Shown here: in pieces, positions 1 through 64,000 of the stretch
Position numbering within the stretch: position 1 is the first letter of the stretch
Layout of the letters: each line of letters starts with the position of its first letter
From: Quercus robur
Lineage: Eukaryota; Streptophyta; Magnoliopsida; Fagales; Fagaceae
DNA length: 64,000 bases
Assembly (NCBI RefSeq): GCF_932294415.1
Contig: NC_065535.1
Span: 81,613,862-81,677,861 of the forward strand
Direction: 5' to 3'
Position numbers and translations under genes: made by a program
The notes under the pieces: generated by a model
The model's input: the letters and a program-made list of their open reading frames with translations, nothing else
What the model was told of the DNA's origin: nothing
Database searches by the model: none

Positions 1-2224
1 ATCAGCTTTTAAAGTAGTGGAAGGGGTTTCAGTGGGATAATGAATGTGAAAAGGCTTTCTAGGACCTTAAGGCGTACTTAGTGCGAGCACCGATGTTGAG
101 TGCACCAGAGCCCGGAGAGGAATTATTCATGTACCTCTCAATGTCCGAACATGCTGTAAGTGCTGTGCTTTTAAGGGACCAAGGAGTACAACAGCCCGTA
201 TATTATATCAACAAGACTCTAGTTAACGCCAAGACCAGGTACTTGCCCTTGGAGAAGTTGGTGCTGGCCCTAGTGCATGTTGCCAGAAAATTGCCTCAGT
301 ACTTCCAGGCTCATACCATATATGTGCTGACCGAACATCCTTTACAATCATTATTGAAAAGATTTGATCTTACAGGGCGAATAGCTAAATGGGGAACACG
401 ACTCGGGGCGTTCAACGTGAGGTACAAGCCGAGAAGTGCAGTAAAGGGACACAAGTATTAGCAGATTTTGTAGCAGAGTTCTCTCCTAAGGGGGAAATGG
501 TCTATCAGGTGGAGTATCGCCCGTGGAAGGTACATATGGATGGGGCTTCCAGCGCCAAAGGGGCCGAAGCCGCGGTAGCCATAATCACCCCAGAAGGAAT
601 TCTCTTGGAGCATTCGTTCAGGCTGGGGTTTAATGCCTCCAACAATGAGGCAAAGTATGAAGCTTTGCTTGCCGGACTGAGGGTTGTTTCACGGTTAGAG
701 GCCCGGGACGTGGAGATCTATTCGGATTCAAGACTCATTGTCAACCAGGTACAGGGGAATTTTGAAACTCGAGATCCTCGGATGAAAGCATACTTAGACT
801 TGGTGAAGCAGGTCATGGACGGCTTTTGTACGATGAAGGTGATTCAAATGGCCTTAGCACAGAACAGACATGTTGACTCTCACGCCACTCTAGAATCGTC
901 AATTGCCAAGGATATTCCCTGGCTTATCAGAGTGGAACTCGTCCCCAAGCCCAGCATTAAGGTGGCAGGAAGTGAGGGGGCTAGGAAAGTCGAAGTCACA
1001 GCAGTCGCAACACTTGGTCCGAGCTGGATGGACCCCATCGTAGATTTCTTGGCCAATGATCGGATCCTGGACGATGAGAAAAGGGCTAACAAGGTCCGCA
1101 GGGTGGCTGCCCGGTACTGGTTGTCCGGAGACCGGAAACTCTATCGTAGGTCATTCGGAGGGCCATATCTGTCATGCTTACACCCGGAGAAAGTAGGCCA
1201 GCTCCTGGCCGAGTTGCATGAAAGGATATGCGGCAGCCATGTAGGGGGACGATCACTGGCACACCGGGCAATGACTAAGGGATTCTGGTGGCCCCGGTTG
1301 CAAAAGGATGCCGCGGAATACGTTCGGAAGCGTGGATAGTGTCAGAAGCACGCCCCTCAGATACACCGGCCTGCCGGGCATTTGAACCCGATTAGCAGTC
1401 CTTGGCCCTTTGTGCAATGGGGGCTAGACATACTCAAGCCTTTTCCCTGAGCGACTGGCAATCGAAGATTCATGTTGGTGGCCGTTGATTACTTCACCAA
1501 ATAGGTGAAGGCAGAAGCTTTGGATAATATCTGGGATGTAGATGTGAAGAAATTCGTATGGAAGAACATAATCACCAGGTTCGGAGTCCCGGACTCTCTT
1601 ATATTAGACAACGGGCTGTTGTTTGATAGTCGAAGTTTTCCCGAATTTTACAGCAATCTCGGCATCAGGAATAGGTACTCTACTCCGGCGTATCCTCAGG
1701 GCAATGGCCAAGCTGAGGCCATGAATAAGGTGATTGTGAACGACTTGAAGCGAAGGCTGGAAGGAGCGAAGGGAAATTGGGCTGAAGAACTACCAAATGT
1801 TTTATGGGCATACCAGACAACTCCTCGAAGATCCACAGGCGAAACCCCATTCTCTCTCACATACGGAGCTGAAGCCATGATACCAGCCGAGGTTAACCTA
1901 TGTAGCGCACGGGTCTCAGAATTCGATACGAAACAGAATGAAGGTCAGCTGACGAGGTGCCTAGATTTGCTTGAAGAATACCGAGAAGCAGCAACCATAA
2001 GGCTAGCAGAGTATCAACAAAAGCTTGCCCGGCGCTACGATCAAGGCGTAAGGGTGAGAGAATTCAACGCCGGAGACCTGGTACTAAGAAAGGCAATAGG
2101 AAGCATGCGAGATACGAATGTCGGGAAGCTTGCCCAAACTTGGGAAGGACCGTACAGAGTCACCGCTATTGCAGGCGTGGGGGCGTATTATCTTGAAGAC
2201 ATGAACGAAGTACCATTACCCTGA
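1..2224 (+). mobile_element. Fossil pol region: RT/RNase H, archaeal-type RNase H, integrase
   Basis: Translated stretches show the C-terminal part of a gypsy RT/RNase H (about 20-460). Next comes an archaeal-type RNase H (about 510-840), recognisable by HMDGASS near its start and by EAKYEALLAGL and IYSDSRLIVNQV. An integrase follows, with its zinc-binding region near 1200-1360 and core near 1480-1900 (LILDNGLLFDS, then YPQGNGQAEAMNK). No chromodomain follows, as expected for Tat elements. The region no longer encodes a continuous polyprotein. Confidence 0.9.
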
Positions 2225-2400
2225 CCTTGGAATGCTTATATTCTTAAGAAGTTTTATCATTGACTAGCCATGCTTGAAAAAATATGTATTGTATTGACTC
2301 ATGATAAAAATGCAACTAATTCGTTCTTGTCGGGCAAATTCTTTTTGTTCACTGTGTCTGGCTAATGGACAAGTGGGAAGCTAAGGAGATTCAAGCAGCT

Positions 2401-2985
2401 CTAAAATATTTCTAAGGACAGAAGTCTGCTTCTTGGTTTGATTGCTATCACCGAGCAGGCGGAAACCTTGCTAAAATATTCCTAAGGACAGAAGTCTGCT
2501 TCTCGGTTCGATTGCTATCACCGAGCAGGTGGAAACCTTACTAAAATATTTCTAAGGACAGAAGCCTACTCTTAGTTCGATTCCTGTCACCGAGCAGGTA
2601 GAAACCTTACTAAAATATTTCTAAGGACAGAAGTCTGCTTCTCGGTTCGATTCCTATCACCGAGCAGGTGGAAACCTTGCTAAAATATTCCTAAGGACAG
2701 AAGCCTGCTTCTCGGTTCAATTGCTATCACCGAGCAGGTGGAAACCTTACTAAAATATTTCTAAGGACAGAAGTCTGCTTCTCAGTTCGATTCCTATCAC
2801 CGAGCAGGTGGAAACCTTACTAAAATATTTCTAAGGACAGAAGTCTGCTTCTCGGTTCGATTGCTATCACTGAGCGGGTAGAAACCTCACTAAAACTTTT
2901 CTAAGGATACAACCCGACCTCTCGGTTCAATCCCCATCACCAAGTAGGCAAAAAACTCACTCGGAATTCCAGAAAGCACAATCCA
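2401..2985 (+). repeat. 70-bp tandem array in the 3' untranslated part of the Tat element
   Basis: Units begin with CTAAAATATTTCTAAGGACA at about 2401, 2471, 2541, 2610, 2680, 2750, 2820 and 2890, giving a period of about 70 bp and eight clear copies plus a decayed ninth. Each unit ends with a segment like CACCGAGCAGGTGGAAACCT. Tandem arrays downstream of integrase are known in Tat/Ogre elements and can seed satellite DNA. Confidence 0.9.
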
Positions 2986-3316
2986 ACTTCCCAGTTAAAC
3001 CCCTATCAACCAGCAAGGGAAAGCCGCGCATACATTTGTGGAAACTTTGAAACAAACACAAGAAAGGGAAAATATACATGCATCATCACAATTAATCGGC
3101 AAATAACACAAATTTGAAATCAAGCATGATAAATCAATTTTTTCATCACCAAAACCCGGTGAAATTTAAAATTCAAAAAACAAGCAAACTATTTAAAACC
3201 AGGAAATAATTGTCTAGTCGCCACAGCCTGGCGACTTGGGCAAACCAACTCGAAATTAAATAAAAAAAACTATAAAAATAAAAGCGAATAAAGGAAATAT
3301 AAAGCAAGTTCGGCAA

Positions 3317-5661
3317 TTAAGAAGAAAGTTCCACTGGCTGCGTCTCAAAGGTCATTTCGGCTGGGCGATGCTCGGGCACGAGGGGCTGGGTATGGGCATC
3401 TTCACCTTGGGGGCCTTCAGTGGGAGGGTTGCTGGTTACTTCTACCCCGATCATCTCCATATGGGCATCAATCTGCTCCACCTGCTCTTTCAAGCTATCT
3501 GTCTCCTCCTCTTCGTTTGGACCGGCTGAGTTATGGGCAGTAGGGATAGAGACTGGAACGGGGATCTGATCAGGGTCCCTAAGAGGGGAGTCCTCGGGCA
3601 TCCCTAGGGCTTGTAGAGCAGCCATCCAGCCCTCTCGGAAAGATAGCTGCCGAGTCTGCATAATCACCGGCTCCACGCTCTTCTCGGCATTGGCAAACCC
3701 CTCATCGTACCACTTACTCTCACATGCCTCAAGGGTAGCCCGCAGATCAGCAACCTCTTCAGATAGAGTGGAGTTTAGTCTTGCTGTCTCGGCCAGCTTC
3801 ATTTCTGTTTCATTTTGCCGCGCCACCAACTCCGCCAATTTCTTCTCTGCCAAAGCTTGGGACTTCTCCGCAGCAACAGCCCTCTTCTCGGCAGATTCGA
3901 CAATGTTCGCTTTCTCCTTAGCCGCTTCCACAGCCACTTCCTTACCGGCTTTCTCCCGACCAACTTCCTCGGTAAGATCCTTCACCCTCTCATTCAATAT
4001 ATGGGCTAGCTGGGTGGCCTGTTAAAGACAATGTTATCACGACTTAAAATTACAACAAATACAAAAATATAAGGACGTGCACGGAAGGAAAATGATAATA
4101 ACAAGAGTGTGAAGGAAGAGGACTAACCGCGATGGTGTGCCATTGGAGCCTTCTCCCCATGGACTCATCGGTTGCATCTGTAAATGCGCTCACGTCCACA
4201 GGCAGGAGGAGACCGTAGGCTAAGCTTTGGGCCACACGGCCCCCCTCACCCTTCTCCCAGCCCCGAACGCTTGCGCTAGCCGGAAGGGGCGTGCCGTCTA
4301 GCTCGTACGTTGGGTGCCACAGATGCGCCGGTCTGGAGGATGAGGCCACATTTGTTCCGACCTGGGCCGGTGGCTCCCGAATGGAAATACCCCGAGAAGG
4401 TTGAAGTGGAGTTTGAATTCAACCCTCTCCCGGGCCAGTGGAAGATTGATCGGTAAGCCTTTGCCTCTTTCATTGCCGACCAGGAGCAAGGGGAGGCGGG
4501 GGATGAACAGGAGGAGCCGGGACGTGCCCTTAGGAAGGAGTCTGCTGCTGAACGACCTGGCTTGCCCTAGGGATGAAACGGCTGACGGTCAAAGTCCTTC
4601 TGGTCACCATGTCTTCAGGAGTGGAATGGGTCCTGGAAGAGTCACTGGACTCCGCGGCTTCTTGCGCGGCTACTTGAACTGGATTCGCGGGTTCAGCTTG
4701 TACGGCTTCACACTGAATGGCCTCGTGAGCGCGTTCCCGAAGATGCCTGGATGCTACTTCGGCCGATTCATCCCTTATAGGCGCAAGTTCATCCAAACAG
4801 GTATACCATGGGCTAAGGTCACGAGCTTCTCCTACAGTGATGTTGGGGGGGAGGAAGTTCGCGTGCCGAACATCTATATAAGAAAGGAATGGGCTATCTA
4901 CAAGGAGGGCTTGGCTGAAAGGTTGCTAAGTGGAGTATACCGGGTCTACGCCGAGGATGAGGTGAGAAGCACGAAGTTGCTCGTCCCGGTGAATGAAGAT
5001 CTCAGACCTTAGCACAAAATTTAGGTCTCAGACGTGGACTGTTCTGATTTCCTGAGTGAACACTGAATCGTCTGCAGCAAAAAGAAAACGAATCAAGGTT
5101 AGAAGAAATAATGTATTTACAATTTTGGGAAACATGAGAAATTGAAGGTTAGGACGAACCAACTTCACGCCGTGACAAAGGGGGAGGGATGTCATCGGCA
5201 AACCAATTGCCGCGCACCTAGACAAATTCCCCAGCGGAATTCCTATTAGAGTCCGGCAAACAAGAAATCAGTCATACTCTGTTATCTCTAGTCTTTAAGT
5301 AATAGTTTGATTTCTTCTTTCCACAAAGGCTGTACATGTGGTTTATGTTGTGGTGGTCTAATTGCAAGCCGAACGTTTGGTTCAACTTACCCACACAACT
5401 CACTACCCGGTAAAAGTTGGGGGGAAGTTGGTCGGCACTCAACCCATAGTATCTAAGGGTGTTAATTAGAAGTGGGTCTATGGGAAACCTGACCCCGCCT
5501 TCTAAGACGAACATCAGTGGGAAAAAGGCCATGCCTGCCCCTCTATGGAGAGTTATTTCACTTTCGTGACAATAAGTCAACTCCACATCATCAGGGATGC
5601 TAAAGGCTCGCCTAAAAACGGCTAAGGGAGCTCCGGCGTTCAAAAGGTAAGCAAAACCCAT
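3317..5661 (-). mobile_element. Antisense ORF region of the Tat element
   Basis: Open reading segments run opposite to pol. The one at 5272-5661 resembles the Pfam 'putative gypsy type transposon' domain (FFPLMFVLEGGVRFPIDPLL, then the NFYRVVSCVGKLNQTF region). The segment at 4050-4349 carries YELDGTPLPASASVR and GEGGRVAQSLAYGLLLP, typical of the same antisense proteins. The segment at 3317-3997 is a Lys/Glu/Ala-rich coiled coil. In this lineage the extra antisense gene contains introns, so separate frames are expected. I did not try to assemble a product. Overlapping plus-strand reading frames here are probably shadows. Confidence 0.7.
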
Positions 5662-6158
5662 TCTATGACTAGAAATTAAAAGGGGGCTCTAGGGAAGGAA
5701 ATGAAAATAAAGGAAAGGGGAAGAAAACTTACTTCTGGCTCTAAGGGAGAGGAGGATTCTGGGTTTGTGGACTGGAGCGCAGGGGAATGCTCGACAGAGA
5801 GAAGTTTCGAAGTGACAGAGAGTGAAAAGTGAGAAAATGAATTAAGATGGGTTATTTATACGAGCTAAGGAAAGCATCAGTTGGTGTGCAATGAGTAACA
5901 TTAATTAGCAATGATGAAGTAGAAAAGGGGTGACCTTAGAAATGCCCAGAGCAGTCCACACGCGCGCCTCGGTTTGTGAACCGACAGGTAATAATGACGG
6001 CAGAGCCACAGGATCTAAAGCGATGCATCTTTTGAAAAGTGCATTTATGGACCGCTGTAACCCCCCAAGCACATCCGTTGGACTTCTCGGGCAAAACACT
6101 GCCTCTCTGACTCCTTGATTCGTCCCCGAGGTCCGAGGACGAATCAAGGGGGGGCTAT

Positions 6159-6794
6159 TGTACGGCACCTAAACGCCCAAGTTTATATTGGGCCTTGGAC
6201 CATGAATCAATAATATGGGTCGAGGATCTAATCTTCACATTGACAAAGGCCCCGGCCCAAACCCACGAATAGTAATCAACGTGGACTGAGTGTTGTCCGG
6301 ACAATTAGAAAATGGATTGCATATGCCCTGCTCACAGGGTGATCAGGAAACCATTTCCGGGCACTATGCACATGCTCGGTCACATCGCCCGAACACATCG
6401 TCGTTTACGTGCCTGGCAGAACCTTAGGAAACTCCGCTGCCGAACACATTAACTGAAGTGGGAACAATTTCCAAAACCACTCGTACCTAAAAACCCACTT
6501 AAGCCCATTGACATTGGACCCTTCTTGGCACTAAGGGAGAAGATAATGATGATCACCCCATTAACAAAGGCTATAAATAGGAGAAATGAATGGATAGTTA
6601 GAGAATGCAATTCTGAAGGAAAGAAAGAGTAAGAGAGAGAGAGAGGAGTTAACATTGAGAAAGAGGGAGAAAAGTGATTGCATTGGGTCCCTTAGCCTAG
6701 GACAACCTAAGGTAGGATACCCAGACCCACCAAATAAATAGATTGTAAGCCCAAATAGTGGTTTGGCCCATCAAACCCATCCTCGGAGCTTACA
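6159..6794 (+). repeat. 3' LTR of the Tat element
   Basis: Starts TGTACGGCACC directly after a polypurine tract (AAGGGGGGGC, about 6146-6155) and ends GGAGCTTACA, giving TG...CA termini and 636 bp. The TSD base pairs would be GTATC at 6795-6799, but the 5' partner is outside the window. The LTR contains a TATA-like CTATAAATAG near 6570 and a GA-rich stretch near 6620-6650. Confidence 0.8.
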
Positions 6795-6866
6795 GTATCA
6801 AAAAAGAAATTGGCATGCACATAATCCTTTACAAATTATCATTTTTTGTGTTCCATAAAAGTCTTA

Positions 6867-6890
6867 TATATATATATATATATATATATG
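6867..6890. repeat. (TA)n microsatellite
   Basis: About 12 TA dinucleotides immediately downstream of the LTR. The rest of 6795-6997 holds nothing I recognise. Confidence 0.9.
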
Positions 6891-6997
6891 GACAATTTTA
6901 TTTAAAGCAGTTCAATGGTCATGCACGAAAAGATGAAATAGAAAAAGTAACCGAAATGAATGAGTGACAAAATATTTATAGACATGATTGCAGCTGC

Positions 6998-7869
6998 TCA
7001 AATGTGTACAAGGTGAATAGTGCGGCTCCACATAAAGTCTAGGGTGTTCACAGGACCATCCTGGCTTTAAAAAAAAAAAAAAAAAAAAAATTATTATGTA
7101 TAATTTTTAAAATTTATGAATTTTTTATCCTCAAAAAAATTTAGTGGCCATCCTAAATTTTTTTAGGTCCAACATAACTAAACTTTGACAATAAACTTGG
7201 TTGTAGACTAAAGCTACAACTTCATTCAATATTTTTTTATTGAGTGTAAATTTTGACAAATCCACTATTTAATTGCATTTTCTTTTTATATCCTCTATAC
7301 TTGCAAAATTTCAAGAAGATCAAATATCAATAGTCATCAATCAAATGTTTAAATTTTTAGTTTTTGTAGTTTAAAATTATACATATAAAATAAGTTTATG
7401 GATTGAATAGCAAAAAACACCCAATTGGCATGAAATTTGTTCAAATGTGTACAAGGTGAATAGGGCGGCTCCACATAGAGTCTAGGGTGTTCACAGGACC
7501 ACCTTGGTCTTAAAAAAAAATTATTATGTATAAATTTTAAAAATTTATGATTTTTTATCCTTAAAAAAATTTAGTGACAACCCTAATTTTTTTTAGGTCC
7601 AACATAATTAAACTTTGACAATAAACTTGGTTGTAGACTAAGGCTACAACTCTATTCAATATTTTTTATTGGGTGTGAATTTTGACAAATCCACCATTTA
7701 ATTACATTTTCTTCTTATATTCTCTATACTTGTAAAATTTCAAGAAGATCAAATATCAATAGTCACCAATCAAATGTTTAAATTTTTAATTTTTGTAGTT
7801 TAAAATTATACATATAAAATAAGTTTATAGATTGAATAGTAAATAATATTCAACTGGCATGAAATTTGA
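6998..7869 (+). repeat. Tandem duplication of a ~440-bp repeat unit
   Basis: The sequence starting TCAAATGTGTACAAGGTGAA at 6998 recurs at 7441 and stays alignable for the whole unit (443 bp, then about 429 bp). The copies differ by scattered substitutions and by the length of an A-run (about 20 in copy 1, 9 in copy 2). The distal half of each unit is the left half of the TIR-MITE annotated at 7608-7999. Confidence 0.85.
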
Positions 7870-7999
7870 CATGTGTTTTAAGAATATAGAGAACATACAA
7901 TTTAACTATTAGATTTCCAAAATATGTAACAATGTTAATTTGTTTAGTGGGAGTTGTAGCCTTAGGCTACAACTAAGTTTGTAGCCAAACTTTTTCCTT
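7608..7999. mobile_element. TIR-type MITE (family copy 1)
   Basis: The ends are inverted copies of each other. The left has AAACTTGGTTGTAGACTAAG, and the right end reverse-complements to AAACTTAGTTGTAGCCTAAG followed by GCTACAACT. Related copies occur at 32016-32165 (right half only) and 48450-48802. There is no coding capacity. I could not define a target duplication, so the superfamily is unassigned. Confidence 0.65.
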
Positions 8000-8478
8000 A
8001 AACTTTGATCCCCTTAATAATATATTAGGTCCTTACAAACAAAAAGAAAAACTTCAAGAAAAAATTTATTTAACTAAAATTTTGAAAGATATGTGGCTTG
8101 CAATATTGATAATGAGACTATTATATAACAATTTCAAAATAAGAAAATTTGTGAAAGGAATTGTAAGACTTTATGTGTTTGCATATAAAGTTCTTTTTTT
8201 ATTAGATTTTGTATAATTTAAGTTTTTTAATAACTACCCTCAAAAAAATTCTTGAAGTCGCCATTGTGAATAGTTATATTGTTCTAGAAAAAGATACATA
8301 ATATATAGATATAGACACATTGTTCTGGATGAAAAAATAATTAAATATTGAAATTGAATAGGCACAGCCCACATAAGCGTAGAGGATGCTCTTGCGCCTC
8401 GAGATCTAATAATGATTGTGATTTTCATATCAAGGAGTACATGAGAATACACAAGCATGAAGTGAGGAGAGGAGATAT
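8000..8478. other. Gene-free AT-rich stretch
   Basis: AT-rich sequence with no convincing reading frame, RNA gene or repeat structure that I can recognise. Confidence 0.6.
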
Positions 8479-8481
8479 TTA

Positions 8482-8775
8482 GGATTTGTTTGAGATCCGC
8501 TTATTTTGTTGAAATTGAAAACTTTTTGCGGAAAGTACCGTAGATAAAGGTAAAAGTTGGCTGAAATAGTATAATGTGACTCATGAATAGTACCAAAAGT
8601 GCAGTGGGGCCTATGAATAGTAGCAAAAATAAACTGAATAGTAAAATAAATTGGCTTTTTAAGCTAGAGTCAAACGCACACTAAGTGTGTGTTTAGTTAA
8701 CTTTTAACTTTATTTGTAATACTTTCAGTAAAAAGTTTTTAATTTCAGCAAAATAAGGAGATTCTAAACAGAACC
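8482..8775. mobile_element. Tourist-like (PIF/Harbinger) MITE
   Basis: 294-bp element flanked by TTA on both sides (8479-8481 and 8776-8778). The left end is GGATTTGTTTGAGATC, and the right end reverse-complements to GGTTCTGTTTAGAATC. The inverted similarity continues inward for about 50 bp (CTTATTTTG, then AAAAACTTTTT). A 3-bp TTA duplication and a GG(N)TTTGTTT-type terminus are the signature of Tourist MITEs. The interior holds repeated 'GAATAGTA' motifs and no coding capacity. Confidence 0.8.
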
Positions 8776-8778
8776 TTA

Positions 8779-9800
8779 GAAGAAGAAGGGAAAAGAAAGA
8801 AAGGTTGAGAGTTGAAAGGAAAAAGAAAATTAAGAGAGAGAGATGTTTTATTTTTTATTTTTTTATAGAATGAAGTAAAATACACTATTCTAGACATGCA
8901 TTTTCTAGAACCTGAAAAAAGTGTTAAACACCTTTTTTTTGTTTTTTGTTTTTTTTTCCCCCGCATTTTACTATCCACGAACTAAGTAGAGAAATACAAT
9001 TTGAGTAAAGATGCCAAACACGCTATAGTTAGAGCAATAGGATTTTTATTTTATCTTTCAAAATAAAGGATACTTCTAGACTGCCCAGCATAGAAATGTA
9101 GAAAACATAGTTATATTAAGCAACGCTTCCTAAACAAAAAAATTTGATAACATTTTTTTTTTTCTTTTTTTGCTTTAAGCCAAATTTTTTTACCCCTAAA
9201 TGTGGACTATGGAGCTAGTAAAGCTAACTTTTAAGTTTTACTTATCACTCTAGCTATATCTCAGCATAATCTCCAACACCTTTCATCAATTCATGCCAAT
9301 TTTTTATTAGCTAAATTTCACAATAACTTATCATTAAAAAACACTTTACGATACTGTATAACATTTTCCTTTTTTATACTTAGCAAACTTGTTCTTCTAG
9401 TTCTTAAACATTTTTTTACCTATTATTAACAATTTGCCACGTCAAATTTGCTGTGTGTTCAATTGGCTATAACTATAAGCTTAGATCTCTAGTTACACAT
9501 AAGTGAAAGTATTAATATGGCAACTGGCAAAGCAAAGCACGACCGTGGGATTTCCCGAAAGGACCGACGAACCCACACTGTTCTGAGAAAAGTCAAAATC
9601 AACATTTCAAAAAAAAAAAAAAAAAAAAAAAAAAATCAAAACTGGATAGCGCCGCCTTGAAGGGTAAAAATTTATAAATAAAAGAAAAAATTAAAATTAA
9701 AATTAAAATCTTAAAAACGCGTAGTCTTCGCGGCTTTCCTCTACGGCTTCTAATAAAGTTTGTTTTGTCTATTCTATCAATGGCTTTTGTTTGTTTTGGC
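8779..9800. other. Gene-free stretch upstream of the KCS gene
   Basis: AT-rich DNA with homopolymer runs (a 29-bp A-run near 9607-9637). No coding sequence or transposon termini recognised. Confidence 0.6.
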
Positions 9801-9820
9801 ATTATCTTCTCCACCACCTC

Positions 9821-10671
9821 TATAAATTTATTCCCACCTCACACCTCGGCCTCGCACAACCTCAACATCCAATAATTTTAAAAAAATTAGTTTTATCTTA
9901 ACATTTTTCCAAACCTTTTTTTTTTATTTATTTTAAATTATTACCATTTAATTTAATCTCTCTCTCTCTCGGAGGTCTCTCTTTTTGTCTTTCCCTTTGG
10001 TTGCTCTGGGGAGTTTTCTACGATCTCTGGTGGGATTCGACGTTCAAGGTCTGTTTTTTCGATCTGGGTTTTGTTTGATTTTGCTATTTCTATCTTTGTA
10101 TGCATGAAATTTTTGTAATTTTTTTTGGAGTTCTCCTCTCTTTTTTATGGTTTTTTTTTCTTGCTACTAACTTGTTCAGATTGTTGAAAATTCTGGTCTT
10201 TGATGTGAATATTGATCTGGGTTTGTTAAAGTCTTTTTCTGCTCTTGGTTTCGATAGATGTGTGCAAAATCTATTTTTTGAGGTGGGATTCTGATCTGGG
10301 ATTGATGATTGATAGCTTAGTTTGATGTATGTTTTTAAATTTTGAAATGATGGGTTTTGCAATATTAAAAAAGATAAAAACAAGAAATTTTGTATTAATG
10401 TTGCAATGTATGTATTTCAATTTTGTAGATTTAGATTTCTCAGAGAGGGCCCACTTTTTAGAGACTCCATTTAGAACCCTAAATTCAAAATTTTGACTAC
10501 CATTTCTGATCAAATTTACTATTGAAAGACTGATCAAGTATCTTGGAACATCTTTGTATAATTCTTATCTTCTTTTGAAATGTTCATAATGTGTGCTTAG
10601 AATTGATTGTAAATATGATTTTTTTTTTTTTCCTGGTATTTGATCTCACCCAATCGTTGAATGTCTAGCAG
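9821..10671 (+). promoter_or_regulatory. KCS core promoter, 5' UTR and leader intron
   Basis: A TATA box (TATAAATTTA) lies at 9821-9830, so transcription should start near 9850. A pyrimidine patch (TCTCTCTCTC) follows at about 9958-9970. A leader intron is likely: donor CAAG|GTCTGT at 10048/10049 and acceptor CTAGCAG|GAAAGA ending at 10671, only 6 bases before the ATG. Boundaries are inferred from splice consensus. Confidence 0.6.
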
Positions 10672-10677
10672 GAAAGA

Positions 10678-12213
10678 ATGACAGAGACAAAATCAAACGT
10701 GTCCTTGAAACCGTCATCATCATCGCGAAATCTCCCTGATTTCAAAAAATCAATTAAACTAAAATATGTGAAGCTTGGTTACCATTACCTCATCACCCAT
10801 GGAATGTACCTCTTCATCACCCCTCTCGTAGTCCTAATTGCCGTGCAGCTCTCAACATTTTCATTCCAAGATCTTTATGATCTTTGGGAGCATCTCCAAT
10901 ACAATCTAATCTCCGTGATCATTTGCTCAACTCTCCTTGTTTTCTTGTCCACCGTGTACTTTGTCACTCGTCCTCGTCCTGTATACCTTGTCAATTTCTC
11001 TTGCTACAAGCCTGAAGAGTCTCGGAAATGCACCAAAAGGATCTTCATGGATCAATCTCGGCTGACTGGTACATTTTCAGATGAGAATCTTGAATTCCAG
11101 AAAAAGATCCTTGAGAGATCTGGCCTTGGTGATTCTACTTACCTGCCAGAGGCTGTTTTGAATATTCCTCCAAATCCCTCCATGAAAGAAGCTAGAAAAG
11201 AAGCTGAGGCTGTGATGTATGGTGCTATTGATGAGCTTTTTGCTAAGACCTCTGTCAAGCCAAAAGACATTGGCATTTTGGTTGTGAATTGCAGCTTGTT
11301 CAATCCGACCCCATCTCTTTCTGCCATGGTTATCAATCACTACAAGCTTCGGGGTAACATAGTTAGCTACAATCTGGGTGGGATGGGTTGCAGTGCAGGT
11401 CTTATTTCAATTGCACTTGCTAAAGATCTTCTTCAGGTCCATCCCAACTCCTATGCATTGGTCATCAGCATGGAGAACATCACTTTGAATTGGTATTTTG
11501 GAAATGACAGATCAAAGCTCGTTTCAAATTGCTTATTCCGAATGGGAGGAGCGGCAATACTACTTTCTAACAAAAGCTCTGATAGAAGAAGATCCAAATA
11601 CCAATTGGTACATGCTGTTCGTACCCACAAGGGTGCAGATGACAAGTGCTTTGGCTGCGTCACCCAAGAAGAAGACTCCAATGGGAAGGTTGGTGTTACG
11701 TTGTCAAAGGATCTTATGGCAGTTGCTGGTGATGCCCTGAAGACCAACATCACCACTTTGGGGCCTCTTGTTCTGCCAATGTCAGAACAGCTGCTATTCT
11801 TTGCTACATTGATTGGGAAAAAACTATTCAAGATGAAGATCAAGCCTTATATTCCAGATTTTAAACTAGCTTTTGAGCATTTCTGCATTCATGCTGGAGG
11901 AAGAGCTGTTTTGGATGAACTGGAGAAGAATTTGCAACTATCTGATTGGCATATGGAACCATCAAGGATGACACTCCACCGATTTGGCAACACCTCAAGC
12001 AGTTCTCTGTGGTATGAATTGGCTTATACAGAAGCAAAGGGAAGAATGAAGAAGGGAGATAGGACATGGCAAATAGCTTTTGGTTCAGGGTTTAAATGTA
12101 ACAGTGCTGTTTGGAAGGCTCTAAGGACCATAAACCCAGCAAAGGAGAAGAGCCCTTGGATGGATGAAATTCATAGTTTCCCAGTGGATGTTCCAAAGAT
12201 ATCGGCAATCTAA
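10678..12213 (+). CDS. KCS11-like: 3-ketoacyl-CoA synthase (KCS4/11/17-type)
   Basis: Intronless 511-residue condensing enzyme of very-long-chain fatty acid elongation. It joins malonyl-CoA to long-chain acyl-CoA in the ER membrane to supply waxes, suberin, sphingolipids and phospholipids. Two hydrophobic segments (about residues 43-59 and 77-96) precede the FAE1/CUT1-type condensing domain (about 95-385) and the ACP-synthase III C-terminal domain (about 400-485). The catalytic triad is visible: Cys238 in [10 protein letters not shown], His405 in FCIHAGG, Asn438 in [10 protein letters not shown]. The N-terminal RNLPDFKKS and the overall sequence are closest in my memory to Arabidopsis KCS11 and KCS4; which paralogue it matches would need a tree. 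Length is normal and the frame is intact. The start is the first ATG after the leader-intron acceptor. Confidence 0.95.
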
Positions 12214-13105
12214 TGAAAAAAAAAATGGTGAATTTTGGCACATGGTGTTGGCTTTCGCGAATGGTGAATTTTTTTTTTTTCTTTCTTTTAACTGAGGTGT
12301 TGGATTCATTTCTACTTTTCATATCTAGATTTGGGGACTTGATTGTGCTTTTACGGCTGTGGAATGGTAATCTTGGGATGAGAGGACATTTGCATATTTT
12401 TATTGGATCAATTGATATTCATCGGGCAAATTATGTTTTTGGCATTCTCTTAGGATCTAAGATTGAAATTAGAAGTTGGTACTAATTATTTCTAGTAATA
12501 ACATCTTTGACTTATGCATTTTGTCCCTACTTGCATCTTCGCTAAGTTTTTGCTTTGTTACATCGCCATATGTAGAACAACTTGAAAATTGGATTTTACC
12601 TTTTACTAAAAGACCTACCCAACACTAGTACTTACAGTTGTAGTTGATAAAAACCGGCTTTTGTATGTTGCGAGTTGTGTGATATTAAACCCGGGTTCCT
12701 ACTCCCTGTGTGTGTGTTCAGTCCATGTCTTTCTCAAGAAGAAAAAAAAAAAAAAACCGGCATGCATTACATCCATTTGCACAGTGCTGTGCGCAGTGGT
12801 AAAGCATTCCCATAGGCCACAGACTGGGTACTGGGTACTGGCTAGTGATCCTCTTCATGCAATGTTTCTCTTCCTCTTGTTACGGCTTTCACATCTCACG
12901 CCCTTCATATCCTTTTTTAAATCTAATTGTGGCTAGTCAACTTCAAAATTCTTCTGCATTCACTACCTATCGATCTCTATTTTTTTTTTTTTTTTTAAAT
13001 GCTGTGGTGACTCGTTTTTTGCACCAATATGAGTCACTGTTCACTATAGCCTCAGTGACCCTCTTCATTATGTTGTTTAATATTTTTTTTTATTTTTCAT
13101 TTTTT
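12214..13105. other. KCS 3' flank
   Basis: 3' UTR and intergenic DNA. Homopolymer runs occur at 12266-12276 (T), 12740-12756 (A) and 12980-12997 (T). No gene seen. A B-box-like GGGTTCCTACTCC near 12692 hints at a decayed SINE, but no full structure is visible. Confidence 0.5.
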
Positions 13106-13109
13106 GATG

Positions 13110-13282
13110 AATAAATAAGAAAGCTTGCAGGTGCGGTCACTATCCTCAGGCCCACTTAAACCTTATTCATGAATGACATAGAACCACCCGCACAATAGTA
13201 GGACTTGCCACTATTCGAACACTCAATCTCTAACTCTCAAGATGATGGTCACAAGGGTTTCTTGACCACTAAGCCACTTCTA
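13110..13282 (-). mobile_element. tRNA-derived SINE fragment
   Basis: On the minus strand an A-box-like TGGCTTAGTGGTCAAG (complement of 13261-13276) is followed about 45 bp on by a B-box-like TGTTCGAATA (complement of 13212-13221). This is the spacing of a pol III tRNA-type promoter. The body continues to about 13110. No clear target duplication was found, so the edges are approximate. Confidence 0.6.
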
Positions 13283-13320
13283 TGAGTGATTGCTTAATAC
13301 TTTTTATTATCTATGCTCAT

Positions 13321-13345
13321 CTCTCTCTCTCTCTCTCTCTCTCTC
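13321..13345. repeat. (CT)n microsatellite
   Basis: About 12 CT dinucleotides. The following 13346-14570 contains no recognisable gene except the probable 3' UTR of the H2A.Z gene at its right end. Confidence 0.9.
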
Positions 13346-14580
13346 AACCAGTGCCCATGCATCCAAAATCCTTCTAGAGCATCAACTCCCAATTCCTTAA
13401 TCAGAAATTGGCATGCCATTGAACATGGATGTGGATGACTTTGATGGAGTTTGGTAGCAGTGGTGTGGTTGTTGCGGGTAGGCTTCTCAGTCAAGAGGGA
13501 GAAAGCCATCAAGGATTCAATCGTAGAACATGTGACTTATGGGTGGAGGAAGGTTCGGCGATGAGGGAGACCAAGAAGTAATTCAATAGTGATGGATAGC
13601 AGAGTCTGTGTGGATGACTAGGATGTTGCTCATGGGTGACTTTGAACGGCATAGTTTGTATCGGTTTCGTGGAGGTTGACGATGCCAGTGTGTGGTGCCT
13701 AGGACGGTTGAAACCGGTTGGATAAATTTTTTTTATACAAGTAAAAAAAAAATGGTTGGATAATGTAAAATATAAACAGAATAAATAGAGATGAGGAAAG
13801 GATAGAGAGATTAATGCAGGCCCATCTAAAAAGTTAGATAGTTAAAATAGAAAGAAAAATAAAAAAGTTATCTCTACTATTTTATTACACATTAGCTCCT
13901 GATTCGAACGAACTGATGGTGCTTTAAAATGTATGGCGAGGCCTTTACCGCAGTCCGCAGAAGGCAATAGAAAGTGAAATAGTGGAATCTTCTGTGAAAC
14001 ATTTCCATAAAGCGCATGATTTATCAAGGACTACATATGAACTCTCACATCACCAAGGTTAGACATCAACATTAACAAAATGATAATATGAAACCTACAC
14101 CCACAGCATATGGTATAGTAAGTTCAACGTGAATCAAGCAATTACACGATTTCAATATATTATCATCATATGAGAGATTAAAGCTTCCATTTAGCGTTAG
14201 CCAATTCCTGCTGACTAATCTGTGCAAGATAAATGATCGAGCAAAACCAATACAATGGAACAAACAGATGCAATCCAAATGTCCCAAAGGAATTCGAATT
14301 AAAAATAGCAATTGATACTACACAATACCCGAATGTCTAAAAGTCAGCCTAAGATTTAAATAAAATGTCAGACAATGACATTATCCACAACACATATAAT
14401 CAGAAACATAACTAGTTCAGAAACAGGGAGATCAAGCATGAACAATAATGATTTGAACACACAATTGGAGACCCTGCTTCCAAAGAAAGAAGAGAACAGA
14501 AATCCATGACTCAAGTACCACGAAGGAGCATCTATTCCTAGAAAGTTGGCAAATGTAAGCAGCCATAATCCATTTGTAAT

Positions 14581-17500
14581 CTAGTCCTTGGATGACTTGT
14601 TGATAAGTGATTTGTGGATGTGAGGGATCACACCTCCACCTGCAATGGTTCCTTTGATGAGAGTATCAAGTTCTTCATCACCTCGGATTGCAAGCTGCAA
14701 ATGCCTGGGAGTGATACGTTTGACCTTGAGATCCTTACTTGCATTGCCAGCCAACTCCAACACCTCCGCAGTCAAATACTCTAAGATTGCTGCAGAGTAG
14801 ACTGCAGCTGTTGCTCCTACTCTCCCACTAGATGTGGTCCTTGACTTCAATAGACGGTGGATCCTACCCACTGGGAACTGCAATTATTCATTCCAGAACA
14901 AATCACAAAAGTCAGAAAACACAGAGTATACTTTCCAATAGCATCCCAATGTCTAACATCAGTACCTAATGATTAATCCATCAAAAACAAGTCCCTGCTT
15001 TGGTTTCAAATTCCACCATCTCAGAAGTCAAACCAAGTCTCATAATAAGTAAAAATTGGTTGACAAATTTTTGATATGTTGTCACCACAAATTACAACAC
15101 TATTCAAGCAAACATTGAAGTGACCACAAAGTGAAGAAAGGAAGAGAACAGGCAAGCAGTCCATGTAAAAAGCAGCTCAAAGGACAGTTGCCTACATTAA
15201 ATGCGAGCAAACCTAACCACTCAATAATGTTAGTTTCAGCTTGTCTATCATCCAGCATTGCATTATTTTCTTGGACAGTTAAAAAACACAGCACCAATCC
15301 TTTCCCCAATATCCAGAAGAAGCAAAAGGGACTAGAGTAAAAAACTAAGCCCACCTCCAACAACATACACTGATCTGCCGAGCCTAACTCAATTCAATTA
15401 GGCCCATGAGCTGTAGCTCATATTGCACATCCTCCCCCATTTAAATACAGCGTGGAGAGCAAACTAGTGGGCATGTTTAACTCAAATTTTATAATAATAA
15501 GTGTCCTAGGTTTCTCAGGATATTACTTAGTTTATATGCATAAAGTCAATCAAACCTCAGTCTGTGCCAAGGACTACACATTAGCCACAAAACCAGCATG
15601 ATGCAAATAAAACTTATAACAAAAAATTGTTGCCAAGGTCCTGCGGATATGTATACATAAAATAGGTAAAAATAATTTTATTGCAACGAGACTAATTCAT
15701 GAAGAAATACACTAAGGAGCCTAAAGAATTACAAACAGAGAAAATATCTACATATGAATAGACTCTGAAAGATTGAACAAAGTTAGTACCTGAAGCAAAA
15801 GACATGATACATAATCACCATTAATGACATGGCAAAGAAACACAAGCAATGATATTGTTATTCTTCATTCTTACAATCCTCAAGTACAAAGATGTAAACC
15901 GTTGTACTCATTTCAAACAGTGTATCACATCTGCCTTACACGTTACAAAATCATCAAGCCATGCAAATCAAATTTTGAAATTAATAACTCAAATATCATA
16001 CGGAGCCACCAAGTACAGAAGCCACCATCAAATTGCATAAAACTGAGGCGCCTACTACCTTATAGAAGTCATCAGTACTTCTCAAAAACCATAAGCATAT
16101 ATAACAGGTCAATCTCACCGACAATTGGACTGTTTCTTTTAATAAATTCAAATGATACTCTTAGCTCAACCAATCTTCCAACGAGTAATGCTTTGATAAA
16201 AAAAAACATTATTTACAAAGGGGTGGGCTCCCCTCCCGTTATAACATCTCCAGTTCTCTCATGTTTTTACACCAATGAAAGACACATGGCAAGCAACAAA
16301 TCCTAAGGTTAGAAAAATCACACGTCAAATACCACTTTTTTCTCTCAATTTTTTGTCTTTCTTTCTTCTTTGCATCTTTCTCCATCCCCACCCTAAGGGA
16401 CCTCACCTACCTGAGCATCAGATGCGTCCAAATTGGCAGCTCGGAACTTGATGGCAATGGGTTTGGGCTAAAACAGTGGGTTTCACAGCTAAGATTGGCA
16501 TAGCAAAACAAGAAACCATTGCTGTTTGGATTGACAAGGTTTCATGGATATGCCGCTGTGAGCATCGAGGCTCATTCTGGCAGAGGAGTGTGAAATTGAG
16601 GTCCTCCGGCGAGCTTGGGGAGGTGAGACATCAGGTTTGATATGGATATCTGGCCGTGGGAGTTCCGATGGGTTGTGGGTTTGCATGAGACTTCTGAATA
16701 TGCTTTGAAAGATGTGAAAGAATCAGCCATGGAAGCTTTCAAAGCTTCCTCTCCTTCTTCAAAGCTTTGAAAGCAGCCATGATATTCTTCTCTAATCTTT
16801 TATTCCTTAAATTTTTTATTTATTTATCCAATTAATTGACCTTTCTCTTCAAATTCAAATCACAATTTATAAAACCCAAATCAAAGACCCAATTCATTGT
16901 TCTGTTCTCCATCAAAAGTTGTTCCCATCAAACTTTGAAGCTCTTGAAAGAGTTCTTGAGCTTCCTAGATATGGGTCTGGAGTGGCTTGATCATTTTGTG
17001 ATAGTGGAAACCATCAAAATATGATTTTGAAGGATCATTTTTCGTAACAGGTGATTGAAGCAAACCCAGAAAAGTTTTATTGAAAACTGAACCTATCGGG
17101 TTAAAAGGGAGAGAAAATTATGTGGCTTATTTATAAGCTTAGGATTCGTTGCTTGCCACGTGTCTTTCATTGGTGTAGAAACATGAGAGAACTGGAGATA
17201 TTATAAAGGAAGGTGAGCCCGCCCCATTTACAAAAGCCTATATGACAAGACATGCATATTTTGGATTGCAACAGTATAGTTATTCACGCTAATGTTCATC
17301 ATAACATAGATTTGCCCTACTATTTGGACATCTACTCAGCCAAACATGCCATCCCATGACTCGATTGAAAATAATGGTAAAGGAAAACAGCTATTAAAAA
17401 AATATAAAAAGGGTTTTACACAAAGATTTATTATTATTTTTTTTTTAAAGTGTAAGCTACACGCGAACCCATTAATGCCTTTTCAAGCCACGACGGCACT

Positions 17501-18119
17501 CTCCAGCCACAATTGTGAGAGAAGAAAACGGATTAATCAAATATCACAAAGCTATTTGCATACACATCACAAATGATAGACTAATAATAGACTTCCAAAA
17601 ACAAAAATAAATAAATAAATAAACCCCTTAAAAAAGAAAAGAAAAACGTTACGAAAAGAATTTTAAGGGAATTTTAAATGTTCCACGTTCCAACAACAAA
17701 CCCTGTTTGGTTCCTACTAAAAACAAAAGCCAGCAAATTTTTAAATTTTATACATGTTATATTATATCATATAATTATGTTTTGCTGTTTAGTCCCCAAG
17801 GAATGAAATATCACCATACCCAAGTCATAAAAAATCAGTCATCAAACAATCTCTACAGTATTTTTCAGGAACCAAGCCAAACAGTGCACAAAGCAAAACA
17901 AAGCGTCCTAATTAGGGGGGGAAGAGAAAGTATAAAATTGAAAGAGAAAAACAGAGAGAGAGAGAGAGAGAGAGATCTGAAGAGTGAAGAGAAGAGAGGA
18001 GAGAGGACCTGAAGGCCAGCACGAGAGGAACGAGAGATGGGTTTCTTCTTGCTGTCTTTGTCCTTGTTGGCCGCTGCCCCCTTCCCCATAATCAAACCCT
18101 TTGCGCCCTTTCCCGACAT
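14581..18119 (-). CDS. HTA (H2A.Z class): Histone H2A.Z variant (two exons)
   Basis: Exon 1 is 18009-18119 (37 codons) and exon 2 is 14581-14877 (98 codons plus stop), both phase 0, giving 135 residues, normal for H2A.Z. The donor is CAG|GTCCTC and the acceptor ATTGCAG|TTC. The protein has a Lys-rich tail (MSGKGAKGL, then SRSSRAGLQ), the core FPVGRIHR and [19 protein letters not shown], and the H2A.Z-specific docking region [20 protein letters not shown]. It lacks the SQEF tail of H2A.X. H2A.Z replaces H2A in nucleosomes near transcription starts and is loaded by SWR1; in plants it tunes responsive genes and antagonises DNA methylation. The 3.1-kb intron carries a 1-kb Mutator insertion. The start gives the canonical M-x-GKG N-terminus; a nearby upstream ATG is in another frame. 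Confidence 0.93.
15370..16210. other. H2A.Z intron, right of exon 2
   Basis: Intronic AT-rich sequence between exon 2 and the Mutator insertion. No independent gene or RNA recognised. Confidence 0.5.
16220..17225. mobile_element. Non-autonomous Mutator-like element (Pack-MULE candidate) in the H2A.Z intron
   Basis: 1006-bp element flanked by a perfect 9-bp duplication ATTTACAAA (16211-16219 and 17226-17234), the Mutator signature. The left end starts GGGGTGGGCTCCCCTCCC and the right end reverse-complements to GGGGCGGGCTCACCTTCC. Inverted similarity runs about 85 bp inward (16220-16304 against about 17145-17225), including the shared CTCCAGTTCTCTCATGTTT. The interior is more GC-rich and exon-like in places (16400-16760) than the surrounding intron, consistent with captured host sequence. 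It encodes no transposase. Confidence 0.85.
17950..17976. repeat. (GA)n tract at the start of the H2A.Z intron
   Basis: About 11 GA dinucleotides just inside the intron, close to the donor. A second GA tract at 18247-18270 lies in the 5' UTR. GAGA/CT tracts near the start are common in plant promoters. Confidence 0.8.
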
Positions 18120-18385
18120 CTTTCTTCTTCCTTCTTATTTTTCCCGCCAACCCCTCGAGGTTTTTAAGAAAAAAGATTTGATTTGTTTAAGGAAAATTGG
18201 ACGAGGTAAATTGGCTGGGATGGGAGAGCAAACACAGTTTGGGGTACTAGGAGAGAGAGAGAGAGAGAGAAGAGGGGGTTTCGGTTTCGGTTTCGGTTTG
18301 GTTTTGTTTTGAGATCGAGAGAACTGAGAAAGGTTGCTTCGTTGCTGCTGACTAATGATATGTCATATATATATATATAACCGGG
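18120..18385 (-). promoter_or_regulatory. H2A.Z 5' UTR and TATA region
   Basis: On the minus strand GGTTATATATATATATATG (complement of about 18363-18382) is a TATA-like element about 245 bases upstream of the ATG. The leader is CT-rich. The transcription start is inferred at about 18330-18340. Confidence 0.5.
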
Positions 18386-18389
18386 CACT

Positions 18390-19160
18390 ACTGCCTCAGC
18401 TTCCAGAGGGTTTTGTTTTATTTATTCACGCCACGCCACCACTTTTACAAAACTAACCCTATTCTTTTCCGCTTATTTACGATACCATACTCTGCTGTTA
18501 CGGCATCGGCCTATCCAATACTATCTCCTTTTTCTTTTTCTTTTTTTCTTTTTTTTTCTCTTTTTTTATTGGAAAAGTAAAATAGTTGACCCAGACCCCT
18601 CGAACTTCGTAACTAAAACAATCCTACTGTGTCACTGGTTACTTATTTTCCGACGTTTTAGGGTTTGGCTTACAATTTTTTTTTAAGTTAATTTTTTTTA
18701 AATGAGAAATTACTATATTATTCACTAATTAAATAAAAGACGAAGATTAAAACTCATTACAATTTATCATTGTATATTTAAAAATAACAAAAAAAAATAT
18801 CCAATTAAAAAAGTACTAGAGGTAAATCAAACTCCTTCTTAAAAAATTCTTTTTTATTTTTATTTTATGGTTTGTTTTTCTTAAAAAACCTTTTTTTAAT
18901 GGTTTTTTTTTAAGTTTTTTGAATAAAAAATATTCAAAATTCTTTCTTGAATTTTTTATTTTAAAAAAATTCTAATTAATGTCATATCCATTAATACCTT
19001 TTTTTTAATTTTCTTTTTTAAGGAATACTTTTTAAATATTTATTTATTGTCGGAGAGAGAAAAAATAGTATTTAAATAGAATAGATAATGTGAATTTTTT
19101 TTTTTTTTTAAATTGTCCCTACAAATCTAAAACTCTTTACCTCCAAAACTCTTTATCTTA
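18390..19160. other. Gene-free AT-rich stretch
   Basis: Very AT-rich, with T-runs near 18530-18570 and 18660-19110. No coding sequence or transposon ends seen. Confidence 0.6.
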
Positions 19161-19168
19161 CCTCTAAG

Positions 19169-20803
19169 CATAATTGTCAAATCGTGAATCGTATCGTGGA
19201 TCGATTTTTTATTTTTTTGTATCATATATCATATCGAATCATGTATCTTAAGATACACAAATACCTAATAAAATTATAAAATAATTATAGATATACATAT
19301 ATAAAAGGTATATTCATTATAAATTCAAAATATATTCAACTAATGACCAATTTAATCATTACTTATGTAATAAAATATAACAAAACTAACTAAATAAATC
19401 AAATTAACTTATGTTTATAACATGCACATTCAAATTGATTAAACTCAGAAGTAATACATGATATATGAACCAAAATAATAATATTTTTTCATCATATTGG
19501 CTAATCAATCTCATCTAAGTCAATGTTATCATCTTGTTCAGCATCTTGCAAAATCATTTTTTCATAGACATTTTCTTTATTATTATCAACATTTACTCTT
19601 TTTTGTTTTTTGTTTTTTTATTCTAATAATTTTTTCTTTATATTTTTTCTTGGCATTCTAGCCTTTTAGACTCAAAATAATAATAACAAAATAAAAAATA
19701 ATTATATTTTCATTTAATACATTGTAAGGACACGATTTGTAATGACCCATAATAGTATCGAGTTCGCACGTAAAAAGGCCCAAACACTATCATTTATAGA
19801 GCGTGGGTTTGAAAGGTTAGGCCTTAGTCACTAGACGGTGGGTTTTCTGTGGTGTTCATACATAGTTAAATCGTGTTCGCCCCAATAAAATCTGTCCTGG
19901 AGGCGGGCTGGGAGGCTCTGGTTTTTGGCCATTTTTCCCAGCCCCTCTCTTGGTGCTTTAACTTTTACATTATATAGCCCTTCTTGGTTGATCTTAGCCC
20001 TCCACTTGTTGGTCAGGTAGGTGTCTACTTCTGTACCCGTCCCATCAGCTGTCCCTCCTTGCTTTCTGTTAGTTGCGATGATCGAAGTCGCCCTGCCCAG
20101 ACGTCTTTTCTCATTAACATGGTCAGGACGCTGGCCGGTGCATTTAATGCGGAGGGGACGTGTTTACCTTGAACCAATTTTGCATCGTACCTCCACATGG
20201 GCCCCATTCTACTCGCATCCCCTTCAGGGGGCTGTTTGGGGATAGCCTTCATCGAGACGTTGCTCTTCCCCTTGAAGTCCTAGAGTGCCGAGGATAGGGT
20301 CGTCCTTAGCTGTTCCCCTTGACACCTCGGCCTTTCATCATTCGTCCTCGGCACACACCCTCCTCGGCATGGGCCCTGAGCCCTAATAGAACGTGGGCCA
20401 GATCATAAGTTCCCCGACCCCACAAATAGTATAAAAAATAAATTTGTACATATGAAAGTGAGTGTTATGAGTATAGTCTAAATTTTGTAGAAGAAAGAGA
20501 AAGGAGGAAAAAAAACTCATGGACTTGCTATTTCATTAGACTCAATTAAGTTTCCTAATAATTTTGTATTAACAAAGTCTAACAACTTGTTTAAATCAAA
20601 TAAAATCACAAATTTTAACAAAAAAAACCCATTTTAAACCCACATATCTATGTATCGTACGATACGATTCATATAGTATGCACCTATGTATTGGACGATT
20701 CATGAGCACTTACGATATACCCCTACGATACGAAACTTTTTGTACACGATACGATATATATCGTACGATACGTATCGCGTATCATACGATACTAACAACT
20801 ATG
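19169..20803 (-). mobile_element. hAT-type DNA transposon remnant, interrupted by a solo LTR
   Basis: Flanked by an 8-bp duplication, CCTCTAAG (19161-19168) and CCTCCAAG (20804-20811), one mismatch. The ends are CATAATTGTCAAATCG and, reverse-complemented on the right, CATAGTTGTTAGTATCG. Both subterminal regions are full of CGTATCG/CGATACG motifs, as expected for hAT transposase-binding repeats. On the minus strand around 19500-19580 a reading frame ends in an acidic tail (ILQDAEQDDNIDLDEID, then stop), like the C-terminus of some hAT proteins. Without the 702-bp LTR the element is about 930 bp, so it is a deletion derivative and not autonomous. Confidence 0.8.
19723..20424 (+). mobile_element. 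Solo LTR fossil nested in the hAT element
   Basis: 702-bp block with TG...CA ends (TGTAAGGACACG at the left, GACCCCACA at the right) and far higher GC than its surroundings. Its last ~170 bp recurs at 31838-32011. No internal retroelement coding region is present, so it is a solo LTR. I could not confirm a 5-bp target duplication. Confidence 0.75.
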
Positions 20804-20811
20804 CCTCCAAG

Positions 20812-22100
20812 CATTTCGTGCGTACTGCATAAGACGATGTCAAATAAGCTAAAATGGTGCAAAGGTTAGTGTGAATACCTCTTATATTTCAAATATTAGA
20901 ATCATATTTTAGATACTAAATTGCTTGAGCTAATCTTTAATGATCAATTGTAATTTTAACATAAATTTAATTAATGACGCTTATTATTATGTAAGAATGC
21001 AAGAAGTTGAAATATCACTCTTGGAGCCGCGGGCATGGCATGTTGCAAACTTTATTGAACAAAATCATGCCTGTGGACTAATATTTTTCATCTTTAGCCC
21101 ATGTATAATAACTAGTTAGGGCAGCATGTACAATGCACGTGCTTGCCGTGGAAAAAAAGTACTGTAATAATTAAAGTCAATTCTAGATTTTATTTGTATT
21201 ATAAAACAAATATATGAATCATTTGATTTTTAAAATATATAGAGATTTACATTAATAAAAAGAGACATTAATTTTAAGAATTTTGATAATTATGTCGTAA
21301 AAAATTAATCTCATTCGTTTAAGAATTTTGATCAACCACAAAGTTAGGGTAGCTATTTAACATATAAATATTTATTTTAATTATAATAATTTTTTAGTAC
21401 CTACTTGCTAAAGATAATATATCTATTATCTAAAAACTTCTAAGAATGATAATGAATATTATCATTTTTCAACAATAAACAACTGAGTTTTGTTAAGAAA
21501 TTTAAAATTAAAAAAAAAAAAGAAAAAAAAAAAGAGGCTTGTGTCATTAAATATCATCATTCTAACTTTCTAAGAATTTTTATCATTTAAAACTCAAAAT
21601 ACGTAAAGAAAATTTTTAGGATGTTAAAATTTAGTAGGAGTAATTTAGACATTACACAATAAAATATTTTAAGAATCATAAGATTTCGTAAGAGTTTAAC
21701 TGAGAGTATAACAATATGATATATTTGCTCTTTTCTAAAATATTAATGGAAAAATTACATGATTTTAAAGTTTAAGGAAGAATTGTAAACTACCCCAAAC
21801 ATAAAGGATGAAAAATGTTTTTTTCCTAAGTTTTTGCTTTTGTTTTTGTATGCAAAACTATGTGTTTTTACTTAAAATAGTGTGTAAAGAAAAAAGAGCA
21901 CAAATCAATGATTGAAAAAAAAAATTACATATTAAACAAACCAAAAGTAATGTAGCTTTTACATATTTACCTAACAAGTCTCACAACATTTTTACAAAAC
22001 ATTTATTTTCAATTGTGGTTGGTCACAGTTTCATATTTTATTATTTTATTTTGACTTATAAGAAATTGACATCTCAATAATTATGAAAATATTGTGAAAT
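20812..22100. other. Gene-free AT-rich stretch with a Helitron-like end
   Basis: No coding sequence. At 21111-21145 the minus strand ends ...AGCACGTGCATTGTACATGC, then TGCCCTAACTAGT followed by host T: a decayed 10-bp stem-loop about 8 bases before CTAGT. That is the layout of a Helitron 3' terminus. The 5' TC end was not identified. Confidence 0.4.
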
Positions 22101-22112
22101 TTGTTGTGTTAG

Positions 22113-22735
22113 TATTAGGGTTGTCCACACCCACCCGTGACCCGCAAAACCCGTCCGACTTGGAGCTACCCGAACCGAAACCGTCCGACCCGAGGAGAGA
22201 GGCGGTCGGCAGTCAGAGGTTCAAAACCGATGCCAACGGGTCGGATGGCGGATCTCCTTCTCCAAAAACCGAGCCACCCGATCCGACCGACTAAAGGCCA
22301 AATCTACCTCCAATCCGGCGAAAACATACTGATTTTCGCTCAGATCTCCTCATTTTCGCTCATATCCAGCTACGATTTATTGGATTTCGCTCAAATACAG
22401 CACAAATCTGGTGCGTTTTTCTCAAATCCAACGAAAATCTGGTAATTTTTTGCTAAGATCCGGTGGGTTTTCCTCAAATCCGACGAAGATATGGTGTTAT
22501 TTTGCTTAGATCGAGTGGTTTTGCTCAAATCCGATGAAGATCCGGCTAAAAAACACGTAGTTGCCGCCGATTTGAACCTCTGGCAGCATATTTTCAACTT
22601 CGATTGACCCGACCGCCGACCAACCGGGTCCGATCCGACTTGACCCGTGGGTTTTCACGGTCAGCGGCGGGTCTTCTCGTCAGAAACCCGATGTCATCTG
22701 GTCGGTCGTGGGTTGGGCATAAACCCGACCCGAAC
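22113..22735. repeat. GC-rich CCCGACCCG-type repeat block with degenerate minisatellite
   Basis: The block opens TAGGGTTGTCCACACCCACC and closes with ACCCGACCCGAAC, the kind of GC-rich ends found in many plant hAT-like elements. The middle (about 22320-22550) is a degenerate 40-50 bp repeat of CTCAAATCCGACGAAGATC-type units. No target duplication could be established. Plus-strand reading frames across it look like by-products of the GC-rich repeats. Confidence 0.45.
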
Positions 22736-22739
22736 AAAA

Positions 22740-23640
22740 AACTGTAACTACTGTAGCTATTGTTCAAAACTTAAAAAAAAAAGAAAAAAGAGAAAAAAAA
22801 AAAGACAAATGCCTCACCAAAATTCCACTGTAGATAAACAGGGAAAAAAGTGATATAAACAGTACATAAATATTGCAGTGGCATAGCCGCATTTTATATA
22901 GTTAATAGATAATAATAATAATAATAATAATAATAATAGTGGGTTTTCATTCATTGATTTGACTGGTCCACCATCGTTTACCTTCAGAGAAGGATTCTTT
23001 TTTTTGCTGAATCTTCAGCTATTTGATCTTATAAAAATATAAATTCAACCCTATGCCTGCCAGCATAAGCATTTACACATTCACAATTAGAACAAAAATG
23101 CATGAGACTCACATGTCTGAGTCTAATCATTAAATCTTGCATCAGCTTTTTGCAGTAGAATAAAAAATATCCAGAAGCAAGGGATTGGCTGTTAATTTTC
23201 AAAACCAATAGCCATATCAAAACCAGTGCTAGCATATGTGCCCAATCAATCTAGAAGACTTGGTGATGCATTAACCAGGATCTGGTTAATGAAACAGAGA
23301 TTGGAAAATTAAAATAAATCACTGGCCACAATCCTTTACTTTTATCACTGTCTGTTTTCTATTGATTTCAAAAGATTTCCAGAATAAGGCTGTCCGGATG
23401 GAGATAGGGCTCAACACCACCTGATCAGCAGTCTTCCATTATACATACTACCATAACACAAAAAACAAAAGAGTGCAGATCTGGCAAGAAAGCTGTTCAT
23501 CTGGTCTGATCCATATCTCTATGTAATGCAGCATTAACTGAAAAATTGTAAAAAAAAAATCAATTCAGAAACTTCAGTCAATATCTGTAAGATGAGATTC
23601 TATCAAGGATAGCATAGCAATATGCCACAAATAGGCAAAT
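22740..23640. other. Gene-free stretch with (AAT)n microsatellite
   Basis: Contains an AAT trinucleotide array at about 22910-22938. From about 23300 rightwards it probably includes the 3' UTR of the STRAP gene. Nothing else recognised. Confidence 0.5.
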
Positions 23641-23656
23641 AAAGTACTTGGCCGTG

Positions 23657-26600
23657 TCACTCATTCACTGCCTCTTCCTTCTCTATGGACTTTCCCTCAT
23701 CTGCAATGTGGAATCCTTCAATCTTGCGTGAAACCTCTTCTGCAGTTACCTTCACCTTTCCAGTCGATCCATTTGCTGTGAGTGTCTCAGTGTCATCATG
23801 AGTCAGAGGGCCTGTCTGCCATATTCTGATGGTTCCATCCTCAGACCCAGAGGCATATGACTCTCCTCCTGGTGAGAAACGCACACAGTGTACAGGACCA
23901 TGGTGACCCTTATTGCATGCTGCATCCAAATAAAAATAAATGATTACAGCATACATATAAGAAACTCAGCGAAAGATTAAAAGATCTTTACATCCTCAGA
24001 CAGGCCATCCAATCTAACCCTACATGCAGTTTAAATCGAAACATATTACAACTCAGACTATCAAATAAATAACCACATGGAAAATCAATAAACCCAGAAA
24101 GAAGTATGAAAAAATCTATACAATGAAATCATGTAACATTAGGATATTTTTAAGCAGATCCAATTTAAGTTGGAACACATACCAATCTCGTCACCAGTAT
24201 GAAAATCAAATACACGAATCCACATATCTTCTCCTCCAGCAATAAACTTATTCCCATACTTTGGTTCCAATGAAGCTGATTCTACTGTGCACGGCATGTT
24301 GTAGCTTTTCACTAACCCAAAGCTTGAAAACAAATAAAAGATCATAAGCCATGAGAACTGCAATTATGGCACCAGAAACAGACTAAACCTGGCTTGAAAC
24401 TCACTAGTTTGCATCCCAGAACTTAACAGTAGAACCATCAGCAGTCGTGATATAGCGACCATCTTGACTCACTTCAGCACTGGTCACAGATGACTTGGTC
24501 TCAAGTGTTTGGACTATTTTACCACTTCTTACATCCCATAATCTGTTGTAAATTTACTAGAAACTTAAGTAAAATTTAGGCAAAAAACATTAGCTTCAAC
24601 AAGTAATACTCAAACAAAAGTGGCTTCAACAGTGCATGTTTATACCTTACACCCCCCATATCAGTACAAGAACTTAAAATTGTCTGATCACTATGAAGCC
24701 ATTCAACAGTTCTGACTGAACCAGGAGACTTATCAACTTCTCTTGGAGGTGCATCTGGACGATTTAAATCATATATACGAAGGATTTTCTCTATTCCCCC
24801 AGTGAGTAAAAGGTGTGTGTCCTGTTCTCAGATTAAAAAAATAGAGTGAGATACACAGAAACACATAGTTGGGAAGAAATAGGCAAACCCATATTTTAAG
24901 TGTCCACAAACAACTATTCCCCATTTCAACAACAGACAACATAAAAATGAGCAACAATGAATGATTCCACCAGAACGACAACAGCTATAGTGTAAATGGA
25001 TCCAACCATAAAAATAAAATAGACGCTAGCTAAAACCGAAGGATAACTAGATGAACAATAAGTATAGATAAAAATAAAGGGAAAAAATACTTAACCCCAT
25101 GTGGTATTGTTTTATTTGTAAACCATTAAAAACACCTGAAGATAAAGAGTAATTTGCTCACTGATGGGGTTTTGTGTATTTTTACCTAAATTAAAACCAA
25201 TGTGTACGGTAAAAAGTCCAAAAGGCAGTGTTGATCACAAGAAGTTAGCACATAGAACTTGCACCGTACTTGCAGAAAAGTACTAAAGCAGCTCCCTAAT
25301 GTCACGTCCACCAACAAAAATAGAAGGAATAACAACCAAAATCCAATTAAAGGTAACTCCCCGGAGAGAGATACCCATTTGGTAACTATTTTCATATGTA
25401 CAATAATTGGCGTTCGTGACAGAATTAATATTGCCAGAAATTATTTTCTTGAATCCATTAAGGAGTGGTCAATGTAGCTTGAACCCTAAAAAATATGGGA
25501 AAGATAAGGCCCCAAGAAATGGAAATTACTCAGTATTTTTAACTGAGTTGCTCTAAACAAATCACTATACACTAATATTAAGTCTCCTCAATCCACCTCC
25601 CATATTTTCCTCTGCTCTGTCCATACACTCTGTCCATCTGTGTGCATGGATGCATGTGTGTGTGTGAAATCTGAAATACTGATGGAATCACTCATGTACT
25701 TATGTACATAAATACAAGTAAAACTTAGATACAGATCCTTAGGTGCAATAAATTAGGTTCCCCGATTGAATTCAAACACATAATTGTATTGAATTTAATC
25801 GTCCTCAGAGAAGATAACACTATTTATACTTCATTGGGTCAATGCATCCATGTGTTTGAATTACATGGGGAAACTTACGTACTACACCTAAGAAATTGTA
25901 CCTAAATTTTCCCTCATAAGCACTTGGACAGTTGGAACTATTTGAAATAATCCAAAAAAATAAGGAGTAATAATGATAATGAACCAAAAAAAAAAAAAAA
26001 ACTCAAATCTACCTCAGAAAAAGCGCAGGCTCGAACAATGTGCTTGTGTTCAAAAGAGTGCAACTCATCGCCTGTTAATGCATCCCACACTTTCCTGCAC
26101 ATGAAATCAAGGCACATAATATAATAACTTTTAATCAACACACAATACTTTTTTTATGAGTAATCAATAAACACAACTTAATGAGATGTGGCATTCATTT
26201 CAGTCTTTCTTAGATTATGGAACTATAATGTTGAATATAACTACTTTAAACTATAACCCCACTCATTTATTCTTTTTTGGGGGGATAAATTATTAAAAAC
26301 GAAACCAAAACACTCAACTAACAGTAAATGTGTTTTCTGCTGATAAGATGTAAAACAAACCATCAAGTACAACAGCAGACTTGCCAATCTTCCAGCTTTT
26401 AGATAAGTAAATAAAGACTAGAAATGCATGGTCAATATGTTTAGAATACAGTGGAAAATAAGGAGAATATCTTTTAAAATGCTGTACAGACAATGCCAAA
26501 ACCAAAAAGATACCTAAGTCTCAACAAAATCACACAGAAAATGCTAATATTGCACAGCAATAAACAATTTGAAAAAGTCTCCTGGGTAAGTTGAACATAA

Positions 26601-27900
26601 AAAAAGTTCCAATGGTTTTTTTTTTTTTTTTTTTTTTTGATAATTCAATTGTCACAACAAGTGGGGTAGGGGGGATTCAGACCCTAATTCTCCTCATAAG
26701 GGAGACCAAACAATGCCAGTGAGCTTCAAAGCTCTTGGCAGTTCCAATGTTTCAAATAAATTTCTCTTCCAAACATAATTTTCTAAATGATTTTACTGCC
26801 ACACAGAGTTTAAAGCATTTATCAAATGCATTAAAAGATCAATTAAACATAAACAAGGAAAAAAAATATAATCACATACGCAGTAAAGTCTGCAGAACCA
26901 GTAGCAGCACGTAAAGCATTAGTATCCAAGCAGCAACTCCACACTGCACCCTTATGTCCTTCAAATGTCCCAATCCAATCTCCGGTCTCTCCATTTCTGA
27001 GCATTGGATTAGAATCTGAGAACCACACAAGTAAAACTCAGACCATCACCTCCATTACATCAAACAAGCTTTGCAAGAAAAATTCATGTATTTACATGTG
27101 TCCCAGTGCCACACTTTCATGTACCATGATTAAGATCAGTGTTAAACATTGGATTAACATAACATATTAAAAAAAAAAAAAACTCCCTTATGTAACACTT
27201 TGTACAATAAAAATGCATATCCAACAACAACAAAGCCTTAGAACCAAAACTATGAAATTGGCTATAGATCCCCAACAGACTAATCAAAGTCATTCACATG
27301 TATTCTTCTCCAGCATTCTATTGTATCCAAAATCATACTTTCTATCACCTTCTTAATTAACACTTCCTTTTTTTCTACGACCTCTACTAATGTTATTTTA
27401 GGTCATTCTCTACCTATGTTCAATCCCTCAACTTGAGTCAAATCGCTCTTACTCTCAAAACAATAACATATATAAACAACTTTAAAATTGTTCACAAAAC
27501 CACAGTTGACACAAATATCCATCTACACAACTGAATTACTTAACAGCTAGTAATTCAATAAACTAATATCTCATTGCCTAACTAGAAAAATTAGGCACAA
27601 CCCAGTCAATAACACCGCAATTTGCTATTGTAATCGATAACCCATTAATTTATTATCCAATTTAACATGACCAAAAAATACTACTAAACAAACAGAACCA
27701 GGTCTCTATCTACCTCATCAAAACTCAACATTAAGATAAGAGAAATAAAATAAATAAATAAATAAATAAATAAAATGCATACCCTTGCTTGCACTGATGA
27801 GGAAAAACCCATCTGGAGTAACTGGACTGTAAAACAGATCCACTACCGGCCGAGAATGGCCATGGCAAACCAGCGGAACAGCCACCCTTTTCTTTTCCAT
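23657..27900 (-). CDS. STRAP-type WD40-repeat protein (seven exons)
   Basis: Homologue of serine-threonine kinase receptor-associated protein, like Arabidopsis At1g52730. Exons in transcript order: 27783-27900, 26880-27015, 26013-26094, 24646-24821, 24405-24542, 24183-24322, 23657-23919. All junctions are GT/AG, the phases agree, and they sum to 350 codons plus stop, close to the family's ~343 residues. The start [20 protein letters not shown] and internal [40 protein letters not shown], and [12 protein letters not shown] are WD40 blades that should form one seven-bladed propeller. Animal STRAP is a scaffold that binds the SMN complex and TGF-beta receptors; the plant role is less defined. 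A SINE sits in intron 2. No defect is seen, so the gene should be functional. Confidence 0.93.
26615..26739 (-). mobile_element. tRNA-derived SINE in STRAP intron 2
   Basis: Flanked by a perfect 10-bp duplication AGTTCCAATG (26605-26614 and 26740-26749). Read on the minus strand it begins TGCCAAGAGC, has a B-box-like GGTCTGAATCCCCCC, and ends in a ~23-base A-tail (plus-strand T-run 26616-26638). At about 125 bp it is complete from head to tail. Confidence 0.88.
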
Positions 27901-28300
27901 CACTTACAATAACAACAATACCAACAAAACCTAATTACTAACAGTTTTTTTTTTTTTTTTTTTTTAATTTACGGGTTTTTTGTGTGATCTGTAATATAAA
28001 TTTTAAAATATATATATTGGAAACCCTAACCCTAAAAAATCTACAGGAAATTGGTGCGAGAGAGAAATGGCGGTATTTTGAACACAGGTGGGAATTAATC
28101 CACACCTCCTAACCCTCAACAATGGCTCTGATATATGATTACAAGTAAAATAGATATTTGGGATATGAAAAGTTAAGAAAGATAAAACAAAAATTGAAAA
28201 ATTCTAATATATAAAATACTATTTGTTAGAGAACAGAGCAAAGTGTAAGAAGGGCTAAGCGCAAAGGAGAAATAGAAGTGGATCTGCTCTTATATAGCCT
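27901..28300 (-). promoter_or_regulatory. STRAP promoter and 5' UTR with telo-box
   Basis: A TATA box TATATAAG lies on the minus strand (complement of 28289-28296), about 390 bp upstream of the ATG. AAACCCTAACCCTAA at 28021-28035 is a double telo-box, a motif enriched in plant translation and housekeeping gene leaders. A 23-bp T-run lies at about 27944-27966. Confidence 0.6.
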
Positions 28301-30063
28301 GCTGACTTTTATTTATTTATTTATTTTTTTTTAATATTTATATATTTCAGGTTTTTCCTTTTTTCTTTTTTATTTTTTTCTTGGGAAATTTGATTTGATT
28401 TGATTTTGATTTTGATTTTTTTTTTTTTTTACTACGTTTCAAGGATTTTGTTATCGTACATGCGGTGCGGTACTAGTACAATAGTACTAGGTTACTATAT
28501 AAGCTGATCTGAATCTTTGAAAACATATGTATGTTCAAAAAAACGTTAATTTTGAAAAGAATAAAGTGGCATATATCCATAAAATATTAAAATCCGACAC
28601 CGACATGACTAGTCGAACGCAAAGTAGAATGGGACCTAATAAAAAAAATAGCGCAATCTACTTGCCTTTTAACCTTTTTACTTGGTTGATGTTGTTGGTT
28701 ATCCAATCCGGCAATACCTGAATATTGTCTTTAGATGGCAGACCATATGTTATGCTCTGAGAAAGTGAGATCTCGTGTGGCCAAGATGGTAGGATAACTC
28801 TCCATCCTAACTCTATTCTGCTTGATGATTCACTTATCTCTTGGCACAATAAGAAATAAAAAAATAATTTTATAGCTTACTCCTCCTCATAACCCCTTTT
28901 TGCTTGATGATTCACTTATATCTTGGCACAATAAGAAATAAATTTGTTGTGGATTGATTAATTAACTCATTACAATAAATTTCTTTATTTATGAACCACA
29001 CCCCTAATCCTCAATACGAGCCTTGCATGAGAAATGGTCCGGTACTAGGAGTTCACAAGATATGGTTCGAGGGGAGAGAAGTTCTGCTAAAGCTTAGCGA
29101 ATATGTCGCTTTGAGCATCAATGAGCACTCCAAAACTCAAGTCAACTGCTAATTTTGGAAAGCAAAAGGTTGAAGGGAAGATCTTGAGTTATGGCTTACC
29201 TCTATCCAACAAAGACGGGGAAGGGTATGTATACTCTTTACAGCAAGTGTGGCATGGTAGGGGGCATTATTGCTTTACAATGCTACTTTTCGCTGATGGG
29301 ATAACCTCTTGTTGAGACAATTTGATGGGATGAGGTAGGTTGACCACAAGTAGTACAATCGTGACTATCTTGGGTCGGCCTTGTCTTGGATGAATTTTCC
29401 CTTATACTCTATGTTTATTTAGTAGCCTCCCACTAAACTATTGTTGCTTAATCTAGCACAAAAGCATAGTATTGTGTCATAATAGACACCACTTTTGACC
29501 TCCTTTGATTATGAAAGTTGGAGAAGGATATGAGAGTTTCTTTTTTCTTTTCTTCTAGTACTCTTGTATATTGTAATATTTATATTGCCTGCCTATACTT
29601 TTGTCTTCCATGGAAATGACTAAAACTCATTGAGATCGATTGTCACTGATTTGTCACCATCTCCTTCAGGGCTATATACAATTTCATTGTATTGCCTCTC
29701 ATGGTTAACTTGCTAATTTTTTCACCAAATCACTTTCTCCAGTGCATTTTATTGTTTTTTTTTATTATCAAAACTTAAGCTAGTTTTTTTTGTGATACAT
29801 ATTGATCCTTAATGGGACTCTTAGAATATTCAACCCTCCACTTTTATAGGCTCAATGTACTCTATATACTATTCAATTGTTCATTTCGTACTATTTTTTT
29901 TGGCTGAATAATAGTTTTCATGACCAAATGAAACAAAAACTACAAAAAGGCGGAACAATAATCATCATGCTTTTAGTTTCCCCCATGAAAATTTTAGTGA
30001 TGGAGGAGACATAGATGAATAGATGTTTCCTCATGCTTAATCAAAAAGGGCCCACTTTGTGAT
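28301..30063. other. Gene-free stretch between STRAP promoter and hAT element
   Basis: AT-rich intergenic DNA. A 60-bp direct repeat around CTGCTTGATGATTCACTTAT occurs near 28817 and 28901. The only open frame of note (29121-29315) has no recognisable domain. Confidence 0.5.
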
Positions 30064-30071
30064 GTTGTCAG

Positions 30072-30591
30072 TAAGGGTCTACACGGGCTGGACTAGAGGG
30101 TTTCTTCAACCCAACCCGACCTTATCGAGTTGAGAAATTCCTAACCCAATCCTTCAAATGTGTAGAAACCAACTTGACCCATGCCAACCCACATTGGCCA
30201 TGTTGAGTTGTGATGGATCGATGGGTTGTAAATGCATGTTTTATGTCTTGTAAAAAATTGGGGTTTCATAATTTATTTAAACACATTTTTCAATGAATTA
30301 TTACAATTCATATAACATGCTTAAATTATATTCCAAATTTCCAAATTCATCAAACATAATTCTTAGGAACCAAAATCAATCAAACTAAAAAATAAAAATA
30401 AGGATAACAAAAAAAAAATAAAAAAACTTATATATATGGTGGATCCAATTAGATCAAATGGATTAAAAAAACTATCAACCCAAATTTGACCCAACCTATG
30501 ACTCAAAGCAAAATACCAACCAACCCAATTTACCAACCAACAAAAATTGTGGGTCAATTTTGTCGGTTGGTGTGTTAGATACATACCTGTA
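30072..30591. mobile_element. Small non-autonomous hAT-like element
   Basis: 520 bp flanked by GTTGTCAG (30064-30071) and GTTGTGAG (30592-30599), an 8-bp duplication with one mismatch. The left end is TAAGGGTCTACACGGGC and the right reverse-complements to TACAGGTATGTATC. Subterminal regions are rich in CCAACCC/GGGTTGG motifs on both sides, typical of plant hAT derivatives. No coding capacity. Confidence 0.65.
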
Positions 30592-30599
30592 GTTGTGAG

Positions 30600-31365
30600 A
30601 AACCTTCCCTATAGGAATGAATAAGAATCCAATCAATAAAGGAATTTAAAATTGATATACTCCTAGCAATGATGGAAATTAATAGCCCAATGACAAGAGG
30701 TTGAGGAGTCTTAGAGTGGTGGAATTACATTCAATGCATGTCCTTCACAAATTACAAAATTAAATCCCATAGCTACTGTTCTTTACTCTGAGATAGACAG
30801 CTTTAGCTTATGCTTTAAGGGGATCTTGGTCTTGAGTAATCTCTGTCAATACAAAGACGACTTCTCCTTTGTAATCCCTTCCCACTGCCACTATGCAAGC
30901 TTTTTCCTTATTGATAGCTGCATTGGAGTCAATTTTGACAAAATTTAGAGATAGGAAGATCCCATACATTACTCCCTGTACAATTGTATTGATACTGTAC
31001 TATCATTGCATTTCATATTATCAGCTAGGTTAATTGGTCTCTTATGTGCAGTTAAAACGTGTGATTCAGTAATATATCATTGACTTTATTATTTTAACAG
31101 TTTTATGTTTTTTTCTTTTTCTTTTTTTGGTTGAGATAAACAGTCTTATGCTATTTACAAGGCATAAGTCTAATTGTCGAACTCTTTATTTTTATTTTTA
31201 TTTTTTTGGGTTACTTTGCTTTATTACATTTTTAATGCGGTCCTTTAAAAATAAAAAAAAAATAAAAAAATATTTTGTTGCAGTGTGGAATATACCAAGT
31301 TACTCACTTCCCATTCCCAATTAATAAAAAGGTGAAAACGTATAGCTAGCAGCCAAGCGTCGTGC
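30600..31365. other. Gene-free stretch
   Basis: AT-rich DNA with A and T runs near 31110-31270. No gene or element ends recognised. Confidence 0.6.
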
Positions 31366-31369
31366 ATCC

Positions 31370-31490
31370 TTTTTAGTGCGGTAGTCACTCTACAAGTATA
31401 AGTATTTGTGGGGTGTGAGGGGCAAGGGACTGGGTTCAAGTCTCCAGAAGAGAGTTTCACACATATATATACAAAAATTAAGCTAGAGTA
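31370..31490 (+). mobile_element. tRNA-derived SINE
   Basis: The A-box-like TTAGTGCGGTAGTCACTC (31373-31390) is followed by a B-box GGGTTCAAGTCTCC (31432-31445), then TTTCACACATATATAT and a decayed tail. A fragment of the same family (GGCGTGATAGTCACTTTACA) lies at about 48330-48365. I recall this family from oak-family genomes, which is part of the taxonomic guess. Confidence 0.7.
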
Positions 31491-31837
31491 TAAATTTTAT
31501 CTTGTAAATAAATAAATAAATAGAAAAGCAGCTAGGCACATCCACAACTTCAAATTATGATAATAATTTTGTTTATGGCGAGGATAACATAGTAATAAAA
31601 AAAAAAGTAAGATCTTTCATCATTAGAGAGTGAATATCTCTATTTTGAGATGCATAAAAATAAAAATAAAAAGATTGAGATGAAAGGAGTATCAAGTTTA
31701 CTTAAGCAATGGATTTGGATTACATTTTACTTTTTATATCATGATTAGTATCTATTTTTTTACTATTAAATGTCAACTTCATCATGTTTCTTTTCAAGAC
31801 TTTATACGTTTCACTTTATTTTACTCATATTCTTTAT

Positions 31838-32011
31838 ATCGAGACGTTGCTCTTCCCCTTGAAGTCCTGGAATGTCGAGGATAGGGTCATCCTCGGCTGC
31901 TCCACTCGACACTTTGGCCTTTCCCCATTCGTCCTCGGCAAATACCCTCCTCGGCACGGGCCCCGGGCCCTAATAGAGCGTGGGCCGGATCATAAGTTCC
32001 CTGACCCCACA
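31838..32011 (+). mobile_element. 5'-truncated LTR fossil joined to a MITE half
   Basis: 174 bp matching the right end of the solo LTR at 19723-20424 (from CGAGACGTTGCTCTTCCCC to GACCCCACA). It is followed at once by the right half of the TIR-MITE family (32016-32165, ATAGTAAATAATATTCGATT onward). An LTR inserted in a MITE, then loss of the left side of both, explains this. Confidence 0.75.
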
Positions 32012-32015
32012 TATC

Positions 32016-32165
32016 ATATAGTAAATAATATTCGATTGATACAAAATTTGACATGTGTATTAAAAGCATAAATGACATACAATTCAACGATTAAATTATC
32101 AAAATATGCAGTAATATTTTATTTTATTGAGTAAGGCTACAACCAATTTTGTAACTAAATTTTGT
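32016..32165. mobile_element. Right half of TIR-type MITE (family copy 2)
   Basis: Alignable with 7840-7999 and with the reverse complement of 48450-48570, including AAATTTGACATGTGTATTAA and the terminal GTAAGGCTACAACCAATTTT. The left half is absent because of the adjoining LTR fragment. Confidence 0.65.
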
Positions 32166-32525
32166 CTAATTAAAAAATTATCGAAAAAAATTTGAATATT
32201 TTACAAACATATTACATGAATTAAAAAAAGAAGATGATATTGTTAATATTTTTAAATTTAAGATAAATTTTGTTATTTATTTTATATTATTTTAATAGTA
32301 TATCATAATAATTCTTTTAGTAATCAAAGTTGGCAATACAAGTCATACTTGCATGATGTGTCTTGAGTTGTATAGCATAATTTTTCCATGACTTTTTTTT
32401 TTCTTTTGAAAATTCGTATGGCTCGTTATAAATAGATTAAAATCGGTAATATAGTTTAAATTTTTGGAAAATAATATTTTATTTCAAGAGTAAAAATTAA
32501 AAAAAATACATTTTTTTTTAATATG

Positions 32526-33188
32526 TATTAATTTACATCTATTATAATTTGGAATTACTACATTTTCTAATCACAAAAAATACCTAGGGGTATGATGAGT
32601 GTTATGCGTTTGTGGTTGAAATAATGTTTTTATCACAGCCCTAGGTATTTTTGTGATCGAAAAATATAGTAATTCTAAATTACAATGGATGTAAATTATT
32701 AATATTTACCAAAAAAAAAAAAAAAGTCTCTAAGCATACGTACGAGTGCGTGCTCAAAGGCTAGTATTCCGTAATTATCACACGCTTCTTAGAAGCTTTC
32801 TATTTTTTTAAGAGATTACTACATTTTGTAATCATAAAATACATATGATGAATATTGTGCGTTTGTGGGTGAAATAATTTTTTTTATCACAACTCTAGGT
32901 ATTTTTACAGTTCTATCCTCAAGTTTTGTATGGTTGGGATTATTAATACTTATCATGTGCGTACTTAGAAACCCTTTTATTTTTTTTCCTAAAGGCTAAT
33001 GATTTACATTCATTATAATTTGGAATTTCTACATTTTTCAATCACAAAAATAACTAGGGTGTGATGAGAATTATGCGAAAAAAATTATTTCACCCATAAA
33101 TGCCTGAATCTCATCATACCCTGGGTATTTTTGTAATTGAAAAATGTAGAAATTCCGAATTATGATGAATGTAAATCATTAACCTTCA
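32526..33188. repeat. Cluster of three fold-back MITE copies
   Basis: Copy 1 (about 32526-32704) is one long imperfect palindrome: TTAATTTACATCTATTATAA at the left and its inverse ending ATGTAAATTATTAA at the right. Copy 3 (about 33000-33186) has the same structure. Copy 2 (about 32813-32945) is truncated at both ends. The loop carries ATGATGAGTGTTATGCGTTT-like sequence in each. At 32730-32766 a stem-loop followed by CTAGT looks like a decayed Helitron end. Confidence 0.75.
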
Positions 33189-33404
33189 GACAAAAAAAAA
33201 AAATTCAATTGTTATTTTTATTTAGTTAATATTAATTAATTTTGACATCATCGTGGATGAACTATAATTTCAATTTACCATTCTTGTTATCATAACTATC
33301 AATTTTTGGAAAGTATATAAAAAAATGTGTGTGTTTTTGTGTTTTTGAAAACTTGAAATACCTACCAGGTTTAGAATAAATTAATTTAGTTCCCATATTT
33401 GTTG

Positions 33405-33480
33405 AACAAGTTGCGCGGTAGTCTGCTGGTTGCTTCTTATGTGGAACAACCCTTGTGCAAGGGTTCAACCCTCCTGGGCT
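33405..33480 (+). mobile_element. tRNA-like SINE fragment
   Basis: GCGGTAGTCTGCTGGTTGC followed by a B-box-like AAGGGTTCAACCCTCC about 30 bases later. No cloverleaf can be folded, so this is a SINE remnant, not a tRNA gene. Confidence 0.45.
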
Positions 33481-33539
33481 GCGCTTATCATTTTTTAAAA
33501 ATAAAAATAAACTAACCAAACGGAAAACTAACGAAAAAA

Positions 33540-33805
33540 AGAAGCAAACGGAAATTGAATTTCGGCAATCCAACTGACGAAATTTATGTCAGTTTCTCTC
33601 TCCACATTTTTCTTGAATTTCGGCAACATGGATACCGAAATACCAAAATTATATCAGATTTGTCAGTTTCTCTCTCTTCTTTTACTTGTATTTCGGCATC
33701 ACCAATACCGAAAATTGCATCTCTCCTCATTTAGCTAAAAAACTTTGCACAGTATACATAAACCTAATAAACTCTAATTTTTACAATATTGTGCCAAAAA
33801 GACTC
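33540..33805 (+). mobile_element. Terminal fragment of an older relative of the giant MULE
   Basis: Ends ACAATATTGTGCCAAAAAGACTC, close to the right terminus of the giant element (GCAATATTAACCCAAAAGACTC at 47407-47428). It shares with it the TCTCTCCTCA stretch and three TTTCGGCA...TACCGAAA palindromes (about 33555, 33615, 33690). It is clearly diverged and truncated on the left. Confidence 0.75.
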
Positions 33806-33845
33806 CAAGGAGACATGTTCTCTCGTATTCCCAGCAATGTTCATG

Positions 33846-34511
33846 GAGTCTTTTGGGTTAATATTGCAAAAACTGAAATTAATTTGCGTTATAGGTACTA
33901 TTGAAACTTATTTGGGATTTTGAGGAGAGAGACTGAATTTCGGTATCACCGTTGCCGAAATTCAGCCAAAAGTATGAGAGAGAAGATGCAAAAGGAGGAA
34001 AGAGAAAATGTTGAATTTCGGCAACGTGGTTACCGAAATTCGTCTGCCCAGTTCTGCTGCCCAACCCTCTCTCCTATGTGCTCGTGTGTGGAGTGCCCAG
34101 GGGAAAAAAAAAAAAAAAAAAAAAAAGGCAATTGCGGTAATGCAATTGCCGAAATAGGGGAGAAAAAGATTTTTTTTTTTTTTTTTTTTGGTAATTGTCG
34201 CCATGGCCATGCCGAAAAAAAAAAAAAAAAAAAAAGTGGTTCCAAAATATCTGAAAGAGTAAAAAAAAGTAATGTCCACAATATTTTTACAACATTTTCA
34301 CAATAAATCACATGTAATTAATTATTATTAGTTAAAAAAATTTGTGGCAAAGTAATTGTGGCAATAGGATTGCCGAAAATGTGAAAAAAAAAAAAAAAAA
34401 GAATTATGGCAATGGGATTGCCGAAAATGTGAGGAAAAGAAAAAAAAAGAAAAAAAAGAAAAAAAAAAAAGAGAATTGTGGCAATGGGATTGCCGAAAAT
34501 GTGAGGAAAAG

Positions 34512-34548
<37 letters not shown>

Positions 34549-34584
34549 TTGTGGCAATGGGATTGCCGAAAATGTGAGGAAAAG

Positions 34585-34617
<33 letters not shown>

Positions 34618-34722
34618 TTGTGGCAATTGGATTGCCGAAAATGTGAGGAAAAGAAAAAAAAAAAAGAAAAAAAAAGAAAAAAAGAATTGTGGCAATGGGA
34701 TTGCCGAAAATGTGAGGAAAAG

Positions 34723-34753
<31 letters not shown>

Positions 34754-34846
34754 ATTGTGGCAATGGGATTGCCGAAAATGTGAGGAAAAGAAAAAAAAAA
34801 AAAAATAGAATTGTGGCAATGGGATTGCCGAAAATGTGAGGAAAAG

Positions 34847-34881
<35 letters not shown>

Positions 34882-35369
34882 TTGTGGCAATTGGATTGCC
34901 GAAAATGTGAGGAAAAGAAAAAAAAAAAAAAAAAAATTGTGGCAATGGGATTGCCGAAAATGTGAGGAAAAGAAAAAAAAAAAAAAAAAAAAAGAATTGT
35001 GGCAATGGGATTGCCGAAAATGTGAGGAAAAGAAAAAAAAAAAAAAAAAAAAAAGAATTGTGGCAATGGGATTGCCGAAAATGTGAGGAAAAAAAAAAAA
35101 AAAAAAAAAAGAGAATTGTGGTAATGGGATTGCCGAAAATGTGAGGAAAAGAAAAAAAAAAAAAAAATTTGGCAATGGGATTGCCGAAAATGTGAGGAAA
35201 AGAAAAAAAAAAAAAAAAGTGGTTCCAAAATATCTAAAAGAGTAAAAAAAAAGTGTAATGTCCACAATATTTTTACAACATTTTCACAATAAATCATATG
35301 TAATTAATTATTATTAGTTAAAAAAATTTGTGGCAAAGTAATTGTGTCAATTGGATTGCCGAAAATGTG

Positions 35370-35410
<41 letters not shown>

Positions 35411-35784
35411 TTGTGGCAATGGGATTGCCGAAAATGTGAGGAAAAGAAAAAAAAAAAAAAAAAAAGAATTGTGGCAATGGGATTGCCGAAAATGTAAGAA
35501 AAAAAAAAAAAAAAAAGAGAATTGTGGCAATGGGATTGCCGAAAATGTGAGGAAAAGAAAAAAAAAAAAAAAGTGGTTCCAAAATATCTAAAAGAGTAAA
35601 AAAAAAGTGTAATGTCCACAATATTTTTACAACATTTTTACAATAAATCACATGTAATTAATTATTATTAGTTAAAAAAATTTGTGGCAAAGTAATTGTG
35701 GCACTTGGATTGCCGAAAATGTGAGGAAAAAAAAAAAAAAAAAGAGAATTGTGGCAATGGGATTGCCGAAAATGTGAGGACAAG

Positions 35785-35815
<31 letters not shown>

Positions 35816-36630
35816 ATTGTGGCAATGGGTTTGCCGAAAATGTGAGGAAAAAAAAAAAAAAAAAAAAAGAAGAAGAGAATTGTGGCAATGGGATTGCCGA
35901 AAATGTGAGGAAAAGAAAAAAAAAAAAAGAGAATTGTGGCAATGGGATTGCCGAAAATGTGAAAAAAAAAAAAAAAAAAAAAAACAGAATTGTGGCAATG
36001 GGTTTGCCGAAAATTTGAGGAAAAGAAAAAAAAAAAAAAAAAAAAAGAGAATTGTGGCAATGGGATTGCCGAAAATGTGAGGAAAAAAAAAAAAAAAAGA
36101 ATTAGGCGAATTTTTTTTGGTAATTGTGGCAATGGTATTGCCGAAATAGATGAATTTTTTTTTGGGATAATTGTGGCAATGTCATTGCCGAAAATGGGGA
36201 GGGGAATAATGGAATGGAATTGTGGCAATGACATTGCTGAAATAGGAGAAAAAACATTTGTTCCCATTGCCGAAATAGAGGAGAGAGATATAAACAAAGT
36301 ACGCATATTATTCTTTCAATATTTTTTTGACTGAACCAGTTTGGTTTGTCATGTTCTTTTAGAAATAGATAAGGATATATTCAAGTACCCTATCTGGTAC
36401 ATTGATTCTTATTCTAAAGTGCATGCTGTAAACAAAAACAAAAAGTACATAGATTCTTATAGAAGAAAAAAATGACTGATGTGCACGCTGTAAACAAAAA
36501 AAACAAAGAAAGTATATAGATTCTTACAATAGAAAAGAAAAAATAATTAATGTGCACACTGTGAACCAAAAAAAACAAAGAAAGTACATAGATTCTTACA
36601 AAATGACTGATGTGCACGCTGTAACATCAT
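33846..36630 (+). repeat. Left terminal inverted repeat of the giant MULE (hairpin minisatellite)
   Basis: Outer 260 bp unique, with two strong palindromes (TGAATTTCGG...CCGAAATTCA near 33931-33961; GAATTTCGGCAAC...GTTACCGAAATTC near 34013-34041). Then about 25 units of roughly 50-75 bp, each with GGCAATGGGATTGCCGAAAA, TGTGAGGAAAAG and an A-run of about 10-35. The units form three blocks (about 14, 4 and 7), each opened by a ~145-bp spacer containing GTGGTTCCAAAATATCT (34235, 35218, 35573). Inner part 36310-36630 carries a second repeat with GTGCACGCTGTAAAC and TACATAGATTCTTA. Confidence 0.9.
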
Positions 36631-36766
36631 AACATATGGACCATATTGCACAAACTAACAATATGGTCCAACTCCTAAAAACATAATTAAAAAAAAAAAA
36701 AAAAAAAAAACAACAGTCCAACCAATCCACTGAAGTAGATTGAATACTTATGTTGGGTCATTTAGT

Positions 36767-39347
36767 TTAGCCACTAGTGGAGCCAGCCACAGTTCGAGTG
36801 GGGCATGTTCTTCTATTATGGCCTTCTTGCCTACAGAGACTGCACAATGGCCTTGGTTGATGCTCTGCCCCTTCGTCCATTTCATTTCGAAGCCAAGTTG
36901 TTCTTGGTCGACCTTTTTCACGGCGCAGCTTGACATTAGGATACAAGACCGGGAAATTAGGCTCATTCCAATGTACACTGTCTGGAACCATGCGAAATCT
37001 AGGTGCATAACAAGCAACTTGTTCTTCCAAATGGTAGCAACGGTCGATATATCGCATTGCAGAGATGCCTTGATATTTACACACAGCAATGACATGTGAG
37101 CATGGAATCTTATAAACCTGCCATTTTTGACAACTACAAGTGTTCTGCCTCAAATTTACCTCATGACGATGATTACCCCTATATGCAGAGTTAGGGTTTA
37201 TTGGTGTTCTGACTTCAAACAAACCATCTTCATGACTGAACACAATAACTGAATGCTTTGGTGCCTTTTTTTCCCATTTATTGAATTTATTTTTTGCATA
37301 GGCCGTAATGCGTTCACCGGTAGTAACCTCTGCACATGCCTTAGTATACCGATCGGCAAAGTAGGCGACACAACGATAGTATGTAAGTTCAACTAATGCA
37401 GTTATGGGCAGATTTCTAGCACTCTTTAGAATTCCGTTGAAGCTTTCAGACAAGTTTGTGGTCATTGCCCCATAACGATGTCCACCATCGTATGCTAACG
37501 TCCACTTTTCCACTGGTATTTCCCTTAAATACTTCTCACCATCTGCACTTAATTGAGTAATTCTATCCCTAGTGATTTGATACTTTCGTAACTGATTCTC
37601 CATGCCTGCCCACATTACCATAGCCTTCAAGTTTTTATTCCCAATTTGTTGATTGAAATTGCTAGCCACATGGCGAAGGCAAAAACGATGATACCAACGT
37701 GTCGATTGACATATAGTCTGTATCGCTGCCATTATACCAGGATGACGATCAGATATGACACATAACCCTTCTCGATTAGTGACATTAATCTGAATACAAC
37801 GCAAAAACCAATACCAGCTATCATCAGTTTCCTTCTCCACAATGGCAAAGGCAAGTGGAAAAAGTCTGTTGTCAACATCCCACGTTGATGCAATCAATAA
37901 CGTACCTTTGTACTTACCATATAGGAAAGTTCCATCAATACTAATTACTGGCCTACAATGTTGAAAACCTTCAATTGATGGACCAAAAGCCCAGAACACT
38001 CTCTCGAATATCGCACAGCCTGGCATAGTAGCAGGTATTGTTCTCCAAATAACCCTGCTGCCCGGGTTTGAATCAGTCAAAGCTTTCAACCATTTTGGCA
38101 ATAATTGGTAAGATTTGTCCCAATCACCAAACGCTCTACCAATTGCTTTCTCTTTTGCCTCCCACACCTTAAAATAAGAAGGCCTGTATTGGTACTTATT
38201 GTAAAGAGTCTGTTGAAGTGAAGCAATCTTTATGGTTGGATCATTTTTGACAACATCCCTCAACTCTTTCTCAATAACATGGGTGTCTAATTGCTCGTGA
38301 TCTTGTGTGAGAGTGGACTCTGTACATGTGTGTGGACCATTGTATTTCCTAACCTCAAACAACCCATATGTAGCCCGGAAGCATGCTCGAAGACGCCAAG
38401 AACAATTTTTGCACCTTACAGACCAACATTCTGGATCTGACTCTCTTACACAAAATGTTTGGTTCCTCTTGATGTGATAGCGTTTAACAGCAGCTTGTAG
38501 TTCATCCTTATCGGCAAAAAGCAAGCCCACATAAAACTCTTGGGTAGGGTCCCAAATACTCTGAGTGGGATTTTCAAATGGTAAGGTTGGATCAATCATA
38601 TTATCCCACGTGTTCTGTGAAAAGCTTAGTGATGAAGGTTGATGGACTGCCATAGTTGGACTGCTTTCATGATTACCTTCATTTAGAGGCTCTTGTTCAT
38701 CTCCAATATCATCAAGGACCTCATCGTCATCAAGTTGGTCATCACTATCCATGGTCCGCATCCTTTCTGATAATGTATGGACCGCATTTTCAGTAGTAGC
38801 AGCTATGCGATGTGTATCATTGGGATCATTAGCAGCTCTCTGAGTGGCGGTTTGGTCATACTGAGTTTCAAACTCAAAACAAGTAGTCTCTTGTGTGACA
38901 TGCTCAGTTGGATTATCATAGTCAGCATCACTGTTGTTCATTGGCCGAGAAGGAACATGTTGGTCCTCAATTGCAACATGGGTATATGGAGCATGATAGT
39001 CAGCACCGCCAATGTTGATTGGGGAATGACTCTGCACCTACAAATCCATATTGGCGGTCTAACATATCGAATATTGCATTGACACCATTATCATCTGCTA
39101 CCAAAACTTGCTGGTAAGTCACAGGATGTGGATGACATTGAAATGGAAATCTATATCAAATAGTCAATTTTGAATCTTCTCTGTTTATATGAAGCGTGGA
39201 TGCTACTCCATCACATAGATCTTCAAATGTAACACCCCGGCTTAATGGAAGCATAGAAGGAGGTGGCCCTTCGTAATAAACCCCATTTTCTCCATGTTTA
39301 ATTATTCCACTGGAATGGATGAGAAAAATGAACAACTTTTCTGCCAT
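36767..39347 (-). CDS. mudrA-like: MURA-type Mutator transposase
   Basis: The main frame (36767-39037) is open for 756 residues. It holds a MuDR N-terminal domain (about 165-245), the MULE transposase domain with candidate catalytic D368 (VISIDGTFL), D430 (VISDRH) and E531 (NLSESFNG), a SWIM zinc finger (C634, C636, C646, H648), and a C-terminal CCHC knuckle (C732, C735, H740, C745). Upstream, 39156-39347 encodes the N-terminus (MAEKLFIFLIHSSGIIKHGE). It stops at TGA 39156-39158, after which the same frame continues with YRFPFQCHPHPVTYQQ. The main frame is then reached by a frame change near 39040-39130, either a short intron or a frameshift. So the catalytic core is intact, but the annotated N-terminus is interrupted by one stop. 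The enzyme cuts and joins MULE ends in the nucleus. Confidence 0.9.
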
Positions 39348-39359
39348 CTACATTAAAAC

Positions 39360-40310
39360 ATAATAATAGTATTAATAAATTAACACAACACAACCATTAC
39401 AATGCAATACAAGAAGGTAATCCATTAAAAATATTCACTGATAATAATAGTATTAAACATACGTGTATATTATAGGCTAACAAACTAAGTATTTCTTTAA
39501 GGAAATATACGTCAAATTTGATATTTAGGCAAGAATTCATTAATAAATAATGTAAAACATATCATACAAATCAGTTCATATTGCAAAACACATAATACAG
39601 AAACAAGATTTGCATGAACAAATAATTTAACAAAAACAAGATTTTCATGCTTAGCTATGCCCCTAAAACATATCAACATGAATATTATAAAAAGAAAAGT
39701 AACTACTTAAGAAATATAACTCACCTTCTAAGAGATAACGAACGGATAGATATTTGCAAGTGTTGTTACTTATAGTTGTTTGTAGAATATTTGGCACGCA
39801 TGATTTGAAAATGGTTGGTAAAATTATGAGGGGAACAAGAGTGGAGAAGAAGGTTGATGGAATTTATAGGGGAAAAAGAGTAAAAAAGAAGAACTATGAA
39901 AATTTCTGTGACGTTAGTGCTGTTAAAATAGGATGCAAGTTTCATATCAGTTAAATTCAGTGACATTATAGGTACTTTTACCATAAAAGAATATGACAAA
40001 CAAAACTCCTTCGGTCAAAAAAATACTGAAAGAATCTCTGCAATGCCACTGCAATGCCATTGTACTTGAATTTATCCTTATAGGGTACTTTTTTTTATAT
40101 GCGTACTTTTTTTTATCTCTCTCTCCTCTATTTCGCAACAAAAAAAAAACTGAAAGAATCTCTGCAATGCCACAAATACTGAAAAGAATCTCTGCAATGT
40201 CATTGTACTTGAATCTATCCTTATAGGATACTTTTTTTCATATGCGTACTTTTTTTTATATCTCTCTCCTCTATTTCGGCAATGCCATTGCCACAAACCA
40301 AATGAGATAA
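39360..40310. other. Intergenic region of the MULE, proximal part
   Basis: Upstream region of the transposase gene (promoter expected here on the minus strand). From about 39960 it contains scrambled arm-derived sequence: AAAAGAATATGACAAAC matching 45152 onward, and two copies of GAATCTCTGCAATGCCA. No gene seen. Confidence 0.55.
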
Positions 40311-40840
40311 GGAGTTGAAGTGATTGGTTGATTGACTCTTTGTTTTATTTTTTTTACTTTCTTTGCTTTTTTTTGTTCACAGCGTGCACGTAAGAATATA
40401 TGTACTTTCTTTGTTTGTTTTTTTGTTTGTTTACAGCGTGCACATCAATCAATTTTTTTTCTTCTATATTGTAAAAATCTATGTACTTTCTTTGCTTTTT
40501 TGGGTTTACAGTGTACACATCAATCATTTTTTTCTTCGGTATTGTAAGAATCTATATACTTTATTGTTGTTTACAGTATGCACATCAATCATTTTTTTCT
40601 TCTATATTGTAAGAATCTACGTACTTTCTTTACTTTTTTTTGGTTTATAGTGTGCACATCAATCATTTTTTCTTTTCTATTGTAAGAATCTATATACTTT
40701 CTTTGTTTTTTTTTGTTTACAACGTGCACATCAGTCATTTTTTTTATTCTATAAGAATTTATGTACTTTTTTTTGCAACGTGCACTTTAGAATAAGAATC
40801 AATGTACGAGAGGCTGTGGAAGAGAGGCTGTGGAGAATAA
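40310..40840 (+). repeat. Internal copy of the inner-arm minisatellite
   Basis: Starts GAGATAAGGAGTTGAAGTGA and TTGGTTGATTGA, as does the inner edge of the right arm at 44672-44705 (GAGATGAGGAGTTGAGGTGA). It then has about seven ~60-bp units of ACAGCGTGCACATCAATCAT, TATTGTAAGAATCTATGTAC and TTTCTTTG. The orientation is the same as the right arm. It ends near GTGCACTTTAGAATAAGAAT, also present in the arms. Confidence 0.85.
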
Positions 40841-41263
40841 GAATCTATGTACTTCTTTTTTGTCTTTGACACTTTTACGAGGGTTTGGAAGAGAGGCTGT
40901 GGAGATTGAAAATAAAAATGTACACCACAGTAGCCATCATGCAAAGGACAAAAGATTTCCCATTTATTGAAGTTTGACACTTTTTTTATTCCACCTATTA
41001 TGCGCCTACAGTTATGGCTACACATAGATTCTATGTCGGATTAGGAATGGACAATTATAGTAAATAGATGTATGATTAGATTAATTGGGCACTAATTTCA
41101 AATGCGAAAAAATAAGTACACATTTCTTGTTTTCACAAAGGTCTTATGGTTAGTAGTATAATGTGCTATGTATACTATCTACGCATAATATTTTTTGCTA
41201 CAATGATGCATAAATAATGATAATACTTTAATATATTTTTAATAAACAGTCATTTTACATTGT

Positions 41264-43868
41264 TTAGTGATTGCGACGTTGGGGTACATTCAATTTCTGC
41301 TGTGTTCCACAACATGGAGGATGCCTATTTTCTCGTTGTGGGTACCTTCGTGCTTGCACAGGACTTCTCCCCATGCGCCTCGGCTGTGTTCTAATATCAA
41401 TCTCTGTTTGATAATTACCACAGTCGTCATCTTCATTATCTGAAGATACCTCCATATCTTGGCTATCTTCTGCATCTTCCCCACTGTCCTCATTTGAGGC
41501 ATCTTCCTCAGAGTCTGTTACGGAAGCCTCTTCCTCGGAGTTTGGAGCACATGCCCATGTATTTTGTGGCGTGCAAAAATCACCAACATGAGGGGGTGGT
41601 TGGGAAGGTTGTGGTGTGCAGAAATCATAGTTGTCTTGGCTATCTTGGCCATAATTGTATTGCCCAGCATAAGATGGAGGTGGCGATGGGTGATAAGAGG
41701 AAGGTGTTGAATTAGGTTGGGGATAATGGTCATAACTAAACAAACCCTCCAATCCTTGTCCTATGGAAGTGGATGATCCAATCTGTTGATATAAATTCAT
41801 GCAATACTCGTTCACATTAATTGGATTATACTCACTGAAGGTGGTTGGCTCATTACCAGCAAATGTTGATGGCCCAGCTTGGGTAGAGCTGTACATATTG
41901 TGTTGTGCGGAGGTGGATGGTCCAGCATCATCATTTCCACATTGTCCACGTTGTGCAGAGGTGGACGAGTGGGTTTCAGTATAGGTTTGCGGCTGTCTTC
42001 CTTGGCGCCTTTGTCGTCGCCCGAAGGTTGTCACCCTTTCAGTAGGGACGGAGGAAATATTTGCTTCCATTGACAACTTCAGTCGGGTAAGGCCCTCTAC
42101 TATTAGTGGAAGGACTTGTTGTGCTGTGAGATCATTCCTCTGTTGGTTTGCAACAGCTAAATTTAACATATTATTGACCTCAGTTTGCTGCCGCAAAAAA
42201 AGGAAAATAACATTTATTAGTGCAATATTATTGAAAAAACGAAAATAATAATTTGTTATCAATATTAGTGCAGTATTTGGATATGTAAATAACTTGTTAT
42301 CAATATTAGTGCAATATTATTGAAAAAGCTAAAATAATAACCTGGTACATATGGGCAGCCGCCTCTGGTGTTGTGAATAGGTGACCATTTTGCTGGTACC
42401 ATGTTGCGTAGTCCACACTTGAATCAAAATGGTCATCTCCAACTAGAAGTTCAGCTCGCATGTTCCAACGCCGGTAGTATTGGTCATGCTGCATTCTCCA
42501 ATTGACAGTGGACTTTCCTGTCAACTTTACACAATGCACGGATTTATCCAAATTGTCGGTAGGCCACCTTGGACATCTTTGCAACAACCCAAACTGTTGC
42601 ATGACTCTTTCTGGGTGGTAATACTCTACAATTTGGAAGCACAACAATGGCGCTGTTGTAGTCCATATATTTCTTTCTGCAAGACACCATGGATGCATAT
42701 AGTTATCGTATGGTGTCCAAACAACCTGCAATTCCAATTACAATAACTATGTTATAATCAATCAAGACAATAATATAACTAGTAAATTAACCATTGATGC
42801 ATTGTGATATATTACCTGTTTATTATTATGTGTATCGTGATTAGAACGGTACGCACGTAAAACATGTGTTGGTGTGTGAGTAAACGTTCTCTTGGTATCC
42901 CACCTATACACAATTAATGATTGTCATACAATATTTAGGATTTGGAAGTATCAAGGATTACAAAATTATATAGAAATAAAAAGTAAATATTATACCTGCA
43001 ACCGTATGGGTCGTCGCCATTTAAATTTACTGGATTTATTGGAATTGGGGTCAGATATGGAAGATGCTCCCACGCCCATAATTGTATTATGAAAACAGGA
43101 CCTGCAATCTCTGTGCTTTTTTTAATAGCAGCAGTACACAGCTCTTTATAAAGGTAAGCAAGTGTAGCACTACCCCAGCTATATTCCCCAGCTACACCAA
43201 AGTCCTCTAACAGCTTGAGAAAGCAGCAATGCAATCTACTTTGGCTCTTATTTCCAAATAGTAAAGCCAAAACCTGAAACATGTATGCCCTAGCATGCTG
43301 TTGGGTTGTTATAGCATTGGCACCCTCTGGTAGGTTTGAGAATGTATCCCTTACCCATGTTATTTTAAGGCCACCAAAATTCAATGCTGTTGCAGGTGGT
43401 GTCACCCCAAGTAAATCACGACATTCTGTACTCCAAATCAAATTTATTGGCCCGCACACTGCATTGCCATCAATAGGCAATCCTGTAGAGTTATAGTCAT
43501 TTCACAATTAGGTAGGTGAAATGTATGGGTACTAGATTGCCATCGCTCTACCAAAGAAGTGATAAGACTCCAATCAATATCTATATGTGGTAGGCGGGTA
43601 ACACGGTATAATCTACATTGATACAAATATGGGGTGATACGCTCGCCTAACTGCGGGAGGGGTGCAAACGATTGGGGTCGCACTCGTAAGGTGGAAACCT
43701 GAAATTGAATTTTTTTTAAAAAATACAATGTTATATTGCTAATGTTTAAATTATTTTCATGTAAATTGAATAATTGTAGAGATTATTAGGACATTAATAA
43801 ATTTGGATCTTGCAACGTACATTGCCTTCCATTGCGTCATTAGAGATGTGATATTGTTGTTGCTCCAT
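41264..43868 (-). pseudogene. Plant mobile domain (PMD) gene carried by the MULE, probably broken by one small deletion
   Basis: Five inferred exons: 43821-43868, 42996-43698, 42816-42903, 42342-42725, 41264-42187, all GT/AG with consistent phases, about 716 codons. Exons 2-4 match the aminotransferase-like plant mobile domain (Pfam PMD family, as in Arabidopsis MAIN/MAIL1): LVERWQSSTHTFHLPNCEMT, LPIDGNAVCG, VVWTPYDNY and WCLAERNIWTTTAPLLCF. The last exon is a disordered Ser/Pro/Gln tail with an acidic stretch and a basic end. Around 43480 the segment normally linking TITLQD to LPIDG is missing and the frame changes, consistent with a deletion of about 20 bp. PMD proteins occur both as host genes in silencing and meristem pathways and inside MULE and gypsy elements. 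Whether the cargo helps the element is unknown. Confidence 0.8.
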
Positions 43869-43879
43869 TTCAAATATAT

Positions 43880-44660
43880 CCTTCAATAAAATTGAAAGAA
43901 ACTCAAATAAAGGATTTATGAAGCAAAATTTTTAATAATAATAATAATAGTTTTAGCAAAAATAATCATACACACAATAATTAGTATTAACTATAATTGA
44001 GATACTTACCACAATTGTGATGCCAACTAAAAGAGTGAGAATTATAGAGTGATACTTGCAAAAAAAAAAAAAAAAAAACCCACAATCAGATAACCATAAA
44101 AAATAATTCATTAATCTAAAATTTGAATAACAAGAACAAGAACAAGAACAACAACAACAACAACAACAACAACAATTATCATAATCATAGACATACAAAT
44201 AATATTAATTACAATTACAACAATACATAATATTTTACAATGTATTAGCTTTTAATATTTACAAAGCACATGTTTATACAATAATAATAAATCTGTTAAT
44301 TTCTAGAGCTATAAGTTAATAAGCAAAGCAAAAAAAACTTACATTAACAAAAAACTTACAATCTTTAGTTGTGGCACACTGAAACAAAGTAAAAGAGTAA
44401 CTTTGCAACCTGAGGAATTGTGATGAGATGCAATTCTAGTTCACACTTCCCTTATCTTTTATTACCAATTGAACAATAAAAAGACAAAAAAGAATCACGT
44501 GGTGTGGTAGGCGTGGCAAAATATAGATTCTGCAGAGAATAAAAATCAGATGAGATGAGAAGCAGACAAGAAAGAATCATGTTGGAGATGAGATGAGGAG
44601 TAGACAACAAAGAATCACGTTGGACATTTAGGCGTAGTAAAAAATATTTTCTGCAGAGAA
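43880..44660. other. PMD gene upstream region
   Basis: Promoter-side DNA of the PMD gene inside the MULE. AT-rich, with an AAC-type microsatellite at about 44145-44176 and a duplicated GAATCACG(T)TGG segment near 44490 and 44608. No other gene seen. Confidence 0.5.
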
Positions 44661-44719
44661 TAAAAATCAAATGAGATGAGGAGTTGAGGTGACTGGTTGA
44701 TTGAATCTTTGTTTTCTTT

Positions 44720-46147
44720 GGTTTACTTTCTTTGCTTTTTTTTGTTTATAGCGTACATGTAAGAATTTATGTACTTTCTTTGCTTTTTTTTTGTTTACAG
44801 CATGCACATCAATCATTTTTTTTCTTCCGTAGTGTAAGAATATATGTACTTTTTTTTTGTTTTTTTGGTTTACTGTGTGCACATCAATAATTTTTTTTCT
44901 TCTATATTGTAAGAATCTATGTACTTTCTTTGCTTTTTTTGGTTTACAGTGTGCACATCAATCATTTTTTCTTTTCTATTGTAAGAATCTGTATACTTTC
45001 TTTGTTTTTTTGTTTACAGCGTGCACATCAGTCATTTTTTTCTTCTATAAGAATCTATGTACTTTTTTTGTTTTTTTTACAGCGTGTACTTTAAAAAAAG
45101 ATTCAATGTAGCAGATAGTGTACTTGAATCTATCCTTATCTATTTCTAAAAGAATATGACAAACCAAACTGGTTCAGTCAAAAAAATATTGAAAGAATAA
45201 TATGCGTACTTTTTTTATATCTCTCTCCTCTATTTCGGCAATGGGAACAAATTTTTTTTCTCCTATTTCGGCAATGCCATTGTCACAAATCCATTCCACA
45301 TTTTATTTTTTAAAGAAATGATAGGTACATATAATTTTTACAATATTTTAACAACAAATTTTAAGTGGAGGTTGTTATTGTTAGATTAAAAAAGTAATAT
45401 AGTGATAAATTCAAATTTGAACTAATAATAATTAATTACCTGTGATTTATTGTGAAAATATTATAAAAATATTGTGAGCCTAACACTTTTTCTTTTTTTT
45501 TAATTCCTCCCCAGATTTTGGCAACCACCTTTTTTTTAAAAACAATTTCACCTATTTCAGCAATGTTATTGCCACAATTCCATTCCATTATTCCCCTCCC
45601 CATTTTCGGCAATGACATTGCCACAATTATCCCAAAAAAAAAATCATCTATTTCGGCAATACCATTGCCACAATTACCAAAAAAAATTCGCCTAATTCTT
45701 TTTTTTTTTTCCTCACATTTTCGGCAATCCCATTGCCACAATTCTTTTTTTTTTTTTTTTTTTTTTTTTCCACACATTTTCGGCAATCCCATTGCCACAA
45801 TTCTTTTTTTTTTTTTTTTTTTTTTTTCTTTTTTTTCACATTTTCGGCAATCCAATTGCCACAATTACTTTGTCACAAATTTTTTTAACTAATAATAATT
45901 AATTACATGTGATTTATTGTAAAAATGTTGTAAAAATATTGTGGACATTACATTTTTTTTTTACTCTTTTAGATATTTTGGAACCACTTTTTTTTTTTTT
46001 TCTTTTCCTCACATTTTCGGCAATCCCATTGCCACAATTCTTTTTTTTTTTTTTTTTTCCTTACATTTTCGGCAATCCCATTGCCACAATTCTTTTTCTT
46101 TTTTTTTTTTTCTTTTCCTCACATTTTCGGCAATCCCATTGCCACAA

Positions 46148-46182
<35 letters not shown>

Positions 46183-46435
46183 CACATTTTCGGCAATCCA
46201 ATTGCCACAATTACTTTGCCACAAATTTTTTTAACTAATAATAATTAATTACATGTGATTTATTGTGAAAATGTTGTAAAAATATTGTGGACATTACACT
46301 TTTTTTTTTACTCTTTTAGATATTTTGGAACCACTTTTTTTATTTTTTTCTTTTCCTCACATTTTCGGCAATCCCATTGCCAAATTTTTTTTTTAATTTT
46401 TTTATTTTCCTCACATTTTCGGCAATCCCATTACC

Positions 46436-46467
<32 letters not shown>

Positions 46468-46802
46468 CTTTCCTCACATTTTCGGCAATCCCATTGCCAC
46501 AATTCTTTTTTTTTTTTTTTTTTTTCTTTTCCTCACATTTTCGGCAATCCCATTGCCACAATTCTTTTTTTTTTTTTTTTTTTTTTCTTTTCCTCACATT
46601 TTCGGCAATCCCATTGCCACAATTCTCTTTTTTTTTTTTTCTTTTTTTTTTCTTTTCCTCACATTTTCGGCAATCCCATTGCCACAATTCATTTTTTTTT
46701 TTTTTTTCTTTTCCTCACATTTTCGGCAATCCAATTGCCACAATTCTCTTTTTTTCTTTTTTCTTTTTTTTCCTCACATTTTCGGCAATCCCATTGCCAC
46801 AA

Positions 46803-46836
<34 letters not shown>

Positions 46837-47428
46837 CTTTTCCTCACATTTTCGGCAATCCCATTGCCATAATTTTTTTTTTTTTTTTTCACATTTTCGG
46901 CAATCCTATTGCCACAATTACTTTGCCACAAATTTTTTTAACTAATAATAATTAATTACATGTGATTTATTGTGAAAATGTTGTAAAAATATTGTGGACA
47001 TTACTTTTTTTTACTCTTTCAGATATTTTGGAACCACTTTTTTTTTTATTTTTTTATTTTCGGCATGGCCATGGCGACAATTACCAAAAAAAAAAAAAAA
47101 AAAAAAAAATCTTTTTCTCCCCTATTTCGGCAATTGCATTACCGCAATTGCCTTTTTTTTTTTTTTTTTTCCCCTGGGCACTCCACACACGAGCACATAG
47201 GAGAGAGGGTTGGGCAGCAGAACTGGGCAGACGAATTTCGGTAACCACGTTGCCGAAATTCAACATTTTCTCTTTCCTCCTTTTGCATCTTCTCTCTCAT
47301 ACTTTTGGCTGAATTTCGGCAACGGTGATACCGAAATTCAGTCTCTCTCCTCAAAATCCCAAATAAGTTTCAATAGTACCTATAACGCAAATTAATTTCA
47401 GTTTTTGCAATATTAACCCAAAAGACTC
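44720..47428 (-). repeat. Right terminal inverted repeat of the giant MULE (hairpin minisatellite)
   Basis: Mirror image of the left arm. From inside out: about six units with GTGCACATCAATCAT and AAGAATCTATGTACTTTC (44740-45110), a divergent GGCAAT...ATTGCC zone (45230-45690), and then blocks of about 3, 4 and 10 canonical units separated by the same three spacers (AAATATTGTGGACATTACA at about 45940, 46283 and 46987). The unique outer 260 bp ends at 47428. The plus strand is T/C-rich here and A/G-rich in the left arm. Confidence 0.9.
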
Positions 47429-47437
47429 ATGTTCATG

Positions 47438-48320
47438 AGCACACTTATGGGTGCATAAAAAAAATATATTGAGAATAACTATTAACAAATTGGGAAAAGT
47501 TCACACATGCCCTAAGGGTATTGATTTAAAAAATATTTTTAGTAACTTTTTATGAAAAAAAAAAAAAACATTTAACTTTTTTGATAACTTTTTATATTTC
47601 TTGTGAAAATGATATTAAAATTTTATTAAAATGATGTATTAACTAATGCCCTAAGGATATTCGTTAACATGACCCTAAGAAATTAAAAGATGCTTGTTTC
47701 TTCCCTATTCTTTCTTGTCTTTGTTGACTTGTGTTTTGTTCAAATATGTATATTTATTTAAAATATTTTTTTTAGTTAGATAACTCTTCATAAAGGGAGA
47801 CCATCTTATTTTACTCTTCATGTATTTCTTTCAATTTAAATATTTTAACAATTATTCTTTATAATGAGTGAGAGACGAGGGTTTGAACTATGTTAGAACA
47901 TGTTTTAGTCTAAAATAGTTTTAGCTATTTGTTTGCAACTCGGAAAACATTTTTCATGTGTTTGGCTTTACAAAAAATTCCATCAAGGATGGGCTCAATA
48001 TTCATTAATAGAATTTTGTAGATCTCAACAAACTTTAAGAAACCAAAGGGATCAAGGAACTAAGATCGTCGACAATGTGACGGTCGTAAAATGAAGGTTG
48101 ATATAGGGTGGTGGTAATCGCAAAACACAAATCAATATTTTGTGATCGTAGTAGTGAATTGAAGGTCAATTTGGGGATAATGGTGATCTCAAAACATAGA
48201 TCTATTGGGGATGGTCACGAAACATTGATTAGTATTTTAAGTCACACCAAAAACCTTGGAGAAGATGTTTTAGGGTGAAATATACACAATATAGGTTCTA
48301 TTTAAATCATTTTATTACTA
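47438..48320. other. Gene-free stretch right of the MULE
   Basis: AT-rich intergenic DNA. A repeated GGTTGATATAGGG/GGTCAATTTGGGG clause around 48090 and 48170 is the only internal repetition seen. Confidence 0.5.
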
Positions 48321-48449
48321 CCACACTCTTTTGGCGTGATAGTCACTTTACAAATACAAGTTATTGTATTTATATATATAAAAAAAAAAAAGTACAAGCT
48401 CTTGTGCGTGGAGTACTTACATAAAAACAAAATTATTTTCTTTATTAGG

Positions 48450-48802
48450 ACAAAGTTTAGCTACAAAATTGATTGTAACCTAAGACTACAAACTTACTTA
48501 ATAAAATAAATATTATTATTCTTAATACACATGTTAAATTTTGTGTTAATCGGATATTATTTACTATATGATCTATAAGATTATATTTTATGCATAATTT
48601 TAAACTACAAAAACTTGTAATTTAAACAATTTTTTAATGACATAGTTATTGATCTTTAGTTTTTTATAAATTTTGTAAGTATAGAAGATATAAGAAGAAG
48701 ATGTAATTTAATGATGGATTTATCAAAATTCACTTCCAATAAAAAAATATTGAGTAAATTTGTAGTTTTAAGTTACAACTAATTTTGTAACTAAATTTTG
48801 TT
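48450..48802. mobile_element. TIR-type MITE (family copy 3, most complete)
   Basis: 353 bp with about 45-bp imperfect inverted ends: ACAAAGTTTAGCTACAAAAT at the left, and the right end reverse-complements to ACAAAATTTAGTTACAAAAT. Relative to the copies at 7608 and 32016 it lies in the opposite orientation. No coding capacity. Target duplication not resolved. Confidence 0.75.
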
Positions 48803-48959
48803 GATCATCTAATTTTTAGTGATATGAAAAAAAAAAAAAAAAAAAAAAATCTAAAAACTTCAACCAAAAAAAAACGCAGGACCTAAGGCCCAACAAAAAA
48901 AGTGAAGGCCCAAGCCCACACGCGCACACCGCTTTCCTCGCCGTCAAGAAAACTATCTG

Positions 48960-49115
48960 AGTCCTATATATAAAATATAAATGGATTCCCAGTTTTATTT
49001 AAGCTAACACAGAGCTACCCACCCAGATTCTATCAATAGAAACTCAAACAAAGCGAACAGTAACTTCAAAATCAGATCCCAAATCGAAACCCTAACCCTA
49101 ACTCTCATTCCGACG
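48960..49115 (+). promoter_or_regulatory. RPT6 promoter and 5' UTR
   Basis: TATA box TATATATAAA at 48965-48974, so the start of transcription is expected near 49000. A double telo-box AAACCCTAACCCTAA at 49087-49101 lies 15 bases before the ATG, the same motif as in the STRAP leader. Confidence 0.7.
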
Positions 49116-55480
<6,365 letters not shown>

Positions 55481-58270
55481 TGTTCCTATATGTTAATGTT
55501 TTGTTTCACTCCACTCTTTGAGCCATTGATCCGTGGCTTTGTTCTTCAAACACAGCCAACAGTTCAGTTCTTTGTATGGATATAAAAAACAGGGCGGGGG
55601 TGCCTACACTTGTTGAAGTTTTTAAAATACCACTGGCATCTCTGTTTATTTTGTTAAATATTCTTTTGTGATACATTTTTATGTAATATGTGTTTTACTT
55701 CAAGTATCTGACAACAATGTTCCTTGACAATGACTGTCAATCTTTTATCAATCTATTGGTTAGATGACCAGAATGATAATTAAAAATTTGTGCTTAGTGG
55801 ACAAGCACATGTGGCTTAGTTTTCTGGGCATGTGTAGCTGTAGCAACATAGCACTCAGGGATCAATCATAACATGTAGTGCTAGTTGTGCTCGGTTTTGG
55901 GCTTCTATTCTCCTCCAAAAGAAAAAAGTTTAGGAATTCTATCAGGTTTCATAATGCTTTGGATCCTACAATTTGATTCCTCCAAGCATTGGTTTAGTAG
56001 TTCTCTAGGTTTTATGAGATCCATGAGGTGTTGGATTTTAGAGATTATTTCTTGGAATTATTAAGTGTGTGGAATGAAGTTAAAATATATTAGGGGCATA
56101 GTTAGATATTCAAAAAAGTTTGGATATTTAAAAAAATAAAAACCAATAAAGATGAAAGAGATGACCTTATTAGAGGTTATGATCTCAGTTTTAAGTGGGG
56201 GTGCATTCTAGTGTTAGCTTGGTTACCTTGGTAGGTTAGAGTAAAAAATTGTTTTTATTTGTTTAGCAAACTATTCAAGTTGAAGTCTAAGTTTAAGCTC
56301 AACAATAAAATAAGTTAAATTCAAACATAATAATGTGTTCGTAAACAAATTCGCAAAATAAAACTAGATTTAATGATTTATATATTTACTTGTGTAAATG
56401 TATACTTACATAAACTTGAAACTGTATTGAATAACTTTGTAAATAGATTTATATGATATCAAATTATTATTTATAGTTTTTTTATAATATCATAAACAAT
56501 TCATTTATAGTAAAAATTCATAAATTTGTGAAAAGATCAAAAATTTTAGACATGATTTTACCATATAAAAGAAAAGAATAAGTTAATTAACTAGCTTGTC
56601 AATAAACTTGAGCTTAATCGACAAGAAAATGAACTAAATTTGAACATGTAGTCTTATATAGTAATGAGTTAGAACTTGAATTATATTCAAAATAAAATTA
56701 AAAGAACAAGTTTGAACTTTTAATAGTCGACTCAATTTTCTTGTTTATAGTTCTCAACCTAAATTTGTGTGGAGGTATTCTCTAGTATTAGCTTGGTCCC
56801 CTCATCAATGTGCCAAGGCAAACTCCAAATTCATAAATCTGGCTGCCATTGTCTTTTTTTTTTGGGAATAATCTGGCTGCTATTGTTGACCAATGGGGTT
56901 TTCATTGATTTCATATTTGACTTTAAATATGGTTCTTTATTTCCTCATAGGTTACAACTTCCATAAGGTTTCTACTTTAATAAATTTCATTTTAGGGACA
57001 AGCCAAAAAGGATTTTATTAACAATCCTCGTATTTGGTTATGTACTGTGATTTGTGAACTACCCCCATAGTTGAGAAGAAAGTGCTAGAAAAAAGAAAAA
57101 AGAAAAAAAAGAATGATGGCATTCCATTTGAAAATAATATATTAGTAAGTAAAAAAAAATTCGAATGATTGCATTTTATTTGAAAATAAGTGTATATATA
57201 TATATATATTCTGTCTCATTTCATTTCGGGATAAGTAGCTAATACTAATCTAATAAGTAAGGTAGTTGTTGCTTGACCAATTAGCTTAGACACTAGACAA
57301 CATATGCCTACCCATTTTATCTCACCCTAATGATCCGTTTGGATTGAGGGAGAGGGAATAGAGTAGATTTAGTACAAAAATTAGCTTATAGTAATGTAAT
57401 GGTTCTCTTAATTATGCTATGCTCATATATGAGACATTTGCTGTTCTCCACCAACAAACCAAGAAGTTGGCTTTCCCAACACAAATATGAGGTCGTCCCC
57501 TTTATTCTATGTTGACCCCTGCCGAGAATGACTTTTTGGGAAGCCTATTCCCACTATGCTCATAGTCTGATAGGCTTGCCAACTGTAGTGGGGAGGATAT
57601 ATATATAACTCATTTGTTGTATATATACTCTTGAAGTTTGGACTAAAATCATTAGGGTTTAATTAAAAATAAACATTATCTCACACATATAAAACTTATG
57701 TAGAATTTTTAAAGATATTCATTTGTTGTAATTGTATCCTTAAAGTATAGATTAAAATGAAACTATTAAGGTTCGGTTAAAAATAAACATTATCTCACAG
57801 ATATGACACCTATGTGGATGTGATTAGACACAATCCCCCCAAAAATTTTTGTTTCTACAATTTTCAGCCATTTTGTCTCCATCTCATGCCAACCGCTCAC
57901 TATTCTCACACAAACAAAATTACCATTAAACATAAACCCCTCATTCCTCTTTCTTTTTGTTAGATGCATCTTAGTTCCTATCCAACAATTTGTTCGTGAT
58001 AGTTATCCGTGGTAGCTTTAGAAATATTTTTAGGATATTCACTAAAAAATTTAACAAGTGAAGACTTAAAAAAAAAAAAAAAAAATCTCGGAATATGAAT
58101 GTGAATAGTAAGAATAAAAAATATCACGTACATCATTATTGGGGAGAGAATGCGAATGGTAAGAAAACTCCTCCAACTATTCATCAAAAAAGAAAAAAAA
58201 AAAAAAAAAAAAACTCCTCCAACTCAACAACCACGCTCGGCATTAAACACACTTGAAATAAAAAGACAAA
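55481..58270. other. RPT6 3' flank and intergenic repeats
   Basis: The first ~300 bp is RPT6 3' UTR and is shared with the duplicated copy. An AT-rich block at 56227-56768 is bracketed by similar ~25-bp sequences (ATTCTAGTGTTAGCTTGGTT near 56207 and TCTCTAGTATTAGCTTGGTC near 56778), which suggests an insertion. No gene seen. Confidence 0.5.
57611..57828 (+). repeat. 109-bp tandem duplication
   Basis: CATTTGTTGTA... at 57611 recurs at 57720. Both units share AAAAATAAACATTATCTCAC and CTATTAGGGTTTAATT-like segments, with about 20 percent divergence by eye. Confidence 0.75.
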
Positions 58271-58289
58271 ATTGCCCTTGAAAATCCCC

Positions 58290-58503
58290 GCCATTGGCAT
58301 TAACACTCTTTCAACTCCAAACCTACCTCCACAGCCACTACTAGCATCGCCGCCGGAGCTACGCTGCCGAAAATCACTAGTTCCGACAAGACTGGCCTTT
58401 GTCTCGTCGGAAAATACCCAAAATGGTCTCTCCTTCTCGTTGCTTCCAAACCCCAACGCCGGAAGCTTTCTCGTCTCTTCCAACATCTGTCGTCACAAGA
58501 AGG
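58290..58503 (+). other. Orphan exon-like segment upstream of the PPR gene
   Basis: A GC-richer block, open from about 58272, reads like a plastid-targeting N-terminus (INTLSTPNLPPQPLL, then LAFVSSENTQNGLSF) and ends at a good splice donor (CACAAGAAG|GTTTTC near 58502). There is no ATG in this frame, although ATT replaces it where a start would fall (58293-58303 region). No continuing exon of the same protein is recognised downstream. It may be a broken first exon of a plastid protein gene, or the leader exon of the PPR transcript. Confidence 0.35.
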
Positions 58504-59171
58504 TTTTCTTCTCTCTCCTTTTCTGTATTTTTTCACATCTTCGGATTTGGCACCATAATAAGACCTTACAAGGGTCTTATTTTTATAACCAAATCTCACT
58601 TGAAAGATAAACGTTTTTGGCTTTGCAGTTCTGTAATGGGGAGTGAGATTTGGGTGTTTTTGGTTTAGGGAAGAGACGGGTCTGATGGGGTTGGGGTTTA
58701 TTGTTTTAGTTTGTATCCCTATTTTATTATCAATGTCTATAAACTTACATGAGATTGGGCTGCCTAGATTAATATTCATGGTTCCTTTGCAGGTAATGTA
58801 TGATGCTCAGACTTCATGCTGAAGTAAGATCATATATTGCTATCAGTGGACTTTGTTACTTGCATATTAGCAATAAATAAAGAGTACATTTTGTTAGACA
58901 CCTTTTGATTATATCAACATTAGTCACGTTTATCATTGAGTCTATATACCCTGTTTCTTTTGGTTTGCACCATGGCACTATGTTGCGCATGTAAATGCTT
59001 CTCTTTTTGAAAGCTAGTTTTTTTTCCCAAAAAAAAAAAAAAAAAGGTTTGATATTGCTCCAAACTCCAGAGGGCTTTACCTAGCTGTATAGTGTACTAC
59101 TACTAGTCCATTCTGTCTTCACAAACCATATGAGCTTAAAATTTTGAAATTGCAGTGAGCTCACATAGTCA
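58504..59171. other. PPR upstream region
   Basis: AT-rich, with an A-run at 59029-59045. No TATA element stands out. Acceptor-like TTTGCAG near 58789-58795 and AATTGCAG near 59149-59156 would allow a spliced leader from the segment at 58290-58503. Confidence 0.4.
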
Positions 59172-61172
59172 ATGCTCTTCCAACACAACAACGTTGGGTT
59201 ATTCCACTTTATTTCCCGCCAATTCCTTTCAAAGCCACACCTTTTCTCAAGCATCTCTAGCAGCCCCAGGCTGAGCAAGACGTCATGCATTCAATACCTG
59301 AAGAACTGCGAATCCATGACCCATCTCAAACAAATCCAGACCCAGATCTTCCGGGTTGGTCTCCACCAAAACCATGACACCCTCAACAAACTCATGGTCT
59401 TCTGCACTGACCCATCTCTTGGGAACTTGCACTACGCTGAGAAAATCTTCAATTATATCCAAAACCCGAGCTTGTTCATATACAACGTGTTGATGAAAGC
59501 ATTTGCAAAGAAGGGTAGCTTTAGAAAATCCATTTGGGTCTTTGGCCAATTGAGAAAACATGGTCTTTGGCCCGACAATTTTACGTACCCATATGCCTTC
59601 AAAGCGATTGGGTGTTTAGGTGAGTCTTGGAAGGGTGCGAAGGTTCATGGGTTTGTGGTGAAGACTGGGCTTGAGTTTGATACCTACGTTTGTAACTCGC
59701 TTATGGACATGTATGCTGAACTGGGCAAGGTTGAGAATTTCAAGAAGCTGTTCGATGAAATGCCTGAGAGAGACAAGGTGTCTTGGAACGTTATGATTTC
59801 AGGCTATGTTAGGCGTAGGAGGTTTGAGGATGCTGTGAATGTTTTTTGGCAAATGCGAAGGGAGAGCAATGAGAAGCCTGATGAAGCCACAGTTGTAAGC
59901 ACTCTGTCAGCTTGTACAACTTTGAAAAATTTGGAGCTTGGTAAGGAAATTCACGGTTATGTTGCAAATGAGCTTGGATTTACTACTGTCATTGGGAATG
60001 CTTTGTTAGACATGTATGCTAAGTGTGGCTGTTTAAGTGTAGCCCGGCAAATTTTTGATGAGATGCATACAAAGAATGTGATTTGTTGGACCAGTATGGT
60101 GTCTGGGTATGTGAACTGTGGTGAGCTGGATGAAGCTAGAAAGTTGTTTGAGAAGAGTCCCACTCGGGATATAGTTCTTTGGACAGCTATGATTAATGGG
60201 TATGTGCAGTTTAACCGTTTTGATGAGGCGGTGGCTCTATTTCGAGAGATGCAAATTAGAAGGGTTAAACCAGATAAATTCACCGTGGTTGCTCTCCTCA
60301 CAGGTTGTGCTCAGTTGGGAGCTCTAGAGCAAGGAAAATGGATTCATGGATACATAGATGAGAATAGAATTTCGGTGGATACAGTCGTCGGCACTTCTCT
60401 TATAGAAATGCATGCAAAATGTGGGTGTGTGGAGAAGTCTTTGGACATTTTCTATGAGTTAAAGGAAAAAGATACAGCCTCTTGGACTTCAATCATTTGT
60501 GCGCTTGCCATGAATGGTAAGACAAGCAAAGCACTTGAGTTGTTCTTAGAGATGAAACAAGCTGGGGCCACACCTGATGATATCACCTTTATTGGTGTTT
60601 TAAGCGCTTGTGGTCATGGAGGATTGGTTGAGGAAGGCCGCCAGTTCTTTAATTCAATGACAAAGCAGTATGAGATTGAGCCGAAACTAGAACACTATGG
60701 GTGTCTGATTGACCTTCTTGGTCGAGCTGGAAAGTTGGACGAGGCAGAGAAATTGATAGAAGAAGTCCCTAAAGAAAATAGTGAGATCTTAGTTCCACTT
60801 TATGGTTCTTTGCTTAGTGCTTGCAGAATCCATGGCGATGTTGAGATGGGTGAACAGGTGGCTGAGTGGCTGGTGAAAATTGAGTCAAGTGATTCCAGTA
60901 TTCATACGCTCCTTGCCAATATTTATGCCTCTGCTGACAGATGGGAAGATGTAACAAAAGTGAGAAGGAAAATGAAAGATTTTGGTGTCAAAAAGGTGCC
61001 TGGATGTAGTTCAATTGAGGTTAATGGGATTGTCCATGAGTTTGTTGTTGGAGATCCATCTCATTCAGAAATGAGAGAAATATATTCCATGTTAGATAGA
61101 CTGTCAAGACCTTTGTTGGATTCAGAAGAGAGTGAGATTGAAAGAGAAATCCTGGTTCCAGTTTGTTGGTGA
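59172..61172 (+). CDS. Pentatricopeptide repeat protein, PLS class, E+ subgroup (At1g31430-like)
   Basis: Intronless 666-residue organelle RNA-binding protein. A targeting-like N-terminus (MLFQHNNVGLFHFISRQFLS, Ser/Arg/Phe-rich) is followed by P, L and S repeats from about residue 70 (for example DKVSWNVMISGYVRRRRFED, DIVLWTAMINGYVQFNRFDE). The C-terminus has E and E+ motifs (SLLSACRIHGDVEMGEQVAE, NIYASADRWEDVTKVRRKMK, then PGCSSIEVNGIVHEF). No DYW domain is present. The sequence matches my memory of Arabidopsis At1g31430 along most of its length. E/E+ PPR proteins usually specify single C-to-U editing sites in plastid or mitochondrial transcripts and recruit a DYW partner in trans. The frame is intact. 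A downstream Met could be used, but the first ATG gives the targeting sequence. Confidence 0.92.
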   Translation: MLFQHNNVGLFHFISRQFLSKPHLFSSISSSPRLSKTSCIQYLKNCESMTHLKQIQTQIFRVGLHQNHDTLNKLMVFCTDPSLGNLHYAEKIFNYIQNPSLFIYNVLMKAFAKKGSFRKSIWVFGQLRKHGLWPDNFTYPYAFKAIGCLGESWKGAKVHGFVVKTGLEFDTYVCNSLMDMYAELGKVENFKKLFDEMPERDKVSWNVMISGYVRRRRFEDAVNVFWQMRRESNEKPDEATVVSTLSACTTLKNLELGKEIHGYVANELGFTTVIGNALLDMYAKCGCLSVARQIFDEMHTKNVICWTSMVSGYVNCGELDEARKLFEKSPTRDIVLWTAMINGYVQFNRFDEAVALFREMQIRRVKPDKFTVVALLTGCAQLGALEQGKWIHGYIDENRISVDTVVGTSLIEMHAKCGCVEKSLDIFYELKEKDTASWTSIICALAMNGKTSKALELFLEMKQAGATPDDITFIGVLSACGHGGLVEEGRQFFNSMTKQYEIEPKLEHYGCLIDLLGRAGKLDEAEKLIEEVPKENSEILVPLYGSLLSACRIHGDVEMGEQVAEWLVKIESSDSSIHTLLANIYASADRWEDVTKVRRKMKDFGVKKVPGCSSIEVNGIVHEFVVGDPSHSEMREIYSMLDRLSRPLLDSEESEIEREILVPVCW

Positions 61173-61432
61173 GGAACAAAGCTGCATTTTCAGAATTTTG
61201 CAAGCCACAGTGGAGCTATGAGAAAAAAGTTTATGACAATTTGCAGTTTGCTCAACAATAAACATTATTTATTGTTCAGCCACCAGAGAAGAGTGGGTCC
61301 AAGAATTCTCAGGTTAGAGAGGTTTCAAGTGATCATCAAAGACCCATAGCTCTAGAAGAAATGAGTAAACATGCTTGAATTGTCTTGGTGATTGGGTTTC
61401 TCAAATGAAAATGGGAAATTCTAAAGGAGTGG

Positions 61433-63980
61433 TCCGTCAACAAGAGTTGCTCTCTGCAATGACAGTTATGTGCTTCATTTAATCTTACCAAGAAAAGTTG
61501 ATCCATTGGTCAACCTTATGAAAGTTGAAAAGGTTCTCGATTCCACATATGACATGATTGGTGGTCTTGACTAGCAAATTAAAGAGATAAAGGAGGTTTG
61601 TCTCGTCTACCCCTTTACTTTCTGCATTCTAACTCCAAGTCTTAGTGTCTCCTTACTACTTCCTTGATTAGGGAGGCATATTAGGTGGTTGATTGATATA
61701 ACGGTTTATTCATGATTTGTAATTATCTTTCCAGGTCATTGAGCTTCGAATCAAACATCCCGAGTTATTTGAGTCTTAGAATAGCTCAATCGAAGGTAAC
61801 ATGATGTTGCCACATTAACTTGTAGGTTTATTTCTTTACTTAATAGACATTGGTGCTTATGGTTTTCACCAACTCTCTCTTTCTACATGATAGGGTGTCC
61901 TGCTATATGGGCCACCTGGTACAGGCAAAAGGCTGTTGGCTAGGGCAAAAGACTGCTGGCTAGGGCTGTGGCTCATCATACTGATTGTACTCTCGTCAGG
62001 GTTTCTGGTTCAGAATTAGTTCAGAAGTATATTGGAGAAGGTTCCAGAATGGTTAGGGAACTTTTTGTCATGGTCAGGTTTGTTTTTATCTTTTTAATAA
62101 GCCACATGCTCGATTTCTTCATAGCTGATTAGGCTTTGCTTTGTTTATGGAAAAATAGATTAGGAAAATGATTTTTTTTTCCTGTGTTAATGCTTGGCTG
62201 TGTAGTATTGAAGTGTTTTCATACCATGAAATTTAAATGCTGTGTGTGTGTTTGTGGGTGTATATCTGGTTTAGATGTCTCACCTTGTGGAACCTCTGAA
62301 TATACAAAGGAACCACTTTGCAATATTATCAGATTTGTGATGTGGCACAAGATATATTCATCTGTTTCTGATATGTTTCAGTTGTAGAGTTACCTGTGAT
62401 CATTCAGTAGTCTGAATACAAAAAAGAAGAAGAGAGATTGTGATGCATTAATGTTTCTGGTTTTACAATTCTATTAAACTAAGCATTTTGTATATCAACC
62501 TCTTTGTTTTTCTTTGGCAGGGAACACACTCCATCAATCATATTTATGGATGAAATAGACAGTATTGGATATGCTCAAATGGAATCTGGTAGTGGCAATG
62601 GTGACAGTGAAATGCAGTGGACTATGCTGGAGCTTCTTAACCTAACATTGTGCTTCCTAGTGTGAAACTGTTTGGATGTCTCAAAGCTCGTGTAATCAGT
62701 AGTTTGTGCTGGTGAAGTGCATCGGCACGTATTGCCATACACTTTTTTTTCTTTTTCTTTTCCTCTATTTTTTCATACGCCATCATGTAATGAGAATCTT
62801 AATACTTAGTTCTTAAATATTTGAATCATCTTAACCAAATCTTGTGTTGATACTTGTAATGCTTGAGGGAGTTTATGCAGTAAAATATGTGAACTTGAGT
62901 CAATTAGGTTAAACAACCTTGGTTAAAAATTTCAAATTTGGTGATGACCTCTATGGTTCAAGTGTTTCCTTGTGAAGGTGAAGTTTTAGTTTCAAAGTTA
63001 AACCCAGGGAGCATGTAACATGTCAATAAAAATTTAAAATTTTCAACTATTTAAACAAATTCATCTCTTATGGAAAGTATTTGGCAAGCAATGTCAAAAT
63101 AGGCTTTCATTCTTGTACTCAGGGAAGGTTATTACCCTATTAACCACAGGTTGTTTGATCTTACATATAGGGAAAAGAAAAGAAAAGAAAATTTTAAAAA
63201 GAAGAAAAAAACAGGTTGTTTGATGTAATGCTCCCAGGTTATAGCTGCAGCAGCTGCTGTTGACTATCTAAGGCTGCTATGCTGCCTTTGTTTTGAACTT
63301 ATTTTGGGATTTCCCCCTTAAAGATTGCCAGTATTTTATTCAGTTACACCAATCTCAACTCTCTTGGATAGATTTGGACAGAATGGTAAGAGTATAATCT
63401 TGTTAATTCCATAACGAGCTATTACACTGGGCTAGGCAAGTCTTCGGAAGTGAGGAATTGCGTGTGTTTTCTGTCCATAATCATATTTTTCACACATTTT
63501 TCTTTTTTGTTCTGCAGGCTGTGTGCACAGAAGCTGGGATGTTTGCTCTGAGGGAGAGGAGGGTTCATGTAACATAAGAAGATTTTGAGATGGCAGTGGC
63601 AAAGGTAATGAAGAAGGAGACCAAGAAAAACATGTCATTGCGGAAGCTATGGTAGTAGTGTTCCTATATGTTGATGTTTTGTCTCACTCCACCACCCTTT
63701 GAACCATTGACCTGTGTGGCTTTGTCCTTCACCCACAGCCAACAGTTCTGTTCTTCTTTGTATGGATATAAAAAACAGGGCGAGGGTGCCCTACACTTTG
63801 TTGAAGTTTTTAAAGTACCACTGGCATTTTTGTTTATTTTATTTTGTTAAATATTCTTTTGTGATACATTTTTATGTAATATCGGTCGTGTTTCACTTCT
63901 AGTATCGGACAAGAATGTCCCTTGACAATGACTGTTAATCTTTTATCAATCTATTGGTTAGACGACCAGAACGATCATAA
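61433..63980 (+). pseudogene. RPT6 pseudogene: Partial segmental duplicate of RPT6 (pseudogene)
   Basis: Aligns with RPT6 from inside exon 3 (about 51005) through the 3' UTR (about 55790), introns included, so it arose by DNA duplication, not retroposition. Exons 1-2 are absent. A deletion equivalent to about 52275-54465 removes the end of exon 6 and all of exons 7-8. Other damage: TAG in the exon 3 copy (61573), a 2-base loss in the exon 4 copy, Walker A changed to GTGKR and followed by a ~25-bp tandem duplication, TAA in the exon 9 copy and a premature TAG at its end. Divergence is about 7 percent over 120 bp of the exon 6 copy that I compared by eye. It cannot make an ATPase. Confidence 0.93.
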
Positions 63981-64000
63981 TTTCCAGCAAAAGTCTGCTT

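Follow-up and report, generated by a model that had tools for sequence, protein, structure and literature searches.

The locus described here raises the question of whether a plant mobile domain (PMD) gene lying beside a Mutator-type transposase gene in Quercus robur belongs to one mobile element and, if so, what it does there. In the available parts of two earlier papers (PMC5418596, PMC8616336), the role of PMD in transposons and in the host proteins MAIN and MAIL1 is described as unknown, and anti-silencing by a transposon-encoded PMD has already been suggested. Ikeda et al. 2017 (PMC5418596) reported PMD inside a rice Mutator-like element (MULE) and, in grasses and Amborella, fusions of PMD with a transposase, described as two captures. 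No account of PMD with Mutator elements in Quercus was found in the open-licence literature.

The window analysed is a 64-kb stretch of Q. robur DNA, within which the element spans positions 33846-47428 (13,583 bp, ~13.6 kb; Table 1). The first-pass annotation had described a complete MULE with a perfect 9-bp target site duplication (TSD) and exact inverted termini. The latter two features were borne out: ATGTTCATG is found without mismatch on both sides, and the element begins and ends with GAGTCTTTTGGG...CCCAAAAGACTC. The outermost 276 nt of the two ends are 100% complementary. Inward of this outer terminal inverted repeat (TIR), the arms continue in the form of inverted arrays that match imperfectly, reaching about 36604 and 44664, so that the 260 bp originally given for the TIRs was too small for arms of ~2.75 kb each. 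Two separate genes lie between the arms, both on the minus strand and with PMD upstream of MURA, and arm-type repeats are located upstream of both. Taken together, the TSD (in the range of 9-11 bp), the long TIRs, the MURA-type combination of DBD, MULE and SWIM domains and the repeated, mobile state in the genome are those of a TIR-MULE.

Table 1. Positions of the features of the element in the window
Feature	Position	Strand	Composition or basis
Target site duplication, left copy	33837..33845	.	ATGTTCATG
Left arm	33846..36604	+	Outer TIR (33846-34121), tandem palindrome array, inner 72-75 bp repeats
MURA transposase gene	36767..39347	-	Pfam domains, open frame, comparison with sister copy
Middle arm-like block	40017..40829	-	Upstream of MURA, oriented as right arm
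PMD gene	41264..43868	-	Five exons inferred from splice sites: 43868-43821, 43698-42996, 42903-42816, 42725-42342, 42187-41264
Right arm	44664..47428	-	Outer TIR (47153-47428), tandem palindrome array, inner repeats upstream of PMD
Target site duplication, right copy	47429..47437	.	ATGTTCATG

The search for further copies covered 785.7 Mb in 42 contigs of the same genome. The 261-bp end gave at least 41 matches, a lower bound since 40 of 537 candidates were scored. Thirty-three of these matches belong to 16 two-ended elements, namely the window copy and 15 others, one tandem duplication contributing an extra right end; the remaining eight are single ends, two of which had no partner end within the 1.5 kb read to either side. 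Of the 16 two-ended copies, 14 are flanked by a 9-10 bp TSD with no more than one mismatch (perfect in 12); none was found for two short copies. Eight of the 16 are long (12.7-23.3 kb). In seven of these, the window copy included, MURA and PMD lie between the arms on one strand and in the same order, with the middle block between them; over the genes, their DNA is about 94-98.5% identical to that of the window copy. The eighth long element (14.1 kb) contains neither gene. Neither was seen in the eight short elements (1.3-3.7 kb), one of which is partly masked; six are fully covered by sequence of the window element, the listed matches all falling in its arms, and one is covered to 87%.

Since other copies with their own TSDs exist and seven of the eight long copies carry both genes in the same order, the arms and genes are not separate insertions, and a chance pairing of the arms is ruled out by the single layout of the seven long copies. 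The proposal of a single mobile unit with PMD inside was thus partly supported: it held against the other copies in this genome, while PMD does not always accompany the arms. It is virtually certain that this is a mobile family. In a comparison of 255 outer positions, the two ends of the window copy and those of one short copy showed no differences, and the ends of the other seven long copies differed at 7-12 positions. A tree built from the ends clusters the window copy with short copies and not with the other long copies. The window element is a young, recently inserted copy of an oak family of long-armed TIR-MULEs. Among the matches listed, the closest MURA proteins were one at 98% and five from Lithocarpus, Castanea and Quercus at 69-88%.

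The middle block shows about 83-85% identity to the inner part of the right arm and was found in all seven MURA- and PMD-bearing copies. A composite of two elements that lost a middle pair of ends was considered and rejected: the block occurs in right-arm orientation only, which is at odds with a simple joining of two entire elements. The block would fit a partial, duplicated right arm. An extra TIR-like block oriented as one end is also a feature of the multiple-long-TIR MULEs of Ferguson and Jiang 2012 (PMC3310237). The available text places two TIRs of one side less than 600 bp apart, whereas the oak block is partial and internal and ends near 40829, about 3.8 kb from the right arm, which starts near 44664.

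The genes of the window copy were then compared with those of its relatives. MURA matched DBD_Tnp_Mut (2.2e-9), MULE (2.2e-17) and SWIM (3.3e-10), all above the Pfam cut-off, as expected from the transposase originally proposed; a zinc-knuckle match fell below the cut-off. All three domains lie inside an open frame of 756 codons (36767-39037; first Met at residue 33). Measured against the copy at 34.40 Mb, the MURA of which is an open 911-codon frame, the upstream part from the ATG at 39347 is interrupted at codon 64 by an in-frame TGA and has lost 155 nt farther on, near 39030. The window copy therefore lacks the intact transposase frame of an autonomous MULE. The PMD gene was likewise recovered, with Pfam PMD matches on two exon-bearing frames (95.1 bits, 6.4e-27 and 51.9 bits, 8.8e-14; cut-off 34.9 bits); the frame of the last exon gave no Pfam match. 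In an exon-joined reading of a sister copy, the match to PMD (PF10536) reached 245 bits over profile positions 3-347 of 347. Exon 2 of the window PMD has a 19-nt frameshifting deletion near 43487, which is common to the window copy and the copy with the open MURA and is absent from the other six gene sets. Among the eight gene sets read (seven elements and a tandem second set), MURA is open throughout in one and PMD in none. The description as complete thus stands for the DNA of the element and fails for its genes, both of which carry disabling lesions. Because MURA is broken here and the PMD deletion is shared with the open-MURA copy, the window element was most likely moved by a transposase made elsewhere, from a parent in which PMD was already broken.

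The arms are built largely from one palindrome, GGCAATNNNATTGCC. At up to one mismatch it occurs 52 times in the element (41 exact), with 29 occurrences in the left arm, 22 in the right arm and one in the middle block, and once more in the rest of the window. Simulated arms contained 0.05 on average (20 runs), a comparison to be read with the occurrences as copies in a tandem array and not as independent hits. The motifs of the window copy point one way within each arm, with a longer consensus TTGTGGCAATGGGATTGCCGAAAATGTGAGG and an arm repeat sequence TTGTGGCAATGGGATTGCCGAAAATG. Elsewhere in the family, part of the motifs had no assignable orientation; when divided at the midpoint, several short copies and the 14.1-kb copy showed a mix of orientations. 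Fifteen stretches contained 6-54 motifs each, with none in the 300 bp flanking each side (at one end, 49 bp); the short gene-less copies contained 6-26 motifs a stretch (six fully read stretches; seven elements, six with TSD). The 3-bp spacer of the motif is mostly GGG in the group of ends to which the window copy belongs, and the other group adds many GCC or GGC.

A dense array of one short motif in non-coding DNA is a feature of elements with VANC proteins. According to the available text of Hosaka et al. 2017 (PMC5735166), YAGTATTAY motifs, clustered at high density and in one orientation along non-coding VANDAL21 DNA, are bound by VANC21, and methylation of that DNA is lost through the action of VANC proteins. 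Like the oak element, VANDAL21 pairs a transposase with a second protein, its non-coding DNA carries short motifs packed densely in one orientation, and the arrays vary among subfamilies. It differs in its motif, YAGTATTAY as against GGCAATNNNATTGCC, in that the oak arrays sit in long TIRs, and in that VANC has DUF1985 and DUF287 (PMC5735166), whereas the oak protein is PMD by Pfam without a DUF1985 match.

The structure predicted for a PMD relative, a protein other than that of oak, resembles VANC21, a DNA-bound anti-silencing protein (PDB 9lnj). A second model, of Lithocarpus P0122 (a truncated gene model; mean pLDDT 64), gave no rows at E<=0.001, and VANC21 was absent from both lists. We regard it as quite likely that PMD shares the VANC fold. 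At the sequence level, the oak PMD had no match to DUF1985 at E<=1 and hence none above the Pfam cut-off; the best PMD relative seen reached 33.8 bits against a cut-off of 35.1. PMD proteins also match DUF7745 (7 of 30, best 5.6e-5). Searches of PDB sequences with PMD returned no matches, either with the single sequence at E<=0.1 or with the profile at E<=10, and a connection between DUF1985 and PMD was not found in the open-licence literature.

These observations suggest the following scheme. MURA, supplied in trans by other copies, would cut at the GAGTCTTTTGGG termini and insert the element with a 9-10 bp duplication, as the anatomy indicates. The PMD protein would be a putative sequence-specific DNA-binding factor of the VANC kind, which may recognize the palindrome arrays of the arms, counteract host silencing of the MURA and PMD promoters and act in trans for all copies of the family, including the gene-less ones. 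We favour PMD as an array-binding anti-silencing factor in trans because the same two ingredients are found as in VANDAL21, namely a second gene with a relative predicted to have the VANC fold, and extensive motif arrays; arm-type repeats also precede both genes. The overall explanation, a mobile PMD-MULE family in which PMD is an array-binding anti-silencer of the VANC kind, falls a little short of an even chance in our judgement, and the step in which PMD would bind the arms and lift silencing is possible and more doubtful. Against this reading stand the lack of an intact PMD in all eight gene sets, the missing DUF1985 match in oak, the DUF7745 matches, the second model without VANC21 and the weakness of the selection test described below.

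The main rival holds that the array is a binding platform for MURA, and that PMD is an auxiliary transposition factor, or serves another step, and is not an anti-silencer. In its favour, the short gene-less copies keep their arrays, maize MURA binds a motif in the TIRs (in the available part of PMC3310237), and the terminal 276 bp also contain related TTTCGG...CCGAAA repeats. The arrays, however, look far larger than a terminal binding site would need. The four long copies checked each have one motif in the gene region (start of PMD to end of MURA), located in the block upstream of MURA, and the predicted fold match of PMD is to a DNA-bound anti-silencing protein. We consider this rival rather unlikely.

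It is less likely still that PMD is passenger cargo, a host gene carried without use. MULEs are able to capture genes (PMC5418596, as far as available), none of the eight PMD genes was read intact, and the young window copy moved with a frameshifted PMD. All five PMD exons, however, could be found in seven elements, with insertions in two of them, and PMD changes common to groups of copies fall less often on amino-acid sites than private ones do. Among PMD changes that fit copy groups, 12 alter amino acids and 15 are silent, compared with 131 (8 stops) and 49 among private changes (p 0.006); for MURA the numbers are 11 and 5 compared with 131 and 47 (p 0.77), the groups being the commonest groupings in the same data. 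Shared changes that fitted no group (14 in PMD, of which 5 alter amino acids, 4 create stops and 5 are silent, and 23 in MURA) do not enter this comparison and were kept in the test of all shared sites. There the crude ratio was 0.29 for shared against 0.74 for private PMD changes (p 0.009) and 0.60 against 0.75 for MURA (p 0.56), with shared changes inflated by recurrent C-to-T changes. Exon 5 accounts for the PMD signal (p 0.009); the PMD core in exons 1-4 gives p 0.45. The support is weaker because MURA shows no signal. From the sequences, it is weakly supported that PMD was coding while the family spread, and we regard it as fairly probable that PMD was kept by selection for some time. Since the youngest long copy has a broken PMD, the gene is at least not needed in cis.

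Several other eudicots also have gene models in which PMD adjoins MURA, which speaks against a passenger role. Forty of 292 fetched proteins matched both MURA and PMD, among them models from Vitis, Senna, Lupinus, Heliosperma and Actinidia; MURA came first in 38, PMD in one and one was mixed, among the matches listed. This count is no survey, since MURA and PMD (in the last search a fused model) served as seeds, and neighbouring genes can be merged in a gene model. In a MURA tree made by a quick method (6 of 125 rows dropped), the PMD-fused MURAs kept occupy four positions outside the oak family. The PMD tree, built after removal of 10 of the 63 matched PMD rows for being too short or too spread out, and in which the MAIN-like rows are from plants other than Arabidopsis, places the Fagaceae PMDs in their own clade (100/100), adjoining a Rhododendron PMD-phosphatase protein at 88/84. 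It does not separate one capture from several among the MULE-linked PMDs and fixes no place for the Q. robur MAIN-like protein P0128. That PMD is a decoy, competing with host MAIN/MAIL1-PP7L without binding the element, is improbable, although the evidence against it is itself weak: the Fagaceae clade does not join P0128, and the DOWN motif CATGCAGTTT, associated with PMD-dependent promoters of the host, shows no enrichment in the element (no exact site; at up to one mismatch, one of the six sites in the window).

How does the oak family, with its preferred reading of PMD as an array-binding anti-silencer, relate to known systems? In MuDR of maize the second gene is mudrB. In the oak element it is PMD, the two genes lie on one strand and are not convergent, and the element is 13.6 kb. 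The likeness to MuDR consists of two genes and long TIRs, with promoters in the TIRs there (PMC3310237, in part) and arm-like repeats upstream of both genes in oak. With the PMD-carrying MULEs of rice, grasses and Amborella the oak family shares a MULE transposase and PMD in one DNA transposon. As described in the accessible text (PMC5418596), those elements encode transposase-PMD fusion proteins, whereas the oak element, in a eudicot tree and with ~2.75-kb motif-array arms, has two separate genes, each behind an arm-like block. The presence of PMD as a gene of its own upstream of MURA sets the oak family apart from the known PMD-MULE arrangements.

The present analysis extends the earlier anti-silencing proposals by the predicted fold link, a weak homology to DUF1985 and the motif array. 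A multi-copy family with PMD as a separate gene in a eudicot contrasts with the statement, in the available part of Nicolau 2020, that eudicots contain mainly genic PMD-C. With a predicted fold link to a solved DNA-bound anti-silencing protein and arms built on one palindrome, the question of what PMD does becomes directly testable by binding. PMD and VANC (DUF1985) may form one superfamily of array-binding DNA proteins used by MULEs against silencing, a possibility that we hold tentatively and place somewhat below even. If so, the oak PMD-MULE would show factor and target array side by side, and the host silencing factors MAIN and MAIL1 would be domesticated anti-silencers.

About 30 bp to the left of the insertion site of the window copy, at 33617-33805, a related element has left its right end in diverged form (nhmmer, E = 6.3e-13). 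This proximity indicates that the young copy was inserted next to an old relative. The window copy lies inside neither of the two likely host genes of the window, which encode a 3-ketoacyl-CoA synthase-type and a PPR protein.

Other features of the window
Feature	Position	Length (aa)	Domain evidence
3-ketoacyl-CoA synthase-type protein, likely host gene	10669-12213	514	FAE1_CUT1_RppA, 8.6e-144
PPR protein, likely host gene	59169-61172	667	
Retroelement remnant	389-1339		RNase H and integrase zinc-binding domains

The 14.1-kb family member in L023-L024 has two ends and a TSD, and carries 39 arm motifs and a 313-codon frame that occurs twice and contains zinc-knuckle-like motifs; no match to MURA or PMD was found in this member. 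In the 23.3-kb copy of L014-L016, long frames on the opposite strand are located inside MURA and inside a PMD intron, and these frames are probably nested retroelements.

Tandem and paired copies were also observed. The long copy in L009-L011 (joined positions 301-23224) contains a partial tandem duplication, with the TSD CACTGGCATG present three times and the second unit starting inside MURA, about 20 bp past the second TSD. In L026, two short copies (301-2043 and 2091-3853), each with a separate TSD, are separated by 47 bp. Since the left end of each copy is identical to the right end of the other over the 255 bp compared, the two sequences look like mirror images of each other.

The Senna tora gene model P0245, obtained in the searches for MURA and PMD relatives, has two PMD units in tandem next to a MULE domain. 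At the sequence level, P0245 was the best bridge between PMD and DUF1985, the domain of VANC anti-silencing proteins, among the proteins examined.
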